From positions 1 to 60,725 of the IMG/VR virus record IMGVR_UViG_3300036985_003137: a stretch of DNA of 60,725 bases; one strand, given 5' to 3'. The notes under the pieces were generated by a model. It saw only the letters and a list, made by a program, of their open reading frames with translations, had not been told where the DNA came from and ran no database searches. Source of the stretch: a virus. Shown piece by piece: positions 1 to 60,725 of the stretch (its first letter is position 1; each line of letters starts with the position of its first letter). The translations under genes and the position numbers were made by a program.

Positions 1-113
1 AAACTGTTAATGAGCGATTACGTAGTCCTCTTGGATTATTTAGTGTTCCTGAAACATTTACCGACAACAACATGCAACTGATCTTAGATAGATTAGCTGC
101 TTACTATTCTTAA
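1..113 (+). CDS. 3' end of an unidentified replication-region gene (partial)
   Basis: The frame starting at base 3 is open to a TAA at 111-113 and encodes the last 36 residues of a protein whose start lies left of the window. The visible residues are an ordinary mixed sequence ending LAAYYS, with no recognisable motif. It sits directly before the SSB gene on the same strand. In N4 that place belongs to the replication cluster (gp42-gp44 region), so a replication role is likely but only inferred from position. Confidence 0.6.
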   Translation, partial: TVNERLRSPLGLFSVPETFTDNNMQLILDRLAAYYS

Positions 114-141
114 TTTTCACAACAACAAAGAGAAAAACAAC

Positions 142-861
142 ATGTCATTATTAGCAAATTTAACTACCGACGATTCAATTGAAGATGAAAGAGATTCCGT
201 TGGTGGTGGTGGTGTATTAGAGTCAGGGATTTACAATGCAACTGTAACCCTTGCATATTTATCTACAGCAGCATCTGGTGCTACAGGCTTAGTTCTTCAA
301 TTTAAAACTGAAGATGATAGAGTTATCCGTAGTACTCAGTGGGTTGTATCTGGTACAGCTAAAGGATGTAAAAACTATTATGAACGTGATGGCAAGAAGA
401 ATTACTTACCTGGCTTCTTAATTGCTAATTCATTAGCTAAACTTACAACAGGTAAAGAGATTTCTGAATTAGATACAGATGAGAAAGTCATTAATGTATA
501 TAACCCAGAAGCAAAAGCTGAAGTACCTACGAAAGTTCCTATGATTACTGAATTATTAGGTAAAGAAATTACCATTGGTTTGATTAAACAAATCTCAGAT
601 AAAAGTGCTAAAGGTGATGATGGTCAATACCATCCAACTGGTGAAACCAGAGAAGAAAATGAGATTGATAAGTTCTTCAATGCTGAGTCTAAATTAACCA
701 CAACTGAAATTAAAGCAGGTGTTTCAGCTCCTACATTTATCACTACATGGGATCAAAAATGGTCTGGTGTTACTCGTGATCGTAGTACAAAAACAGGTGG
801 TACTGCTGGCGCTCCTAAAGGTGCAGTATCTAAAAAACCTGCATCTAGTTTATTTGCTTAA
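142..861 (+). CDS. Single-stranded DNA-binding protein, N4 gp45-like
   Basis: This 239-residue acidic protein begins with a short disordered stretch and a GGGG linker. A beta-rich core follows (about 25-150), and it ends in a Lys/Ala/Gly-rich tail closing with SSLFA. Length and layout resemble the N4 SSB (gp45), which coats single-stranded DNA in replication and recombination and in N4 activates late transcription by host RNA polymerase. It lies just before a RuvC-like resolvase gene, as expected for a replication/recombination block. The start follows a purine-rich stretch rather than a classical Shine-Dalgarno. The call rests on size, composition and synteny; no catalytic motif is expected for an OB-fold protein. 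Confidence 0.7.
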   Translation: MSLLANLTTDDSIEDERDSVGGGGVLESGIYNATVTLAYLSTAASGATGLVLQFKTEDDRVIRSTQWVVSGTAKGCKNYYERDGKKNYLPGFLIANSLAKLTTGKEISELDTDEKVINVYNPEAKAEVPTKVPMITELLGKEITIGLIKQISDKSAKGDDGQYHPTGETREENEIDKFFNAESKLTTTEIKAGVSAPTFITTWDQKWSGVTRDRSTKTGGTAGAPKGAVSKKPASSLFA

Positions 862-870
862 GGAATAATT

Positions 871-1158
871 ATGTCAGAAATTGAAGAAAAGGTTGATGTT
901 GTAGAATCCCCTACCTCATTTGCAATTGAATCTATTGATCAGATGTATAGTCTATTCCATCAGTGGCATGCAGAGAAATGTGGAGTATTAAACCATATGC
1001 TTAACATACCTGAAGGTACAGTTATTGAAGACTCAGCTGGTATTAAGCATGAGCTGTCTAATGAATACCTAGCCGGATTTAAATCAGGTGTAGAGGTGGC
1101 ATTAATCGAACTTACAGAGATGCCATTTACTATTACACCTAGTGTCGAGCCTACTTAA
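871..1158 (+). CDS. Hypothetical protein between SSB and resolvase
   Basis: A 95-residue acidic protein (many Glu in the first 12 residues) with no recognised domain. The start is supported by an AGGAAT ribosome site 9 bases after the SSB stop. The 3' end overlaps the resolvase frame by 17 bases, so the three genes are probably one translationally coupled unit. The position matches a conserved small N4-like gene of unknown function near gp46. Confidence 0.7.
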   Translation: MSEIEEKVDVVESPTSFAIESIDQMYSLFHQWHAEKCGVLNHMLNIPEGTVIEDSAGIKHELSNEYLAGFKSGVEVALIELTEMPFTITPSVEPT

Positions 1159-1702
1159 GGTTATTGGACTTGATCCCTCCCTAAGAAATTGGGGAGTGGT
1201 TGTTGCTACACTAGATCAAGCCAGTAATGTCTTAACTGTTCAATCTGTTTCTGTTATCCAACCTGACCTATCTAGCTTAAGTACTAAAAAGCAAAACCTT
1301 TTAGACTTAGCTTCATCTATCTGGCTTTATTCTAATGTCCTTAGTCTCATTAAAGATGCTGACATTATCTGTGCTGAAATTCCTCAAGGGAGTCAATCAG
1401 CCAGAGCTTCAATGGCATCTGGAATATGCCTAGGGGTACTAGGAAGCCTTGCTAATCAAGTTGATTTACCCTTTATTACGGTATCACCTCACGAGGTTAA
1501 ATTAGCCGGATATGGGTCAAGATTGGCTACTAAGAAACAAATGATTGAATGGGCTGTAGCAAAACATCCTGAAGCCATATGGCCTATGTATAAATCCAAC
1601 GGTCAGATGGTAATTAATGAAGGCAAGGCAGAACACATGTGTGATGCTTTAGCTGCAATATACGCAGGAATGAATCATCCTGCTTTTATCACCCAATTAT
1701 GA
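1142..1702 (+). CDS. RuvC-like Holliday junction resolvase / RNase H-fold nuclease
   Basis: The 186-residue protein shows the RuvC pattern: a first strand IGLDPSLRNWG (Asp near residue 11), a central acidic strand IICAEIP (Glu near 80), and a C-terminal helix with EHMCDALAA (Asp near 168). Family members cut four-way DNA junctions with two metal ions, here probably resolving replication intermediates before packaging. The only sensible start is a GTG at 1142 inside the upstream gene; there is no clear Shine-Dalgarno, so coupling to the preceding gene is likely. The fold call is good; the exact substrate is inferred. Confidence 0.8.
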   Translation: MSSLLKVIGLDPSLRNWGVVVATLDQASNVLTVQSVSVIQPDLSSLSTKKQNLLDLASSIWLYSNVLSLIKDADIICAEIPQGSQSARASMASGICLGVLGSLANQVDLPFITVSPHEVKLAGYGSRLATKKQMIEWAVAKHPEAIWPMYKSNGQMVINEGKAEHMCDALAAIYAGMNHPAFITQL

Positions 1703-1711
1703 GAAATTATT

Positions 1712-1981
1712 ATGAGAATCCAATTATCTTCCGCTGAAATTTTAAAAGCTGTACACCAATATGTTGGTACATTAGGTATTAACCTTTCCAATAAAGCTGT
1801 CAATATTGATTTTGTTCAAAGACAGAAATTAGGGTTAACTGCTGATGTCACTATTATAGATGAATCTGATTCAACTAGAATTATTGCAGGTGGTACTTTA
1901 GAAATTACTGATGTATTACCTACGGCTCCTAATGCTCCGATTAATGACTTAACTGATGATACTCAAAGTATCTTTAGCTAA
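1712..1981 (+). CDS. Small conserved hypothetical protein
   Basis: An 89-residue soluble acidic protein with no recognised motif. The N-terminal half looks helical, the middle beta-rich (TADVTIID, GGTLEITDV), and the end is a disordered Asp/Pro/Asn-rich tail. It follows the resolvase by 9 bases and its TAA shares the final A with the ATG of the next gene, so it belongs to the same transcript. Its position matches small genes near N4 gp48-gp49 of unknown role. Confidence 0.65.
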   Translation: MRIQLSSAEILKAVHQYVGTLGINLSNKAVNIDFVQRQKLGLTADVTIIDESDSTRIIAGGTLEITDVLPTAPNAPINDLTDDTQSIFS

Positions 1982-2157
1982 TGAGTACCATTAAGGGATT
2001 CTTATATTTCCTTTTAGCCTGCATTGTTGGAGGCATTGGAATATCTATTATGACTGCGGGAGCATTAATAGGGATTCCTTTGTTGTTTAGTTTAGGAATT
2101 TTTGGTGTATTCATGTTCATAAAAGAAGCCAGAGATCAAGATTCAACAGACCTATAA
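1981..2157 (+). CDS. Small two-helix membrane protein
   Basis: A 58-residue frame starts at an ATG overlapping the previous stop codon (TAATG). It is very hydrophobic, with two probable transmembrane helices (about 5-25 and 28-46; residues such as FLYFLLACIVGG and LIGIPLLFSLGIFGVF) and a charged end KEARDQDSTDL. It is the last gene before the bidirectional terminator. Role unknown; an inner-membrane peptide is all that can be claimed. Confidence 0.6.
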   Translation: MSTIKGFLYFLLACIVGGIGISIMTAGALIGIPLLFSLGIFGVFMFIKEARDQDSTDL

Positions 2158-2163
2158 CAAATT

Positions 2164-2189
2164 AGCCCCCTTAATTGGGGGCTTTTTTT
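2164..2189 (+). terminator. Rho-independent terminator between convergent modules
   Basis: A 7-bp perfect stem (AGCCCCC / GGGGGCT) with the loop TTAATT is followed by seven T residues. It ends the rightward SSB-resolvase transcript 3 bases before the stop end of the leftward vRNAP gene. The T tract favours rightward termination; the leftward side has only a weak TAAT run. Confidence 0.85.
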
Positions 2190-2191
2190 AT

Positions 2192-5100
2192 CTAAACTAA
2201 TAAGCCAATAGTCATCCGTTTATATAACGAATCCCAATATCCAAATACCCCATCCCTTAGTGGATTATACCCAGCATGGTGTATTAATGAACTATCTGTA
2301 ATCACAGGACCTAGATGGACTAGTTGATTAAATAACAGCATCGTCATTACTCTACCAGGTTGTTCTTTAGAAATTCTAACTAACTCTTTCTGAATATATA
2401 AGAAATATTTAGTAAAGAGTGTAAATCCCATATCATCAGAATACTGCAGAGTGCGTTGCATAGGCGTAGAGTATTGAACGAATGCACTATTTGCTCTAGC
2501 TACGGCATCAATGTGTACCATTGGATTAGTTTTATTCATTTGGTGTTGATACATCGCATATCTAGCTACAAAATCTGATAACTGAGTAATATGTGCTAGT
2601 GCTTTATATGCACCAGATTCTCTAGTCATTAACACTGCTTTAAGGGCTGTTAGAGCTGAGGCAGGAATACCTTCACTCATGATATCAAACTGTTTTTCAA
2701 GCTGTGTTCTAAAGCCAAATTCAGCATCTGCATCAAGATCTTCTACAATTGTAGGTAGTAAACCCGCTTCAATTAAAGGAGTCACAGGATTTCTTTTGAT
2801 AGCGTCTTGCAGCTGTATAATTTGTCGCTCATCCTCTTTAGTTGCACGCCCTAACTCTTTCTTCAGTAGTAAAGCATCAAGGTGTTTCTTATCATTAAGA
2901 TACTGTGTTGCCCCTTTAAAGGCCACTGAGAAGTAATGTGCCATATTCTTTAATGGAATACCTTCTAGCATTAACCTAGATACGTTACTAAAAATATTAC
3001 CAAGTAAAACTGTACCACTAACAACAACAATTTTATCCTTCATATCAGACACAATTTCTTGCCATCCAGCTTCTGCTCTTGTTACAAACATAGCAGCACG
3101 TTTAGCATACCGTTTAGCTTCTGCTGGAGATTTACCTCGTGCTTTAGCGGACATCTCTAAGGACTCTTCAACAAAGGATATAACCAGCTTCTGAATAATA
3201 TTAATAGACTTTAGGTCCATTATATTGTCAGACTGACCTGCTTCAAGGCGATGAGCTCTTTCATTATTAGCTCTTTCAAATGGTGCTGCCATAGATACTT
3301 TACGATACCCAAATACCATATCCAATGTTTGATTGTTAACCATAATATGTTCGTTACCAAATATGTCTAATGCAGCTGCTTTAGTTTTTTCAGGTAGTCG
3401 ATACCAAATTGATCTCAGTTCTGCATCTTCAGATTTAGGACCTACTTCTACCATCTTCTGTCTATCAACAGCATTACTAGCAGTGAAATTATCAAACAAT
3501 GCTTTCATAGCTTCTTTATTGTGTTCTTCAGTACTTTGCTTTCCTAAGAGCGAACCAGCTAATGTACCTAGCACAGCATCAAAGCTATTACGTCTTTCTA
3601 ATACTGAGTTCTTCATATTCTCACTCATTAGATATACCCAGTTAGTTATGACACCTTCTGAGTTATATTCAGGAGCCATATATGCTTCAGCTATATTAGG
3701 ATTAAAAGCTATGGCATATGTTGCTGCTTTCATACTACTACGTTTCGATTTGATGTGTGCTCTTGCTTCAGCTTCTTTCAGGCCTTCTGGGGTATTGAGA
3801 TTTTGTTCCCCTGTTGTAACCCTAACTTCAGTAGACGAATTGCTGCCCATCTGCATAACCCCACCTACTTGTGAAGGTGGTTTCATATCACGCTGGACAT
3901 AATAGTGTCTTGGAGACTGATCAGCATCATCTGGATCCCGTTGTAGTTCACCTACTTGCTCATACCCAAGCTCCCTTAATCGCTTTCCTTCTTTATCATC
4001 CCCAACACGGATTTTAGTGAAGGGATTATACTTTTCATGGATGTTACCAAATGGTGCTTTAGAAGGATCACTGTCATAGATATTTGTTAACTCAATATGT
4101 GCTAAATGAGCGTGCATAAGTAACGCATACTCCATACCATTGACCTCTTCTTTAGGTCTTGCAGCTTCAATCTTCATTACCTCACTAACAGCAGCCCTAT
4201 CTACTTCAGGCGTATGTCTTAATGTAAAGAGTGTTGCTAACTTTGAAACCATAGGCTCAATTTCATCTATCTTGGTTTGAGTAAGTTTATTATTAGCTTC
4301 CCCAAAACTGTGAATGATCTGATACACATTACGTTTCAGAACTTTAACCTTAACTTCACCTGTAGCACTGTAGTACCCAAGACCTTCTGCATTAGTAAGC
4401 ATTTGATTATAGGTAGCATCACTAGATGTCAGAGCATTCTTTAGTTCTAGGGACTGAGCTGTAATGTGCTCTTCTAACTTAGTTGGATCAGCTAGTAGGT
4501 TTTGCATTTCTTGAAGTGAATATCCTTTAAGGAGTGCACTCATGTTGGATTTTAATACAACAGCAGTAATAGCATTCTTCACAGCAGGAGTAAGATTCTT
4601 ACCCTTGTTAACGAAGGTTTCCAAGACATTTTTGGTTGTACTATCAATCATAGTTTTACGGTCTTTATCTAAGAGATCTCGACCTAAACGTAACAGCTCT
4701 ACCCATTGATCATATCCTTTTACGTTATTGATTAAACCAGCAACGACACCTAACTTACTTCCTTTTTTAGGGTCATTAAGGAGTGTTAACATCATAGATA
4801 GAAATTCTTGCTGTTTGTGTGAAACGTGTTTCTTCACTAACCCTGCAATAGCTCGAACCAGTACAAATCTATTATGCTGAACGAAGTGTGAATCTAAACC
4901 AGTAATAACACTCTTACCTGCAGCGTTAGCTAACTTATCTAACTTGGACTCTACGTCACGTATTGGAGATGCCTCAGCTTCTCGTTGTAACTCAAGGACA
5001 GCTTGATAGGATAATTCAGTATCAACTAATTTACTGATTAACGTATCAAGTCGGTGATTACTAAGAGATGACTCATGTGTGCTAGTCCATCCATGTATTG

Positions 5101-8100
5101 CATCTAAGATCTTCTCAAAGATTGATTGTAGTTTCTTTGCCCATGACTGTTTACCTTTACTGGTTTTGTTTACGACGTGTTTATCCAATAACGCATGAAA
5201 GCCAGGATTAGTTAATCCAACTGCAGCAAACCTTGCTAAGTAATCTGATTTACCTTCTGCATTTAACGTAACTTTAAAGATTGAGTCATAAAGGTGTTCT
5301 GCTTCTTTGGTTGATGTAGTACCAAAGTCACTACCGTAGAATTCATTAGGTGTGAGGGTAGTTCTAACTGATTCATACAAGGCTCTTAGGTCTCTGTATG
5401 CTTGGAAGGTATGTAGCTCATTTCCTTTACCAAACGCAGCAATAGTGGCATATACCTGTTCCATGACAAAGGCTTGTTTACTATCTGTAACTAAACCAGA
5501 TTTAACTAATTCTTTGCTAAGTGGTGTGAGATTTTCCGAAGCATTTCTTTTCCACACTCCAGCAGCATCAAGTTTCTTAGATTTAATAGCCGATTTAATA
5601 ACACCAAAGGGTCCATGGAGCTTAGTAACTACAGAGTTAAGTAAAGATTTAAGGTGTGTTTCAAATGCTGCATCTGTTGTATTACTTGATAAGGCATCAA
5701 AGGTCTCTGTGGTCGAAAAGTTGGTCGTAGCATTAGCTTTCATAGGGAGATTTAGGTTAGCCTGGTATACCTCTTTAGTTTCCTTAGCTACATCAATTAA
5801 ATCAGATATATCATCTATGAAGGTACGTAATCCTGTTGCGTCTTTATCGGTTAGACCTAGAAGATGTTTAACAGCATTTGTAAATTGTTCCCATCTTTTA
5901 CTTATTACACCTTTAATTTTATTGAGCACATTTTTTTGAAAGTCGGTATCTGTTAAACCATGTGCAACAAATTCTTGTAACATAGCGAACTTAGCTTCCT
6001 TTGAGGTAACTGCATTCGGTTGGGCTAGAAAGTCACCGTACTGCTCTACTAAACCTGGATTAGCTTCTTCAATTGAAGTCCTTAGACGCTCCAAACTGTT
6101 AATAGCATTTCTGGCTTTGATGTTTAAACTGTCACTACCGAGTGTTATACCTTGTTGGCTCTTATCAATTGTGTTTGCTATGGAAGCATGTATTAACTCA
6201 TGTAGTAAGACAGCTGCTATAGAATCAGTTTGCCCCATCTTTGGTGTCATGATGATAATACGTTGACCATCCTCGTCTGAAATGAATCTGCCTAAATCGT
6301 CTTTATATGTGTGTGCCTCACCATCTACTTCTGGATCCAGGTAATAAATCTCCAGATTATCAGGTAATAAGGGGACGATTTGCTCAAGTAATTTTAGTTT
6401 ATATGCCTCTTCCTTTTCTACACTTAATGCTGCTTTTAACTCTTCGTGTATCTCCCCAAATGTTGTGGCTTTTTGTAGTGTATCTATTAAAGTAGACGGA
6501 GTTATGGACATACCTAACTTGTGTGTAGCCTTGTTTAATGCTGCCATATCTTTAGGCTTATTAATTTCTGAAAGTTTCTTTTCGATACTTTCGCGATATT
6601 CATCTGTTACTAGGGCTTCTGCACCATTACGAGAATACTGATTTGCACTACCTGTTGCGTTAAGTGCCTCAAGTTTAACTCTATCTACACTAATAGCCTG
6701 AGCTTGGAGATCTCTATGCATGTCGGCAAGATTAGTCCAACCAAGTTTTTTTGATTCTGTAGCCACCATGTCATTTATAGAGTCTAGCTCTTCTGTAGTT
6801 AAGTCTTGTTTACTTAACCATACTATTTGTCTTTCAATAGTATCTGCTAGTGCTTGAGTAGGTGAGTAACTTATCATCAGTTCAAGGAAGGCCTCATTAA
6901 GATATTTAGTCATAATAGGCAAACCATCTATACCACCAACAGCAGCATCGAATAGATTGAGTGTAACTACTCCATCTTTTCTTGCCTTTTCACGGGCTAA
7001 GTACATTACAGCACTATCAAAAGAATGAGTCATTCTTGAGATTGTTGCAACAGCCATAGGACCAAATCTTCGAACCATTGCTGCATATAGTTTAGATTGG
7101 ATCTTATCCGCTCCTGTGATTACATTGATGTCATGATTACGATTATCATCTGGTATATTGGTGTCTTCCATCAATAACATGCCAGTATATATATTATCAG
7201 GATCAGATGAAGCTGTGGGCAGCATAGGTAATCCACCCTCTAGGATCATACCGTCTAATATTTTATCCATCTCTTCGTTAGATAAGCCTTCTAGGGCACG
7301 TCGAGTATCGCTTATATTATTTGGATCAAGAGTACCTGAAAATTCCATAGTGACTCCCTTTGTCTGATCCTTTACAAACTCAAGAGTTCCTTTACTTATG
7401 GATGCAGCAACCCGTTTTTCATACTGGTTAGCAGCAATTGTGCCCATAATACGTACAGCAGTATTGATCTTTTTTGTGTGTTCTAAAAAGTGTTCAAAGG
7501 TTACTTTCATAGAGTCAGTAATACTTTTACCTATGGTTATTTCATATGTAGCTCTAATTGCTGTCTCTAGCCCATGATTAAAGATAGGACTAGGATCTTG
7601 GATAATATTTTCCCCTTTCTGTATATACCCCATTAATTTTAGTGCGGATGTATTTGCAGGAATCGGTGTGTATGTACCTGAATGTTGAGGATGTAGTGCT
7701 GCAATAGTATTTAAAGCAGTAATAATACTTGCTCTGGTTTCTGCATTCTCTAATTCTCGTGATGCATACGCTTTAGAAATTACATCCTTAATTGTGATTA
7801 TGAAATCTGAACTAGTTTTAACTAATGCTGTATTGATACCTGCCCCAAAGAAAAACATTAATATAGGTTCTTTTACTACTTCTCTTAATGAATCTGAGGG
7901 GTCATTAGTATTTTCCTTTTTCATTTTTCCAATAAAGTGTTCTATTGCTCGTAGAGTTATTAGAACTTGCTTACCCAACACATGCTGAGTTTTATACTTA
8001 GTGATTTTTAGTTTTATTCCTTTGGTGGCGGCTGCTGTTAAACGTACTACTGCTTGCATAGCAGTATTCATATAAAGATCTTTACCGCCTTTACTTTTAT

Positions 8101-11100
8101 AGTCATCAAAGTGGGTTAATGCATCTTCAAGTGTATAAATACCAAATTGTTTATTAAATTCAATAGATTCTTCTACTGTTAGGTGTGCTCCTAATAGGTT
8201 TGTCGCAATAGCAGCACCATTAGTTTTACCATCTGATTCTGATGTAATGGTAGTAGTAAAAGAATCATCACCATTATTTTGGGCAAACTGTCTTTGAGCT
8301 AATGCCATTAAACCAGCAAACGCATGTGTATCTGTTTTAGCTTCTTGAACAGTAGCTACTACTATTGATTGATCTTCTTCTGTTAGCGTTCCGTTATCGC
8401 CTTGTTCTAATAACCTAACTAATGCATCAATAGCAGGCTGATATTTAGAGTATTTATTATCCAAATCTTCATTTAATTGAGCTGCAGTTTTAAGGTCTAA
8501 TGATTCAGCAACAAATTGCTCAAATACATCCATCTTTAAAGTATCAGATCCATCAAGCTTAATTGTTGTTTCCCAAGATTTATGGGACATGAGCCATCTT
8601 ATAACTTTACTAGACTGAGGATTAAAGACTTGACCTACAATCCCAGTACGTTGTTGTACGTACATTTCAGTTGAAAAGAATACTGCAATATCTTCAAGAC
8701 TGGGGTACCCTGCCATGAATCCTTTTAATTTATTTATGCTATCAAGTATGCCTTTTTGAGATGCTTCTACTCCAGGCATAAGATCAGCATGTACTAGTGG
8801 ATGTGTTCCACTAGGTGAGTATAAAGCAACATTTCCTGCTATGAGCTCTTGGTTCGTATCACTAAACCCCATGAAGGCACGTGATGTAGTAGCTGCAACG
8901 CCATAAGCTACTTTGTTTTCTGCTGCTATGTCATCACGAATTCTGCTAGGTACAATATGGTTATTGTCCTGTACATAATTAAAAGCTTCTGTACGTATAA
9001 TTTCAGCCTCTTTTTCATTGTCAAAAAGCTTAGATATAAATTGTTTAGAGGTCCTATTATAGATGATTAGTTCAGATACCTTATCAGATAACCTGGTTTT
9101 ACCATTTACTGGAGCCCCTTGTGCTAATTTAATAAAGGAGTGCGGTTTCTTCTGATCAGCTGTCTTTTGAGCTGGTGGTAAATCCTTATAGTATTTTGAG
9201 TCCTGAGCCAGTTGAATGTCCATCTCGGATATTTCAAAAGATTCCAAGTACTTATCTTTTATAAGAGCAGCAATAACTCTTCCACCAATAGACGTAGCTA
9301 GTTCGGGTGAAATATTATCAGGTGTTGCACTATTCTCTTTAATTGCTAACAATTTGAGTACGGTTTGTCCGATCTCATTTGCGGCTGCATTCTGTGTTGA
9401 CGTGGCCTCAGGAAATAACCTCAATAGTGCGACAGGTGTATTTTTTTCTTTCCGACCTACTAGAGCATTAGCCATATCTCCTGTAGGGATCCTACCTTCT
9501 AAAGACACAATATAGCTGTATGCACTAGCAGCAAATGCAGAAGCTAAGTTATCATCTATACTTAAAGTACCATCCTCTTCTACATTAATAAGGTCACTAG
9601 ATCTGTCTCTTCTTTCATTTGTTGGGGTTGATTTTATATTAACAATATTACCACCTTTGGCCGTGAAACCCTGTGCACTGAAACCAGCTAATATAGTATT
9701 ACTTAGGTCAGTTTTTAAGTCTCTAAAGTGCTTAAAGGCATCATTCTGTTCTTTTGTTACATCTTGACCTTTATTCAATTTAATAAGGGCAGCTATAGAC
9801 TTAATTGAGGATATAACATCTCGTGTTTTAGTTAATACAGTACTACCTAATTTTTGTATTAGGGTTTCTGACGTACGGTCTTGTATGCGTTTATCAGCTT
9901 TAGCTTCATCAGTTTGGTTATACTCACGGCCTGCAATAAGGCTTGATAATTCAGATGATTTGGCAGGGAATTCTGCTATCTCAGCTTCATGTTTAATCTT
10001 TAAGGCAGCAAGAGCTTTTTCATATTTCTCAATGTCTTGCTCTGTTCTATCGTTTTCATCACCTAAGTCCCGAATCTCTTCAGCGTGTCTTTGATATAGT
10101 GCTTCTTCTAACTTATCGACTTCATTAGGGACTCTTGTAGTAACTACTGCTTCTGGGTTATTGGTTACTGCTTTTTCCTCAGCTATCATCTTATTTAATG
10201 CATCTGGATCTGGGGTAGTATTATCTTCCTCAAATGTAGTGTCTTCTTCTGTACTAATATTACCTGGATCTTGGGTATTGGTAGTTGTACCTGTAGTGCT
10301 ACTGTTTGTCTTTCCAGGTGCGGTCCAGAGTGAGTATTTAATACCTTCTATGGTTTCCTGGGGTGTTTCGGTATAGCTTTTAGATTCTAATAAGGCTGCA
10401 GCTCGTTTTTCACCTGCCTGTGGATCTGTTGTTTCGTTGTGAGCATCTTTATCTCTTTGGTCTTTATCAAAGGTCATAAAGCTTGCCCCTTTCTCAATAC
10501 CAGCATTAACACTTTTTGTTATATTTTTGTGGTCAAATTCCTTATTCACATTGAGAAATATCACATCATCTTTGGAATAAACTGTTGAGTTTACAATATC
10601 TAAGGAACTCTTCGTTGCATGATCTCGCCACTGTTTAGTAATGAATGCAGATATTGATTTTTTACCTTTCGCCTCTTCCCCAATAATATGTGTTGCTATA
10701 TTAGATAAGGCTATATTTGTCTTATTCTTAGCATTAGCTGGGAGTGTTACCGTAATTTCCTTACCTACAGGTGTTTTAGCTGTGTTATTAATAGATTCAG
10801 TAGCACCTCCTTCTGTACCTACACTATCTGTTGATTTAACTACTGGTGGGTTACTAGTAGTAGCTTTTGTATTAGTAGTAGTAGTAGTAGTAGTAGTAGG
10901 TGGCACTATTGGTGGAGGGGCACTTGTAGTAGGGGCAGCAGTCTTACCTGTAACATGGCCTAACATTGATTTTAGATCATGTACTTCTTGTTGTATTCTT
11001 CCATAAGGACTGATGCCTGTTGCTAAGGTTTTTTGAAAGGTGTCATCTCCGACAGTATAATTACCTGGAACAGCTTGAGCTTCTATACCATCAATTAGGT

Positions 11101-13348
11101 CTGTAGGGGCATACTGTTTCCATACTTGACTATCTTTCTCACGAATAAGAGTAATCTTATCTTTCCCTTCCTTCTTACGACGCACATTAGCAGCTACAAT
11201 GGCTTCATCTTTTGCAGCTTGTCCTTCTACAAATTTTTGAAATAGTGCTTTGCTGGCAGTCTTTTCTTCTGGTGTAGCAGTAGGATCATTGATAGCATCC
11301 CAATGTTGACGCATACCCATATTCTTAGAAGATCCATCATAAATCTCATTGGACACAGCATTAGTATCTTTACCTTGATTCCGCTTATTTAGTGTCATTC
11401 TCAAGAGAGCGGTATCTACATCACTGAACATGCTTATATCTTTTTGACCCATAGCTAATGCTGTTGCTGCTTGTGCTTTAGTCAATCGACTACTCATAGC
11501 CAAACTAAGAACACGATTCTTAGCCTTAGTTACTACTTCAGGGTCAGCATGTGTAAGATTATCTACTGCCTCATTAGTACTTTTCTCAGAATTTACTTCT
11601 CCGTGTATCTGATCTAAGGTTGATTTAAGGGAGTCATAATTTACTTGTGCAGACGTTTCTTTTGCTTTTAATGCCGTAACATATCCGGTCATGCTGGGAT
11701 CTGACAGTGCTGCTAATTGATCTTGTTTAAGTTTTATGACTACATCTGCTTCTGCTACCCGCTCTATATTACCCGCTGCCTCTTCAGTCTTCTTAATACC
11801 TTGAAGGTTTGTAATTGTGGTATTAAGACCTTCCTCACTTAATATCTTAGATATATCTGTGACCTTTTTCTTAGCTACTGCAACAAGCTCATCTGCACTT
11901 TTTATTGCTTCGTCATGTATCTCAGTTATTTTTTCAGGTGTATACGGAGTTGTTCCTTCCTTAGGAGGTGCATTTGTATCAATAACACGTTGATGTAATC
12001 CAGTCATTGCTTCTTCAGGTGTAAGAGGAGAGTTAGAGTCTGCTGCTCCTGATATGTCACCTGATTTAGCTACAGCAGCTATACGGTCAGAGCTTTGTTT
12101 ATTCACTTCTGCATACGTACCTGCCTGCTCCTCTGTACTAGCTTGTTGTTCTTCTTTAGTTGTTTTTAATTTATCAACTACAGCATCTTTTGCTACTACA
12201 GCAGTATCTTTAGCTCCATTCATAGCTCTTACAGCCATGTGTGTTCCAGTAGCTTGTCCTAGTGAGGATACTCCTTCTAATACTGCTGATTTAGGATCTG
12301 CTACTCCAGTAGCTGCATATTGACCTGAGTATTCACCTAAACCTTCAGAACCCATTTCTAAGCCTACGCCTGTTGCTGCAGATTTAACTTTACCCATTAG
12401 TGCTTGTGATGCTAATAAGTTAACGTCAGAAGCAATCTCTGCTTTAATTGCAGGTTTAGCCAGCACATCCGATACTAATTTAGGATTAAGTAGATCACTT
12501 GGTGCCATTCGTTTAGCTAGTACATTTTCAGTAGCAGTACGTAAAGGTGCATTTAATAGTGCACCTCCTAAACCTATAGTAGCTGTATCTACAGCACCAA
12601 TAACCCCGCTTTTAATTAAATTTTCTTTTAAGAGTTCATCTCTATTTTGATTAATAAACTGTTGGGCTTCTTGGTTATCCCAAATATTTACACCCTCTTT
12701 TTGAATCATGTTTTGGAGTAACTCATTTTGTCCTGATGCCATATTGCCAAATGTTGCTCCAGTGTATACACCAGCTGCCGTTCCTAAAGGATTTCCTGTA
12801 AGACTGCCTAATGCTCCCCCAATAGCCATGCCCCCCATTGTAGGAATAGAGTTGGGAATTTGCTCTACAACTCCACCCCCTAATGCCTTAAAGTTTTCCC
12901 ATAGAGCATTTGCACCTTTACCAAGAGTTGGTGCATCAGCGCTGTCTCGATAGATGTTCTTAGCTACATCAGTAATACCCTGTCCGGCTGCGGCAAAGGA
13001 TTGTGTATTACCTTCTGCGTCCTTAGCTGCATCATATAAAGCAGATAACTCTCGAGCTGCTGCTGATGATGGATTAGCTTGTCTATATCTCTCGTCTGCT
13101 TGTAACTGTTTAACTGCTGCTTCAGCATCCTTATTGATCAAGTTTATACCCTGATTAAAGGACGAATCTAGGTTGTGCATCCCTTTTTCCCAAGGGCTGT
13201 CTGCCACTGCAGCTAGCGCATTTTGCTGATTAACGGCTGCTTCAGGGCTTAATATATAAGCCTTAAATGCTTCAGTTTTCTGTTGTGCCGCTACTGCAAC
13301 TTCTAGTGCTTTTTGTGTAAAAGTATCTTGAGATATTGGGGATGCCAT
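2192..13348 (-). CDS. Giant virion-encapsidated RNA polymerase (vRNAP), N4 gp50-like
   Basis: The 3718-residue protein is packaged in the head and injected to transcribe early genes from hairpin promoters. Residues 1-880 are Ala-rich and helical with a glycine-zipper stretch (about 168-210), possibly for membrane passage, then a Pro/Thr linker near 820-840. The central T7-type polymerase shows motif I ending at Arg1567 before FNPQ, motif A with Asp1706 (DGKTNG), motif B with Arg1822, Lys1826 and Phe1834, an HSFDS block and motif C with Asp2134. The spacing from motif A Asp to motif B Arg (116) is near the 107 recalled for N4. Phe1834 replaces the usual Tyr, and motif C has Phe-Asp instead of His-Asp. 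Downstream, H2383-E-L-I-H2387 with Glu2459 resembles a zinc metallopeptidase. The remaining 1200 residues are helical, of unknown function. It is the last gene of the leftward virion module. Confidence 0.93.
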   Translation of the reverse strand: MASPISQDTFTQKALEVAVAAQQKTEAFKAYILSPEAAVNQQNALAAVADSPWEKGMHNLDSSFNQGINLINKDAEAAVKQLQADERYRQANPSSAAARELSALYDAAKDAEGNTQSFAAAGQGITDVAKNIYRDSADAPTLGKGANALWENFKALGGGVVEQIPNSIPTMGGMAIGGALGSLTGNPLGTAAGVYTGATFGNMASGQNELLQNMIQKEGVNIWDNQEAQQFINQNRDELLKENLIKSGVIGAVDTATIGLGGALLNAPLRTATENVLAKRMAPSDLLNPKLVSDVLAKPAIKAEIASDVNLLASQALMGKVKSAATGVGLEMGSEGLGEYSGQYAATGVADPKSAVLEGVSSLGQATGTHMAVRAMNGAKDTAVVAKDAVVDKLKTTKEEQQASTEEQAGTYAEVNKQSSDRIAAVAKSGDISGAADSNSPLTPEEAMTGLHQRVIDTNAPPKEGTTPYTPEKITEIHDEAIKSADELVAVAKKKVTDISKILSEEGLNTTITNLQGIKKTEEAAGNIERVAEADVVIKLKQDQLAALSDPSMTGYVTALKAKETSAQVNYDSLKSTLDQIHGEVNSEKSTNEAVDNLTHADPEVVTKAKNRVLSLAMSSRLTKAQAATALAMGQKDISMFSDVDTALLRMTLNKRNQGKDTNAVSNEIYDGSSKNMGMRQHWDAINDPTATPEEKTASKALFQKFVEGQAAKDEAIVAANVRRKKEGKDKITLIREKDSQVWKQYAPTDLIDGIEAQAVPGNYTVGDDTFQKTLATGISPYGRIQQEVHDLKSMLGHVTGKTAAPTTSAPPPIVPPTTTTTTTTNTKATTSNPPVVKSTDSVGTEGGATESINNTAKTPVGKEITVTLPANAKNKTNIALSNIATHIIGEEAKGKKSISAFITKQWRDHATKSSLDIVNSTVYSKDDVIFLNVNKEFDHKNITKSVNAGIEKGASFMTFDKDQRDKDAHNETTDPQAGEKRAAALLESKSYTETPQETIEGIKYSLWTAPGKTNSSTTGTTTNTQDPGNISTEEDTTFEEDNTTPDPDALNKMIAEEKAVTNNPEAVVTTRVPNEVDKLEEALYQRHAEEIRDLGDENDRTEQDIEKYEKALAALKIKHEAEIAEFPAKSSELSSLIAGREYNQTDEAKADKRIQDRTSETLIQKLGSTVLTKTRDVISSIKSIAALIKLNKGQDVTKEQNDAFKHFRDLKTDLSNTILAGFSAQGFTAKGGNIVNIKSTPTNERRDRSSDLINVEEDGTLSIDDNLASAFAASAYSYIVSLEGRIPTGDMANALVGRKEKNTPVALLRLFPEATSTQNAAANEIGQTVLKLLAIKENSATPDNISPELATSIGGRVIAALIKDKYLESFEISEMDIQLAQDSKYYKDLPPAQKTADQKKPHSFIKLAQGAPVNGKTRLSDKVSELIIYNRTSKQFISKLFDNEKEAEIIRTEAFNYVQDNNHIVPSRIRDDIAAENKVAYGVAATTSRAFMGFSDTNQELIAGNVALYSPSGTHPLVHADLMPGVEASQKGILDSINKLKGFMAGYPSLEDIAVFFSTEMYVQQRTGIVGQVFNPQSSKVIRWLMSHKSWETTIKLDGSDTLKMDVFEQFVAESLDLKTAAQLNEDLDNKYSKYQPAIDALVRLLEQGDNGTLTEEDQSIVVATVQEAKTDTHAFAGLMALAQRQFAQNNGDDSFTTTITSESDGKTNGAAIATNLLGAHLTVEESIEFNKQFGIYTLEDALTHFDDYKSKGGKDLYMNTAMQAVVRLTAAATKGIKLKITKYKTQHVLGKQVLITLRAIEHFIGKMKKENTNDPSDSLREVVKEPILMFFFGAGINTALVKTSSDFIITIKDVISKAYASRELENAETRASIITALNTIAALHPQHSGTYTPIPANTSALKLMGYIQKGENIIQDPSPIFNHGLETAIRATYEITIGKSITDSMKVTFEHFLEHTKKINTAVRIMGTIAANQYEKRVAASISKGTLEFVKDQTKGVTMEFSGTLDPNNISDTRRALEGLSNEEMDKILDGMILEGGLPMLPTASSDPDNIYTGMLLMEDTNIPDDNRNHDINVITGADKIQSKLYAAMVRRFGPMAVATISRMTHSFDSAVMYLAREKARKDGVVTLNLFDAAVGGIDGLPIMTKYLNEAFLELMISYSPTQALADTIERQIVWLSKQDLTTEELDSINDMVATESKKLGWTNLADMHRDLQAQAISVDRVKLEALNATGSANQYSRNGAEALVTDEYRESIEKKLSEINKPKDMAALNKATHKLGMSITPSTLIDTLQKATTFGEIHEELKAALSVEKEEAYKLKLLEQIVPLLPDNLEIYYLDPEVDGEAHTYKDDLGRFISDEDGQRIIIMTPKMGQTDSIAAVLLHELIHASIANTIDKSQQGITLGSDSLNIKARNAINSLERLRTSIEEANPGLVEQYGDFLAQPNAVTSKEAKFAMLQEFVAHGLTDTDFQKNVLNKIKGVISKRWEQFTNAVKHLLGLTDKDATGLRTFIDDISDLIDVAKETKEVYQANLNLPMKANATTNFSTTETFDALSSNTTDAAFETHLKSLLNSVVTKLHGPFGVIKSAIKSKKLDAAGVWKRNASENLTPLSKELVKSGLVTDSKQAFVMEQVYATIAAFGKGNELHTFQAYRDLRALYESVRTTLTPNEFYGSDFGTTSTKEAEHLYDSIFKVTLNAEGKSDYLARFAAVGLTNPGFHALLDKHVVNKTSKGKQSWAKKLQSIFEKILDAIHGWTSTHESSLSNHRLDTLISKLVDTELSYQAVLELQREAEASPIRDVESKLDKLANAAGKSVITGLDSHFVQHNRFVLVRAIAGLVKKHVSHKQQEFLSMMLTLLNDPKKGSKLGVVAGLINNVKGYDQWVELLRLGRDLLDKDRKTMIDSTTKNVLETFVNKGKNLTPAVKNAITAVVLKSNMSALLKGYSLQEMQNLLADPTKLEEHITAQSLELKNALTSSDATYNQMLTNAEGLGYYSATGEVKVKVLKRNVYQIIHSFGEANNKLTQTKIDEIEPMVSKLATLFTLRHTPEVDRAAVSEVMKIEAARPKEEVNGMEYALLMHAHLAHIELTNIYDSDPSKAPFGNIHEKYNPFTKIRVGDDKEGKRLRELGYEQVGELQRDPDDADQSPRHYYVQRDMKPPSQVGGVMQMGSNSSTEVRVTTGEQNLNTPEGLKEAEARAHIKSKRSSMKAATYAIAFNPNIAEAYMAPEYNSEGVITNWVYLMSENMKNSVLERRNSFDAVLGTLAGSLLGKQSTEEHNKEAMKALFDNFTASNAVDRQKMVEVGPKSEDAELRSIWYRLPEKTKAAALDIFGNEHIMVNNQTLDMVFGYRKVSMAAPFERANNERAHRLEAGQSDNIMDLKSINIIQKLVISFVEESLEMSAKARGKSPAEAKRYAKRAAMFVTRAEAGWQEIVSDMKDKIVVVSGTVLLGNIFSNVSRLMLEGIPLKNMAHYFSVAFKGATQYLNDKKHLDALLLKKELGRATKEDERQIIQLQDAIKRNPVTPLIEAGLLPTIVEDLDADAEFGFRTQLEKQFDIMSEGIPASALTALKAVLMTRESGAYKALAHITQLSDFVARYAMYQHQMNKTNPMVHIDAVARANSAFVQYSTPMQRTLQYSDDMGFTLFTKYFLYIQKELVRISKEQPGRVMTMLLFNQLVHLGPVITDSSLIHHAGYNPLRDGVFGYWDSLYKRMTIGLLV

Positions 13349-13385
13349 GATGATTCCGTTTTAATGGGTAACTGTTAGAGGAATA

Positions 13386-15029
13386 TTATTTAGATAAAAG
13401 GCGTAATGCGTCTAACTCACGCCGTGCCCTTCTACGTCCAACATCCGTATAGGGTGTAGGGGGTTGAGCTAGAAATGTCTCTAAACCTTTTATTTTAGTA
13501 ACTCGTGCAATTGCATCTTCCTTCTTTAGAGCTTCTTCTCGTTGTTGAGCCTGATCTACTGCACGTGCTTTATTTTTTTCTGGGGTAAATTCAGAAGCAG
13601 TAAAAACTTTAGATTTTACATCTGGCTTAGTATCTTTTAAAGGCTCCCCAAAAACCCCCCCCTCTGGTGCTATTTCCGCTTCTTTTTTTAATCTAGCTTT
13701 TTCTGTTTTAACCTCTAGATTTTTAACAGCTTCCTGCTCTTGGGCTACTAATTTAGGCTTACGACTAACTAGGGTATTCTCATACTCTAAAGCTGCTCTC
13801 ACATTATCAGTAGCTAATCGAGCGTCTGTATCTAAACTAGCACTAATCTTTTTCCTTCCCTCATCAGATTCAAGATATTTTTTTAGTTGTTCTTTAATTT
13901 CACTAGAGCTTGTTTTATTAAGCCATGTACCTGGGTCTAAATTAGACGCCCCTATAATTGTTTTTAACTCATTTAACGGCAAATGGTCTATATCTAAGTC
14001 TTTATTTTCTTTCTTTAAAGCCAACACAGCAATATTATACTTATTGGCTAAATCAACTGCGACTTCAGGGGCTACTTGAGAGTCTACAAGAAATTTATTA
14101 ACAGCATCAGAAGAGGCATATGCAGCTCTGTGTGTTGCTAACGCTACATCAGTCTGGCCCCTACGTTCCGCTGCACTTTGTACTACAGCATCTGCCCTTA
14201 ATTCAGGGGCTTCTATAGCCTGAAGATAGCTGTCTTTACTCTGTGCTATCTCAGCATTTGTCTTAGCTGCTGCCGCTGTTGCCTCTAATTCCTGTCCTGT
14301 AATCAATGCCTTAGTTTTGTCTGAGGTAGCAGCATTAGATGCAATGTCATATTTCTGTTGTGCTTGTGGAACCTGTAGTTCTACAGTTTTTTCACCAATA
14401 TTAGCTAACTCAGGTGTGATTCCTAATATTGCTGCTGCTTCTGCCCTAGCAATCTGTGATTTACTTTTTTCTAGGTCTCCCCATGTTTGGTTATTCGAAT
14501 CTGATAAACCAGTTAATATTTTAGCTTTAAATAAATCTTCGTTGGATTTAGTACCGGCATTTAAACCAAAAGTTTGAAGCTCCTCAGATAAGTTTTTAAA
14601 TCCAACATCTGTCTTGCCTTGAAGTCTTTGTTTCTCTAGTGGTTGTTCAATGGTAGCTTTATCAGCATTAAATCCTGACGTTAAAGCACTTTCTCTAGCA
14701 GTATATTGTTTCTGGGCATCTGACATAATTGAAGAGATGAGTGTACCTGCACTGCCTTTATCATTCATACTTCCAGACAGCTCTTGAATTTTAGGCATTA
14801 CAGCATCTACCTCACCTACATTCTTAGTACCAGCAAGCAATGATTTAATAGCATATGACTTAGCCTCATCCTGCTGCTTCATAACATCTGTATTTACTTT
14901 ATTTAATTGGGTTCCCATATCTTTGAAAGATTCTGCTGCACTAGTAACTCCTTGTGAAGCCAGAAGCATTCCCTTAAATACAGCATCATTAGAGGGTGCA
15001 TTTACGTTTTGCCATGATATTTCAGCCAT
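13386..15029 (-). CDS. Internal virion protein, N4 gp51-like
   Basis: A 547-residue protein dominated by Ala, Lys, Glu and Gln in long predicted helices, with no recognised enzyme motif. It lies between the giant vRNAP and a 155-residue gene, the place of N4 gp51, a head protein thought to be ejected with the polymerase. I chose the ATG at 15029 (MAEISWQ) because AGAAGGAT precedes it at proper spacing; a longer frame starting at 15056 lacks such a site. It overlaps the upstream gene by 8 bases. Role inferred from position. Confidence 0.75.
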   Translation of the reverse strand: MAEISWQNVNAPSNDAVFKGMLLASQGVTSAAESFKDMGTQLNKVNTDVMKQQDEAKSYAIKSLLAGTKNVGEVDAVMPKIQELSGSMNDKGSAGTLISSIMSDAQKQYTARESALTSGFNADKATIEQPLEKQRLQGKTDVGFKNLSEELQTFGLNAGTKSNEDLFKAKILTGLSDSNNQTWGDLEKSKSQIARAEAAAILGITPELANIGEKTVELQVPQAQQKYDIASNAATSDKTKALITGQELEATAAAAKTNAEIAQSKDSYLQAIEAPELRADAVVQSAAERRGQTDVALATHRAAYASSDAVNKFLVDSQVAPEVAVDLANKYNIAVLALKKENKDLDIDHLPLNELKTIIGASNLDPGTWLNKTSSSEIKEQLKKYLESDEGRKKISASLDTDARLATDNVRAALEYENTLVSRKPKLVAQEQEAVKNLEVKTEKARLKKEAEIAPEGGVFGEPLKDTKPDVKSKVFTASEFTPEKNKARAVDQAQQREEALKKEDAIARVTKIKGLETFLAQPPTPYTDVGRRRARRELDALRLLSK

Positions 15030-15489
15030 GATTATATCCTTCTTCCTTAATACCATACTGTTTCACATAGTCTGCAGCTGATTGCTCAGTTCCACGATAA
15101 CCTGCACTGTTTGCCATAGCTATACGTCCTTCCTGTTTATCAGCTAACTGTGCATTAGTTAATCTTGCTTGGCTAGTAAAGTTATTCCAATATTGCTGTT
15201 TATTAGCTGCTAGGGTCTCTTTAGCTAAACCATAATTCTTCATGCCTAAGTATGCCTGCATACCACCATTGATTGCTTGAAGGCCCCCCATACCTAGAGC
15301 AATGCCTTGACCCATAGCTTTTGATCCCCATCCTGATAGTGGATCACCTGTCATATTAAAACCTGATTCTGGGCTACCATAACTACCCCAATTTGCTGCG
15401 TTGTTTTGTTGTTCCCACATGTTTGGGTCTACTGTATTTTGATCATACATCTGTGGTTGGTAGACTCCGTTATATGTGTTAGTCGCCAT
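15022..15489 (-). CDS. Small internal virion protein, N4 gp52-like
   Basis: A 155-residue protein. The first half is rich in Asn, Gly, Gln, Tyr and Met with a Gly-rich hydrophobic patch (GQGIALGMGGLQAINGGMQAY, about 59-79). The second half is helical and Gln-rich. Size and place agree with the small head protein N4 gp52. It is separated by 3 bases from the upstream gene and overlaps the downstream gene by 8, so it is translated within the virion operon. No enzymatic motif is visible. Confidence 0.7.
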   Translation of the reverse strand: MATNTYNGVYQPQMYDQNTVDPNMWEQQNNAANWGSYGSPESGFNMTGDPLSGWGSKAMGQGIALGMGGLQAINGGMQAYLGMKNYGLAKETLAANKQQYWNNFTSQARLTNAQLADKQEGRIAMANSAGYRGTEQSAADYVKQYGIKEEGYNHG

Positions 15490-15492
15490 AAA

Positions 15493-18033
15493 TTACTCCT
15501 CTTTTGTATTGTGAATTGTTTCGTTTAAAGTAGGTAAGGTTAATAATATATCACAGAATGTAGATAACATATCAAAGCAAGCTACAGCTGGATTACCATT
15601 GTGAATTACCCTATCAAAATAGTCACCAGGGTTCTCTCCTGGAATCGTAAATGGTTCAAGTATGATTGAGTTATTTTCTAACAGGTCTTGAGCTTTTTGA
15701 AGCTCTACATCATTCTGTTTAGTAAAATCTAAGAATGATTTATACTCATCCTGCACATTTTGAATCTGATTCATGTACTCATTATTTGCTGCTGACATTA
15801 AACCCGTTGCTATGGACAATATAAATGTAGCTGGTGCCATTGTTGCACCTGCTACTCCAGCAAGCATGTTTAATCCTTGAATACTTCCTACTGTAAGTGC
15901 TGCTACTGCTACTACAATTGCTAAAATAAATGCAGCTGTAGGTCCTATTAACTTAGCTACAGCTTTTAATATAAAGTGTATTGCTGTCATGACAATAGCG
16001 GAGATAAGAATAAATGTAACTATCGTCATTATAGCTAATGCAATAAACCCTGCCTTAAGCATTGCTACAGCTAAGGCTAACATATACGGAAGAAGTGCTG
16101 GGGCAAAGATTGCTACTAATACAATAATTACAATAATAATAATGATAACAAAAATCATAAATATCCCTGTTGACCACCAAGGAATCTTTGTTTTCGTAAT
16201 AATTTCAGTGTTGTAGATTAAGTGTTGTCCTCTACTATATAGGACCTCCTTCTTTGCTAATGAATATGTACTTGTGATTCTAGTATCTATAGGGACTAAT
16301 AGGTGTGTCTCAATACCATCACCCGCATCATTGTGTCCTAAAGTAGATTCTCTATGGGTAGCTGATTTACCTGAGCCAATAAAGTAAGTCATCTTTAATT
16401 TTTTTACTTTCACATCTATGGCAGTAAAATCAGAATTTAAAAATGTATATGTGTGTACGCCATTAGCATAGGACATGCTGTATGTTTTAGCTGTCTTAGC
16501 TCTTACAGGCTCATATCTATGTGTAATGGTAATGCCATGATGCTGTAAGGATATTTTAAAACGTTTATCTTGAATAGTAATTGCATTATAATTTTCAGCC
16601 CCTAAATTAGCTAAATTTGTTAATAAGGCTTGACGTACATTCTCAGTCTTGTTATTTCCAACAGTTAAAAATACATCAGCATCAGATTTATTATTAGGAT
16701 CTGTAGCCCACTGACTAAAGAATGCATGTAAGTATTGAATATCAACTTCATTCGTTGAATTAGCAGAGGTAGCCATTACCATTATGATACTTTTTACGTC
16801 TTTAAGTTTGGGATTTATTTTCTTCTTTGTTTTTCCATTAGCATCTTTAACAGGTGCAGTTTTATCTCTAGTTAACGTCTCTTCAAATGTGCTAGACATT
16901 GGGTCGCGATCAACATACGTTTCCTGTTCTCCTGTTTTTTCAGTGATATCTTCATTATGAATTTGATTACACATATAATCATAATCTAAACCAACAGTCT
17001 TTAAGATTCGTTTAGTGTCTTTGTATGCTTCAGTTGTTTTATCTATTGATTGATCAATCTTATCCCAGCGTAAATAAAAGAATGGGAATAATCCTCCTTC
17101 TACAGTAGACACTTGTGGTTTAGTAAATATAGTTTCAGCTTTATCTCTATCTGATAACCAATCTGCTTCCTTAGTTATAAATTTAACTACATTATTAACT
17201 GCATACTTAATTTGATAAAAATCATTACTGTAATAGGGGTTAGTCTCTACATCTGTAAGAGGATCTATCTTACTTTCAATAGCCGACATATCGGGTGTAA
17301 GAGTAAACTCTTTGAGTACAGTACCTGGAACTGATGTAGGGGAGGTTACGGGATCAACTACTTGATTGTATGCATAGTAAACATGAAATGTAACTTTGTT
17401 TATTTTAGGAACAGGATTGTTATAAACCACTTTAGTAGATTTATCTACATAGGATGAAGAGTCTCCCGCATACGCACGTGTTGGTGAGTATTCAGACTTT
17501 GTTGGTCTACCCCAGGGATCAGTAATATTACTTAAGTAGGGAGATTCTTCCTCTTCAATATTTAATACTAGGTCATCTAAATAAACAGTCTGTTTTAATT
17601 GTGCGGATAGCTTACCTAATTTATTTGTAGTAGGGTCGTATTGATGATCTTTAATTAATTCTAACCAGGCTTGGTGATATAGATTTAGAGGCATAAAGTA
17701 TGAATACTCTAATCGAATATCTGTTACCTTTACTTTTTCTGCTAAGGCAAGTGCAGCTATAACAGCAGTATCCCCATATTGCATTGCAAGGAATTGCCCC
17801 GTTGGAAGACCATAGAAGTATTTCTTTTTAGCAGCATTATAGATTAAGTGCATTTTCCTACCAATACCCTCAACTAGTTTATTTTCTACTGTATCTGATA
17901 AATTCTGATTTTTTATAAGAGCTTCAACTACCCCAGTTCGCAGTGATTCCGGTACCTGATTGTCTGGTACTAGACGCATAGCTTGTGTAGCTACAGTAAT
18001 TGTTGTTTTTATTTTACTCGTGAATAATCCCAT
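15493..18033 (-). CDS. Large virion protein with a C-terminal membrane block
   Basis: 846 residues. About the first 590 are mixed soluble sequence rich in beta segments. Residues about 600-740 are extremely hydrophobic, beginning with WWSTGIFMIFVIIIIIVIIV and continuing through four to six probable transmembrane spans with Ala/Ile/Val runs. A soluble helical tail follows. The place matches the N4 gp53 region. A membrane block in a virion protein suggests insertion into the host envelope during genome and polymerase delivery, but this is inference; no enzyme motif is seen. The start is supported by being the first ATG after the upstream terminator. Confidence 0.72.
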   Translation of the reverse strand: MGLFTSKIKTTITVATQAMRLVPDNQVPESLRTGVVEALIKNQNLSDTVENKLVEGIGRKMHLIYNAAKKKYFYGLPTGQFLAMQYGDTAVIAALALAEKVKVTDIRLEYSYFMPLNLYHQAWLELIKDHQYDPTTNKLGKLSAQLKQTVYLDDLVLNIEEEESPYLSNITDPWGRPTKSEYSPTRAYAGDSSSYVDKSTKVVYNNPVPKINKVTFHVYYAYNQVVDPVTSPTSVPGTVLKEFTLTPDMSAIESKIDPLTDVETNPYYSNDFYQIKYAVNNVVKFITKEADWLSDRDKAETIFTKPQVSTVEGGLFPFFYLRWDKIDQSIDKTTEAYKDTKRILKTVGLDYDYMCNQIHNEDITEKTGEQETYVDRDPMSSTFEETLTRDKTAPVKDANGKTKKKINPKLKDVKSIIMVMATSANSTNEVDIQYLHAFFSQWATDPNNKSDADVFLTVGNNKTENVRQALLTNLANLGAENYNAITIQDKRFKISLQHHGITITHRYEPVRAKTAKTYSMSYANGVHTYTFLNSDFTAIDVKVKKLKMTYFIGSGKSATHRESTLGHNDAGDGIETHLLVPIDTRITSTYSLAKKEVLYSRGQHLIYNTEIITKTKIPWWSTGIFMIFVIIIIIVIIVLVAIFAPALLPYMLALAVAMLKAGFIALAIMTIVTFILISAIVMTAIHFILKAVAKLIGPTAAFILAIVVAVAALTVGSIQGLNMLAGVAGATMAPATFILSIATGLMSAANNEYMNQIQNVQDEYKSFLDFTKQNDVELQKAQDLLENNSIILEPFTIPGENPGDYFDRVIHNGNPAVACFDMLSTFCDILLTLPTLNETIHNTKEE

Positions 18034-18051
18034 ATATATGTATCCTAATAA

Positions 18052-18077
18052 ATAAAAGGAAACCGAAGTTCCCTTTA
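18052..18077 (-). terminator. Terminator with UUCG loop, leftward
   Basis: Read on the minus strand, AAAGGGAAC / GTTTCCTTT closes on a UUCG tetraloop (C-UUCG-G) and is followed by TTATTTATT. It lies in the 68-base gap between the 627-residue and 846-residue virion genes and probably lowers expression of the distal genes. Confidence 0.7.
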
Positions 18078-18101
18078 TTATACATCAGTTCGTATCTCGC
18101 T

Positions 18102-19985
18102 TTATTTAGTAGGTTCTGTAGCCACAAATCCAAGACCTGATTTACCAGATGCTCTCACAGGTGTTATTAATGCGTCTATAGCAGCATTTCTAGAACCCAT
18201 TGAAACACCTTCACCTGCGATTTTGGAATCAGGATTAGACATTAATAGGGTAGCCCAGGCATCTACAGCAATCTTAGCTGCCTTTTGTTCAGCATCTCGC
18301 AGGAAGCCGTTTGTTTGTGCTTCATAGAGTCCTTTTTGTCTACCAATAACGGATTCGGCATCTGCACTTGCTCCTGTAGTCTGAGCTTCTTCAGTTACTT
18401 TTTTCTGTTCTAATAAAAACTTTTCTGCTGTTGTTTTATTTTTAGTTTCAACAAGGACATCACGTTCTGCTCTCAGTTTACACTCCGTTGCTGTAATAAC
18501 TGCATTCTGTCTTTCAATAATACTACTTCTAGTTAAGGTATCAGCTACCAATTTCCCATCACAGTCATATATACCAATACCCACAGTTTGTCTCTTCTCT
18601 GTATCTCCTTTATATCCTGTTAAGAGTATTTCTTTATCAACCTGTAATTTTTGGGCATCAAGTAATGTTCCTTGTTTAACTAGCTTAGACTCCTCAGTTA
18701 CTAGATTTATTTCTTGTTGTGTAGTTAAAGAGGTCTGTGCATCTAATTGAATCCCTTGCTTAATAATGTTATCTTTTTCTTCTAAAAGATTAGATTCTTG
18801 TTGAACTATTAAAGAGGTCTGGGCTGCTATATGTGCTCCTTGTGTGGAAATATTATTAAATTCTTCTAAAAGATTAGATTCTTGTTGTGTAGTTAAAGAG
18901 GTCTGTGCATCTAATTGAATCCCTTGCTTAGAAATATTATCTTTTTCTTCTAAAAGGTTTTCCGTTTGTTGTTTAGTTTGTAATTCTTGGCTATTCAGTA
19001 AGCTTGTTTGACTCTTGATATGATCTCCTTGTAAAGGAATATTATTAAGTTCCTCTAAAAGATTTAATTCTTGTTGAGTTATTAAAGAGGTCTGGGCTTC
19101 TATATGTGCTCCTTGCTTAGTAATGTTGTCTTTTTCTTCTACAAGGTTTTCTGTTTGTTGTTCAGTTTGTAATGTTTGTTTAGCTACTAAGGATGTTTGG
19201 CCTACAATTTGTAATCCTTGTATGGGAATATTTAAAGCTTCTGCATTTAAGTTAATTTTTTGTTGGGATACTAACGCAGTTTGTGTATCTATTTGTAATC
19301 CCTGCTTAACAATATTAAGTCGGTCTGCATTTAGATTTGCTGTTTGAGCTTCAGTCTGAAGTTTTTGACTGTATATAGATAACTCCTCTGCTTTTGTATT
19401 AGCCAGCTGTTGTACTACAACTTTAGTCTGTTCTACGGCCTGTAATGCTTGCTGACTAACCAAAGATGTTTGTGCTGTGATTTGTATTCCCTGTTTAGGG
19501 ATATTTAATGCTTCTTCAATTAGGTTTACTTTTTGTTGTACCGCTATACCTGCTTGAGCTGTAAGCAGTAAAACTTCTGCAGGGATCTTGACTAGATTAG
19601 CCTTAGAGATTTCTAACTCAGCCTTAGCAATATCTGCTTGGATGACTGCAAGAACGATCTGAGCATCTAATTGTCTGATAGTTGCCTCAGTTTTTCTTGC
19701 TTCAATCTGTGCTAATAATACCTGTTGCTCAATCATTTGAGCTTCTAAACTAACTTTGTCTTTTTGAAGCAAGAACTGTAGAGAGGTGCTCATAACAGAT
19801 TCTAGTGAACCTAAATAAACAGTGGCATACTCAGCACCTTTAATTCGATTCTTAGTAAATTCTGCCTCTAAGTGAACCTTATTAGCTCGCATTAATACAT
19901 CAAAAATGCCTGTACCTGTTAAGCTTGATGTGGTGAGATCACCAATTGTAATTGGTAGAATAGGTACTGCTGTTGTTGTTGCCAT
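18102..19985 (-). CDS. Repetitive coiled-coil virion protein, N4 gp54-position
   Basis: 627 residues, almost wholly helical. From about residue 150 to 440 it consists of roughly 28-30-residue repeats built on the pattern QTSL-QQ-NLLEE-NNI-QG-, with Ile, Leu and Gln at regular positions, as in long coiled coils or alpha-helical tubes. The last 180 residues leave the pattern. It lies between the capsid-proximal gene (gp55-like) and the membrane virion protein, where N4 encodes its tail tube protein gp54; this one is about twice as long because of the repeats. A tail-tube or ejection-channel role is inferred only. Confidence 0.65.
18660..19350 (-). repeat. Tandem coding repeats inside the coiled-coil virion gene
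   Basis: Imperfect repeats of roughly 85-90 bases run through this part of the gene. The best pair, about 52 bases long, is essentially identical at about 18711-18762 and 18880-18931 (beginning TCTTGTTGTGTAGTTAAAG on the plus strand). The repeats stay in frame, consistent with growth or shrinkage of the protein by recombination. Confidence 0.8.
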
Positions 19986-20006
19986 GTTATCTAGGTTCCT
20001 TATTGA

Positions 20007-20570
20007 TTAATCTTCTAATGATTTAGATGCTGCTTGTCTTGCAGCTAGTTTTGCTAACTCATCTGATGTTAAGTCAGGTAAATACTCAATACCAAACTCT
20101 TTAATTAATTTACCTCTTCTCCCTGAGTTACCTCGTGAATCTTTAGTAGTTGTGAATACTTGACACATCCTTTCTTCCATCATTTGTAAGATAATTGCAG
20201 GGACATGCCAACCATCTTCAGCAGTAAAGGGTACATAGTTTTTAACCGTACCAATAACCGCATTACCTACACTAAAAATCTCACCTTGCCATTCTTTCTT
20301 AGCTGGATTCATACAAACAATACGAACACGTACTAATCGTAAACATTCGTTTTTAATACGACGTTTCATCTGCTGTTCTGTTTCTTCTTCTTTAGTATCT
20401 AGGCTTGGTTTAGGAGCATCTTCTGCTGCAATAATAGCAAGTTTTTCACGTAATTTTTCCACTTTAATAGATGGGTGATATTGCAAACCTAATACATCTG
20501 CACGAGCTTTTAAAGTTGTTAATTCATCTGGTAATAAAGCTTCTAAAGGTAAATCTGTAATTTCAGTCAT
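20007..20570 (-). CDS. Capsid-proximal protein with SAP/HeH-like N-terminus, N4 gp55-like
   Basis: 187 residues. The first 50 (LPDELTTLKARADVLGLQYHPSIKVEKLREKL region) look like a helix-extended-helix (HeH/SAP/Rho-N type) nucleic-acid-binding fold. An acidic linker and a beta-rich core with several Lys/Arg follow. The gene lies immediately downstream of the major capsid gene behind a terminator, the place of N4 gp55. A head or connector role with DNA contact is plausible but inferred. Confidence 0.65.
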   Translation of the reverse strand: MTEITDLPLEALLPDELTTLKARADVLGLQYHPSIKVEKLREKLAIIAAEDAPKPSLDTKEEETEQQMKRRIKNECLRLVRVRIVCMNPAKKEWQGEIFSVGNAVIGTVKNYVPFTAEDGWHVPAIILQMMEERMCQVFTTTKDSRGNSGRRGKLIKEFGIEYLPDLTSDELAKLAARQAASKSLED

Positions 20571-20589
20571 GTTTGTCTCTATGAAGGAT

Positions 20590-20625
20590 AAAAAAATAGA
20601 GGGCAGGCATTATACCTACCCTCTA
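20590..20625 (-). terminator. Terminator after the major capsid gene
   Basis: On the minus strand an 11-position stem with one mismatch (TAGAGGGTAGG / CCTGCCCTCTA) is followed by seven T. It lies directly after the capsid gene and likely gives partial termination, so that capsid protein is made in excess of downstream products. Confidence 0.8.
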
Positions 20626-20636
20626 ACGATGTGCTA

Positions 20637-22076
20637 TTAAAGAGTAGCAGAAGTTAAGATCATACCTAAACGTTCAGGACGTAAAGACATAAAACCATAC
20701 CACCATTTAATAGATGTAAAGCCTGTTTCACCATATGGATCAAAACGATCAGCTGTAGCTTCACCAGGTGCTTTATGTGTAATTTTAAATTTGACAGATT
20801 TACCATCAGTTTGGAAACCAATAGTAGTAAATGATTCATCACCAACTACTAAGATTGGGAATACATCATAACGTTGTCCTGTTTCATAATGAGTTGTTGT
20901 AGCTGAAGCATCGCCACCAGCACCAGCCCATTTTTGCATTTCAGGTACTACTACAAAACGGAATGCATCAATAGATCCGATTTCACCATGAATTACTGTA
21001 CCTGCATCAGCATAGCGATGTACAGGAACAAATGCAGGATTATTATGCAAATCTTTCATTGCTTTGAAAGTAGGAATTAATTCAGAACCAATATAAGCAA
21101 CACGTCCACCCATAATAGTAGCTGTATCAATCATTCTTGATCCAGTAATAATCTTAGTAGATTTAGGTGTGCGGTTATTATCTAAATCAATAGATAAACG
21201 CATTAAATCGCCATAAGTTACAGTAGTAGCTGTTACAGTTGATTTAGATGTTGCAGCACCAGCATAACGAATAGTACCTGCGTTATTTAACAAATCCACT
21301 TGCAATGCTGCTTCTGTCATTTGGTTTGCACCTTTTAACATTTCAGTATTTAAGTGTTGTGCTAAATCAGCGTCTGTATCAAAGTCGATAGAATCTTGTG
21401 TATATTCATCGAAGAAACCAAATTTCTCAAATGTACCTTCTAACTCAATACGTTTGAAGCCTACACGGTTAACACGACCACCTGTTTCAGATACAGCAGG
21501 TAATTTACCTGAGATAGAACCTACGTCCTTAGCTGAACCATACAAGTTACCAGAACCTTGTTTGCTAAATGCACCAAGATTTAAGGCTACAATTGCATTG
21601 GCTTTAGTGACTGTGTCTACTTTAAATGTCAATGGACCAGTTACAGTAATGTTAGCTAAACCTGTGCCACCTGAATCAGCTGCACCAGCTACTGCAACAA
21701 CAGTTGCACCAGCATAGCCTGCATTAGCATTGATTGCAGTAACTGCACCAGCAGCAGAAGCATTAGCAATCTGTAATACAGCTCTAGGTAAGGTAACAAA
21801 ATAATCTGTATTTTTGATTTCAACACCAGCAGCATCAATACCTTGATCATTTAAGTTACGTTCATCCAACAAGGGCATGTAATGGTATCTACGGATCTTT
21901 TGACCCATATTTTTAGGCATTGAAATTGTATCAGCCAATTGACCGAAATATGCTTCACGAGCAATATCGATTAAAGCTTTCTTTTGAAAGAAAAAGTTAT
22001 TGATTTGAACACCAACAGATGATGGTGAACCGTTTGCTGGGTCATTGAATGTACGACCTACTGTTTGTGATGCCAT
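20637..22076 (-). CDS. Major capsid protein, N4 gp56-like
   Basis: 479 residues. The position between a scaffold-like acidic gene and a strong terminator, and the MASQTVGRTFNDPANGSP start typical of N4-like capsid proteins, support this call. The core has the long helix and beta layout of HK97-type capsid proteins. Residues about 110-200 are a Gly/Ala/Ser/Val-rich stretch (AGATVVAVAGAADSGGTG and following) that looks like an inserted surface domain and would account for the extra length over N4's capsid protein of about 400 residues. Codon use is regular, as expected for a highly expressed gene. Confidence 0.85.
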   Translation of the reverse strand: MASQTVGRTFNDPANGSPSSVGVQINNFFFQKKALIDIAREAYFGQLADTISMPKNMGQKIRRYHYMPLLDERNLNDQGIDAAGVEIKNTDYFVTLPRAVLQIANASAAGAVTAINANAGYAGATVVAVAGAADSGGTGLANITVTGPLTFKVDTVTKANAIVALNLGAFSKQGSGNLYGSAKDVGSISGKLPAVSETGGRVNRVGFKRIELEGTFEKFGFFDEYTQDSIDFDTDADLAQHLNTEMLKGANQMTEAALQVDLLNNAGTIRYAGAATSKSTVTATTVTYGDLMRLSIDLDNNRTPKSTKIITGSRMIDTATIMGGRVAYIGSELIPTFKAMKDLHNNPAFVPVHRYADAGTVIHGEIGSIDAFRFVVVPEMQKWAGAGGDASATTTHYETGQRYDVFPILVVGDESFTTIGFQTDGKSVKFKITHKAPGEATADRFDPYGETGFTSIKWWYGFMSLRPERLGMILTSATL

Positions 22077-22092
22077 GATTTAGTTTCCTATT

Positions 22093-23181
22093 TTAATAAA
22101 ATTGTGATGCAGACATTTTGCTGAATTCAGCGTCTGACATAGATAAAGGGTTAAATTCACTCTTTCCTGTTGCTTTAGCAGCAATAGGTGTAGAACTAGC
22201 TGCTCTACGTTTTTCTTTCAACTGCGTGTCATCCGCTTTAGGTTTCGGAGTTACGATAACTGGCTGGTTGGGTGTAGGATTTCCAATATGGTTAAATCCA
22301 CCTCTAGCCTGAATTGCATCCCCAATTTTACGATAAGCATCAATGTTTGAGAGGCCATCTAATCGACCAAACATGCGTTCGCGTTCTACCTCAGTGCTGA
22401 TAATGTCATAAATTCCCGAGGCCATATGGTCATCGATAACTTTAAGTAGTTGAGGTTGTGCCGCAATTGTTTGTTTACTAGAACCATCCCACTGTTTACT
22501 CACGATATCAAGTGTTCTGGTGTATGTAGGAGAATCTTGCATCTCTTCTAATACTGTGTCCAAAGCAATTGCACGATCGTCTACTGATCTATTGGTTGGT
22601 CTATATTCATTTGCTTTCTCGGTATCGAGTTCAAATGGATCTATCCCACTTTCTTTAATTAATTTAGTAATCGCCTCTGGATTTTTATTATCCAAGTCAA
22701 TTAAAAAATTTAATTTAGATTCATCAAGAAGATTATTATTTTCTAATAACTTCAGAATTTTAAGACTGGGTTTTAACCCTGACATCTTCTTTTGATAGTT
22801 AGCACCCATTTGCATGAGTGATACAGCATCTTCTACTGAATTAACCTGAATGTCCTTACCATTAGCCTTAAAAGGTTTTATGATCTGTTCATATGCAGTT
22901 TTATAATCAAAATCAGTTTCTTCTACTTGTTTTGTATCTTCTACATCAGCTGTAGCTTCTGTATCTTGGTCCTGTACAACTTGGTTAGGTGCTTCATCTA
23001 TTTGAGTATCTTCCGTATCTGAATCATTATCATCTAGTTCTGATTCAGCCACTATTTCTTCATTACTCGGAGATTCTTCATAGGTAGCAGAGTTAAGGAA
23101 GTCTTCATCAGACATCTCAAGTACGTTAGCAGTATTGGTGTCTTCCTCTACTACTACTTCATTATCTAATTCAGTGCTCAT
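22093..23181 (-). CDS. Scaffold-like acidic protein, N4 gp57-position
   Basis: 362 residues. The first 95 are extremely acidic (runs of Glu, Asp, Asn, Thr), the middle is helical, and the last 60 are basic and disordered with a predicted helical tip ending SASQFY. An acidic disordered head, helical middle and basic tail immediately upstream of the capsid gene is the usual plan of a phage scaffolding protein. It overlaps the upstream gene by 4 bases (ATGA). No protease motif is visible, so cleavage is not predicted. Confidence 0.72.
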   Translation of the reverse strand: MSTELDNEVVVEEDTNTANVLEMSDEDFLNSATYEESPSNEEIVAESELDDNDSDTEDTQIDEAPNQVVQDQDTEATADVEDTKQVEETDFDYKTAYEQIIKPFKANGKDIQVNSVEDAVSLMQMGANYQKKMSGLKPSLKILKLLENNNLLDESKLNFLIDLDNKNPEAITKLIKESGIDPFELDTEKANEYRPTNRSVDDRAIALDTVLEEMQDSPTYTRTLDIVSKQWDGSSKQTIAAQPQLLKVIDDHMASGIYDIISTEVERERMFGRLDGLSNIDAYRKIGDAIQARGGFNHIGNPTPNQPVIVTPKPKADDTQLKEKRRAASSTPIAAKATGKSEFNPLSMSDAEFSKMSASQFY

Positions 23182-23522
23182 TCTGACTCTCCTTCACTAT
23201 AGAACTCTGATAATTGCTCAGAAGCATCTTCTAATGTTCGTTGTGCCATTCTAGCACGTAAGATAATAGTATCTAAGTATCCACTTAAAGATCCAATAGC
23301 ATCGATTTGAGCAATGATACTATCTTGAGACTCCTTAGTCTGCATACTAGGACTAGCTTTTAGATGTACCAATCTAATGGCTTCTACCTCAAAGAATCCT
23401 TTAACAATGATAGTATTGAAATCTTTATTCTTTTTTAAACGATCGAGTGTGTTACCAAGAGATACCGATGCATTTGCAGTAGTAATATCTTGTTCAAGTG
23501 CTTCAATGTGTGTTAATGACAT
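23178..23522 (-). CDS. Small virion-module protein, N4 gp58-position
   Basis: A 114-residue, predominantly helical soluble protein ending in an acidic tail (SEFYSEGESE). No recognised domain. It sits between portal and scaffold genes and shares an ATGA overlap with the scaffold. An assembly accessory role is suggested only by place. Confidence 0.65.
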   Translation of the reverse strand: MSLTHIEALEQDITTANASVSLGNTLDRLKKNKDFNTIIVKGFFEVEAIRLVHLKASPSMQTKESQDSIIAQIDAIGSLSGYLDTIILRARMAQRTLEDASEQLSEFYSEGESE

Positions 23523-23573
23523 ATGTAGTCTGTTACTCAGTTATGGTTAATAATGTATAAAGGCTATCTTATA

Positions 23574-25748
23574 TCAGCCTTTAGCCTTTGTGGTCAAATA
23601 ACTTTTTAAGAAGTCTTTGGTATCTTTAGACTCTTTATAAGCTAGGTCTTGTTGTTGCATGGCACCATCTGCTTGTGCTTTCAGGCTATGTAATTCTTTT
23701 TCTCGTTTCTGTGTAACACCTGACTCTTGCTCCAAGAAGTTAAGATTCTTAAGATCTGTGTCTGATTTAAGGTGTTGTTGTTTAGCTGCTTCAGTTCCAG
23801 ACTTAGCTCCACGTAGTTGAATGTCTGCATAATTTTCTTGTGTCTTAGATTCAAGAAGTGCGATATCTGCCTGTAGTTTAGCCATCTCTAATTGTTTCAT
23901 CTGTTCTTGGAATGGATCAGGCTGTGGTTGGAAGCTAATGATCTTCTGTGCTAAGTCAGGCATCTTACGAAGTCTGGCTATATCACTCAAGATTATCTTG
24001 GATAGCTCTGGATCCATATTAGGACCCACTGTTTGAAGCATAAAGGCTAATTGTTCTGCTTTGTTGTTATCTTCTTCAGCTGTTGAAATAGATAACGATA
24101 GATCAAAATTACCCGGAAGATCATCTCGTCTGATTTTAATAAACTGTTCATTAGTTACCCTTACAATCTCCTCTTCAGATAAGAATACAGCGTTCATGGT
24201 GATTAGTTTTCTACCAATTTTAACTATACCATTTGATAATCTACGTAATATACCTAACTCACGTTTTGATGCAGCATCTAATGCTCCTCTAATACCACTT
24301 GCTACGTCACCTAAACTCGCACCAGATACACCCTGACTGAATGATTTAACGCCTGTAAGTGATTCAGCTTCCATATTTTGTAACTGAAGCATAAATTGAG
24401 CAGAATTAGGAATTTCAGGAAACACATGCATAAATACACCCTGTCTAGGGTCTACATTTGAGTTAAATTCATAATCTTTCCCTGATTCAAATTTCTTTCT
24501 GTTAACAGAATCTAACATATCCTTGCGAATACCTGTCTGTCCATTAGCAGACTTACCTAGAATATCAATCATACCCCTAGTTACTGCACCAATTACTTTC
24601 TGATTGTCCTCTAATAAAGCTCCATCAGGTTCACCATAGTTATCTTTACGAACAGGAAGATAATGCTCCATTATGAAGGGTAATTTCTTATCTGGAAATG
24701 GGGATTCTTCCATACGGATCAATACGTCCCCTACCCATTCTGCGACAATAGATACGACATTATTACTACCGTCAATATCAACTTTACCCCAGTATTGGTA
24801 CACCACAAATTTCTTTCTAGCATCATCTTTAAAATTAAAGTTCTGTTCTGCTAATTTTGCACTATGATCTGGTGAAGCCAGTACAGATGAACTATCTATA
24901 TTAATTTTATCAATATTTTGATACTTCTTACCATCCTTCTTAAGTAAATATTTACTAGTCTCATAACTTTTAATAATAAAGTTGGCTTTTTCTAAATCAC
25001 CTTGAGCTGTGGGATCGATCATAATATTTCGAAAATCACAAACCTCTAGTGTAGGTCTATTAACCAAAGTTCTTACTTTCTCTTGTACAGTAAATGTACC
25101 TAAATCTACTGGCTCAATAGGTTGTCCTGACTGCATAGACATCTCATGTGCCTGTTTAAGCTCTTCAGGGACATCTGTATTATATTGACTAGGTGACATC
25201 TGCTGCATCTGCATCAATTCCTGATGTAACTCAGCTAACTCAGGATTAACTCTAAACTCAATATCAGGAACCTCTTCAGTATATGTCTCTTCTTGGAATT
25301 CCCATCCAAGCTGTACAATTACAGTGCCTTCATCTACCGCAGTTCTAATGTATTCATCAATAAATCGGGTTTTATCTAATTGGGTATTTAATTGATAATT
25401 TAAAAGTAATTCATTTTGACGAGCAGCTTCTTTATCTTCCCATGTAACAGGATTAACATTAAACACATCTACCGTAGATAGAAATGGTTCACTTAATGCA
25501 GCATATCGCCATTCTGCCTGTTTTCTAATTAATTTAGGCTGAATAGATGACTGGTTTCCAGGTGTTTTAAGAATATTCTTCCCTGTCATATTCATATTAT
25601 CAAGCCAAGTAGATATTTTCTCTACTCTACCTATATGGATTGCCCTTGCTTCTTGCTGATCTTGCTTTAATTCTCTTAATGTCGGAGGTTTAGTCCAGTG
25701 TTCTGGTAATACGATATCTTTTTCTTCTATATCATTCTGATTCTTCAT
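23574..25748 (-). CDS. Portal protein, N4 gp59-like
   Basis: 724 residues from the chosen ATG at 25748 (MKNQND). A longer frame from 25760 would place its ATG directly against the AGGAGG site, which is too close. The first 530 residues show the mixed alpha/beta portal core with the conserved DEGTVIVQLGWEF and IMIDPTA regions. The C-terminal 170 residues are a long Gln/Lys/Glu-rich coiled coil, typical of N4-like portals that project into the head. It sits between the head-completion gene and scaffold. The product forms the ring through which DNA is packaged and released. Confidence 0.85.
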   Translation of the reverse strand: MKNQNDIEEKDIVLPEHWTKPPTLRELKQDQQEARAIHIGRVEKISTWLDNMNMTGKNILKTPGNQSSIQPKLIRKQAEWRYAALSEPFLSTVDVFNVNPVTWEDKEAARQNELLLNYQLNTQLDKTRFIDEYIRTAVDEGTVIVQLGWEFQEETYTEEVPDIEFRVNPELAELHQELMQMQQMSPSQYNTDVPEELKQAHEMSMQSGQPIEPVDLGTFTVQEKVRTLVNRPTLEVCDFRNIMIDPTAQGDLEKANFIIKSYETSKYLLKKDGKKYQNIDKINIDSSSVLASPDHSAKLAEQNFNFKDDARKKFVVYQYWGKVDIDGSNNVVSIVAEWVGDVLIRMEESPFPDKKLPFIMEHYLPVRKDNYGEPDGALLEDNQKVIGAVTRGMIDILGKSANGQTGIRKDMLDSVNRKKFESGKDYEFNSNVDPRQGVFMHVFPEIPNSAQFMLQLQNMEAESLTGVKSFSQGVSGASLGDVASGIRGALDAASKRELGILRRLSNGIVKIGRKLITMNAVFLSEEEIVRVTNEQFIKIRRDDLPGNFDLSLSISTAEEDNNKAEQLAFMLQTVGPNMDPELSKIILSDIARLRKMPDLAQKIISFQPQPDPFQEQMKQLEMAKLQADIALLESKTQENYADIQLRGAKSGTEAAKQQHLKSDTDLKNLNFLEQESGVTQKREKELHSLKAQADGAMQQQDLAYKESKDTKDFLKSYLTTKAKG

Positions 25749-25750
25749 GT

Positions 25751-26404
25751 TTATGCCCATCCTCCTGTTCTAATTCGTGATTCTTCTCTTGAAGCTTCAG
25801 CTTGTGGGTTCCAATTTGTAAGCTGTTGACAAGCATTTTCATACTTTTGCATATACTGCATGGATGCAAGTCCTTCAAATTGTCCTGAGCCAGTAGAAGA
25901 TAAGAGTCTTGCTGCTACAAAGTAGAGCAGAGGTTCAATGTATGAGTCAGGTAACTCTATAAGCAGTGTATCAACATCAACATATCCATCATCTGCCTGT
26001 AATTTAGGATGATTTGCTTTATAGACTATCGTTAAATACTGATATGCACGAGTATTGGTTAAAAATGTACTAACTAATAGGGTATTAGAGCTAAGTGTGA
26101 AACATCCAAAGGTATTCGTAGGATCATTTAATGATACTTCTTCAGTGGTAGGGGCATATATTTCAAGGATTTTTATTAAATCCTCTTGGATAATAGGATA
26201 TATCTCCTGTCCTACAACTAAAGGTACCATTAAAGATGAAGTTTTTAAATTAAACCGTTTATATAAAGATGTAAGACCTAAATTAATATGAGGAAGGATC
26301 TTAGCCATATTAATATCGTCAATAACTCCTGCTTCGCCTCCTCCAATACTTAACTGAGCTAACTCACCAAAAGTTAGAAGATCAAAAATTTCTTGTAATT
26401 TCAT
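25751..26404 (-). CDS. Head completion / neck protein, N4 gp67-like
   Basis: 217 residues with features of phage head-tail adaptors: short helices, a stretch of beta strands and a DSYIEPLLYFVAARLLSS helix near 155-172. It is encoded between the terminase and the portal. Its distal end carries the AGGAGG used by the portal gene. In N4 gp67 occupies the connector, but several tail genes lie between it and the portal there; here the two genes are adjacent, so those tail genes must be elsewhere. Confidence is moderate. Confidence 0.65.
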   Translation of the reverse strand: MKLQEIFDLLTFGELAQLSIGGGEAGVIDDINMAKILPHINLGLTSLYKRFNLKTSSLMVPLVVGQEIYPIIQEDLIKILEIYAPTTEEVSLNDPTNTFGCFTLSSNTLLVSTFLTNTRAYQYLTIVYKANHPKLQADDGYVDVDTLLIELPDSYIEPLLYFVAARLLSSTGSGQFEGLASMQYMQKYENACQQLTNWNPQAEASREESRIRTGGWA

Positions 26405-26425
26405 ATGTTTCTCTCGAAATAAGTA

Positions 26426-28021
26426 TTATACGATGTATGAAGCCATTCTATCTATAGGTCCATCGTCTTCATCAATGTCCCACATTCCATCTTTTTTAGG
26501 ACTTTCATGGAGCTCTGCCTCTTCAGAAGGTTTCCAAGGATTTAATGCACATAGCATGGATATAGTATCAAGAAAATCATCATGTTTACTACGCATTCCG
26601 CCTACTGCAACTAAACTAAGTTCATTCATTGCTTCTATCATAGGAGGTTCTGTTTTACGTTCAATAGGGAAAAACATTTTACGTGCTTTAAACCAGGGTA
26701 CAACAGTATTAAATCTAACCAGTTTGTTAGTATTAGGTCGTATTCCTGCTTTAGAGTCATTACCTTCACTTGCTAAAGGGAAGTATATATTACGTTCTAA
26801 CATTTGTCCCTGAATCCATTGAATAAACCCACCCTGTTGACCAGATACTTCTACACCCACTGATTGTGGTTTATATACCTGAGCCAGTCTGAATAAATCA
26901 TCAATGTTTTTATCCATTAACTGACGCTTACATATCCCATCTACCCAAAGCCAATCACCTACATTATTATATGCCCAAACTGATATGACACTAAAGTCTG
27001 CCTTATCTTTCTCAGAGGTAGCAAAGTCGGTAGTAATATAGAAATTAAACTTATTTTTATTTCTAATAACTGAATCAATCTTATACCACCCGATATCACC
27101 ATCCTGAATCATACGATCTTCATCAGACATAATACGTAGCATTAACTCTTGGTTGAATGTATCAACCTTTCCAAGCTGTAATGCCTTCATATGTTTATCT
27201 TTAACATATTCAAACGTGAATCTATCTTCCCAACTACCTCTAAAGTCCTCTTTCGTACATGGAAATGCCTCACATACTGGAAATACGTTTACTTCCCATG
27301 CACCTGACTCAACTGCCTTATACAAAGGGTCTTTAGCATTAAAAGGTGTACCACTCCAAATAATCATATTATTAGAAGGATGCAAAGCATATGTCACTGC
27401 TTTATAAACTGTATCCTCTACTGATGCAATAACTGTAGCAGACCTTGCATCCTCATCACTAATAAGATCGTCAAGTACCGCAAGTTGTGGTCGTTTGCCC
27501 ATTTCTTTGGCACCACGAACACCAGTCTGTGCACCATACCCTTTAACAATAAAGACATTACCATCTGCATTAATAAATTCCCACCTAATATCGGTAAATT
27601 TAGCCTCTGGGATATATTGCTTTAAGAATGCTGAGTTATCATATCTAAACTGTAGATTCTTTCTCATATTCTTAACACCATTTTCAATAGAGTCAGACAC
27701 ATAAAGTGCAACATCGACTTTACCAAAGCCAGGTAAATGGCCATACACCCCTAAGTATAAAAATAGGTATTCCCCCATAATTACAGTTTTACCCATACCA
27801 CGATGACATAAATTAATAACTAACTTCCCGTTATTAGTCAGCGTGTCCAACATTTTATAATGTACAACAGGTGTAAGATTTTCTTCCCCTTGCCCGCCAT
27901 TTACTAACTTAATAAAGGTGACAAATTCCAGAGCAAACTCACTAGGCACATAGTCTGGATTATCTGAATAATCTAATTCATTTAAATAGTCTTCAACTCT
28001 TTTATGTAACTCATTATCCAT
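26426..28021 (-). CDS. terL: Terminase large subunit, N4 gp68-like
   Basis: 531 residues. The ATPase half has Walker A CHRGMGKT (72-79) and Walker B LAVLDDL followed by an SGTPF-type coupling motif. The nuclease half has the RNase H-like TTDFATSEKDKADFSVISVW strand and a late acidic KHDDFLDTISM segment. It powers DNA packaging through the portal and cuts the concatemer. No separate small subunit is recognised in the window, as is usual for N4-like phages. It overlaps the upstream gene by 8 bases. Confidence 0.93.
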   Translation of the reverse strand: MDNELHKRVEDYLNELDYSDNPDYVPSEFALEFVTFIKLVNGGQGEENLTPVVHYKMLDTLTNNGKLVINLCHRGMGKTVIMGEYLFLYLGVYGHLPGFGKVDVALYVSDSIENGVKNMRKNLQFRYDNSAFLKQYIPEAKFTDIRWEFINADGNVFIVKGYGAQTGVRGAKEMGKRPQLAVLDDLISDEDARSATVIASVEDTVYKAVTYALHPSNNMIIWSGTPFNAKDPLYKAVESGAWEVNVFPVCEAFPCTKEDFRGSWEDRFTFEYVKDKHMKALQLGKVDTFNQELMLRIMSDEDRMIQDGDIGWYKIDSVIRNKNKFNFYITTDFATSEKDKADFSVISVWAYNNVGDWLWVDGICKRQLMDKNIDDLFRLAQVYKPQSVGVEVSGQQGGFIQWIQGQMLERNIYFPLASEGNDSKAGIRPNTNKLVRFNTVVPWFKARKMFFPIERKTEPPMIEAMNELSLVAVGGMRSKHDDFLDTISMLCALNPWKPSEEAELHESPKKDGMWDIDEDDGPIDRMASYIV

Positions 28022-29036
28022 AATTCATTGCTTCCGCTCGTTGATTAGCCAAGATATTATTAAACGTTGCCATAGGTCTATTTTCCTGCTGAATCTGAGC
28101 AAGTTGTTCATTAGTGCCTGCAACACGTGTATCTACAGGGGCAAGGCCTTCTCCCAAATTAGCTGCTGCTGCTGCTGCCTTTCTGATATTCTGACTTTGT
28201 TGTAGCTGTGCCATTTGCTGTAATGACCCCATAGGTGTAACAGTCGCCACAGGACTTTCTGCACCATACGCATCCATCATCTCATAGAGGGAAGGTTGTT
28301 TAGGTACAGCTGCTTGAGCATATTGAAGTGCTTCAGGTGTAATAGGTTCAGCAGCTTGCATTTCCTCCATAGGATTTACATTTTTCGCTATAGGGACGGC
28401 TACAGGTACAGGTACCTCTTTAACAATAGGAGCTTGTGCAATTACAGGTACTAATTGTTGTATAGCTTTTTCTTGAACTGCAGGAGCAACAGGTGCTTGT
28501 GCAATTACAGGAGCAACAGGAGCATTTTGTACTAAACCAGGATTAGTATCCTTAGGTTGTATAGTTGATTCATCTTTTGCTACAGCTATAGGTGCTTGGG
28601 ACCCTTTAACTGCTATTCTTTCTGGATTAGCTATATTAGCTAACACTTTTTGAGTATATCCAGGGGTGTTACCACCATACAGATCTAGTGCCTTATCTAA
28701 TCCACCTAATTTTTGACCAGTCTTGGACAACATCTCAGCTGTAAATCTTACCTGCTCATCAAGACTTTTATCCTTTAGTGGTGTAATCCCATAACCTGGT
28801 TTCTGTGCTGTAGAATCTAAAATACCAAAAGGACCAAAAGCACTAGATTGCACCCCATCCTTAGTCCTATGCTTACCATCAGTAGCTACAGGATAATGGT
28901 ATTTATCAGGTTCGTCTAAGTAAGCATTACTATTACGAATCTCATTATGCATGATTGCGCGTAAAGTTCCTGAAGGTAATCCATTAGCTTTCTCTGCAGC
29001 ATCCGTCTTCTTAAACACTTCATTTATATCTGCCAC
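28014..29036 (-). CDS. Virion protein with lytic-transglycosylase-like N-terminus
   Basis: 340 residues from a GTG start with AGGAGAG just upstream. Residues about 15-135 resemble an SLT-type lysozyme fold: MHNEIRNSNAY (candidate catalytic Glu near 31), SAFGPFGILDST (the usual G-G-FQI region) and ALDLYGGNTPGYTQKVL (the usual AYN-G-Y region). From 140 on it is Pro/Ala/Val/Gln-rich and low complexity. A particle-borne enzyme cutting peptidoglycan during infection is likely; Glu31 as the catalytic residue is inferred. Confidence 0.62.
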   Translation of the reverse strand: MADINEVFKKTDAAEKANGLPSGTLRAIMHNEIRNSNAYLDEPDKYHYPVATDGKHRTKDGVQSSAFGPFGILDSTAQKPGYGITPLKDKSLDEQVRFTAEMLSKTGQKLGGLDKALDLYGGNTPGYTQKVLANIANPERIAVKGSQAPIAVAKDESTIQPKDTNPGLVQNAPVAPVIAQAPVAPAVQEKAIQQLVPVIAQAPIVKEVPVPVAVPIAKNVNPMEEMQAAEPITPEALQYAQAAVPKQPSLYEMMDAYGAESPVATVTPMGSLQQMAQLQQSQNIRKAAAAAANLGEGLAPVDTRVAGTNEQLAQIQQENRPMATFNNILANQRAEAMNYG

Positions 29037-29045
29037 CCTACTCTC

Positions 29046-29735
29046 CTAAATATCAATAATAGAATCTTCATCAATCAATTGTAGCTTGGAACCAGCAATA
29101 CTACCAGCAGTCATCTGCCCAGCTTGCATCACCAATCTCTGATTTGCTACCAACTCCATTGTAGCCATTCTAAGGGCATTAATAGAGCTATCCTCCTTCA
29201 TTGTGATATCTAGCTCCACTTTCTTAATGTCAGGCATCCTCAAGTGCGTAAGCAAGCTATTTGCAGCATCAGTCCTAACTTTCTCACTATTAGCACCCAC
29301 CATCAACTCAGCCTGTACATTCAGTGCCTTCTGATACAAATCTTGATTCAACACATAATGCGGAATCAACGTCTGCTCATAAATCAGATTAACCAGCTTA
29401 GATTTATTATATGCAGTGACATAACTAGCCACATCTTTACTAGCAACATTAGTAGCAGCAAACCTAATAATCTTATCAGGGAATGTCCTACTATATGCAT
29501 CTATATTAGTACCACCACTAAGTTTATGACTGACATACTTCACAGCATTAATATAATCTCCAATTTTAAATCTACCATCTGCCATTACCTTTGTATAACT
29601 CAAGAGATTATCCCTATAAGCCTCATACAAGTCAGGATCACTAAGGGTATGATTAATCTGATCAATCAATTCCTGATTAACACTCTTCTTCACTTTATCG
29701 GGTAAAGCACTCTTAAACTGTTCTACTGTTAACAT
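29046..29735 (-). CDS. Virion-module promoter-proximal protein, N4 gp69-position
   Basis: 229 residues, largely helical, no recognised domain. It is the first gene of the leftward virion transcript, preceding the transglycosylase-like gene and terminase. N4 encodes gp69, of unclear function, at the same place. On the minus strand the DNA upstream is AT-rich with TATAGAAT-like sequence suitable for a host-type -10 box. Confidence 0.65.
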   Translation of the reverse strand: MLTVEQFKSALPDKVKKSVNQELIDQINHTLSDPDLYEAYRDNLLSYTKVMADGRFKIGDYINAVKYVSHKLSGGTNIDAYSRTFPDKIIRFAATNVASKDVASYVTAYNKSKLVNLIYEQTLIPHYVLNQDLYQKALNVQAELMVGANSEKVRTDAANSLLTHLRMPDIKKVELDITMKEDSSINALRMATMELVANQRLVMQAGQMTAGSIAGSKLQLIDEDSIIDI

Positions 29736-30008
29736 CTCTATCCTAGGGTTGGGGGAATAATTCTATAATATTTTTTAGGACTTAAGTATTACTACATCTT
29801 AGGAGTGGGATAATTTTTAAATTTGCCTACTACCTCATACTTATCTTAGGAATTGGGGATTTTTTCAATCTTAGTACCAACCCCATATTCACACACACAT
29901 GCGTCCACAAGACGCATACCCCCCCAGTGACATACTAAGCATCCTTATCGTATGGTGCCTTACGGCACTTAGAGCAGATCTTACTGCTCAATCACTATGG
30001 GGTATATC
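29736..30008. promoter_or_regulatory. Divergent non-coding region with G-rich repeats and hairpins
   Basis: This 273-base gap separates the leftward virion module from the rightward early genes. It holds three copies of a motif near ATCYTAGG-n-TGGGG-n-ATAAT (starting about 29740, 29796 and 29843), a 7-bp hairpin with loop CACAA (29899-29917), a 5-bp hairpin with loop TTAC (29955-29968) and a 6-bp hairpin (29972-29989). It is the best place in the window for early promoters, a late leftward promoter, or the original genome ends. Nothing coding is visible. Confidence 0.6.
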
Positions 30009-30203
30009 ATGTCTTTAATCAATCAAGTTACATCAATCGCATCAGACTCACTATCAGTTGTATCAGGCCTCGTTAGTGCAGCAGCCAAGGCTACTAACTC
30101 AATCAACCATGTAGCATCTACTGTTGAACGTGTTACTTTAGCAGTCGATATCGAGACTACTAAACGTATCTCTGATTATCAGCAATCATTACTAGACGCC
30201 TAA
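30009..30203 (+). CDS. Small early protein 1, helical
   Basis: 64 residues from the ATG at 30009 (MSLINQ); an in-frame ATG at 29997 lacks any ribosome site and was rejected. The sequence is Ser/Ala/Val-rich and amphipathic (SVVSGLVSAAAKATNSINHV region) with a charged C-terminus. It resembles the 76-residue early protein at 31088 in having an SGL/GTGIDAA-like helix followed by a TV-RVT/KVVD segment, so the two may be distant paralogues. N4-like early genes of this size usually act on the host; the function here is unknown. Confidence 0.6.
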   Translation: MSLINQVTSIASDSLSVVSGLVSAAAKATNSINHVASTVERVTLAVDIETTKRISDYQQSLLDA

Positions 30204-30211
30204 ACCTATAT

Positions 30212-30241
30212 GCTCACTATACCCTAACCGGTGTAGTGGGC
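30212..30241. other. Strong hairpin after early gene 1
   Basis: A 12-position stem with two G-T pairs (GCTCACTATACC / GGTGTAGTGGGC) closes on CTAACC. It is followed by ATAAAAAAT, not a T run, so it may be a terminator for the phage polymerase, an RNA-stabilising end, or a regulatory hairpin. Confidence 0.5.
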
Positions 30242-30306
30242 ATAAAAAATCTCACACATTCACACAGCATAGGATAGTCTCGGGAGGAACAAGATAGTTC
30301 TTCCTC

Positions 30307-30326
30307 TCTGTCTGTCTGTCTGTCTG
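30307..30326 (+). repeat. TCTG tetranucleotide microsatellite
   Basis: Five exact tandem copies of TCTG followed by TCTC, located 95 bases before early gene 2. Such tracts are prone to slippage. Whether the copy number matters for the nearby hairpin and transcript is not known. Confidence 0.9.
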
Positions 30327-30339
30327 TCTCTAAAGCATT

Positions 30340-30353
30340 GAGGCTTACGCCTC
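30340..30353 (+). promoter_or_regulatory. TTAC-loop hairpin before early gene 2
   Basis: GAGGC / GCCTC with a TTAC loop is followed by CTAGAGCA. The same loop and the same following TAGAGCA occur at 29955-29975 (stem GTGCC / GGCAC) before early gene 1. A repeated small hairpin with a shared downstream motif before each early gene suggests a vRNAP promoter or a leader element. Confidence 0.45.
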
Positions 30354-30420
30354 CTAGAGCATGTTTGTGCATGCACCTGTCCACTTTCGGATACACGTTT
30401 TACCTATCAGGAGAATTATC

Positions 30421-30957
30421 ATGGCATTGCCAACAAGAGCAGCACGAGTAACAGCATCTAAATCTTCACGTCAAGATGCGTGGAAATTAGCGAATAAAGC
30501 GTTAGCTTTTCTTAACATTAACCTCACAGGTAAATCTACTGTGAAACTAGGTGCATTGAGCTTGCGTGAATCTAATTCATTCGAGAAGTCTATGTTTGAC
30601 AAGATTGGAGGTGATGCTGCCAAAGCTGCCAGATTGAAAGATGTGTTTGTACTTACATATAACAGTGTGAATTCAGGCAGCACAGGTTTAGATTTCCTTG
30701 ATGATCTAGATTATGTGGGAGATGTTACAGATGGGGATTCTACAAGAAACGTCATTGGGTATTTAAACTTTGCGATGCCTACAGGTGATGCAACCACACG
30801 AATTGGATCAATTGCCTTATTAAACAATAATCCTACACATCTGAAGCTAGATGTGTGGTTAAATCAAGATGCATCCAATTTAGATAAATTGCAAGACAGT
30901 ATGACTGTGGTTTATCACAGTTCTACGCCAGAGGCACGTGAATGTCCTGAATGGTAA
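30421..30957 (+). CDS. Early protein 2, unknown function
   Basis: 178 residues from the ATG at 30421, chosen because CAGGAGAATTATC precedes it; a longer frame from 30361 has no ribosome site and runs through hairpin DNA. The N-terminal 60 residues are basic and helical. The rest is beta-rich with acidic LDFLDDLDYVGDVTDGD and ends at ECPEW. No family recognised. The gene is followed by a strong terminator, so it is probably expressed alone. Confidence 0.72.
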   Translation: MALPTRAARVTASKSSRQDAWKLANKALAFLNINLTGKSTVKLGALSLRESNSFEKSMFDKIGGDAAKAARLKDVFVLTYNSVNSGSTGLDFLDDLDYVGDVTDGDSTRNVIGYLNFAMPTGDATTRIGSIALLNNNPTHLKLDVWLNQDASNLDKLQDSMTVVYHSSTPEARECPEW

Positions 30958-30966
30958 ATTGAGTTA

Positions 30967-31000
30967 AGCCAGTGCCCTAGCAATAGGGTATTGGCTTTTT
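30967..31000 (+). terminator. Terminator after early gene 2
   Basis: A 13-position stem with two mismatches (AGCCAGTGCCCTA / TAGGGTATTGGCT) and a GCAA loop runs into five T. GNRA-type loop and T tract make it a convincing intrinsic terminator. Confidence 0.88.
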
Positions 31001-31036
31001 AAATACAGATAGTCAGTATTTTATTTATCCTTTACT

Positions 31037-31051
31037 GCGTTCTCCGAACGC
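31037..31051 (+). promoter_or_regulatory. Candidate vRNAP promoter hairpin (copy 1)
   Basis: A perfect 6-bp stem with a 3-base loop, GCGTTC-TCC-GAACGC. On the template strand the loop is GGA, the loop of the N4 P2 promoter as I recall it. It lies 37 bases before the 76-residue gene and the RNAPII genes, after an independent terminator, so a second terminator here would be redundant. Against it: no G is at the expected start site and the next bases are pyrimidines. Confidence 0.5.
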
Positions 31052-31087
31052 TCTTTCCCTTTTTTATTAATTAGTCTGGAATTATTT

Positions 31088-31318
31088 ATGTTTAAAGCAT
31101 TATTAGGTTTTACATCTGCGGCATTACAAACTGCAGAAAAGTCATTGGATGTATTAAATACAGGTATTGATGCTGCAGGTAATGTAGTCAGTGCTGCAGA
31201 GAAGATTACTAAAGTGGTAGACAATGAAGCAAGTGTGTTGAAAGGATACCATGACATCAGAGTCACATTGACTACACGTGAGCAAGAAATGCTTTTATTA
31301 GCTCTACAAGACGTGTAA
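31088..31318 (+). CDS. Small early protein 3, helical
   Basis: 76 residues, amphipathic and helical, no Cys, with a Val/Ala/Gly-rich first half (LDVLNTGIDAAGNVVSAAEK) and a charged end. It precedes RNAPII and is bounded by its own terminator. It may be related to the first early protein at 30009. Function unknown. Confidence 0.68.
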   Translation: MFKALLGFTSAALQTAEKSLDVLNTGIDAAGNVVSAAEKITKVVDNEASVLKGYHDIRVTLTTREQEMLLLALQDV

Positions 31319-31327
31319 TTAACCACT

Positions 31328-31354
31328 AAGGCTAGTATTTCTACTAGCCTTTTT
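31328..31354 (+). terminator. Terminator after early gene 3
   Basis: A perfect 10-bp stem (AAGGCTAGTA / TACTAGCCTT) with a TTTC loop followed by T residues, 20 bases before the RNAPII start. It would limit read-through into the RNA polymerase genes unless the phage polymerase ignores it. Confidence 0.88.
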
Positions 31355-31373
31355 ACTTTAACCGGAGATAGTC

Positions 31374-32306
31374 ATGCAAGCACAGATTGAACAGCACTAC
31401 AGTAAAGACAAAATAAGACGAATGATGAAATCATTCATTGTCGATAACATTGAGCCAGAGCAGATTGAACAAGGTGTAAAGCTGTTAACTGAGTGGATAA
31501 ATGTTGATTATTATCCCAGTAAGAATCGTAGATTGTTACATGTACGTGATTTAGATTTATCTAAGATAGTTGTTGATGTAATAGTAGGCACACTATCATT
31601 TACTGAAGAAACATTGCTTACAAATGCTGTAGGACAGTTAGCAGGTTTATTAAAGATGTCTGACAAGTTAGATAGTATTAAAACTATGTCAGAAGTATTG
31701 GCTATCTTATGTGAGCTTGATTTATATGATCTAAATAAAGATGATGAAACTGATAGCTGGACTATTATCAGTTTAATTGAACTACCTGAAGAAATCCAAG
31801 ACCAACAAGTACGTAGTATGTACCTTCCTCCAATGATTGTTAAGCCAGAAATACTTACACATAATATGGATAGTGGGTATCAGACACAGCATTCTAGTTT
31901 GATCTTAGGTAGTGGAAATTACCATGAAGGAGACATTACATTAGATGCATTGAACATTATGGCATCAGTACCCTTGAGTATAAATATCGAGTTTATCAGC
32001 ACTATTAAAGAAGAGCCAAATAAAGAAATCTCAGCTGATTTGATATTAGAAGATTACCCAGAATTAACAGATGAAGAGGCTATTGAAGAAGCAAAGTTTA
32101 GGATTGCTATGTTTGATAGATTTGTAAAACAGTCACAAGAAGTATGTGATTTATTGATTGAGACTGGGAATAAATTCTATCTAAATCAAAAGGTTGATAA
32201 AAGAGGTAGAGTATATGCACAAGGATATCATGTAAGTACAGCAGGTGCATCGTACAAGAAAGCAGCAATAGAGTTATACAACGAAGAAATAGTAGAAGGC
32301 ATTTAG
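31374..32306 (+). CDS. RNA polymerase II small subunit, N4 gp15-like
   Basis: 310 residues. The C-terminus carries the T7-family T/DxxGR motif as DKRGRVYAQ (Asp275, Arg279), followed by AGYK-type spacing and an ELYNEEIVEG end like the T7 segment after its DWRGR motif. The rest would be the N-terminal domain. N4 splits RNAPII into gp15 (about 269 residues) and gp16 (about 404), and this pair (310 and 413) has the same break point after the DxxGR block. The product pairs with the next gene's protein to transcribe middle genes. ACCGGAGATAGTC gives a good ribosome site. Confidence 0.9.
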   Translation: MQAQIEQHYSKDKIRRMMKSFIVDNIEPEQIEQGVKLLTEWINVDYYPSKNRRLLHVRDLDLSKIVVDVIVGTLSFTEETLLTNAVGQLAGLLKMSDKLDSIKTMSEVLAILCELDLYDLNKDDETDSWTIISLIELPEEIQDQQVRSMYLPPMIVKPEILTHNMDSGYQTQHSSLILGSGNYHEGDITLDALNIMASVPLSINIEFISTIKEEPNKEISADLILEDYPELTDEEAIEEAKFRIAMFDRFVKQSQEVCDLLIETGNKFYLNQKVDKRGRVYAQGYHVSTAGASYKKAAIELYNEEIVEGI

Positions 32307-32341
32307 ACCTTCACATTTAATAATAAAATCGGAGTGTTAAT

Positions 32342-34639
32342 ATGTTCAAAAGATATAGTGGATGGCAGTGGATGTTAATCAATGCAGCAAATTTAGCAGG
32401 CAAAGATAAATTAACTCATGAACAAAGATTAGATTGGGCTACAGAAAATTTAGGTAAATTGGAAAGTCTTGTAGACGAAGCAGGTAGTGATTACCCACAG
32501 TATATCTCTGCTGTCATGGGTATTAGAAAAGCACAGAATAAACATCCTACAGGACTCTTAGTTACTGTAGATGCAGTATGTAGTGGTATGCAAATAATGA
32601 GTGCTTTAACTGGGTGTTTAAATGGTGCTAAGGCTACTGGATTAGTTGATGATGATCGTAGACCTGATGCATATGCAAGTGTTACAGAAGCCATGAATAA
32701 GAAATTAGGTGGCACACTAAATATCAGTCGTGATGATGCAAAGAGGAGTGTTATGACCTCATTTTATGGTAGTGAGAAAGTACCAGGAGAAGTATTTGGT
32801 GAAGATACAATTGAGCTAGATACTTTCTATGAAGTCATGCAACTAGTAGCACCAGGAGCTTGGGGACTGTTAGGTAAGCTAAAATCAGCTTGGAATCCAG
32901 GTGCATTAGCACATTCATGGAAATTACCAGATGGATTTGATGCTGTAGTTAAGGTCATGGCATCATTTGAGAAGCGGATTGAAGTAGATGAGTTAGATCA
33001 TTCCACATTCACATACTACTACAGCGAAAACCAAGGTAATAAGAAAGGTATTAGTCTTGTAGCTAACGTAGAGTAACTGCGTCACTCATTTGAGAAAATG
33101 AGCAGAAAACAAGGTGAATTGCTGGAACGCTAAGGGAGAAATCCTATGCCAATCAGCAGGTAAGCTTAGAGAGTAATCTCTTTGAAACTTCAGAGACTAG
33201 AACGAGAAGCCTGTATACAGGTCAATAATGTTCGTAGGATACTCAAGTGAGATCCGAAGTGCCTTGCTCCTACTGGAAACAGAGGATGAAGATATAGTCC
33301 GATACTCCAACGAAAGCTGGAGACTTAATATAAATAGTTCTATCCTTAAGCATCTAAGCAGTGTACTATTACATTGATTTAATTAATAAGGAGAAGAGAT
33401 GAAAACCGTAACTGTAAGAGCTAAAAGACCTATAGTTGATATAGCACAAGAACGCTTTGGATCATTAGTAGCCAAAGAGTTTAGTCATAAAGATGCTATT
33501 GGGAATGTATATTGGATTTATACCTGTGATTGTAACAAGTTGCTCACAGCTAGATCCAATGTGATTAAACACCAAACTATACTAAAAAATGATCCTGAAT
33601 TACCTTCATGTGGTTGCGTAGGAATTGCCAGAAAAACAAGGCATGGATATCGCACAGCAAAGAACACACACCCATTATACAGAGTCTACAGAGGCATGAT
33701 GGGTAGATGTTATAGCGAAAGTAATGAAGGAGCTAAGTGGTATGGTGATATTGGTGTAACTGTATGTGATGAGTGGAAAAATAACCCTGAAGCATTTATT
33801 AAATGGGGTTTAGATAATGGATGGAAGCCGAGTCTACATATAGACAAAGATATTCTATCTGAACAGCTATCAATTCATCCTCACATATACAGCCCACAGA
33901 CGTGTCAGTTTGTATCAGCAAAAATCAATGTAGGTTTTGCAACAAACAGGGACAATTACGGTAAGCACCCTAATGTAAAATTATCTCATGATGATGTAGA
34001 AGCTATTAATATTTTAAGAGCTAAAGGATTATCAGGACCTAAGATTGCAGAACAATTTGGTGTTACAGCATGTTCTATTTATGCAGTAATTAAGGGCTAA
34101 GAGAAGCGTCTTAGCTTAACATTTGAGTTCATAGCATTGATGCATTTATTATGCGTGAGATGCACAGAAGATGTAATTACAACCAAGATACGCTTATGGA
34201 TGTTAGTAACCTAATTGAAATTGAGTTACTATCCAGAGAACTAATGAAGCCAGATATATTAGGTAAGAAGTCTCAAGCTACGTATTATGAAGAGTTGTAC
34301 CGTTGTAGTGGTGTTTGTAGTATAGCAGCTGTAAATCATATCACTAATACTACGGTTAAAGGCTTAGATAGTACCTATTTAGGTGAAATGAGTAGAATTA
34401 TCAACATGATCCTAGAACATAAATCCTTTGAATTGGTCTCATTACATGATGCATTTTCAGCTCATGCTAATAATGTAAACCAAGTAAGATGGCATTATAA
34501 AGAGATCTTAGCTGAATTAGCTGACAGTAACACTTTGAGAGATGTTCTAACTCAAATCAATCCACGTATGGAACAGTTTCAGAAGTTGTCTAATACTCTA
34601 TCTGAAAAGATTAGACAGAGTAGTTATGCACTTACATAG
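32342..34639 (+). CDS. RNA polymerase II catalytic subunit, N4 gp16-like; exons 32342-33069 and 34126-34639
   Basis: Spliced, the two exons encode 413 residues, close to N4 gp16. Exon 1 has motif A TVDAVCSGMQ (Asp77) and motif B with Arg130, Lys134 and Tyr142 (AKRSVMTSFYG). Exon 2 restores NVVHSIDAFIMREM, the conserved block before motif C, and then motif C SLHDAF (His350, Asp351). Without splicing, exon 1 stops 7 bases into the intron (TAA at 33074) and exon 2 has no proper start. The subunit works with the 310-residue gene product upstream (35-base gap). Join positions are inferred from frame, protein alignment and intron pairing. Confidence 0.88.
33070..34125 (+). mobile_element. Group I intron (IA-type) in the RNAPII catalytic subunit gene
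   Basis: A 1056-base insertion with group I landmarks. The exon ends in U (33069). P1 pairs ACGU (33066-33069) with GCGU (33079-33082), giving a U-G pair at the cleavage site. P10 pairs AACU (33075-33078) with AGUU at the exon 2 start (34126-34129). P7 pairs GACUA (33195-33199) with UAGUC (33295-33299), the latter inside GATATAGTCC. A P9-like hairpin (33305-33322) has a GAAA loop. The intron ends in G (34125). The endonuclease gene lies after the core. Confidence 0.88.
33399..34100 (+). CDS. Intron-encoded HNH homing endonuclease
   Basis: 233 residues. The N-terminus (ERFGSLVAKEF, then CDCNKLL and PSCGC) resembles the zinc-binding front of phage HNH endonucleases. The middle (THPLYRVYRGMMGRCY, YGDIGVTVCDEW, LHIDKDI) carries the conserved core of that family, and the C-terminal 45 residues (LSHDDVEAINILRAKGLSGPKIAEQFGVT) form a helix-turn-helix like NUMOD DNA-binding tails. 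It would cut intron-free RNAPII genes to drive homing. The start follows AAGGAGAAGAG. The frame ends 25 bases before the 3' splice site and looks intact. Confidence 0.85.
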   Translation: MKTVTVRAKRPIVDIAQERFGSLVAKEFSHKDAIGNVYWIYTCDCNKLLTARSNVIKHQTILKNDPELPSCGCVGIARKTRHGYRTAKNTHPLYRVYRGMMGRCYSESNEGAKWYGDIGVTVCDEWKNNPEAFIKWGLDNGWKPSLHIDKDILSEQLSIHPHIYSPQTCQFVSAKINVGFATNRDNYGKHPNVKLSHDDVEAINILRAKGLSGPKIAEQFGVTACSIYAVIKG

Positions 34640-34707
34640 TATTACAGGTGGTATTGAATTACTCAGTATCACCTTCTATTTCTAATCAAATAACTTAAGA
34701 GAATAAA

Positions 34708-34956
34708 ATGAAAGCGATATTATTATTAACAATGCAAATGTTATCAGTACAGACTTCAATGGATATCAAAGGTGGTTATGTTGCTGAAGATAGAAGAACA
34801 CTATCAACTACTACAATTGAGTACGCATCAATTACTGCATGTAGAAATGGTAGAGAAGAGCTACAGCTAGCCTTTGGAGCCTACCAAATGTCTAAAGTAC
34901 ACACGAATATCATGAGTGCAGTTTGCATCGATACAGACACAGGATCAGTACAATGA
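34708..34956 (+). CDS. Small hypothetical protein, possibly exported
   Basis: 82 residues; the first 17 (MKAILLLTMQMLSVQTS) could be a weak signal sequence, and two Cys are in the mature part. No domain recognised. ATGA overlap couples it to the next membrane protein gene. Role unknown. Confidence 0.6.
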   Translation: MKAILLLTMQMLSVQTSMDIKGGYVAEDRRTLSTTTIEYASITACRNGREELQLAFGAYQMSKVHTNIMSAVCIDTDTGSVQ

Positions 34957-35153
34957 ACAATTATAAACATGTAATTGCTGTTGCTTTAGTGGGCTTCATT
35001 ATTGGAGCTGTAGTTAGTATTGTGGTGTATCCTATGACACATAAAGGGTATCACGAAGTACTTAAAACGAATATTGGAGAATTTATCTTAAGAGAAGGTA
35101 AAATCTACACAGTATATGAAATGCAAAGAGATATGATGACAGGTGGAAAATAG
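34953..35153 (+). CDS. Small single-span membrane protein
   Basis: 66 residues from the ATG at 34953, chosen for its ATGA overlap with the upstream stop; an upstream in-frame start at 34923 would lie deep inside that gene. One transmembrane helix (VIAVALVGFIIGAVVSIVVY, about 7-26) is followed by a charged tail ending MTGGK. Function unknown. Confidence 0.62.
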   Translation: MNNYKHVIAVALVGFIIGAVVSIVVYPMTHKGYHEVLKTNIGEFILREGKIYTVYEMQRDMMTGGK

Positions 35154-35169
35154 TATTATGATCATGAAG

Positions 35170-35184
35170 GCGTTCTCCGAACGC
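35170..35184 (+). promoter_or_regulatory. Candidate vRNAP promoter hairpin (copy 2)
   Basis: The same 15 bases as 31037-31051 (GCGTTC-TCC-GAACGC), followed by TTTTGTGG. A G lies within one base of the start expected from N4 P2 spacing. It lies upstream of the dUTPase-tRNA-ncRNA segment. The alternative is a terminator, because a long T run follows. Confidence 0.5.
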
Positions 35185-35192
35185 TTTTGTGG

Positions 35193-35214
35193 TTTTTTTT
35201 TTTTTTTTTTTTTT
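35193..35214 (+). repeat. T22 homopolymer
   Basis: Twenty-two consecutive T residues 8 bases after the candidate promoter hairpin. The exact length is uncertain in any sequencing method. It would be an unusually strong pause or slippage site on the rightward transcript. Confidence 0.85.
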
Positions 35215-35449
35215 GTTAAAAAGATAGTCAACTAGAAGTTCTCAAATACTTCTTACCGATATACTAATAAAGTCAAATAATGAATTTTGACTATATACAG
35301 CCGATACTCTAAAACTAATATACTAATATATTTAGTTAAGTATATAATACGTTGAGATTTACCTTATTACCCTAGTTCTCCTAAAGAACTCTCCCACTCG
35401 CCTCTGTTTTATAACAGGGGCATTTTTTTATCTAATCTAAGAGTTATAC
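35215..35449. promoter_or_regulatory. AT-rich non-coding segment with terminator before middle genes
   Basis: A 235-base stretch without genes. It contains ATATACTAATA twice (35259-35269, 35318-35328), a GTCAAA-type inverted repeat near 35271-35290, and a terminator at 35400-35429 (GCCTCTGTT / AACAGGGGC, loop TTAT, then seven T). AT-rich repeats suit an RNAPII middle promoter, but no consensus can be assigned by eye. Confidence 0.5.
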
Positions 35450-35647
35450 ATGTCAGATAATGAAATACCACCATATTATTGTGACTATCTTGATATAGAT
35501 GGTCAAAGAAGTAGACTATTACTACACCCAATTAAGGTTTGGTTTGGTATTACTAATGAGTTTACTGAAGCCACATGGCTAATGTCAGCAGTAAATGTAG
35601 TAACAGATGAAGAAGTTATTCTATCAATGAGCCACATCAATGTTTAA
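35450..35647 (+). CDS. Small hypothetical protein
   Basis: 65 residues, acidic, soluble, rich in Tyr and Trp (PPYYCDYLDID, KVWFGITNEF, ATWLMSAVNVV), no known domain. It lies 42 bases before the dUTPase gene. AAGAGTTATAC before the ATG gives only a weak ribosome site. Function unknown. Confidence 0.6.
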   Translation: MSDNEIPPYYCDYLDIDGQRSRLLLHPIKVWFGITNEFTEATWLMSAVNVVTDEEVILSMSHINV

Positions 35648-35689
35648 GATACTCCAGTTTTTTTAATTTTATTTTTATAGGTACAGTAG

Positions 35690-36103
35690 ATGTCACCAAC
35701 AATTTCATGTGTAGGAACAATACCTACCAAAACTTATCCAACAGATGCTGGATTTGATCTCATAGCAAGCAGAGATATTATAATTCCTGCCAGAGATAGC
35801 GCTATTATTGGTACAGGTACCCATATTAGTATTCCTTTAGGTTATGTAGGTTTAATTTGGAGTCGAAGTGGACTCTCTTGTAAACATAAACTTGAGGTAG
35901 GTGCAGGATGCATTGATTATGGATATACAGGTGAATTATTAGTTCATTTACACAATTTATCTGATACCCTTTATGATGTACATAAGGGAGATAAGATTGC
36001 ACAACTTTTAATTATGCCTATACTACTTCCTACATTTGAATCAGTAGACAAACTACCTGAAGCAGATAGAGGAAATAATGGATTTGGAAGTACTGGTAAA
36101 TAA
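35690..36103 (+). CDS. dut: dUTP diphosphatase (trimeric type)
   Basis: 137 residues with all five motifs of homotrimeric dUTPases in order: I AGFDLIAS, II RSGLS (within WSRSGLSC), III GAGCIDYGYTGEL with the catalytic Asp, IV GDKIAQLLI, and V near the end RGNNGFGSTGK. It hydrolyses dUTP to dUMP and pyrophosphate, keeping uracil out of phage DNA and supplying dUMP to the thymidylate synthase encoded 1 kb downstream. The gene ends 5 bases before the tRNA. Confidence 0.95.
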   Translation: MSPTISCVGTIPTKTYPTDAGFDLIASRDIIIPARDSAIIGTGTHISIPLGYVGLIWSRSGLSCKHKLEVGAGCIDYGYTGELLVHLHNLSDTLYDVHKGDKIAQLLIMPILLPTFESVDKLPEADRGNNGFGSTGK

Positions 36104-36107
36104 CCCA

Positions 36108-36183
36108 GGGACAATAGCACAATGGTTAGTGCTCTGACCTCATAAGTCAGCGGTTATAGGTTCAAGTCCTATTTGTCCCACCA
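36108..36183 (+). tRNA. tRNA with CAU anticodon (Met elongator or Ile2)
   Basis: A 76-base cloverleaf: acceptor GGGACAA / TTGTCCC, D-arm GCAC / GTGC, anticodon arm CTGAC / GTCAG around CTCATAA, T-arm CCTAT pairing with ATAGG around a TTCAAGT loop, discriminator A, and encoded CCA. CAU reads AUG in elongator tRNA-Met, or AUA if the C is changed to lysidine. The identity cannot be settled from anticodon alone. An AT-rich phage might benefit from AUA decoding. Confidence 0.95.
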
Positions 36184-36225
36184 ACAGCTTTAAAAACTAA
36201 GTCAAATAAAAAGGAGGTGAATATC

Positions 36226-36303
36226 ATGGCAAAAGCTAAACCAATGAAAAAAGATAAAGATGGCGATATGGATGGAAGTAAAAAGAAAAAAGAGAAATGT
36301 TAA
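36226..36303 (+). CDS. 25-residue lysine-rich peptide with near-perfect Shine-Dalgarno
   Basis: ATG to TAA encodes 25 residues, about half Lys, with Asp-Gly-Asp pairs and a C-terminal Cys. The preceding AAGGAGGTGA is a ten-base match to the anti-Shine-Dalgarno with 5 bases to the ATG, the strongest ribosome site noticed in the window. It lies between the tRNA and the structured RNA. A real basic peptide is plausible; a leader peptide for the RNA region is the alternative. Confidence 0.55.
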   Translation: MAKAKPMKKDKDGDMDGSKKKKEKC

Positions 36304-36697
36304 AGTCCTCTTAAAGTATAGCTCAGGTCACAGAGAGTATAACTTGTGATGACAGCTGGAAAGACAGCACCATCAAGATACTAGTTCTTTGAAACACACA
36401 CCTGGATTCAGCTTTGGTAAGTGGCTCGCTGATTCTAAGTCGGTGCGGATAAACGGAAGGTGTTCTAACTTACTCCCTTTTCTACGCGAAGGACTAGTAC
36501 CTTGATAGTCCTGATAGGCTAAATACCCGTTTCTCCGAGGGTTTATTCGGAGAGTCTATATTTAAGGACTCTACTTAGAGTATTTAAATGCAGGCAACTG
36601 CAGATCCAAGAACTTCGGAATAGGGATGGGATCTCCTCCAGCCTGTAGAGGCTAAATACAGGCACTATTATTCACCCACATAAGTGGGTATTTTTAT
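36304..36697 (+). ncRNA. Structured non-coding RNA of unknown family, tRNA-adjacent
   Basis: No gene fits this 394-base stretch, but pairing is dense. A long-range helix joins 36372-36387 and 36491-36506 (15 of 16 pairs). Local hairpins occur at 36533-36552 (6 bp), 36560-36590 (two 6-bp blocks), 36589-36602 (5 bp, GCAA loop) and 36641-36663 (7 bp). AGATCC and GGATCT flank a CUUCGG segment, and an intrinsic terminator closes it. It is neither RNase P RNA, tmRNA nor a group I core by visible motifs. Large phage RNAs such as GOLLD and ROOL also lie near tRNA genes, but kinship is not shown. Confidence 0.6.
36674..36697 (+). terminator. Terminator closing the structured RNA
   Basis: ACCCAC / GTGGGT with an ATAA loop followed by ATTTTTAT. 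It sits 13 bases before the next gene, separating the RNA from the metabolic operon. Confidence 0.8.
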
Positions 36698-36709
36698 ATC
36701 TGGAGTTTT

Positions 36710-37033
36710 ATGAACGAACCAATAACAGGTATCAAGCACGACCAAGGTAAGGCACCCTTACACTTGTTAAACCAGGAAGCACTAATTGAGACTGCTAAAG
36801 TCTTTGGATATGGTGCACAGAAATACTCTGCAAATAACTGGCGTAAAGGTATCAATTTAACCCGCATATTAAATGCAGTAGAAAGACATTGTATGGAATT
36901 ACAGCAAGGTAATGATATTGATGAAGAATCAGGATTACCACACGCTGCTCATGCAATTGCAGGGCTCATGATGTTCATGGGCATTAATAAACACTCACCA
37001 GAATATGATGACAGGTATAAGAACCATGATTAA
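36710..37033 (+). CDS. dATP/dGTP diphosphohydrolase-like protein (MazG-related, DUF5664 type)
   Basis: 107 residues. KHDQGKAPLHLL at the N-terminus, then YGAQKYSANNWRKG, then a helix with ERHCMELQQGNDIDEESGLPHAAHAIAGLMMF, are the signature of the phage family annotated as N-terminal dATP/dGTP diphosphohydrolase, an all-alpha MazG-like fold that hydrolyses (d)NTPs using an E/D cluster and metal. Some relatives serve 2-aminoadenine (Z) DNA synthesis, but no PurZ-like gene is seen here. GGAG lies just before the ATG. Confidence 0.75.
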   Translation: MNEPITGIKHDQGKAPLHLLNQEALIETAKVFGYGAQKYSANNWRKGINLTRILNAVERHCMELQQGNDIDEESGLPHAAHAIAGLMMFMGINKHSPEYDDRYKNHD

Positions 37034-37139
37034 TGCAGAATGGGTAAATTTAAGTTTATTAGTTTTAGGTACTCTCTGGGTATTTGGATTCATTCAATTT
37101 GGTAAAACGGAGAGAGATAATGACAACACGAGCAGATAA
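37026..37139 (+). CDS. 37-residue single-span membrane peptide
   Basis: A short frame overlaps the end of the upstream gene (ATGATTAA) and runs past the start of thymidylate synthase. It has one transmembrane helix (LSLLVLGTLWVFGFIQF) and a charged end ERDNDNTSR. Overlap on both sides suggests coupled translation, but it could be chance. Confidence 0.4.
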   Translation: MINAEWVNLSLLVLGTLWVFGFIQFGKTERDNDNTSR

Positions 37140-37956
37140 AATCTATCTTGAGCTTTTACAAATGGTTCTACAAGATGGGGATGAAGTTACAACTAGAAAT
37201 AGTGAATGCTACTCCCACTTTAATTTACCTAATGTAACATTTACTGAGTTTCCTTTAGTTACTCTTCGTAAAACTGCAGCAATGAAATCTATTAAGGAAA
37301 TGGAATGGTTTCTTAGTGGTAAAGCAGAATGTCCTACAGAGTTACTTGATTGGTGGTCTGGTCAGTTAGATGCGTTTAATAACTTAATAAATGGGTACTC
37401 TATTCAGTTTAGACATTCAACTAGCTACATGGATAATGAATCAACTCTTTTTGATCAAGTTGAATTTATCCATAACGCTTTAAAAACAAATCCAAATAGC
37501 AGAAGATTAGTAATGTCTGTATGGAACCCTGGAGAAATGGCAGATATTGTTACTGCTAATAATAACCCTAACACACCCACCTGTTGTCATTCCATTGTAG
37601 TGCAGTTCTTTGTTCGTTCAGGACATCTTCATATGAAGACATACCAACGTTCAGCAGACATGCTATTAGGGGTACCACACAACTGGGCACAGTCTTGGGC
37701 AATGTTAATGTACTTTGCTAAACAATCAGGATTAGAAGTAGGCTCAATGACATGGATGTGGGGAGATGCTCATATTTATAAGGAACAAAGTCATCTTGAT
37801 ACTATTAACCAGTTATTAAACACATCTAAAGATCTATCAGGTCACCCAATTTCATTAGTATATTCCAATACATCAGAAGAGTTTAGTGCATCAGACTTTA
37901 AGATTTCAGGTATTATCCCTGACCCTGTAGTAACAATTAGACCAAAACTGTTGTAA
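37120..37956 (+). CDS. thyA: Thymidylate synthase
   Basis: 278 residues from the ATG at 37120 (MTTRADK, preceded by GGAGAGAG); a TTG at 37084 extends the frame but sits inside the overlapping membrane peptide. The catalytic Cys is Cys156 in TCCHS, followed by QRSADMLLGVPHN. The Asn after PH matches the dUMP-selecting Asn of dTMP synthases; dCMP hydroxymethylases have Asp there. It methylates dUMP with methylene-tetrahydrofolate. No intron is visible, unlike the T4 td gene. Confidence 0.93.
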   Translation: MTTRADKIYLELLQMVLQDGDEVTTRNSECYSHFNLPNVTFTEFPLVTLRKTAAMKSIKEMEWFLSGKAECPTELLDWWSGQLDAFNNLINGYSIQFRHSTSYMDNESTLFDQVEFIHNALKTNPNSRRLVMSVWNPGEMADIVTANNNPNTPTCCHSIVVQFFVRSGHLHMKTYQRSADMLLGVPHNWAQSWAMLMYFAKQSGLEVGSMTWMWGDAHIYKEQSHLDTINQLLNTSKDLSGHPISLVYSNTSEEFSASDFKISGIIPDPVVTIRPKLL

Positions 37957-37962
37957 AGAATC

Positions 37963-38196
37963 ATGGCTATTTCTTATCAGGATATTTCAAATCGTTTAAA
38001 TGTAACAAAGAAACAGGTGGAAATGGCAGTCTATAGTGGAATGCTTCCTCCACCTTCTAACATAGATAAGTGGGATTCACATCATGTTGAATTCTATATT
38101 AACGAATGGGCTGCTAAATTAGCTAGAGCTAATCCTAAAGCAGATAATAAATGTATTACTTACGGAAATTATACATTTCCAAGACATCAAAGATGA
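37963..38196 (+). CDS. Small putative DNA-binding protein (MerR/excisionase-like)
   Basis: 77 residues starting AISYQDISNRLNVTKKQVEMAVYSGMLPPP, a MerR- or excisionase-like winged helix that fits an HTH followed by a short turn (GMLPPPSNIDKWDSHHVE). The basic C-terminus may contact DNA. Its place between thymidylate synthase and ribonucleotide reductase suggests a local regulator or an accessory factor. Confidence 0.6.
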   Translation: MAISYQDISNRLNVTKKQVEMAVYSGMLPPPSNIDKWDSHHVEFYINEWAAKLARANPKADNKCITYGNYTFPRHQR

Positions 38197-38224
38197 CATC
38201 ATCTGAATTAGGGGAATTACTAGA

Positions 38225-39214
38225 ATGAGTTCAAATATTAATGATAGAAGGCTGATTGAAGGCCCTAAGAATAACTTAATGGCAGTTCGTCCAACTAAAC
38301 ATACCTGGGCTATGAAGGTTCTTGAGAAGATGCAGAATAATGCATGGGATCAACGAGAGATTGATTTAACAGATGACGCTAAACAATATGCCACAGGACA
38401 GTTAGTTGATGGAAATCTCAAAGCATACAAAAAAGCTCTAGCATTTCTATCTAATTTAGATGGGATTCAACTTAATAATCTCACAACAAATATTGGGAAA
38501 TATATTACCTCACCTGAAGTATCCATGTGTGTGGTTAGACAAGCATGGGAAGAAGCACAGCACGTATTAAGCTATGCTCAAATGATTGAGTCTATTGGAT
38601 TTGATCCAGATGAAGTGTACTGGATGTTTGAGACGGATGAAGTACTTGCAGAAAAAAATAAATACATCACGGAATCTTCAGAGATTCTTGGTAAAGGTTT
38701 TACGCCAGAGAACTTCGTTAAGGCAGTGGTTGCTAATATCGCGTTGGAGGGCGTTTATTTCTTCAATGGGTTCTTAGTGTTCTACACATTAGAACGACAA
38801 AACCTTATGCGAGGAAGTGCCAATATGATTAGGCAAATACAGAAGGATGAAGAAACCCATCTAGTATTGTTTATTAATATGTGGAATACACTAAGACAAG
38901 AACGTCCTGAATTGTTCACCAAAGAACTCCTTGAGGATTGTAGAGATATTATCAAACTTGCTGCAGAACATGAGATTGCATGGGGTAAGTGGATTATTTC
39001 CGAAGGTGTGCTAGGACTGTCTGACCTTGTAATTGAGGATTTTATACGAAACCTTGCAGATATGCGCTTGGAATCCATTGGATTAGATAAAATATATAAT
39101 GTAAAAACATCATGCCCTTGGTTCTTTGAAGTCAGCAATGTAAACATGGGTGATACGAACTTCTTTGAAGGGAAGCCATCAAACTATGAAAGTGGTAGTT
39201 TAGACTGGGATTAA
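38225..39214 (+). CDS. nrdB: Ribonucleoside-diphosphate reductase beta subunit (class I)
   Basis: 329 residues with the di-iron site in order: Asp79 (SNLDG), Glu110 and His113 (EEAQH), a Glu in NIALEGVYFF, and Glu-x-x-His in EETHLV. Tyr117 lies where the radical Tyr of E. coli NrdB (Tyr122) falls, seven residues after the Glu. It generates the radical for reduction of ribonucleotides by NrdA. No alpha subunit is in the window: either it is in the missing part, or the host partner is used. Confidence 0.92.
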   Translation: MSSNINDRRLIEGPKNNLMAVRPTKHTWAMKVLEKMQNNAWDQREIDLTDDAKQYATGQLVDGNLKAYKKALAFLSNLDGIQLNNLTTNIGKYITSPEVSMCVVRQAWEEAQHVLSYAQMIESIGFDPDEVYWMFETDEVLAEKNKYITESSEILGKGFTPENFVKAVVANIALEGVYFFNGFLVFYTLERQNLMRGSANMIRQIQKDEETHLVLFINMWNTLRQERPELFTKELLEDCRDIIKLAAEHEIAWGKWIISEGVLGLSDLVIEDFIRNLADMRLESIGLDKIYNVKTSCPWFFEVSNVNMGDTNFFEGKPSNYESGSLDWD

Positions 39215-39218
39215 AATC

Positions 39219-39410
39219 ATGTTTATATTATTTGTAATGGTATACACACTGCATGGTCATACCAAGATTCTCACTACAGAGTTTCCCACGATGGACGTAT
39301 GTATAAAAGCTAAAGACCAATTAATGCATAACGCTATGGTCAGCACCATTAAGTGTAGACAACAGGCTCAAAGACCTCTAACAAGCATTCGTACTTTAAA
39401 AGGGAAATAA
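39219..39410 (+). CDS. Small protein with signal-like N-terminus
   Basis: 63 residues: hydrophobic N-terminus (MFILFVMVYTLHG), then a helix with two Cys, and a basic end. It begins 5 bases after the nrdB stop with a weak ribosome site. No family recognised. Confidence 0.55.
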   Translation: MFILFVMVYTLHGHTKILTTEFPTMDVCIKAKDQLMHNAMVSTIKCRQQAQRPLTSIRTLKGK

Positions 39411-39417
39411 TATACGT

Positions 39418-39588
39418 ATGATATTACTAAAAGTAAGTCACCTCGCTAAAGCATTAAGTATGTCCCGCAATCAAATTAACTATGTTCTACATCGTGAAAA
39501 AATTAAACCCGTAGAATATCGAAATACCTACACAGGACTTACAGGCTTTTACGACCTGGATCAAGTTGCGTCCGCTATTAAACCGTAG
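39418..39588 (+). CDS. Small winged-helix-like protein
   Basis: 56 residues. The layout (LKVSHLAKALSMSRNQINYVLHREKIKP, then YDLDQVASAIKP) is that of a helix-turn-helix of the MerR/excisionase type, similar in plan to the protein at 37963. It starts 8 bases after the upstream stop. A DNA-binding regulator is likely but unproven. Confidence 0.6.
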   Translation: MILLKVSHLAKALSMSRNQINYVLHREKIKPVEYRNTYTGLTGFYDLDQVASAIKP

Positions 39589-39605
39589 ATTATTGAGGCC
39601 ATTAA

Positions 39606-39818
39606 ATGTCAGCTAAACATATCAAGGCATATGAACAAGTACGAGCTATAGCAGATACCTCTGGATACGTTGCTAAAACTATTGAAATTTGGAATACACC
39701 TATTAATAAGCCTAGTACTGATCAAGGAATCTCGTTTAGTGAAGTATTAAATGAGTTGATTGCAACTGAAAAAGCCAAAGAATTAATCACTAAAACAATT
39801 GGAGAAGATATTGACTAG
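39606..39818 (+). CDS. Small hypothetical protein
   Basis: 70 residues, helical, no recognised motif, ending KTIGEDID. It overlaps the next gene by 8 bases when that gene's TTG start is used, so they are probably translated together. GAGGCCATTAA gives a modest ribosome site. Confidence 0.58.
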   Translation: MSAKHIKAYEQVRAIADTSGYVAKTIEIWNTPINKPSTDQGISFSEVLNELIATEKAKELITKTIGEDID

Positions 39819-40110
39819 ACTTAATTGCATCAATGAGGTACCTAACACCCACACAACACTCAATGGTCTTTCCATTGACTTAAATGTCAACAGAGATTGT
39901 TTGAGAAGTAAAATGGTAGTGGCTAAAGTAATTCCGAAAGGGCTTGTGTACATTAAAGGATATAAAACTAATCTATATCTAAAAACAGATTTACTTTTTT
40001 TATATAGCTTTGATTTTACAGGATACGTTAGACATTCAACAGATTCTATCAATAATGAGCACCCATTTTCAAACCAATTAGCTTCTAAATTTATTCGAAA
40101 TATAAGATGA
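39811..40110 (+). CDS. Small HTH-like hypothetical protein (TTG start)
   Basis: 99 residues. The start is inferred as the TTG at 39811, six bases after GGAG; the longer frame from 39799 lacks a site. The beginning (NCINEVPNTHTTLNGLSIDLNVNRDCLRSKMVV) could hold a helix-turn-helix. Function unknown. Confidence 0.5.
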   Translation: MTRLNCINEVPNTHTTLNGLSIDLNVNRDCLRSKMVVAKVIPKGLVYIKGYKTNLYLKTDLLFLYSFDFTGYVRHSTDSINNEHPFSNQLASKFIRNIR

Positions 40111-40364
40111 ATAAACATAAGTACCCTTATCAAAACTACACTAAGTATTGCCAAGTAGGAGCACACTATGTTAATCACCTAGTTAAACGATACTACATCA
40201 CTACTAAAGATAATAACGAAGGTAGTCCTATAAGGGTATCTAAATTAAGCTATATTTGTACACAATGCGCTGAGTATGCAGAATCTTGGTCATTAACCCT
40301 TAAACGTACTCGGATTGAAATTGTAACCCGAACACTTTTACAACACCCCAACTTACATAACTAA
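40107..40364 (+). CDS. Small Cys/His-containing protein
   Basis: 85 basic residues with one CTQC pair and an earlier Cys-Gln-Val-Gly-Ala-His. It could bind zinc, but four clear ligands are not evident. ATGA overlap with the upstream gene. Function unknown. Confidence 0.55.
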   Translation: MNKHKYPYQNYTKYCQVGAHYVNHLVKRYYITTKDNNEGSPIRVSKLSYICTQCAEYAESWSLTLKRTRIEIVTRTLLQHPNLHN

Positions 40365-40376
40365 CTAGAGAACACT

Positions 40377-40775
40377 ATGCCACAAGAAATCTTAGATTTA
40401 ATCAAAGCTGTAAACACCTATCGCTTAGAACAAGAAGCACTTCATGATGGAATTACATTAAAAGAATTCGTAAATATGATGAACAAAGCAGAAGAGAAAC
40501 AAGAAAAACCTAGAGTTAAATGTAATAAAGCAGCATGTAAGCCAAGCACTCAATATGTACAGAACATTGGGTCATACAAAGTAGTAAGTATGGATGGCAC
40601 AGTCACCGCATTAGATATTGCAGCTACAGATTTAGTACAAGTTGGTAAGGATACAATCAAATTAGTATGGCCACATACAGTATCCGTCTTTACAACTATT
40701 TCAGAAGAAGAATCAGGATCTAGCTATATCAGCCAAGCAGAGTTTGTTAATCTTGCTGAGTTTTGCTTAAGCTAG
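40377..40775 (+). CDS. Hypothetical protein before the MoxR operon
   Basis: 132 residues. The first half is helical and charged (NMMNKAEEKQEKPRVKCNKAACK), the second half beta-rich (SMDGTVTALDIAATDLVQVG). CTAGAGAACACT precedes the ATG. A terminator follows, so it closes the nucleotide-gene transcript. No family recognised. Confidence 0.65.
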   Translation: MPQEILDLIKAVNTYRLEQEALHDGITLKEFVNMMNKAEEKQEKPRVKCNKAACKPSTQYVQNIGSYKVVSMDGTVTALDIAATDLVQVGKDTIKLVWPHTVSVFTTISEEESGSSYISQAEFVNLAEFCLS

Positions 40776-40794
40776 GTTTAAAACACTCCTATAG

Positions 40795-40827
40795 CCTCGA
40801 ATGTAGAAATATGTTCGAGGTTTTTTT
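40795..40827 (+). terminator. Intrinsic terminator before the MoxR gene
   Basis: A 7-bp stem (CCTCGAA / TTCGAGG) with a 12-base loop and seven T residues. It separates the metabolic operon from the MoxR/VWA genes. Confidence 0.82.
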
Positions 40828-40864
40828 ATACCCAAAAATTACTATATAAACTCAGGACAATACA

Positions 40865-41854
40865 ATGACGTTATTACAAACAATTCAATTATTAGGCTGC
40901 GCTCACAAAGCTAATATCGCTGCATGGCTCCACGGGGCCCCAGGGATAGGAAAAACCCAAGCTGTGTATGAGTATGCAGAAAAAGCTGGCTTACCCTTAG
41001 TAAAAGTATTTGCTCCAACTGCTGATTTGATCACCGTTATGGGTGCTTTATCAGTTAACAAAGAAACCAATGAAGCGAGCTTTCTTCCTTTAAATAAATG
41101 GATTACAGATCGTCCTTGTATTGTTTTAATTGATGAATTACCTCAAGCACCCACAGCAATTCAAAATGCATTTTCTGACCTTCTATTAAACAAAACAATT
41201 GGAGATACACAATTACATCCCCAATCATTTATTGTCGCTACAGGGAACCGAAGTGAAGATCGTGCAGGTACAAACCGTATTCCTGCTCATGTAGTAAATA
41301 GATGCTGGCACATGTATCCAGAAACATCTGGAGATGAGTGGTTAGATTGGGCTACAGACCATAACTATGATGAACGCATTATTGGTTTTGGGCATTTCCG
41401 TAAAGACTTACTTCACAACTTTGATCCAAACCAGTCACAGAAACCATATGCTACATTTAGATCATGGAGTATGGTTAATGAAGTACTTAAAGTGGGATTA
41501 CCTGAAGAGTTAATTGGTCAAGCAGCTATGGGTATTGTTGGTGAAGGTCCTGGCTTAGAATTCCATGAGTTCTGTAAATTGAGTAAATCATTACAAGACC
41601 CGCGTCAGTTATTAAAAACACCTGATATCTTTATTCCACCACCAGAACTATCTGGTTTATATGCAATTTCAACTGCATTAGCAATGAATGTTGAGAAAGC
41701 TACTGTAGAGAATTTCTTTACCCTGTTAAAGCAGTTACCAGCTGAATTCCAGGTATTAGCTACTATGACTGCTATTCGTACTAAGGAGATTGTTATTGTT
41801 AAATCTAAAGGTTATTTAGGTTGGGCATCTAAAAATCTAGCTATCCTGATTTAG
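40865..41854 (+). CDS. MoxR-family AAA+ ATPase, N4 gp24-like
   Basis: 329 residues. Walker A GAPGIGKT (24-31), Walker B CIVLIDELPQA, sensor 1 region VATGNRSED, and an HVVNRCWH segment near the expected arginine finger. The family acts as a chaperone-like ATPase with a VWA-domain partner, encoded 1.4 kb downstream at 43244. The pair is conserved in N4-like phages as gp24/gp25. The target is unknown. Confidence 0.9.
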   Translation: MTLLQTIQLLGCAHKANIAAWLHGAPGIGKTQAVYEYAEKAGLPLVKVFAPTADLITVMGALSVNKETNEASFLPLNKWITDRPCIVLIDELPQAPTAIQNAFSDLLLNKTIGDTQLHPQSFIVATGNRSEDRAGTNRIPAHVVNRCWHMYPETSGDEWLDWATDHNYDERIIGFGHFRKDLLHNFDPNQSQKPYATFRSWSMVNEVLKVGLPEELIGQAAMGIVGEGPGLEFHEFCKLSKSLQDPRQLLKTPDIFIPPPELSGLYAISTALAMNVEKATVENFFTLLKQLPAEFQVLATMTAIRTKEIVIVKSKGYLGWASKNLAILI

Positions 41855-41867
41855 ACACTGGTTAATG

Positions 41868-41897
41868 ACCCATAAGATTAAACTATTATGGGTTTTT
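41868..41897 (+). terminator. Terminator after the MoxR gene
   Basis: A perfect 8-bp stem (ACCCATAA / TTATGGGT) followed by five T. An ATG at 41888 lies inside the stem, so I moved the next gene's start to 41915. Confidence 0.72.
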
Positions 41898-41914
41898 ATT
41901 TGAGTACTCATTTT

Positions 41915-42151
41915 ATGTATAAACCTTATTTAGAAGAAAAACACTGTTCATGGTGGTGTGGTCAAGAAGTGGATGTGTATATGTACCATCTTGATCTCTC
42001 CATACGATTAAAAGTAACAGCTAGACTACGACCATACTGTGCAGCTTGTGCAGGATTCTTAATCCAAGATGGTTCAGAATATCATAAACCATTTAAACAT
42101 GACGTGCTTTTAGCTGCTGTAACAAAGGCTATTCTTAATGAGACACTGTAA
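41915..42151 (+). CDS. Small Cys-rich putative zinc protein
   Basis: 78 residues from the ATG at 41915, because the earlier ATG sits in a terminator stem. Cys-Ser-Trp-Trp-Cys near the start and Cys-Ala-Ala-Cys in the middle are likely zinc ligands. It has several aromatic residues and a helical end. ATG overlap region with the next small gene. Confidence 0.55.
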   Translation: MYKPYLEEKHCSWWCGQEVDVYMYHLDLSIRLKVTARLRPYCAACAGFLIQDGSEYHKPFKHDVLLAAVTKAILNETL

Positions 42152-42314
42152 TAAACAAGGATGCACTAATCCTGTTGCATGGGCCCACTACTTTGTTAAT
42201 GAACCCAGGCGAGCTAACCTTTGTTATACCTGCCTAACCCCATACTCCCAAAGACATTGCACCCGCACTAAAGAAGAAGCTTGGGCATGTATTATCACTA
42301 GGAAACTACAATGA
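42138..42314 (+). CDS. 58-residue Cys-rich protein
   Basis: The start overlaps the upstream gene by 14 bases and the end overlaps the next by 4 (ATGA). Cys-Asn-Lys-Gln-Gly-Cys and later Cys-Tyr-Thr-Cys suggest a small zinc finger of the type common in phage early/middle operons. Function unknown. Confidence 0.6.
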   Translation: MRHCNKQGCTNPVAWAHYFVNEPRRANLCYTCLTPYSQRHCTRTKEEAWACIITRKLQ

Positions 42315-43009
42315 ATATTTATCAGCTATTTAGAGAAGCATCAAACCGAAGTATCTTAAACCGTAAAAAACTATTAGAAATTAGGGAAAAGTATTGTCCA
42401 GACATTCCCGTATCATTCTTAGAAGCACACCGAAAAATATATCACCAACAATTATACTTAAACTATTGGCATCCTGTAGATAGACACGCACCAATATCTG
42501 ATGTTGGTAGTTATATTGATGTGGCTGGAAACATTAAAGCTACAGGAACACGCCTACGTCATGGAGATGAATGGCGTACGATAAGTGTATATCCATTAAG
42601 AGATCCGGATAATAAATCTGCTTTAGCTCATAAATACCGTACAGATAGTGGATTTGCTGAAGTAATAGATATATTTTCAGATAGAACTGTACACCCTGTG
42701 TTTATAAATGAATTAACTATTCCAAAATGGGAACCAAGATCGAAAACTATTTGCATGGATAAACGTACAGACTTTACTAGAAACGTTGAAAGACTGATGA
42801 AATATAGTGTTGTGGTTCTTAGATGTAAGCCTTTAGAAGAAGAGAACCAATATCAATTATGGACATTATCCAGAAAAAATAAAGTCTTTAAGGTTCAAAT
42901 TGCGACCATCATAAATAACTCAATTGGATTAGGTAAAACCCAAAAAGGAAGTAAACGATCTGGCCTTAATAAAAATGCCAAACAGGTTACGGAAAGACTT
43001 GGGGAATGA
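42311..43009 (+). CDS. Hypothetical protein, 232 residues
   Basis: A basic protein with no recognised domain. Residues 1-60 are helical; 60-130 contain WRTISVYPLRDPDNKSALAH; the last 40 are rich in Lys, Asn and Gly. ATGA overlap with the upstream gene. It lies between MoxR and VWA genes, so a link to that module is possible but not shown. Confidence 0.65.
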   Translation: MNIYQLFREASNRSILNRKKLLEIREKYCPDIPVSFLEAHRKIYHQQLYLNYWHPVDRHAPISDVGSYIDVAGNIKATGTRLRHGDEWRTISVYPLRDPDNKSALAHKYRTDSGFAEVIDIFSDRTVHPVFINELTIPKWEPRSKTICMDKRTDFTRNVERLMKYSVVVLRCKPLEEENQYQLWTLSRKNKVFKVQIATIINNSIGLGKTQKGSKRSGLNKNAKQVTERLGE

Positions 43010-43013
43010 TGCA

Positions 43014-43220
43014 ATGTCTAGGACCTGTAATACCTGTAGTGCCATCGCAGATGTTGACATCTTTACGCTAACTAATGCGAACCGTCATATTGTTATTCCG
43101 TGCTGTGCTGTGTGCGCTATTAAACTTCACCGTAAACCAAAAAATGAAGCAAGGAATGGTTTTTATCTCCGTAGTGACATGGAGCAAGAACAAGTTCTTA
43201 GAGCTTTATTAAAATCTTAA
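43014..43220 (+). CDS. Small zinc-finger-like protein
   Basis: 68 residues from the ATG at 43014 (MSRTCNTC, GGGGA upstream); a longer frame from 42975 overlaps the previous gene and was rejected. CNTC and CCAVC form a likely four-Cys zinc site, followed by a basic helix. Probably nucleic-acid or protein binding; function unknown. Confidence 0.6.
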   Translation: MSRTCNTCSAIADVDIFTLTNANRHIVIPCCAVCAIKLHRKPKNEARNGFYLRSDMEQEQVLRALLKS

Positions 43221-43243
43221 CCTTTCAAATACTGGAAATAAAA

Positions 43244-44374
43244 ATGAGTGACAACAAACATGCAGTTACTGCAATCACCAAAGCACGTGTTCAATTGCTT
43301 TTAGACAATCCATTCTTAGGTACCCTAGCTTTAAGAGCTACATTAGTACAGGTAGCAGATGATGATCCAAGAGCTCCAGCATCAACAGATGGATCTCATG
43401 TGTACTATTCACCAACCTTTTGGTTAGACATGACTCCTAAAGAATGTATAGGTGTACTTGCCCATGAGATTGCTCACAATGCATTACTTCATAGTGCGAG
43501 ATTAAAAGGACGTGACCATGAAAAATTTAACCGAGCTGCTGATTATGCCATTAATGATTTATTAGTTAATACCTTTGGTTATTCATTACCAAAAGACTGT
43601 TTATTAGACAGACAATATTATGACCTATCAGCTGAAGAAATATATATTCGTTTAGATGATGCTGAAAAAACGAACGGTAAATCTCCTACACCTAAGTGGG
43701 GTAATGTAATGCCTACAGCTGGGAATACTCCAGCAGAACAATCAGCTAATGAACAAGCTATGGAGTTAGCAGTAAAAAGTGCTGCTCGTATAGCTAAACA
43801 GAGTGGGAAGATGCCAGGATCTCTAGCTCGTATGCTTGATTTTTTAGAGCCCAAAGTTAATTGGAAAGAAGCACTAAGAGACTTTTTAACTGCTAAGTTC
43901 TCACGAGATGACTATCGTTGGTATCCCTGTGATATGCAGTATTTGCACATGGACATCCGAATGCCTTCATTAACAGGAGAAAAGTTTGGTCCAGTAGCTA
44001 TCTGTATTGATACATCTGGTTCTATTGGTCAAAAAGAATTATCAGAGTTCTTAGCTGAAGTATCAGGCATTCTTGAAGACTGTAAACCAGAAAAAGCATT
44101 GGTAATTTACTGTGATGCGGATGTTAATCATGTTGATGAATTTACAGTAGAGGATTTACCTATTAACCCTAAAATGCATGGAGGTGGAGGAACTGACTTT
44201 AGACCTCCATTTGAGTACCTAGAACAGAAAGGTATCTATCCAGAATGTTTGATTTATCTAACAGACATGTATGGACCATTTCCTGATAAAGAACCAGCAT
44301 TCCCTGTTATATGGGCTAGAACCAGTAAATTAAATGCACCCTTTGGAACCCACATTGATTTGGAGTTTAAATAA
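43244..44374 (+). CDS. VWA-domain protein with metallopeptidase-like N-terminus, N4 gp25-like
   Basis: 376 residues. An N-terminal DUF2201-type domain has H74-E-I-A-H78, the HExxH signature of zinc peptidases. The C-terminal von Willebrand A domain has the MIDAS DxSxS as D256-T-S258-G-S260, plus YCDADV and YLTDMYG. It is the partner of the MoxR ATPase at 40865. The pair resembles RavA-ViaA or bacterial MoxR-VWA remodelling systems and is part of the N4-like core. Whether HExxH is catalytic or structural is unknown. Confidence 0.88.
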   Translation: MSDNKHAVTAITKARVQLLLDNPFLGTLALRATLVQVADDDPRAPASTDGSHVYYSPTFWLDMTPKECIGVLAHEIAHNALLHSARLKGRDHEKFNRAADYAINDLLVNTFGYSLPKDCLLDRQYYDLSAEEIYIRLDDAEKTNGKSPTPKWGNVMPTAGNTPAEQSANEQAMELAVKSAARIAKQSGKMPGSLARMLDFLEPKVNWKEALRDFLTAKFSRDDYRWYPCDMQYLHMDIRMPSLTGEKFGPVAICIDTSGSIGQKELSEFLAEVSGILEDCKPEKALVIYCDADVNHVDEFTVEDLPINPKMHGGGGTDFRPPFEYLEQKGIYPECLIYLTDMYGPFPDKEPAFPVIWARTSKLNAPFGTHIDLEFK

Positions 44375-44376
44375 CC

Positions 44377-44790
44377 ATGAGTACACGATCTAACATCGCA
44401 GTAGAACACTGCAACGGAACAGTTTCCGATATTTACTGCCACTCCTCTGGATATCTATCTGTAGTAGGGTATACACTTTTTAAATATTGGCAGTCAACAA
44501 GTAAACTACGTTCTTTAAAAGCACTTGGAGATATATCTTCACTGGGAGATAACCTTGAGGATACACAGGCATACCATCGTGATAGAGGAGATGAATTCTC
44601 TCCAGCACGAACTCATGCAACAGTTCAGGATTATATTAACAAGTCTGAGGGTTCCCTATATCGTAGTGATTGGGGATATGAGTATCTTTACCTATTTAGT
44701 CGTAAAGAAGGCTGGATGGTCAAAGTATATGATCAAGCATGGAGACCACTATATTTAGCTCTTGTTGAGGAGAGATTAACTGATGTCTAA
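44377..44790 (+). CDS. Conserved phage protein beginning STRSNIAV
   Basis: 137 residues. The start (MSTRSNIAVEHCNGTVSDIYCHSSGYLS) is characteristic of a small family found in diverse phages, with a beta-rich core. Length is usual for that family. It lies 2 bases after the VWA gene and overlaps the next by 8. Function is not known. Confidence 0.7.
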   Translation: MSTRSNIAVEHCNGTVSDIYCHSSGYLSVVGYTLFKYWQSTSKLRSLKALGDISSLGDNLEDTQAYHRDRGDEFSPARTHATVQDYINKSEGSLYRSDWGYEYLYLFSRKEGWMVKVYDQAWRPLYLALVEERLTDV

Positions 44791-45670
44791 GCATAAACGA
44801 ATAAACCCTGCATATGTAAAAGGTGTTAATAGTGAAGCATGGATCTTAGCAGGTAAGTGTAAAAGAGAGAATCTTAACTACAACGAAATGATAGTGTTAG
44901 CTAAAACGCAATCAGATGATCGTGGTCCTTTAGCACACGATACTGATGCTGCTAGACGGGAAATTGGATATCGTTCTGGACCATCTGGCTCAGACCGAAA
45001 TACTAACCTAAGAAGAAAGATAGCAGAACGCCTTCCAATTAGGGCCACATTAAAAAACCTTCCCTTTTACTTACGTCACTCATATACCCAAGTAGTCGGA
45101 TATGATTCAGGAACCACATACATTCCAAATAGATCTTATAATAATTGCCGTGATAATTATGAATATCATCCCATCGATGATATGAAAGCTACTCTTCACA
45201 GTAAGCGCACACGTCTTATGCAGTCCAGTATGGAAGGCTTAATACGATGGGTAGATACAATTGGAAGAACTAAGTGTGAATTTGTTGTAACCCCATCATT
45301 TGAAGGATTTTCCTTTAAGGTTAAAACAGGTGCTGTAGGTAATAAATTACCCACTACTAAGTATTATGACTCATTAGGAATTATAGTTAGAGCCCCTAAA
45401 GAGTTTTTTGATCAACAATTCTGGGGATTTGGAGATCATTTAGTAGTTCGTGTGTTAGATAAGTATGAGAATGATGATGGTATTACTATTCTTAAAACAC
45501 TTAGCTGTGACAGAGAAAACCTGTATGCACTAGAAAGTCCTACTATTTTAAAAGAACGATTCTATGTACACAAAGATTCTATGAGAGGCACAGGGCTAAC
45601 AGAACATGCAGCTATTAGATCACTTCAATACTATATGGGTAAAGCAGTAACATTTGCTTTAGGGGCCTAA
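44783..45670 (+). CDS. Hypothetical protein, 295 residues
   Basis: A basic, mostly soluble protein. The first 90 residues are Arg/Lys/Asn-rich with helix; the middle has a beta-rich segment (CEFVVTPSFEGFSFKVKTGAVG). No recognised motif. Overlaps the upstream gene by 8 bases. N4-like genomes have conserved unknown genes here. Confidence 0.65.
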   Translation: MSKHKRINPAYVKGVNSEAWILAGKCKRENLNYNEMIVLAKTQSDDRGPLAHDTDAARREIGYRSGPSGSDRNTNLRRKIAERLPIRATLKNLPFYLRHSYTQVVGYDSGTTYIPNRSYNNCRDNYEYHPIDDMKATLHSKRTRLMQSSMEGLIRWVDTIGRTKCEFVVTPSFEGFSFKVKTGAVGNKLPTTKYYDSLGIIVRAPKEFFDQQFWGFGDHLVVRVLDKYENDDGITILKTLSCDRENLYALESPTILKERFYVHKDSMRGTGLTEHAAIRSLQYYMGKAVTFALGA

Positions 45671-45696
45671 TATCAAAACTATAGGATATTAACACA

Positions 45697-46020
45697 ATGA
45701 CTCCATTAGAAGAATTGGAGCTACAGGCATATGAAGTAATGAATATATTAACAGGACTGCCTACAAGGGAGTCCTTAAGGGCAGCATACCTAAGGTTTAA
45801 TTTTAGTCGTGCCTTAGTTGCTGATCATTTTCAAATCACACCTCAAAGATTAAATTCCATTAAAAAGAAGTTATTAGGAGATGAGAAATTACCCTCTGGT
45901 CCTTCATATATTCGACAATGGAATGAAGTTAAATGGTATACCAAATCCTATCCTACATGGACTCATGTACCTGCAAGTGATAAACCAAGACATTTGTCTG
46001 AATACAAATATCATCAATAG
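45697..46020 (+). CDS. Small HTH-like protein
   Basis: 107 residues; the central stretch RAAYLRFNFSRALVADHFQITPQRLNSIKKKLL looks like a helix-turn-helix, then a proline/tryptophan-rich tail. Probable DNA-binding; target unknown. Confidence 0.6.
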   Translation: MTPLEELELQAYEVMNILTGLPTRESLRAAYLRFNFSRALVADHFQITPQRLNSIKKKLLGDEKLPSGPSYIRQWNEVKWYTKSYPTWTHVPASDKPRHLSEYKYHQ

Positions 46021-46028
46021 GAGAAAGA

Positions 46029-46745
46029 ATGATTGCTTATGAAGGTCCAAGTTTAATCAATGGTGACCCCATTGCACTAATTTTAACCAGTAATTCTATT
46101 AATATCAAAACAGGTACGATGATCCAATCTTGGATTATTCCTGTAAAAGACAATGTCTTGGTAAATGATGAAGCTGTATGTGGTGATTGTATAATGCGAG
46201 AAGGAGCATGCTATGTAACAAAGGTATTTGCTCCTAGTAATGTTCAAAAATCTTATAGAGCAGGCAAATACAAAGCCTTTCAATCAAGTGACCTTCGTCA
46301 TGAAATACTTCGTATTGGTAGCTGGGGAGATCCTGCAGCAGTACCTGCAGATATCTGGCTTAATTTATTACGCCGTACTCAGCTATCAGATAAGTACACA
46401 GGATACACACACCAATGGCGTACTTGTGATCCAATATTTGCTACCTTTTGTATGGCTTCAGTAGAGACACTAGAAGACGCTAAATTAGCACAATCTATGG
46501 GATATTCAACATTTAGAGTTAAAGAGGCATATGAGCCAAAACAACCTAATGAAACACTATGCCTAAACCAGACAATAGGGATTACATGTAAGCAGTGTCT
46601 ATTATGTAATACTTCATCAGGGGACATTGCTATTGATGTACATGGTACAAATCGAACAGTAAACAAATATAGAGAAATTAGATTATCTCTATCTACCACT
46701 GAGAGGACAGATGACACAAGTCATATTAACAAAGGATCAGACTGA
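46029..46745 (+). CDS. Conserved phage protein with CxxC-type clusters
   Basis: 238 residues. CGDCIMREGACYV near residue 56, an ADIWLN segment, and CKQCLLC near 195 occur in a family of phage proteins. Cys clusters suggest metal or Fe-S binding. I do not claim an enzyme activity. The 3' end overlaps the helicase gene by 35 bases. Ribosome site AGGAGAAAGA. Confidence 0.65.
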   Translation: MIAYEGPSLINGDPIALILTSNSINIKTGTMIQSWIIPVKDNVLVNDEAVCGDCIMREGACYVTKVFAPSNVQKSYRAGKYKAFQSSDLRHEILRIGSWGDPAAVPADIWLNLLRRTQLSDKYTGYTHQWRTCDPIFATFCMASVETLEDAKLAQSMGYSTFRVKEAYEPKQPNETLCLNQTIGITCKQCLLCNTSSGDIAIDVHGTNRTVNKYREIRLSLSTTERTDDTSHINKGSD

Positions 46746-47952
46746 AGCGGTGGATGCATTCCATATGTTTATGTTTGATCCAGATGAGCCAGTATTTATC
46801 CTACAAGGGTATTCTGGGACAGGTAAAAGTACTGTTATTAAAGAGATGATTAATAGTATCCCAGGTTTAACTAACTGGGCAGAAGTAGTCAATCCAGAGA
46901 TTAATGGGTATACCGTTCATTTAACAGCTACAACGAACAAAGCAGCAGAAAACTTTAGCGAAATCACTAAGAGACCTGTTAAAACAATTCATTCGTTTTT
47001 AGGTCTTTTGGTTAGAACAGATTACAAAACAGGAGTCACAACACTCGTTCCTAAAAATAACGAAGTACATGAAAACTGTTTAGTATTTATTGATGAAGCC
47101 AGCTTCATTGATTCAAAACTATTAGGGCTTATCTTCACGAAAGTCCGAAATAGCAAAGTGGTATTTATTGGTGATCCAAACCAGTTAATACAAGTTAAAT
47201 CACACAATGCCCCTGTGTTTGAAATGAATAGTCCTAGGGCATGTTTAACTAAGGTAGTTAGACAAGCTGAAGGAAATCCTATTATTGACTTATCAGCTCA
47301 GTTCTGTGAGACAGTTAATACTGGGGAATTCTTTCAGTTCAAACCAGATGGACATCACATTGTTAAACTAACACGTGAAGAATTTGACGCAAAGATCTTA
47401 GCAGAGTTTTGCCGAGATTCTTGGCGATTCACTGATTCTAAGATACTTGCATGGACCAATAAGCGAGCAATTGCTTACAACAATTTAGTGATAAACAATG
47501 TCACTGGGGATCCGAAATTCTATGCAGGCGATTATGTTATTTGTAATTCATATTTTTCAATTAATGGTAGAAGCTTTAAAACTGATGAAATGGTTTACAT
47601 CTCAAATGTTGAAGAGCAAGTTACTGACTGTGGGGTAATAGGATCTAGGTATCAGATTGATGGTCACCGAGTTTTTATGCCTACACACTTGGACGATAAA
47701 AAGAATCGAATCAAGAAAGCGAAAGACGAGGATGATATTACAACTGTTGCTTATATTGCTCAAACTTGGATAGACCTTCGTGCTGTATACGGAAGCACTG
47801 TTGCGAAGAGTCAAGGTAGCACATATGATAGTGTGTTTATTGATTTAGATGATATAGCTAAGTGTAATAATGGAAACGCTATTGCACGTATGTTATATGT
47901 GGCTGTATCCCGTGCTAGACACCATGTCTATCTTACTGGGGATTTTTGTTAA
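46711..47952 (+). CDS. DNA helicase, superfamily 1 (RecD-like), N4 gp37-like
   Basis: 413 residues. Walker A GYSGTGKS (33-40), a FIDEAS Walker B, an FIGDPNQLI motif, and a C-terminal GSTVAKSQGSTYDS and YVAVSRARH typical of RecD/Pif1-like SF1B helicases. Unwinds DNA for replication, next to the polymerase gene. GAGAGGACAG precedes the ATG. Substrate polarity (5'-3') is inferred from the subfamily. Confidence 0.88.
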   Translation: MTQVILTKDQTEAVDAFHMFMFDPDEPVFILQGYSGTGKSTVIKEMINSIPGLTNWAEVVNPEINGYTVHLTATTNKAAENFSEITKRPVKTIHSFLGLLVRTDYKTGVTTLVPKNNEVHENCLVFIDEASFIDSKLLGLIFTKVRNSKVVFIGDPNQLIQVKSHNAPVFEMNSPRACLTKVVRQAEGNPIIDLSAQFCETVNTGEFFQFKPDGHHIVKLTREEFDAKILAEFCRDSWRFTDSKILAWTNKRAIAYNNLVINNVTGDPKFYAGDYVICNSYFSINGRSFKTDEMVYISNVEEQVTDCGVIGSRYQIDGHRVFMPTHLDDKKNRIKKAKDEDDITTVAYIAQTWIDLRAVYGSTVAKSQGSTYDSVFIDLDDIAKCNNGNAIARMLYVAVSRARHHVYLTGDFC

Positions 47953-47967
47953 CTCTTAGGAAATTCT

Positions 47968-50556
47968 ATGCGTCACATCATTTTTGATGAATCATATGAA
48001 GGACCTTATCAAATTGCCCTGCTCATTAAGAGTGGGGCTTTTGTTAAGCCTGACCTCATAAAATATTATATATCCCCATTAAAATCATATGGATTGCCAG
48101 CTAATAATGTAATAGCAATGACATTAGATTATAACGAAGATGGGAAAGCACCTGCATCTTTTATTAAAGCGTATATTCAAAAACTATTACAGGCATTAGA
48201 TTCAGTAGGATCAACTACATTATATGTAGCCGATGGTAGCTACTTTAAAATCCTAGCAGGAAAACCTAAAGCGGATATACATACTGGATATATCCTACCT
48301 TGTGTTATTAAAGGCTATACTCACATGTCAGTTGTGTATGGCATCAATCACTCTGCTCTTATATATAATCCAGACCTTCACTCTAAATTAGAAGCAGGAT
48401 TAAAAGCAATTGCTGATGCAAATCAAAATTCTTATATTGAACCAGGTAGTAATATTATTCATTCTGAATATTACCCAAGTTCATTAGAAGATATTCAAAT
48501 AGCACTAAATCAACTACATCAACACCCTAGTCTTGCCTGTGATATTGAAACCTTCAGCTTGAGATTTAATGAAGCAGGTATTGGTTCTATTGCATTTGCT
48601 TGGGATGAACATAATGGTATTGCCTTTGCTGTAGATTGCTTAGATGGACAGAGATTAGATAATCCACTTATTCATAGCATGCTAAAAGAGTTCTTTGAGT
48701 CTTATCAAGGTGAACTCACATACCACAACTCTGCGTTTGATGTAAAAGTTCTTATATATATGCTGTGGATGAATAGTCTATTAGATACTGAAGGTTTATT
48801 AACTGGCTTAGATGTTATGACCAAACGTATGCACGATACAAAGATCATTGCGTATTTGGCTACAAACTCAACCGCAGGCAATCATTTAGGATTAAAGCAC
48901 CTTGCACATGAATTTGCAGGTAACTGGGCTGTAGAGGACATTAAGGACATCAGAAAGATACCTATAGATAAATTGCTTCAATATAACTTAGTAGATGCTC
49001 TATCAACAATCTTTGTTAAGAATAAGTATGAGCCAATTATGATCCAAGATAACCAGTTAGATTTATATTCTGGTTTGATGTTAGATAGTCTTAAAGTTAT
49101 TATTCAGTTAGAATTAACTGGTATGCCTATGTCAGCTAGTAAAGTGAGCAAGGCTAAAGAAAAACTTGTAGGAATACAAGAAGACCTCTTAAACCAGATT
49201 CATTCCAATACGAGTGTATTAGAGCTAAATTCATTGCTTCAAAAAAAAGCTATGGACGCTGCTAATGCAAAACTAAAAACTAAACAACACCCCCTGGAGA
49301 AATATGCTGCCATATGTTTTAACCCTAATTCTAATCAACACCTTCAAGACCTCTTATACAGCACCCTTAAATTGCCTGTTATTGATTTTACTGATTCTAA
49401 ACAGCCTGCCACTGGAGTAGGAACTGTTGAAAAATTAATTCATCATGCTATAGAGCAAAACCAGAAGGATTTACTCGAAGTATTAATCGGGTATTCTAAA
49501 GTCACAAAGATTCTTGCTGCATTTATTCCCTCATTCGAAGCTGCTATTAGTAAAGATGATTCAGATACTGTATGGCTTCATGGTTCGTTTAACCTAGGTG
49601 GCACTGTATCTGGAAGACTATCAAGTTCAAAACCAAATCTACAACAGCTTCCTGCTACATCTACATATGGTAAAACAATCAAAGAGTGTTTTGTTGCCAG
49701 AGAAGGATGGGTAATGGCAGGAGCTGACTTTAATTCCTTAGAAGATATGATCTCAGCCTTATCTACTAAAGACTCTAATAAGCTAAAAGTATACACAGAT
49801 TCTTATGATGGTCACTGTCTAAGAGCATTCTCATATTTTAGAGATAAATGTCCTGATATTATAGATACTGTTGAGTCTATCAATTCAATGAAGCAGAAGT
49901 ATCCAGAATTAAGACAAGACTCTAAAGGTCCTACCTTTGCCCTTACTTATCAAGGTACATGGCATACACTGGTTAATAACCTAGGGTTTGATCCAGATGT
50001 AGCTAAAGGCATTGAAGCTAACTACCACGAGCTATATAAAGAGTCTGATGAGTATATCCAGAGTCGTTTAGAGCAAGCCAGCAAAGATGGATATGTTGAT
50101 GTAGCCTTTGGTTTAAGAGTAAGAACACCCTTATTAGGTCAGACTATCTTTGGTGGACCTAAGATGCCTTATGAGGCTGCAGCTGAAGGACGTACTGCTG
50201 GTAATGCTATGGGACAAAGTTTTGGTCTTCTCAATAACAGAGCTGTCTGTGAGTTTATGCAGAAGGTATGGAATTCCCCTTATAGATTAAAAGTGTTACC
50301 TATTGCCCTTATTCATGATGCTATTTATTTACTTATAAAAGATGAACTTAGTGTAGTTACATGGGTTAATCAAGAATTAATTAAATGTATGCAATGGCAA
50401 GAGTTACCTGAAATCACTCATGATAGTGTTAAACTAGGGGCCGAATTGGATGTGTACTATCAGGGATGGCATCAAGCAATCACAATCCCCAATAATGCAA
50501 CAGGCCAAGAAATCAAGGGGATAGCCCGAAAGGGTAAAGCATCTTTTAATAAATGA
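47968..50556 (+). CDS. DNA polymerase, family A, with 3'-5' exonuclease
   Basis: 862 residues, essentially the length of N4 gp39. Exonuclease: ExoI DIETF (Asp192, Glu194), ExoII HNSAFD, ExoIII YNLVDA. Polymerase: motif A ADFNSLED (Asp587; usual Y replaced by F-N), motif B with KGPTFALTYQG, motif C IHDA (His783, Asp784). No 5'-3' nuclease domain. It is the replicative polymerase with the adjacent helicase. TTAGGAAATTCT before the ATG. Confidence 0.93.
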   Translation: MRHIIFDESYEGPYQIALLIKSGAFVKPDLIKYYISPLKSYGLPANNVIAMTLDYNEDGKAPASFIKAYIQKLLQALDSVGSTTLYVADGSYFKILAGKPKADIHTGYILPCVIKGYTHMSVVYGINHSALIYNPDLHSKLEAGLKAIADANQNSYIEPGSNIIHSEYYPSSLEDIQIALNQLHQHPSLACDIETFSLRFNEAGIGSIAFAWDEHNGIAFAVDCLDGQRLDNPLIHSMLKEFFESYQGELTYHNSAFDVKVLIYMLWMNSLLDTEGLLTGLDVMTKRMHDTKIIAYLATNSTAGNHLGLKHLAHEFAGNWAVEDIKDIRKIPIDKLLQYNLVDALSTIFVKNKYEPIMIQDNQLDLYSGLMLDSLKVIIQLELTGMPMSASKVSKAKEKLVGIQEDLLNQIHSNTSVLELNSLLQKKAMDAANAKLKTKQHPLEKYAAICFNPNSNQHLQDLLYSTLKLPVIDFTDSKQPATGVGTVEKLIHHAIEQNQKDLLEVLIGYSKVTKILAAFIPSFEAAISKDDSDTVWLHGSFNLGGTVSGRLSSSKPNLQQLPATSTYGKTIKECFVAREGWVMAGADFNSLEDMISALSTKDSNKLKVYTDSYDGHCLRAFSYFRDKCPDIIDTVESINSMKQKYPELRQDSKGPTFALTYQGTWHTLVNNLGFDPDVAKGIEANYHELYKESDEYIQSRLEQASKDGYVDVAFGLRVRTPLLGQTIFGGPKMPYEAAAEGRTAGNAMGQSFGLLNNRAVCEFMQKVWNSPYRLKVLPIALIHDAIYLLIKDELSVVTWVNQELIKCMQWQELPEITHDSVKLGAELDVYYQGWHQAITIPNNATGQEIKGIARKGKASFNK

Positions 50557-50563
50557 GAAGAAT

Positions 50564-50785
50564 ATGTTATACGCAGATACCTTGGATCTATCAGCTGCTC
50601 GAGCTCAAGCAGAGATTGACAGAGCAGTTGTAGAGATTCAGAAAAAAGCACAGTACAGCATTATTGGTACAGGTACATGTGAGTGTTGTAAAGCTATTGT
50701 AGAACCTGTCTGGATTAATAATCAGACAGAGAAAGTAGTAGGAAGATGGTGCTCAGTTGAGTGTAGAGACCATGTAGAAGATTAA
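50564..50785 (+). CDS. Small Cys-rich protein
   Basis: 73 residues. The first half is helical and charged. CECCKAIVEPVW and later WCSVECRD form a probable zinc ribbon. It starts 8 bases after the DNA polymerase stop, so it shares the transcript. Function unknown. Confidence 0.62.
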   Translation: MLYADTLDLSAARAQAEIDRAVVEIQKKAQYSIIGTGTCECCKAIVEPVWINNQTEKVVGRWCSVECRDHVED

Positions 50786-50803
50786 CAAATGTAGGAGATA
50801 TGT

Positions 50804-51121
50804 ATGGGTAGAATTAAACAAGCAATAATGTGGTTAGAAGAAAATGGGTATGAAGCTTCAGATGAAAACCTGAAGTTTGTTCCAATTGATACAGAGTTTA
50901 AAGCTTCTCACGATATGATTAAAACGCATAAAGTTGGAGATGATACTACTGGGGCATGGTGGACAAGATCATGGTCATATGATGCAGATACAGGCAATTG
51001 GATTGTATTAGTTAGATCTGCTTCTATGCCCTGTAGGGTTCAATTTATATCTTCAGATAAGTTTGTTGCCTTAGCCGAGTCTAAAGCTTATATCGATTAT
51101 AAATCTAAGGCACATGATTGA
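50804..51121 (+). CDS. Small hypothetical protein
   Basis: 105 residues with several Trp (GAWWTRSWSYDADTGNW) and no recognised motif. GTAGGAGATAT before the ATG is a clear ribosome site. It overlaps the SleB-like gene by 8 bases. Confidence 0.65.
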   Translation: MGRIKQAIMWLEENGYEASDENLKFVPIDTEFKASHDMIKTHKVGDDTTGAWWTRSWSYDADTGNWIVLVRSASMPCRVQFISSDKFVALAESKAYIDYKSKAHD

Positions 51122-51458
51122 GTTAGGTTGTCTTGCATTAGTTATGTACATGGAGTCTAGTATTAGTTCAGTTACAACCCAAGCATATGTTGCTAGTGTT
51201 GTTATTGAGAGAGCTAAACAAGATAAACAAACTATATGTAAGAATATTCATAGGCCAATAAGCTATTCATGGATGTTTGACGGCAAGAACACAAAAGTAG
51301 ATCAATTATTCTTACACCAAAAATTATACCCTATAGCCTTAGCTCAATTAAAAAAGCCAAGACTAGTAGGGTATTATTATTTTAACGAGTGTAGGCTTGG
51401 AAAGAGATTCAAAACCAAGAATAAAATGATTAGGTCAGATACTATGTGTTTCTACTAA
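51114..51458 (+). CDS. Cell wall hydrolase, SleB-like
   Basis: 114 residues. CLALVMYMESSISSVTTQAYVASVVIERA matches the start of the Hydrolase_2/SleB domain (the Glu of ESS is the likely catalytic acid), with a SYSWM segment in the middle and YYYFNECRLGKRF at the end. This family degrades peptidoglycan. No signal peptide is evident. It is convergent to the GH24 endolysin gene, separated by a terminator. Confidence 0.75.
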   Translation: MIELGCLALVMYMESSISSVTTQAYVASVVIERAKQDKQTICKNIHRPISYSWMFDGKNTKVDQLFLHQKLYPIALAQLKKPRLVGYYYFNECRLGKRFKTKNKMIRSDTMCFY

Positions 51459-51462
51459 ATAA

Positions 51463-51492
51463 AAGAGGCATTTAATATGCCTCTTACTTTTT
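51463..51492. terminator. Bidirectional terminator between DNA polymerase operon and lysis genes
   Basis: A perfect 9-bp stem (AAGAGGCAT / ATGCCTCTT) with loop TTAAT, followed by ACTTTTT on the plus side and ATTTA on the other. It ends the rightward replication operon at the convergent boundary. Confidence 0.82.
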
Positions 51493-51940
51493 ATGGTTTT
51501 AAAAATAATTGTGCTTCAGCGGCACGTCGTCGAGTTAAGCCAGCAAGTGAATTGCCACCCGCTTTGTCCCAGCGTAGAAATTGGTGGGATATTTCACCTT
51601 TAGATACACCTGCATTAAACAGTTTAACCAGTGTTGACGTAGCAAATCCAGTTGTACCAATGTTATAGCAAAGACAAACTAATGCGTCGAATTCGTTTTG
51701 CGTCATTGGTGGATGAATTGCTGTATTAACCGTGTGCGTAAATGTCGCTAGTGTTGCTTTTAACAGTTCATCTGCTTCCGATTCATCGCGTAGTTTGTCG
51801 CCTTCTTTAACTTTTGAACCGTTAGCGTAGCGTGTTGAACCAATGCCGATAGTCCACACACCTGCAGGGCACTTGTAAGCGTTCAACTTACAGCCTTCAA
51901 ATTCTTTAATTAACGCAATACCTTCTTTGCCTATAATCAT
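51491..51940 (-). CDS. Endolysin, GH24 lysozyme
   Basis: 149 residues. The triad E-x8-C-x5-T is Glu15, Cys24 and Thr30 (Cys in place of the T4 lysozyme Asp), followed by IGIGST. The rest (NTAIHPPMTQNEFDALVCLCYNIG, FLRWDKAGG, GLTRRRAAE) is the family core. It cuts the glycan strand of peptidoglycan. No signal or anchor sequence, so it needs a holin, probably one of the two upstream genes with which it overlaps by 4 bases. Confidence 0.93.
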   Translation of the reverse strand: MIIGKEGIALIKEFEGCKLNAYKCPAGVWTIGIGSTRYANGSKVKEGDKLRDESEADELLKATLATFTHTVNTAIHPPMTQNEFDALVCLCYNIGTTGFATSTLVKLFNAGVSKGEISHQFLRWDKAGGNSLAGLTRRRAAEAQLFLKP

Positions 51941-52179
51941 TTTTTTGCTCTCATAAGTAGTATCGTTGTTAGCTTCTGGCTTAGTCGTATCATATCGCCG
52001 TCCAGTGTTCGGACTTGATCTATTAAATCTATTAACACATTGTGTGCTTCTTCGAGTATTGGCTTAACAATTGTTGTTGCCCACAACCACACAAAATAGG
52101 CGATATAACCCATGCCACCTGCTGCGATGATAGGAAAACCATATTGATTGATATACTTTGCAATCGCATCAAATTCCAT
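51937..52179 (-). CDS. Holin-like single-span membrane protein A
   Basis: 80 residues with one long hydrophobic helix (FPIIAAGGMGYIAYFVWLWAT, about 15-35) and a charged helical tail ending MRAKK. It lies directly upstream of the endolysin. GFPI-A and a YF run are shared with the next protein. A holin or antiholin is likely from position. Confidence 0.7.
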   Translation of the reverse strand: MEFDAIAKYINQYGFPIIAAGGMGYIAYFVWLWATTIVKPILEEAHNVLIDLIDQVRTLDGDMIRLSQKLTTILLMRAKK

Positions 52180-52411
52180 CTTTCTTACTCGGTAACTCTA
52201 ACGCTTCGGATAATAGCGCATCAATCTTTAAAATATCTTGTGACATTGACGTTACGCGCTCATCTAACTGCTTGATAATTACAATTAACCCTTTGACTTT
52301 TTCGAGTACCGATTCAAGTAGAAACTTTTGAGTTAAGTAAACAAAGTACATACCGACGCAAGCTGCCGCAATGGGGAAACCTACGTCAGAAACAAATACC
52401 AGTAATTCCAT
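52169..52411 (-). CDS. Holin-like single-span membrane protein B
   Basis: 80 residues with a transmembrane helix (VGFPIAAACVGMYFVYL, about 10-26) and an acidic helical tail. It has the same length and plan as the neighbouring protein A (GFPI-A, YF), so the two are probably duplicated or related holin components. Overlaps A by 11 bases. Confidence 0.68.
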   Translation of the reverse strand: MELLVFVSDVGFPIAAACVGMYFVYLTQKFLLESVLEKVKGLIVIIKQLDERVTSMSQDILKIDALLSEALELPSKKDGI

Positions 52412-52422
52412 AGTTTATAGAT

Positions 52423-52602
52423 TTAAAACGTCATACCAATAGAGACATACTGTTTGTCAGCAAATTCAGGTAACTCTGAAATTGTACCCAGAATTCCAGT
52501 TTCAGAATCAAAGTATTTTTGTACCACAATACTGGCTTTTTCTTCTTCTGTTAATCCTTCATAAAAATATAAAGCATTTGGCATTTTATCTGTTATTTTC
52601 AT
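52423..52602 (-). CDS. Small hypothetical protein before the lysis genes
   Basis: 59 residues, acidic, soluble; no recognised motif (MPNALYFYEGLTEEEKASIVV region). A very small protein next to fibre genes could be a fibre chaperone, but nothing in the sequence shows it. GGAGTTAAT precedes the ATG. Confidence 0.55.
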   Translation of the reverse strand: MKITDKMPNALYFYEGLTEEEKASIVVQKYFDSETGILGTISELPEFADKQYVSIGMTF

Positions 52603-52603
52603 A

Positions 52604-53329
52604 TTAACTCCAAAATTGAATAAGTTGTGTTTGTGTTATGCCAGTTCTATTGGCAGAAATTCCTGAATATCTAAGCTGTGAAATATCTGAAATTATCGTA
52701 CTTGCTTTAATAGTGTATATTCTATTAGTAGAGATACTTGTACCTAAAGTAAATATAGTAGCATCCTGTAAGTATAAGATACTACTAATAGATGGTGTAG
52801 AAATCCCTGAATACTTAACCCGTAAAACATCTGTAACTTGATTATTTACTATAGCTGTGAATGGTTTAGCTGATTTTATTCCAGAAATTCTACTTAGTAA
52901 AACATCTGAAATTATCATACTTACTATAGCTGTATTAATTCTATTAGTAGACAATCCTGTACCCATATTAAATACAGAAGCATCCTGTAAGTATAAGGTA
53001 CTACTAATAGGTACTGATTTTACATCTGAATATCTAACCCATAAAACATCTGTAACTAATTTACTTACTATAGTTGCAAATGGTTTAACTGCTTTTATTC
53101 CTGAATATCTAATACGTGATATATCTGTAACTAGATTACTTACTGTAGCTGTACTGATTCTAGTAGTAGAGATGCTTGTACCCATATTAAATACAGAAGC
53201 ATTCGTAAATTTAACACTATTTACTTTTGCTGGGGCAACTGGAGAGATTCCCCGAGCTGAGGAAGTAATTACATTACCTCCTCTAGGAAACCCAAAAATG
53301 TATCCAGTTACCTCAACAATGGTAATCAT
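52604..53329 (-). CDS. Repetitive fibre-associated protein
   Basis: 241 residues built from at least six related segments with pattern V-DV-R-YSGI, and three larger units of about 73 residues containing STNRINTAIVS and LYLQDASVFN. Ser/Thr/Ile-rich beta-helical sequence suits a tail fibre or adhesin. It abuts the 734-residue fibre gene (4-base overlap). The repeats could permit domain shuffling. Role inferred. Confidence 0.62.
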   Translation of the reverse strand: MITIVEVTGYIFGFPRGGNVITSSARGISPVAPAKVNSVKFTNASVFNMGTSISTTRISTATVSNLVTDISRIRYSGIKAVKPFATIVSKLVTDVLWVRYSDVKSVPISSTLYLQDASVFNMGTGLSTNRINTAIVSMIISDVLLSRISGIKSAKPFTAIVNNQVTDVLRVKYSGISTPSISSILYLQDATIFTLGTSISTNRIYTIKASTIISDISQLRYSGISANRTGITQTQLIQFWS

Positions 53330-55530
53330 GCTGGAATTGCTACCTGACCAAGTGAAATTGTTCCAGTAGGATTACCACCTACTGTAATTCCACCATTAAC
53401 ATTACTATATACCTTCAATCCAGTATCAACTGATACATAGATACGAGAACCATCAAAGAATGCCAAGGAGTTTGTAGTAGCAAACGTATTTGTCGACCCT
53501 TGGTCAAGCATCATCACAGAGGCAGTTAGTGTAGTAGTAGCATTTTTGCCTACTGATGTAATAAACCAGTTATTAGCTACTGCTGAATTCTTAGGTATCA
53601 TAACCAATGACCCTTGACACTTAAACGCAGTTAATGCTGTATTAGCAGTCAATGCTGAAGCAGTACCAACACTTTGTGTACTAATTAAAGCACCGGTTCT
53701 TAAATTGAACTGTGATTGATAAATAGTCCCACTTGTTATCGCTTGCCAAGAAATAGCGGTATTTCCATCTAAAACTTGTGTGTTTACATTAGCTGGAATA
53801 CCTGCTGTTTGTAACCCTGTTAATAACGTAGGTGTACCGCCAGCAAATGGGATTTTGATAATTCTAAATGAAGCTGCCGCTACAGGAATAGGTGTAGCTA
53901 AGAAATTTCCTTCAAAATCTGGTTTAATATCACGAATAATTTGCACTTCAGCTGAAGGTAATGCTGGGCAAGTTACAGTAGGAATAGTCGCTGCGGTAAT
54001 AGCTGTTACCGTACCTGTTGATGCTTGTGAGTTGAAGCGGTAGAAGATAGGTGTATTTGATGCGGTAATGGGTGAACAAATAACTGTACCACCATTGATA
54101 CCAAGCGAACTATATCCAACTGAGCTAAATGTTACGAGGGTACTATCATCTGCTGTATCTAATCTTGATAATGATATTCCCACTACGCTTGAAGTGAAAT
54201 ACACATAACGCTCACCATCAAATTCAATATCCGAATAGCCGCCGCCTGTAGCAACAGTACTTACTGTTTTTGTGTCCAGTCTAAATCTTACAACTGAACC
54301 GCCACCAGCCAAAATAGCATAAATTGATACACCGGTATAACAAATGGATTCTGGACGAGCACCCAACGAAAATATCTCACTAGTCCATGATGTATTAGCA
54401 AACCATGAGGTATTATCAGTAGATGCTGTCTTATGATGATTATTTAATAACCAATGTGGTCTATCCGTACCATTGCCAGCTGCATTACCATCACTATCAC
54501 ATGGGATTGTGATTTTGTTCATGTTTTGACCAATTGGAGCTAACACTTTTAAACCAAAGATTTGACCATAGTTAGTAATTGTACCAGCGTAGTCAGAGAT
54601 AGGTTTTACAGGCAGAGTTAATCTGCGTGTAGAGTCCCAACCATTGGAAATAAACTTATTTGCACTGTTTCCTAGATACCAAATAAATGCGTTTACTGTA
54701 GTGGCTAACCAGTTTGGCATAAATGTAGCACCATAATCACCACCCCATCCTTTGGCAGCATTTATACCTGAATAACCTTGTCTAGTTTTCGGCATAGAGA
54801 TTAGAGGATAATCACCTCCGTTTAGTGGTTTACCTGAACCGCCTGCCGTTGCTGCGCCAAGACACCATAGGGTTGATGACACCCAACCGAAGCAAGGATA
54901 ATTAGCAGCCGCTGTATCCATAACATCTTCACGAGCAGTTTCAAAAATACCTGCCCACAAAGAAGATTCATTGTTTATATATGAATGTAGGACACCCCAG
55001 CGTGGAGCAAAGTTAATAATAAAATCACATGATGTTAAGTTAAATCCAATTGGTGCAGAATCCATATAGGTATAGGCTTCATTCACACCAGTATGGCTAG
55101 TAACTGCGGCAGGTGTTGCTAAGTTGTAGTTAGCGGGGCTATCCCAGTATTCAACACATGAAATGTTAACAGTTAGTCGTTTTAAGTTATATCGAATTAC
55201 TGCGTTTTTATAAGTCACAGCGTCTTTATTGATACATCTAAAGACCTGAGTATAAATTGGTGACTGTGTTCCAGAGGTATTATCTTGACCACCCCAGAAT
55301 GAATCAAATAATATCCAACCACTATCTGTCTGTGGCGTAACCCCAGATGCAGCTGTGAATGTAACCCCACCTAGCGCACCAGCTTGCCCAACAGTAGTGT
55401 CTGTGATTGCGTCAGCAATAGTGTTGGCAAAAGTCATAAAAGGAGTTAGTGAACCAGCCCCTGAAGTTGGTGTAAATTGAGTTGATACTTGTATCGTGGA
55501 TTGCCCAATATATTTTGCGGTAATTGTCAT
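53326..55530 (-). CDS. Tail fibre / adhesin-like structural protein
   Basis: 734 residues, beta-rich, Ser/Thr/Gly/Asn-rich, with many aromatic-glycine turns and a C-terminal series of short beta strands (YVSVDTGLKVYSNVNGGI). No enzymatic motif. Similar in style to the truncated protein at the right end of the window. A receptor-binding or sheath-type tail protein is plausible; the N4 sheath gp65 and appendage gp66 are not found elsewhere in the window. Confidence 0.6.
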   Translation of the reverse strand: MTITAKYIGQSTIQVSTQFTPTSGAGSLTPFMTFANTIADAITDTTVGQAGALGGVTFTAASGVTPQTDSGWILFDSFWGGQDNTSGTQSPIYTQVFRCINKDAVTYKNAVIRYNLKRLTVNISCVEYWDSPANYNLATPAAVTSHTGVNEAYTYMDSAPIGFNLTSCDFIINFAPRWGVLHSYINNESSLWAGIFETAREDVMDTAAANYPCFGWVSSTLWCLGAATAGGSGKPLNGGDYPLISMPKTRQGYSGINAAKGWGGDYGATFMPNWLATTVNAFIWYLGNSANKFISNGWDSTRRLTLPVKPISDYAGTITNYGQIFGLKVLAPIGQNMNKITIPCDSDGNAAGNGTDRPHWLLNNHHKTASTDNTSWFANTSWTSEIFSLGARPESICYTGVSIYAILAGGGSVVRFRLDTKTVSTVATGGGYSDIEFDGERYVYFTSSVVGISLSRLDTADDSTLVTFSSVGYSSLGINGGTVICSPITASNTPIFYRFNSQASTGTVTAITAATIPTVTCPALPSAEVQIIRDIKPDFEGNFLATPIPVAAASFRIIKIPFAGGTPTLLTGLQTAGIPANVNTQVLDGNTAISWQAITSGTIYQSQFNLRTGALISTQSVGTASALTANTALTAFKCQGSLVMIPKNSAVANNWFITSVGKNATTTLTASVMMLDQGSTNTFATTNSLAFFDGSRIYVSVDTGLKVYSNVNGGITVGGNPTGTISLGQVAIPA

Positions 55531-55925
55531 GAATTATATTCCAATGTTAATGTTAAGTTTTCTCCACCCGTAGTCAACAAATCCACAGTCATAAAATCAG
55601 TTGGGGACATTGATAAGCTAAAGGTCTCAGTTATTGATTTGTAAGAATTAGCAGGTAAAGTAATCATCTCAACCATGACTGCGTTTATATTTATTTGAAG
55701 TATGACATCATAAGCAGACCTTGCGCCTATGCTTATAAAACCAGTTGTAATGTTAATTGCTGCTGAAGGATACCATCTGATTATGCCTAATGTTGGTATT
55801 AGGTTTCCAAATAAGTTAAACAATCTGGACGTTTTAACAGATGCCCCAGCTGCGCCAGTTTCATCGCCGAAAGGCAACTCTCTTATTGCTCCATCAATAA
55901 TAACTAACGGTCTTCTTATTGCCAT
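55527..55925 (-). CDS. Hypothetical virion-associated protein
   Basis: 132 residues, beta-rich, ending TLTLEYNS. Overlaps the fibre gene downstream by 4 bases and is 1 base from the decoration-like gene upstream. No family recognised. Confidence 0.62.
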   Translation of the reverse strand: MAIRRPLVIIDGAIRELPFGDETGAAGASVKTSRLFNLFGNLIPTLGIIRWYPSAAINITTGFISIGARSAYDVILQININAVMVEMITLPANSYKSITETFSLSMSPTDFMTVDLLTTGGENLTLTLEYNS

Positions 55926-55926
55926 T

Positions 55927-56439
55927 TTAGGCTAATACAATAGAGGGAAGAGATTGAAAGTTCAGGTTAGTTGCTGAGGTAGCAAATCCAACTACTTGAA
56001 CAATATTACCTGATGTACTTGGTGCTGTTGTAGTTGCTGTACCTGCTGTAGTAGCTAAGAATTGCTTGCCAGGAGTTAAACCTGTTACAGCCGTATTATT
56101 ACCTTCAAAGTAAACTACAGCGTTAGTAGCAGCGGTAAACGCAGACAACACAAAACCATTAGCCTCTTTACCTACGACTGTTGCATCTGCTTTTCTTACA
56201 TTAGCTACACCTACGTTACTCCAGATATTAACTAAGTTGCCCGCTGATAGGTTTTCTGACGCAAGAACACTTGCTGTATCAGCACCAATACCTGAAGGCA
56301 TGAAGGATTGGTCTAATTGACCAGATGCGTTTAATACAGGAACTTTATCCGCATCAGTTGCACCAGTTGATGTTTGAATCCCTATAACTACTTCTGTAAT
56401 TTGTCCCGCAATAGTTTTTAAAAACTTTGGAATTGCCAT
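55927..56439 (-). CDS. Fibre/decoration-type protein
   Basis: 170 residues. Repeated structural elements such as LSAGNLVNIWSNVGVANVRKADATVVGKEANGFV and GLTPGKQFLATTAG belong to a widely spread phage virion domain found in fibres and decoration proteins. The collagen-like protein next to it ends in the same kind of element (GLAPGEPIFLQP). A virion surface role is likely. Confidence 0.72.
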   Translation of the reverse strand: MAIPKFLKTIAGQITEVVIGIQTSTGATDADKVPVLNASGQLDQSFMPSGIGADTASVLASENLSAGNLVNIWSNVGVANVRKADATVVGKEANGFVLSAFTAATNAVVYFEGNNTAVTGLTPGKQFLATTAGTATTTAPSTSGNIVQVVGFATSATNLNFQSLPSIVLA

Positions 56440-56440
56440 T

Positions 56441-57376
56441 TTAGTTTCCTAGAAATATGGGTGAATGTATTTGGATAATGATTGTAGTAAGAGATTTTGC
56501 ATGCCCTAATACCTGAGACAAACCAGTCATAGGTGCTAAATGAGAGTATAAGCCATTAGGTTGTAAGAATATAGGTTCACCAGGAGCTAATCCTGAAAAT
56601 CCACTTAACTCTCCAGAAGTCATTATAGCGACACTTTCATCTATATTTACAGCTTGTATTGTAAAACCAACAGCAGATTTTACTCCTGCATATTCTCCCA
56701 AAGCAGTAACTGCACGATGTGCCCCTAAATCTGTCTTAGATATAATATATGATAACTGAGGTCCACTATCACCCTGAATACCTTGAATACCTTGTAGTCC
56801 TGTCTCTCCTTTGATTCCTTGAGGTCCTTGAGGTCCTGTAATGCCTACACTACCTTGTAATCCTGTATCTCCTTTGACACCCTGTAATCCTGTATCTCCT
56901 TTTACTCCTTGAATACTTTGAAGTCCCTGTATTCCTTGTATTCCTTGTATTCCAGCAATACCTTGTATACCTTGACTACCTTGGAGTCCAATACTTCCTT
57001 GAATGCCTGGACCTCCTTGAGCACCAGTATCACCTTTGATACCTTGAATGCCTTGATCTCCTGGGTCTCCTTTATCACCTTTTAAATTACTTGATTCTAT
57101 CTCAGGAGCAGGAGAAAGAGTTTCTATAGGAAAAATACTCCATATACTTGTAGCTCGAGAAGGATCTATTTTTGATACACCCGAGGTATTACAAATATAT
57201 GAAAGATTATTAAAGATAACTACGTCAAACTTATAGTAGTAAGACGCAGTAATCCACATACCTTTATTAATTGGATTTATTAGCCCTAACCCAGAAAGCA
57301 CTTTTAGACCTCCATTACTTACTTGTCCACCAAGTAATGAACGAGAATATTGCACCAATGGTGAAAACGATCCCAC
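56441..57376 (-). CDS. Collagen-like tail fibre protein
   Basis: 311 residues. An N-terminal domain (about 1-100) probably mounts the fibre. About 35 Gly-X-Y triplets follow, with Gly-Ile-Gln and Gly-Asp-Thr most frequent and one Ser in place of Gly. The last 90 residues end with a beta domain containing GLAPGEPIF. Trimerises as a rigid rod. It starts inside the 70-residue membrane gene in another frame. Confidence 0.8.
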   Translation of the reverse strand: MGSFSPLVQYSRSLLGGQVSNGGLKVLSGLGLINPINKGMWITASYYYKFDVVIFNNLSYICNTSGVSKIDPSRATSIWSIFPIETLSPAPEIESSNLKGDKGDPGDQGIQGIKGDTGAQGGPGIQGSIGLQGSQGIQGIAGIQGIQGIQGLQSIQGVKGDTGLQGVKGDTGLQGSVGITGPQGPQGIKGETGLQGIQGIQGDSGPQLSYIISKTDLGAHRAVTALGEYAGVKSAVGFTIQAVNIDESVAIMTSGELSGFSGLAPGEPIFLQPNGLYSHLAPMTGLSQVLGHAKSLTTIIIQIHSPIFLGN

Positions 57377-57527
57377 CGATAAAGCCTTTATAACGTGCTT
57401 GATCAGCTTTCATTTTTTCAAGTAATTCGTGTATATCACACAACTTATCATCTTGTTCCTTCAAGTCATCACTTAATGAATACACACGCTGTTCAATCTT
57501 GGCTAGTCGGCAGGCTTCGTCAGGCAT
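57315..57527 (-). CDS. Coiled-coil membrane protein (possible spanin/holin-type)
   Basis: 70 residues: a charged coiled coil (residues 8-45) and one transmembrane helix (GFIGGIVFTIGAIFSFITWW, about 48-67) at the C-terminus. Such haemolysin XhlA-like proteins accompany lysis or tail genes. The end overlaps the collagen-like gene by 62 bases in a different frame. Confidence 0.6.
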   Translation of the reverse strand: MPDEACRLAKIEQRVYSLSDDLKEQDDKLCDIHELLEKMKADQARYKGFIGGIVFTIGAIFSFITWWTSK

Positions 57528-57531
57528 ATCG

Positions 57532-57678
57532 TTAATCCGTTACTAAGTCAACGGCACCATCAACGACTATATCTACTACTTCTTCTACCATATCATGAGG
57601 CAGAATAGGCACAGCTGTTTCTATTACATCTTCTGCTACATCTTTTACTGCGTGTACGATTTGGTCAAATATTGACAT
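57532..57678 (-). CDS. 48-residue acidic helical peptide
   Basis: Short acidic, Val-rich, amphipathic sequence (IVHAVKDVAEDVIETAVP) with no motif, between two small genes on the same strand. GGAGTAGTATT before the ATG supports translation. Function unknown. Confidence 0.5.
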   Translation of the reverse strand: MSIFDQIVHAVKDVAEDVIETAVPILPHDMVEEVVDIVVDGAVDLVTD

Positions 57679-57692
57679 AATACTACTCCAGA

Positions 57693-57947
57693 TTAAGTGG
57701 TGGGTTTATACATCTCGGTATCTTTCATATTGGCTTTATTCAAGCCCTCATTATAGCCATATGTGAATGCATCATCAATGTAGTCACAAAGCAATGAATG
57801 GAACCAGTCTGTATGATCATTGATCAATTTAGTCTTTTCTTCTGGGGTGTAGGCCACACTTTCATTAACAGAACCAATTTTAACTGCTAATTTAAGTAAA
57901 TCTTCCTTTTCCTCAGTAGACAATTTTACTGTATGTACTACTTGCAT
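57693..57947 (-). CDS. Small hypothetical protein
   Basis: 84 residues, charged and helical. Overlaps the upstream gene by 10 bases. No recognised motif. Confidence 0.58.
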   Translation of the reverse strand: MQVVHTVKLSTEEKEDLLKLAVKIGSVNESVAYTPEEKTKLINDHTDWFHSLLCDYIDDAFTYGYNEGLNKANMKDTEMYKPTT

Positions 57948-58276
57948 ATGTACTCCTGGTACGCGGTAATAAATCTTCTAGTGATCGCTTGCCCCTCTGA
58001 CGTCATAAAGAACTCAGGGATACACTCCTGATTTTCTGCGAGAGACAACCATTGCTGTTGAGCTTCAGTAAGGGCAGAGCCCACCGCAGAGAGCAATGTT
58101 ACACTCTCTGCAGTAGGTTCAACTTTTTCAGCTGGCGTTTCTTTCGCCAACTCCATCTGAAGAACTCTTTTTATCGTTTCTTCTAGCGTCTCTACTCTTC
58201 TCATCGCTTGGGCTTTCAAAGGCACCATCTGTGATTGAAGAAGTTCGATCTGCTTTTGGATCGTTAACGAGTCCAT
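57938..58276 (-). CDS. Small coiled-coil protein
   Basis: 112 residues, with a coiled coil of about 40 residues at the N-terminus (QIELLQSQMVPLKAQAMRRVETLEET) and a helical C-terminus. It follows the 299-residue virion protein by 14 bases and may be its partner. No family recognised. Confidence 0.6.
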   Translation of the reverse strand: MDSLTIQKQIELLQSQMVPLKAQAMRRVETLEETIKRVLQMELAKETPAEKVEPTAESVTLLSAVGSALTEAQQQWLSLAENQECIPEFFMTSEGQAITRRFITAYQEYICK

Positions 58277-58290
58277 AGCTTATAGCATCC

Positions 58291-59190
58291 TTAAAAGCCG
58301 GCAACATTCGTTGGTGTTTGATTCACACCGCGCTGACTACCTCCAATGTTTAAGTTAGTCGCCATAGCATTTTGGTTGTGACTTAATGACTGAACGGCGG
58401 CTAAAATGCCTTGGATTTGAGTTTGTTGCTGCTGTTGCACAGATGTTTGGTTAACATTAGTAATAACATCAACGTTACCTGAACGAACATTTTCTGCAGC
58501 TAATTGGCGAGATAATTGAACTTCCAATACACCCACCTCACGTTGTAACTGTAACTCACGTGCATTTGGTAACTGATCTTTTAAATCAGCAATCGCGGCA
58601 CGAGTCAGATTACCATCAGCGCTTATACTAGCTGTAATGATCTGTGTATTACGTAGACCGGCGATTTCACCGTCTTTGGCTGCAAGAGATGCTGCTGCCG
58701 CCGCATTTGCAATAGCTGCATTAGTCACAGCAAATTGTGTATTGCTAACGTTAGCGAATGCAGAGATATCCCCACTGATATCATTAGCGTGACTATCCAC
58801 CGCACTAATGATGCTTGCCTGTCCTTGCATCGATGCAATTTGAGCTTGCAAGATTTGGTTAGTAACTTGGCCGTTACTTGCAGTGATTGCGTTCTGCACA
58901 TCACCTTCAGCCTTCCAGATTTCTCTTTGGACTTCACCAATCTCACGTCTTACTGCGCCGATGTCTTGAATGGTGTTGATGCCATTCACGATCCCTTGTA
59001 CTTCATTGACAGTGGCGCCGTGGACCGCTGCAGCTGCAGCTGCACCATCACCGCCGTTGTTACCAAACAAACCACCTTTTCCACCGAAAAGGGCAGCACC
59101 TAGAATTAAAGGTGTAATTGCGCCCATTCCCATATCGTTCCCGCCAGCTTGCGGCATTGTAAAGATATTTGGGGTTGTCATGTCAGCCAT
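58291..59190 (-). CDS. Virion-type structural protein with Gly/Ala-rich head
   Basis: 299 residues. The first 60 are Gly/Ala/Met-rich (GGKGGLFGNNGGDGAAAAAAV), then an Ala/Ile/Gln-rich coiled region, then a Gln-rich tail. Proteins of this plan are present in many phages near tail genes. Codon use is visibly richer in GC than in neighbouring genes. Role unassigned; virion location inferred. Confidence 0.62.
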   Translation of the reverse strand: MADMTTPNIFTMPQAGGNDMGMGAITPLILGAALFGGKGGLFGNNGGDGAAAAAAVHGATVNEVQGIVNGINTIQDIGAVRREIGEVQREIWKAEGDVQNAITASNGQVTNQILQAQIASMQGQASIISAVDSHANDISGDISAFANVSNTQFAVTNAAIANAAAAASLAAKDGEIAGLRNTQIITASISADGNLTRAAIADLKDQLPNARELQLQREVGVLEVQLSRQLAAENVRSGNVDVITNVNQTSVQQQQQTQIQGILAAVQSLSHNQNAMATNLNIGGSQRGVNQTPTNVAGF

Positions 59191-59303
59191 TTGTAACTCC
59201 GGGTTTTGTCAGGTAGAAGCCGCCTGACTCGGTTGTGAGGGAAATCCCTCAATCTGATGTAGCAGTAAGACATTCCCTTGATACTACTGCTGTGATATAG
59301 AAT
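59191..59303 (-). promoter_or_regulatory. Intergenic leader with hairpins
   Basis: The 113-base gap between consecutive leftward genes holds GAGGGA-AA-TCCCTC (59237-59250, a perfect small inverted repeat) and flanking AGCAGTA / TACTGCT arms of a larger loop. Terminator and promoter are both possible; no T run follows on the minus strand. TCAGG / CCTGA arms lie before the start of the 299-residue gene. Confidence 0.45.
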
Positions 59304-59762
59304 TTAAATTGGGTTGCCTGTTAAAATTATAGTAGCTCTCTCTGGAGTAATATAAGTTATATCAGGAGTTTGTGTTGGTATAATTTTAGTTTTTGATAAA
59401 TACTCCAAAGCGTCTTTAACTGAAGGTAAGTTTAAATCAACTACAGTTACTTTTGGATCGGTAAATCTAGACCATATAGTTTTTACCATTGGATCTGTTG
59501 AATATGATATAGATATCTCTTCCTTTATCATAAACAAATTTCTAAAATCAACTGGTAACAAAATAGGTAATTTTGGTGTTGGTGGGGTGAATTCTGGTAT
59601 ACCTGTTTCATCTAAAATAACAAGATAATCTACCCCCACCACGGTAGAATCATCAACGATAAATTGAATTACGGGCTGTTCGGGCACACTACTTACAACA
59701 CCCTCATTATTTGTGTTTATACACCCAACTACAACACCATTTAAAACATTTACATATTGCAT
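59304..59762 (-). CDS. Hypothetical protein near fibre genes
   Basis: 152 residues, mixed beta, with FTPPTPKLPILLP in the middle and helical segments after it. The plan recalls small fibre-assembly proteins, but no motif is decisive. Overlaps the upstream gene by 1 base. Confidence 0.58.
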   Translation of the reverse strand: MQYVNVLNGVVVGCINTNNEGVVSSVPEQPVIQFIVDDSTVVGVDYLVILDETGIPEFTPPTPKLPILLPVDFRNLFMIKEEISISYSTDPMVKTIWSRFTDPKVTVVDLNLPSVKDALEYLSKTKIIPTQTPDITYITPERATIILTGNPI

Positions 59763-60022
59763 TATGTTAACTCCTCGAGAATTGATATGTGCAAAGGTAT
59801 ATTAACTGTAGTAATAGTAGTGGATTCCCCTCCTCTTAAATAATATTCAAAAGTACCTAATGTTTCACTAACAACATAAGTTATATACAGTGTATCTACA
59901 ATAAAAGAGTTTGCTGAGGAACCCTTTAAATGATAGTTAATATGCACTTTCCCATTAGATTGAGCCGTGTATGTTATCGATGTTCCGTTGCCAGTTAGTG
60001 TAGCTATAAATCCAGTTGCCAT
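59762..60022 (-). CDS. Small beta-rich protein near fibre genes
   Basis: 86 residues, beta-strand-rich, Thr/Ser/Tyr-rich (YTAQSNGKVHINYHLKG). Directly downstream of the truncated fibre gene (9-base gap). Perhaps a fibre accessory subunit. No family recognised. Confidence 0.58.
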   Translation of the reverse strand: MATGFIATLTGNGTSITYTAQSNGKVHINYHLKGSSANSFIVDTLYITYVVSETLGTFEYYLRGGESTTITTVNIPLHISILEELT

Positions 60023-60031
60023 TATTGTATC

Positions 60032-60725
60032 CTATGAGATATTTCGCATTATTTGAGGTGTAGCTGATTTAACTATACTGTTTCTTGATATAAATCCAGT
60101 ACCATATAAAGAGGTAAATGGTACATGTCCCCCACGTATAGTTACTGGTAGATATTTAGTATTTTGATCAGTATCTACCTCTATGATTTCCCCAGACTGG
60201 GCTGACGTTAAAGCAATGTCTAGTATGAAAGTTGCAGTAGGTTTTACTACTACTACTTGTGCGCATAAAGCAGCACCTCCAAGAGGACCGCCATTTACAT
60301 TTAAAATAAAGGAACCATCCCCGATATTTAATATATTTCCATAACTATTTTCAGCACCCCGTGACAATACAGTGGTGTTGTTATACAGTTCTGTAATAGC
60401 ACCAGTGCACACATTTATAGCTACATATCCAAAATATGTTGATGTATATGGAGGTAATGTTATGAATACAATATTCCCAACACCATCATTGTATATACCA
60501 CAAGTGCTGGTGTTGGAAGCAGCAACATCGGAAGCACGAGTAAAGAATATAGAAGACCTCCATACAGATGCTGCATCACGCTCAATTCTATGTATAGTTA
60601 AAGCACTGTTAGCTCTATTAGATACAAAATAAAAAATATTTTCATTGTCTGTAGCTACTAGGCTTCTTGATAATTGGGTTATGTATGTTCCCCCCATATT
60701 AAATTGTATACCCCCCCCAGAATTT
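60032..60725 (-). CDS. Truncated fibre-like protein (C-terminal part)
   Basis: The frame is open to the right edge of the window (in-frame residues NSGGGIQFN precede a Met codon at 60697), so the gene starts outside. At least 230 residues are seen, beta-rich, with Gly/Thr/Ser content like the 734-residue protein. Because the true start is missing, treat the Met at 60697 as internal. No motif is decisive. Confidence 0.65.
   Translation of the reverse strand, partial: NSGGGIQFNMGGTYITQLSRSLVATDNENIFYFVSNRANSALTIHRIERDAASVWRSSIFFTRASDVAASNTSTCGIYNDGVGNIVFITLPPYTSTYFGYVAINVCTGAITELYNNTTVLSRGAENSYGNILNIGDGSFILNVNGGPLGGAALCAQVVVVKPTATFILDIALTSAQSGEIIEVDTDQNTKYLPVTIRGGHVPFTSLYGTGFISRNSIVKSATPQIMRNIS

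Follow-up and report, generated by a model that had tools for sequence, protein, structure and literature searches.

Tyr639 and His784 of T7 RNA polymerase (RNAP) have long been studied by mutation as ribose selectors of single-subunit RNAPs. The window analyzed here, a viral stretch of 60,725 nucleotides that comprises IMG/VR record IMGVR_UViG_3300036985_003137, encodes a giant virion RNA polymerase (vRNAP) in which the position of T7 Tyr639 and N4 Tyr678 is taken by a phenylalanine, Phe1834. This raises the question of how an enzyme that lacks the tyrosine hydroxyl distinguishes rNTPs from dNTPs, and whether it does so less strictly, as a sequence-only reading of the locus had proposed.

By its sequence features, the gene product is a single-chain N4-type (Schitoviridae) virion RNA polymerase and homologue of N4 gp50, putatively packaged and injected with the genome: The PHROGs family phrog_2206 ‘virion RNA polymerase’ matches residues 35–3704 of its 3718 residues (E=0), the motifs T/DxxGR, A, B, and C of N4-type vRNAPs are all found, and the protein contains no cysteine, a recognized trait of such vRNAPs (PMC3715699; PMC2784036). 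Its surroundings are Schitoviridae-like, with families for the major head protein, the portal, the large terminase (TerL), a two-subunit RNAPII, and SSB. No close DNA relative of the first 25 kb of the genome was found among isolated phages, and a search for relatives with the vRNAP protein alone yielded 0 confirmed viral contigs; an alignment of known vRNAPs was required as the query to reach viral relatives. Likewise, a PDB sequence search with the vRNAP returned nothing relevant, and N4 was found by fold comparison only. The AlphaFold2 model of residues 1136–2301 (pLDDT 88.9, pTM 0.89) has N4 mini-vRNAP 2po4 as its best PDB match (Z 28.7, 963 residues aligned, rmsd 5.2), followed by T7 RNAP (Z 21.5). 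This comparison, which the sequence-only reading had suggested, yielded aligned ranges, and the geometry of His2108 relative to Phe1834 as discussed below is inferred from alignment. The genome further contains genes for thymidylate synthase, the ribonucleotide reductase small subunit, and dUTPase (37084–37956, 38225–39214, and 35690–36103, all on the + strand), so that the phage may alter dNTP pools during infection; a single tRNA gene adjoins the dUTPase gene (36108–36180, + strand; Rfam RF00005, 72 bits). The features relevant to the following analysis are compiled in Table 1.

Table 1. Coordinates of the virion RNA polymerase, its active site residues, and related polymerase genes in the window.
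Feature	Position	Strand	Basis or remark
Giant virion RNA polymerase (vRNAP, N4 gp50 homologue)	2192..13348	-	3718 aa
Modeled RNA polymerase domain, residues 1136-2301	6446..9943	-	AlphaFold2
Gln1566-Arg1567; Arg1567 is the invariant Arg (T7 Arg425 / N4 Arg424)	8648..8653	-	
Motif A, Asp1706 (metal ligand) to Gly1711 (T7 Gly542 position, no steric gate)	8216..8233	-	
Motif B / O helix, Arg1822 to Phe1834	7847..7885	-	alignments
Phe1834 (TTT), equivalent of T7 Tyr639 / N4 Tyr678	7847..7849	-	alignments
His2108 (CAT), equivalent of T7 His784	7025..7027	-	C-terminal profile comparison
Ser2112, second-ranked Phe-correlated column (T7 Gly788 position)	7013..7015	-	column scan
Motif C, Asp2134 (N4 Asp951)	6947..6949	-	
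RNAPII first subunit (N4 RNAP1-like)	31374..32306	+	phrog_2166, E=1e-95
RNAPII second subunit, exon 1, motif B Tyr142 (32765-32767)	32342..33076	+	phrog_2051, E=3e-87
RNAPII second subunit, exon 2, starts with the His784-type motif VHSIDAF	34127..34639	+	phrog_2051 positions 250-400
DNA polymerase gene of the phage	47968-50556		

The assignment of Phe1834 was approached by two alignments that concur, and the fold match of the model described above agrees with them as a third line. When 19 full-length vRNAPs including that of the window are aligned with MAFFT, Arg1822 (AGA), Lys1826 (AAA), and Phe1834 (TTT) pair with Arg666, Lys670, and Tyr678 of N4 mini-vRNAP, while N4 Arg424, Asp559, Tyr612, and Asp951 are kept as Arg1567, Asp1706, Tyr1759, and Asp2134. 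An independent profile–profile comparison with the RNAPs of T7, SP6, phiKMV, and Syn5 equates the same three motif B residues with T7 Arg627, Lys631, and Tyr639 and places no other tyrosine at the Tyr639 position. The motif B residues and the TTT codon named in the sequence-only reading, as well as their equivalence to T7 and N4, are thus borne out. One might still argue that another residue is the true counterpart of Tyr639 or that TTT is a miscalled TAT, given that three phenylalanines follow one another (1832–1834) and that identity to known vRNAPs is just 15–23%. The spacing of eight residues from the lysine and the following glycine nevertheless fit, the T7 profile alignment agrees, and Phe is also found in the independent relatives L020 and L021 and in the isolates LIT1, LUZ7, and DEV; because both nearest relatives (37% and 31% identical) have Phe as well, a sequencing error is rejected. 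We consider the probability of either error negligible.

To place this residue in the family, IMG/VR was scanned with search patterns that avoid both studied sites. Among the resulting 157 vRNAPs, dereplicated to <90% identity and with reference isolates counted in, the site is occupied by Tyr in 104 and by Phe in 53 and by no other residue, proportions that depend on sampling. N4 Glu557, Asp559, Gly564, Tyr612, Arg666, and Lys670 are invariant in this set, as are Arg424 and Asp951 wherever the sequence covers them. Phe already occurs in LIT1 and Littlefix among the first 19 vRNAPs, and also in LUZ7, DEV, 98PfluR60PP, and AM.P2; the state spans Pseudomonas phages as well as a large environmental clade. 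In a tree of 124 sequences, from which the motif B columns had been left out, the N4 half consists of Tyr enzymes throughout (51/51), whereas the other half comprises 38 Phe and 35 Tyr enzymes; the tree requires at least 8 Tyr/Phe changes (9 in a second count), and the window vRNAP groups with L020 and L021 on a branch of their own with 100% support, all three having Phe. Phe therefore recurs naturally in a large vRNAP clade and is not peculiar to the window genome: The sequence-only reading was right about its presence and overstated its rarity. Tyr678 in motif B is listed as catalytic in papers on N4-like phages; its absence from the window vRNAP is shared by all Phe-type bona fide vRNAPs and does not exclude membership. 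With LIT1, LUZ7, and PEV2 as known members without it, Tyr678 is not family-defining.

Two side observations concern this region. The residue after Tyr/Phe (Gly1835 in the window, 7844–7846) is Gly in nearly all vRNAPs and Ser in 7/157, with L252, L253, L220, L078, and L017 among the bearers; in T7-like RNAPs this column holds Ser or Ala in 11/84 sequences. Moreover, a 914-kb bacterial contig (L501; Xenophilus sp. Marseille-Q4582, NZ_CAKAKO010000006.1, ~1–4900) contains a Phe-type vRNAP frame that stops shortly past motif B and may be a piece of a phage that has decayed or been inserted; this frame was excluded from the counts, as it ends before the His position. N4-type phages are regarded as lytic.

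We then asked what accompanies Phe elsewhere in the active site. As the whole-domain profile comparison ended before the His motif, the C-terminal part was compared on its own, which aligned ‘MTHSFDSA’ of the window with ‘FVHSQDGS’ of T7 and thereby identified His2108 as the equivalent of His784; in vRNAPs this position lies three residues before a conserved aspartate. All 53 Phe vRNAPs have His at this position and none of the 157 dereplicated vRNAPs combines Phe with another residue, whereas among the 104 Tyr vRNAPs 55 have Gly (N4 is one of these), 25 Gln, and 16 His, the rest having Ser, Ala, or Thr, with one unread. Tyr lineages nested in or near the Phe clade carry Gln (L326/L098/L294/L065; L081; L078), while L312 and L278, both inside the Phe clade, retain His. 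In a later scan that served as a hold-out, the single additional Phe lineage (L430) has His, and Gln is found in each of five additional Tyr lineages.

The two positions evolve in correlation, as supported by a comparison of dependent and independent models of evolution (LR 33.6; 32.3 when repeated on that tree and 32.5 on a FastTree tree built independently); none of 160 simulations under independence reached the observed value, their maximum being 11.4. Pagel-type tests of this kind can overstate coupling when few events drive the pattern, and the strongly supported independent sister pairs for Phe/His number 4–5, too few for a sign test, in place of which the likelihood test and the simulations were used. 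In a scan for columns that correlate with Phe, the His column heads the mutual-information ranking of 590 usable columns and also comes first when the top 70 are tested by likelihood. It is followed by the column of Ser2112 and, in third place, by that of Gln1566 directly before the invariant Arg1567, so that the three top-ranked columns all lie at or beside T7 pocket residues. Mutual-information columns at N4 675, 669, and 619 were unconfirmed in phylogenetically independent pairs.

Two other groups of polymerases provide a reference. All of 84 T7-like RNAPs have Tyr at 639 and His at 784, and the RNAPII of 28 of the phages with an N4-type vRNAP has Tyr at 30 of 30 loci. The RNAPII of the window genome keeps Tyr142, as the sequence-only reading had stated; it lies in exon 1 together with Arg130 and Lys134 of motif B, and the spliced product unites it with VHSIDAF, i.e., with a T7-type Tyr + His pair. 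A group I intron (33031–33322, + strand; RF00028, 69.3 bits) interrupts the second-subunit gene just upstream of the VHSIDAF codons (exon 1 32342–~33067, exon 2 from ~34127) and is accompanied by an HNH endonuclease ORF (33399–34100, + strand). T7-like enzymes keep both selectors, whereas vRNAPs may drop one; loss of both was never seen.

In T7 RNAP, the residues around the incoming nucleotide and its sugar that have been randomized are Arg425, Gly542, Tyr639, and His784 (PMC4551944). We judge it probable that the window vRNAP is an ordinary RNA polymerase in which the 2′-OH would be sensed via His2108 with the help of the invariant Arg1567 and Gly1711 instead of via the Tyr hydroxyl. The ribose-checking pocket would then be composed of Phe1834 and His2108, where most other vRNAPs have Tyr with Gly or Tyr with Gln: Motif B would require an aromatic ring, His2108 would take over or back up the 2′-OH contact that is lost with the Tyr hydroxyl, and Gln1566 and Ser2112 would be retuned neighbors. 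Because Phe is strictly coupled to His and co-varies with further pocket residues, the pattern suggests a pocket that has been retuned and not lost. Such an enzyme would make RNA from early promoters, and its discrimination between rNTPs and dNTPs would probably be somewhat weaker than with Tyr, yet sufficient given the excess of rNTPs. Cellular rNTPs exceed dNTPs by about tenfold or more, so even a relaxed vRNAP would make mostly RNA. The absence of Phe without His among the vRNAPs is in line with the behavior of the T7 variant P266L/Y639F/H784A, which has Phe and no His and, in one assay with a natural template, was no longer active (PMC8155940), while Y639F/H784A serves for bulky 2′-modified substrates (PMC4551944).

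A point against sensing by His2108 is T7 Y639F itself, which remains active with weakened rejection of dNTPs (PMC6511863; PMC8155940): It combines Phe with His and is clearly relaxed, so that His need not restore strictness. The same observation feeds the reading that Phe1834 admits dNTPs to a meaningful degree, with dNMPs at the per cent level in early transcripts or primers. T7 Y639F and Syn5 Y564F discriminate less against dNTPs or 2′-F-dNTPs (PMC6511863; PMC4538805), and the window vRNAP shares the Phe + His pair with the former; on the other hand, its pocket neighbors co-vary, so that what holds for a T7 single mutant may not apply to it; moreover, Arg1567 and Gly1711 are retained, and there is no sign of a dedicated use. 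We regard a naturally relaxed polymerase of this kind as possible, if doubtful. Similar caution applies to its extension to the family, namely that a large natural clade has a measurably relaxed Phe + His pocket, with dNMPs at the per cent level in early transcripts or replication primers or with tolerance of 2′-modified nucleotides, and that Tyr and Phe + His have been switched repeatedly under a rule that permits Phe only beside His; this we hold to be a tentative proposal. By analogy with T7 Y639F, somewhat relaxed selectivity is plausible, and the selectivity of the window vRNAP most likely falls somewhere between the levels of a Tyr enzyme and of T7 Y639F. In the sequence-only reading, the assignment of the residue and the analogy with Y639F are sound, while mixed transcripts as a function find no support.

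An account that shares much with the one we favor, minus the retuning, is that Tyr and Phe are interchangeable without meaningful functional difference once His is present. It would explain the number of Tyr/Phe changes and the Tyr + His lineages L312 and L278 inside the Phe clade. Yet Tyr is invariant in the T7-like RNAPs, which all have His, as well as in the RNAPII enzymes and the N4 half of the tree; moreover, return to Tyr is often accompanied by loss of His, and two further pocket columns co-vary, which looks like coupling and not like drift. We therefore think near-neutral toggling rather unlikely. Far less probable still is a switch of the vRNAP toward DNA synthesis or DNA copying, which had been raised by analogy in the sequence-only reading and could draw on the necessity of N4 vRNAP for DNA replication, reported in work cited in PMC2784036. 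The phage encodes a DNA polymerase of its own, and the motifs of the vRNAP are those of RNA polymerases. Family A DNA polymerases carry a steric-gate Glu at the Asp+5 position of motif A; this residue is absent from the window vRNAP, which instead has Gly1711, equivalent to N4 Gly564 and T7 Gly542 and invariant in the 157 vRNAPs, and this glycine leaves room for the 2′-OH. DNA copying is rejected on these grounds, and a retuned RNA polymerase pocket is the preferred explanation.

The window vRNAP resembles the known systems to different degrees. N4 vRNAP (gp50; mini-vRNAP structures 2po4, 3c3l, and 3c46) shares fold, domain plan, and catalytic residues, but has Tyr678 and a Gly (IGTGD) in place of Phe1834 and His2108 and is 17% identical over the polymerase domain. 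In T7 and Syn5 the Phe forms are engineered, the wild type of Syn5 RNAP having Tyr (PMC4538805), whereas Phe is natural in the window; equivalents of T7 Arg425, Gly542, and Lys631 are kept, while Gln1566 and Ser2112 differ from T7. The closest known systems also include LIT1, LUZ7, PEV2, DEV, and Littlefix (Schitoviridae; Migulavirinae, Littlefixvirus), whose giant vRNAPs likewise have Phe at N4 position 678 and, in the Pseudomonas phage sequences examined here, His at T7 position 784; at ~23–25% identity over the polymerase domain, they are distant from the branch of the window, L020, and L021. The Tyr-to-Phe substitution in LUZ7, LIT1, and PEV2 was noted in 2010 (PMC3715699, legend to Suppl. 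Fig. S2), with a remark that runs counter to what the T7 mutants showed; in the literature searched, which covered few subscription papers, we found neither a follow-up of this remark nor a mention of Phe–His coupling. The bare Tyr/Phe fact is consequently already known, and the new content is the Phe–His rule across the vRNAP family.

Taken as a family, the vRNAPs reveal that nature has varied both ribose-selector sites many times, in allowed combinations only. They thereby offer naturally occurring enzymes, among them the vRNAPs of the P. aeruginosa phages LIT1 and DEV, for probing the possible division of labor between the Tyr hydroxyl and His, and may be a source of natural polymerases for making 2′-modified RNA.

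Follow-up and report, generated by a model that had tools for sequence, protein, structure and literature searches.

The gene for the catalytic subunit of RNAPII in this N4-like phage breaks off within a conserved block and resumes after an insertion, which raises the question of whether it is split by an intron, encodes two separate polypeptides or has decayed. We addressed this question in the window, that is, the whole stretch of DNA analyzed (positions 1 to 60,725 of the IMG/VR virus record IMGVR_UViG_3300036985_003137; 60.7 kb, 37% GC). The phage was identified as N4-like because the window encodes a 3718-aa virion RNA polymerase (2192-13348, minus strand; phrog_2206 virion RNA polymerase, 1184 bits), and this giant enzyme together with RNAP1 and RNAP2 places it in the Schitoviridae. 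The RNAPII subunit RNAP1 (N4 gp15-like; 31374-32306, plus strand; phrog_2166 N4-like RNA polymerase, E = 1.2e-95) is uninterrupted. An alignment also showed a gene for a tRNA with the anticodon CAU at 36108-36180 (plus strand), shortly downstream of RNAP2, and a 734-aa protein encoded at 53326-55530 (minus strand) had no PHROG match at E 0.001.

RNAP2 (N4 gp16-like) was reconstructed from two exons on the plus strand. Exon 1 (32342-33069) encodes residues 1-242 and the first two bases of codon 243, as delimited by phrog_2051 (E = 2.7e-87), the Pfam family RNA_pol (E = 5.4e-17) and the alignment with N4 RNAP2. Exon 2 (34126-34639) encodes residues 243-413, including the VHSID block and motif C (HD), and was placed by phrog_2051 positions 250-400 and the alignment. 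The unspliced reading frame runs two codons into the insert and stops at 33074-33076, and a 244-aa truncated protein is the sole RNAP2 product that unspliced RNA encodes. Removal of 33070-34125, an insert of exactly the 1056 bases originally predicted, with exon 2 resuming at 34126, yields an in-frame 1242-nt sequence encoding 413 aa and a stop codon. The joined protein is collinear, end to end, with N4 RNAP2 (404 aa; structure 6DT7) and also aligns with the uninterrupted RNAP2 proteins of PEV2, Pollock and N4. Its motifs DxxxSG (77-82), KxxxMTxxYG (134-143), ANVVHSID (241-248) and HD (350-351) occur in that order, in agreement with the predicted motif order and N4 gp16-like length. The insertion point lies between the second and third bases of the Val243 codon, within the conserved ANVVHSID block. 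The correct RNAP2 gene model is thereby settled for such phages, in which annotation pipelines cut the gene into pieces labeled 'RNA polymerase', 'HNH' and 'hypothetical'.

The insert contains a complete group I ribozyme. The Rfam model RF00028 (Intron_gpI) matched at 33031-33322 over its full length with 69.3 bits (E = 1.8e-16; curated cut-off, 50 bits) and matched nowhere else in the 60.7-kb record. A repeated AG at the junctions leaves a 2-nt ambiguity in the intron ends, and 33070-34125 (plus strand) was chosen because group I introns are preceded by U and end in G; here, U33069 precedes the intron and G34125 is its last base. The same junction follows from an intron-free relative, L008, and from the P1 and P10 pairings. 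In P1 (33066-33082), exon bases ACGU (33066-33069) pair with the guide GCGU (33079-33082), which sets a U33069-G33079 wobble at the 5' splice site; P1 as read from the sequence is identical in a distant phage, L095. Directly 5' of the wobble base G33079, the P10 guide AACU (33075-33078) pairs with AGUU (34126-34129), with which exon 2 begins. These elements are followed by P2 (CUCAUUU/AAAUGAG, 33085-33102), read from the sequence and the predicted fold, and by the catalytic core P3-P9 (33110-33322), delimited by the RF00028 match and pair counts. Within the core, P7 is formed by 33195-33199 with 33295-33299, and P7.1, P7.1a and P7.2 occupy 33200-33255. The intron is IA-like in having P7.1/P7.2, a pair of additional helices located between P7 and P3 that we take to mark the IA type. 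Near the 3' end, a peripheral hairpin (GCUAAGA/UCUUAGC, 34096-34115) contains the stop codon of an intron-encoded endonuclease; its L095 counterpart, UCAAGA/UCUUGA, shows compensatory changes.

Minimum-energy folding indicated a structured RNA (z = -2.9, with no shuffle as stable). Because such folding cannot show the P7 pseudoknot, the core was assessed by pair counts for a hand-drawn structure of 52 pairs on an alignment of ten RNAP2 introns. Pairing over the ten introns was 92.2% and dropped to 32-49% when the structure was slid by 1 to 3 columns. Two-sided changes were found in 30 of the 52 pairs, compared to 16.5 in shuffles, and the covariation score was 0.390 against 0.135 for shuffled and 0.05-0.13 for slid versions. 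P7 is present but invariant across the ten sequences and its lack of covariation counts neither for nor against it. Together with the exact ends and an intron-free relative, the RF00028 match confirmed that a group I intron splits the gene of the catalytic subunit, as predicted, and the insert is expected to be self-splicing.

The intron encodes a 233-aa protein (33399-34100, plus strand) preceded by a good ribosome-binding site, AAGGAG. This protein matched phrog_374 HNH endonuclease (E = 1.6e-39) and, with E values no higher than 1e-17, three other HNH PHROGs, and weak matches point to a C-terminal helix-turn-helix. The Pfam scan of the protein gave no HNH match, and its low-confidence AlphaFold model (pLDDT 70, pTM 0.43) had no significant PDB relative by Foldseek. 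The protein is thus presumed to be a homing endonuclease, with a putative HNH subclass that rests on the PHROG profiles. Elsewhere in the window, 43244-44374 (plus strand) encodes another HNH endonuclease-like protein of 376 aa (phrog_1314, E = 2.2e-90), with no Rfam-detectable intron around its gene.

The empty site was found in L008 (74 kb), the nearest IMG/VR relative, in which RNAP2 is 71% identical at the protein level and the DNA is 77% identical upstream and 85% identical downstream of the insertion site. Its RNAP2 gene is uninterrupted, with the sequence ...GISLVANVVHSLDAY... crossing the predicted junction and encoding ANVVHSLDA, so that the comparison with an intron-free relative proposed alongside the original prediction bore it out. 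The dN/dS ratios against L008 of about 0.11 for exon 1 and 0.35 for exon 2 show that both exons are under purifying selection. A scan for close relatives with exon 2 alone confirmed nothing.

L095 (IMG/VR 3300049008_000030) shares the intron of the window, down to the pair of RNAP2 bases between which it is inserted. Its ribozyme core is 84.1% identical to that of the window, and the endonucleases share 69% of their amino acids with a dS of 0.86. In contrast, the surrounding polymerase proteins are only 40.9% (RNAP2 exon 1, with a saturated dS of about 3), 42% (exon 2) and 35% (RNAP1) identical. Since the introns are far closer to each other than the RNAP2 and RNAP1 proteins, the intron and its host gene have different histories, and vertical descent is disfavored because the endonuclease is better conserved than the polymerase around it, synonymous sites included. 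The shared intron is best explained by horizontal homing as the simplest account, and the pair formed by the window and L095 is a clear example of an intron passed between distantly related phages. The presence of the intron at this site in L095 and its absence from L008 are consistent with endonuclease cutting of an intron-free target. Exon 2 of L095 (3734-4004) is short, with ~75 residues missing between VHSID and motif C compared to other N4-like phages.

The observed intron ends, covarying ribozyme, open frame, intron-free allele and recurrence of the intron at an identical position in the distant phage L095 make it highly probable that RNAP2 of this N4-like phage carries a mobile group I intron that is spliced to give the 413-aa protein and is spread by endonuclease homing. 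From these sequence comparisons, we infer splicing in vivo, endonuclease activity and homing as follows. The transcript would fold into the ribozyme and excise itself with a guanosine cofactor, and the joined exons would encode the 413-aa catalytic subunit, which would pair with RNAP1 to form RNAPII. The HNH-type endonuclease would cut or nick the insertion site in RNAP2 alleles that lack the intron, and recombination would then copy the intron into these alleles.

The original prediction also made the onset of middle transcription dependent on splicing. In N4, gp15 and gp16 make the middle RNAs and RNAP2 is needed for middle transcription (PMC4496689); splicing must therefore precede active RNAPII. 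This part of the claim holds, but only trivially, in that no full-length RNAP2 would be made without splicing. A stronger version, in which the intron is a developmental switch whose splicing rate sets the appearance of RNAPII and hence the start of middle transcription, could draw on this requirement and on the truncated product of unspliced RNA. We consider such a switch improbable, given that L008 lacks the intron, that 71 of the 78 judged IMG/VR RNAP2 loci have no insertion at all, that the intron moved horizontally, and that insertions in other phages occupy other RNAP2 sites. Splicing is necessary rather than regulatory, since L008 and the majority of other phages lack the intron. The regulatory part of the claim is thus not supported: patchy presence, horizontal movement and varied sites favor a selfish element over a required control, and a selfish mobile element that is neutral or nearly so is the best reading of the intron.

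It is very unlikely that the two RNAP2 parts are separate assembling polypeptides flanking a freestanding endonuclease gene without splicing. A gene in pieces has a precedent in the split nrdA of phage Aeh1. RNAPII itself corresponds to a T7-like enzyme divided over two polypeptides (PMC4496689), and endonuclease insertion was proposed as the origin of its two subunits in the phage ZC08 report (PMC5418858). However, the ribozyme is complete, and its P1 and P10 fit the sequences of the two exons. The gene is also broken in mid-codon within a conserved block, and exon 2 has its first ATG (34151) only downstream of VHSID, with no ribosome-binding site in front of it. Decay into a pseudogene or an assembly artefact, as might be suspected from the metagenomic source and the stops that interrupt the coding region, is hardly credible, because the frame is intact once exactly one ribozyme-shaped insert is removed, both exons are under purifying selection and the independent record L095 has the same arrangement, which makes an artefact at the exact site very unlikely.

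The group I intron of the window occupies one of several insertion sites in RNAP2. Insertions were found near Gly82 in motif A (FBPa1, L059, L066 and L084), at about residues 120-138 in motif B (pVco-5, L010), after Ala241 (pYD6-A, L004; L079), within codon 243 (the window and L095) and at residues 350-352 in motif C (ZC08, MIF8, the second intron of pYD6-A, Moonfish, ZQ2, D456, L062, L065 and L088). RNAP2 is thus an insertion hot spot, with sites in motif A, motif B, two positions 5 nt apart in ANVVHSID, and motif C. Most of these insertions reach the RF00028 cut-off; apart from the codon-243 site, group I introns occur in motif A, in motif C and at the position 5 nt upstream of it. In L010 (pVco-5, motif B) and in L011, L062 and L088 (all motif C), RNAP2 is interrupted by insertions that fall below the Rfam cut-off, and the group I label was withheld from these four. 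Mobile elements of this kind prefer conserved positions, and the RNAP2 sites in catalytic motifs agree with that preference. Among the 80 IMG/VR loci with an RNAP2 alignment, a sample biased towards uninterrupted genes, 7 are interrupted and 2 run off the contig. Two group I introns occur in the single RNAP2 gene of pYD6-A (L004, 2924-3171 and 3497-3753), the first of them short and seemingly without an endonuclease gene. The closest ribozyme core by DNA in an isolate phage (79% identity) lies at 2954-3208 of the Alteromonas phage AD45-P1 locus (L002), in an unannotated gap beside hypothetical proteins, and no RNAP2 match was found in that locus.

Comparable elements are known from several phages. 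The original prediction knew of no report in N4-like phages, which was overtaken by the literature: an HNH endonuclease inside RNAP2 of the N4-like Pseudomonas phage ZC08 was published in 2017, in a passage that describes no intron in RNAP2 (PMC5418858), and several other public Schitoviridae RNAP2 genes are interrupted. Like the window, ZC08 (KU356691) has an RNAP2 element with an RF00028 match (88.9 bits; core 75% identical), an HNH-type endonuclease inside, a U before the intron and a G at its end; unlike in the window, the insertion lies about 108 codons farther downstream, at motif C (HD). One group I intron of pYD6-A and that of L079 (IMG/VR 3300011802_000001) also interrupt the ANVVHSID block, but after the Ala241 codon, 5 nt upstream. 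Protein alignment had suggested that pYD6-A and the window share one site; this was rejected, as applying the U/G rule places the pYD6-A DNA junction (GCT/AATGTAATT) 5 nt upstream, and the ranges of alignment ambiguity at the two sites are separate. Outside RNAP2, the N4-like Vibrio phage pVa5 has a group I intron with an HNH endonuclease in a different host gene, td (thymidylate synthase) (PMC5746245), and introns were suspected in other genes of N4-like Vibrio phages (PMC3670811).

In the jumbo phage PhiPA3, the group I intron endonuclease gp210, encoded in an RNA polymerase gene, nicks the PhiKZ allele and favors PhiPA3 (PMC11620839). In both systems, a conserved position in the gene for a phage RNA polymerase is occupied by a group I intron that has an HNH endonuclease, whereas the PhiPA3 host gene encodes the virion RNA polymerase beta-subunit of a multi-subunit polymerase and its endonuclease is different. 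By analogy, the RNAP2 intron may possibly confer an advantage in co-infection. A more speculative extension, to which we give little weight, is that RNAP2 introns are a recurrent endonuclease weapon that would disable a rival's intron-free RNAPII gene before middle transcription, with lineages seeded at at least five sites. No paper on the codon-243 insertion site was found in the openly accessible literature; the insertion site and this particular intron are new, and the kind of element that they represent is already known in RNAP2.
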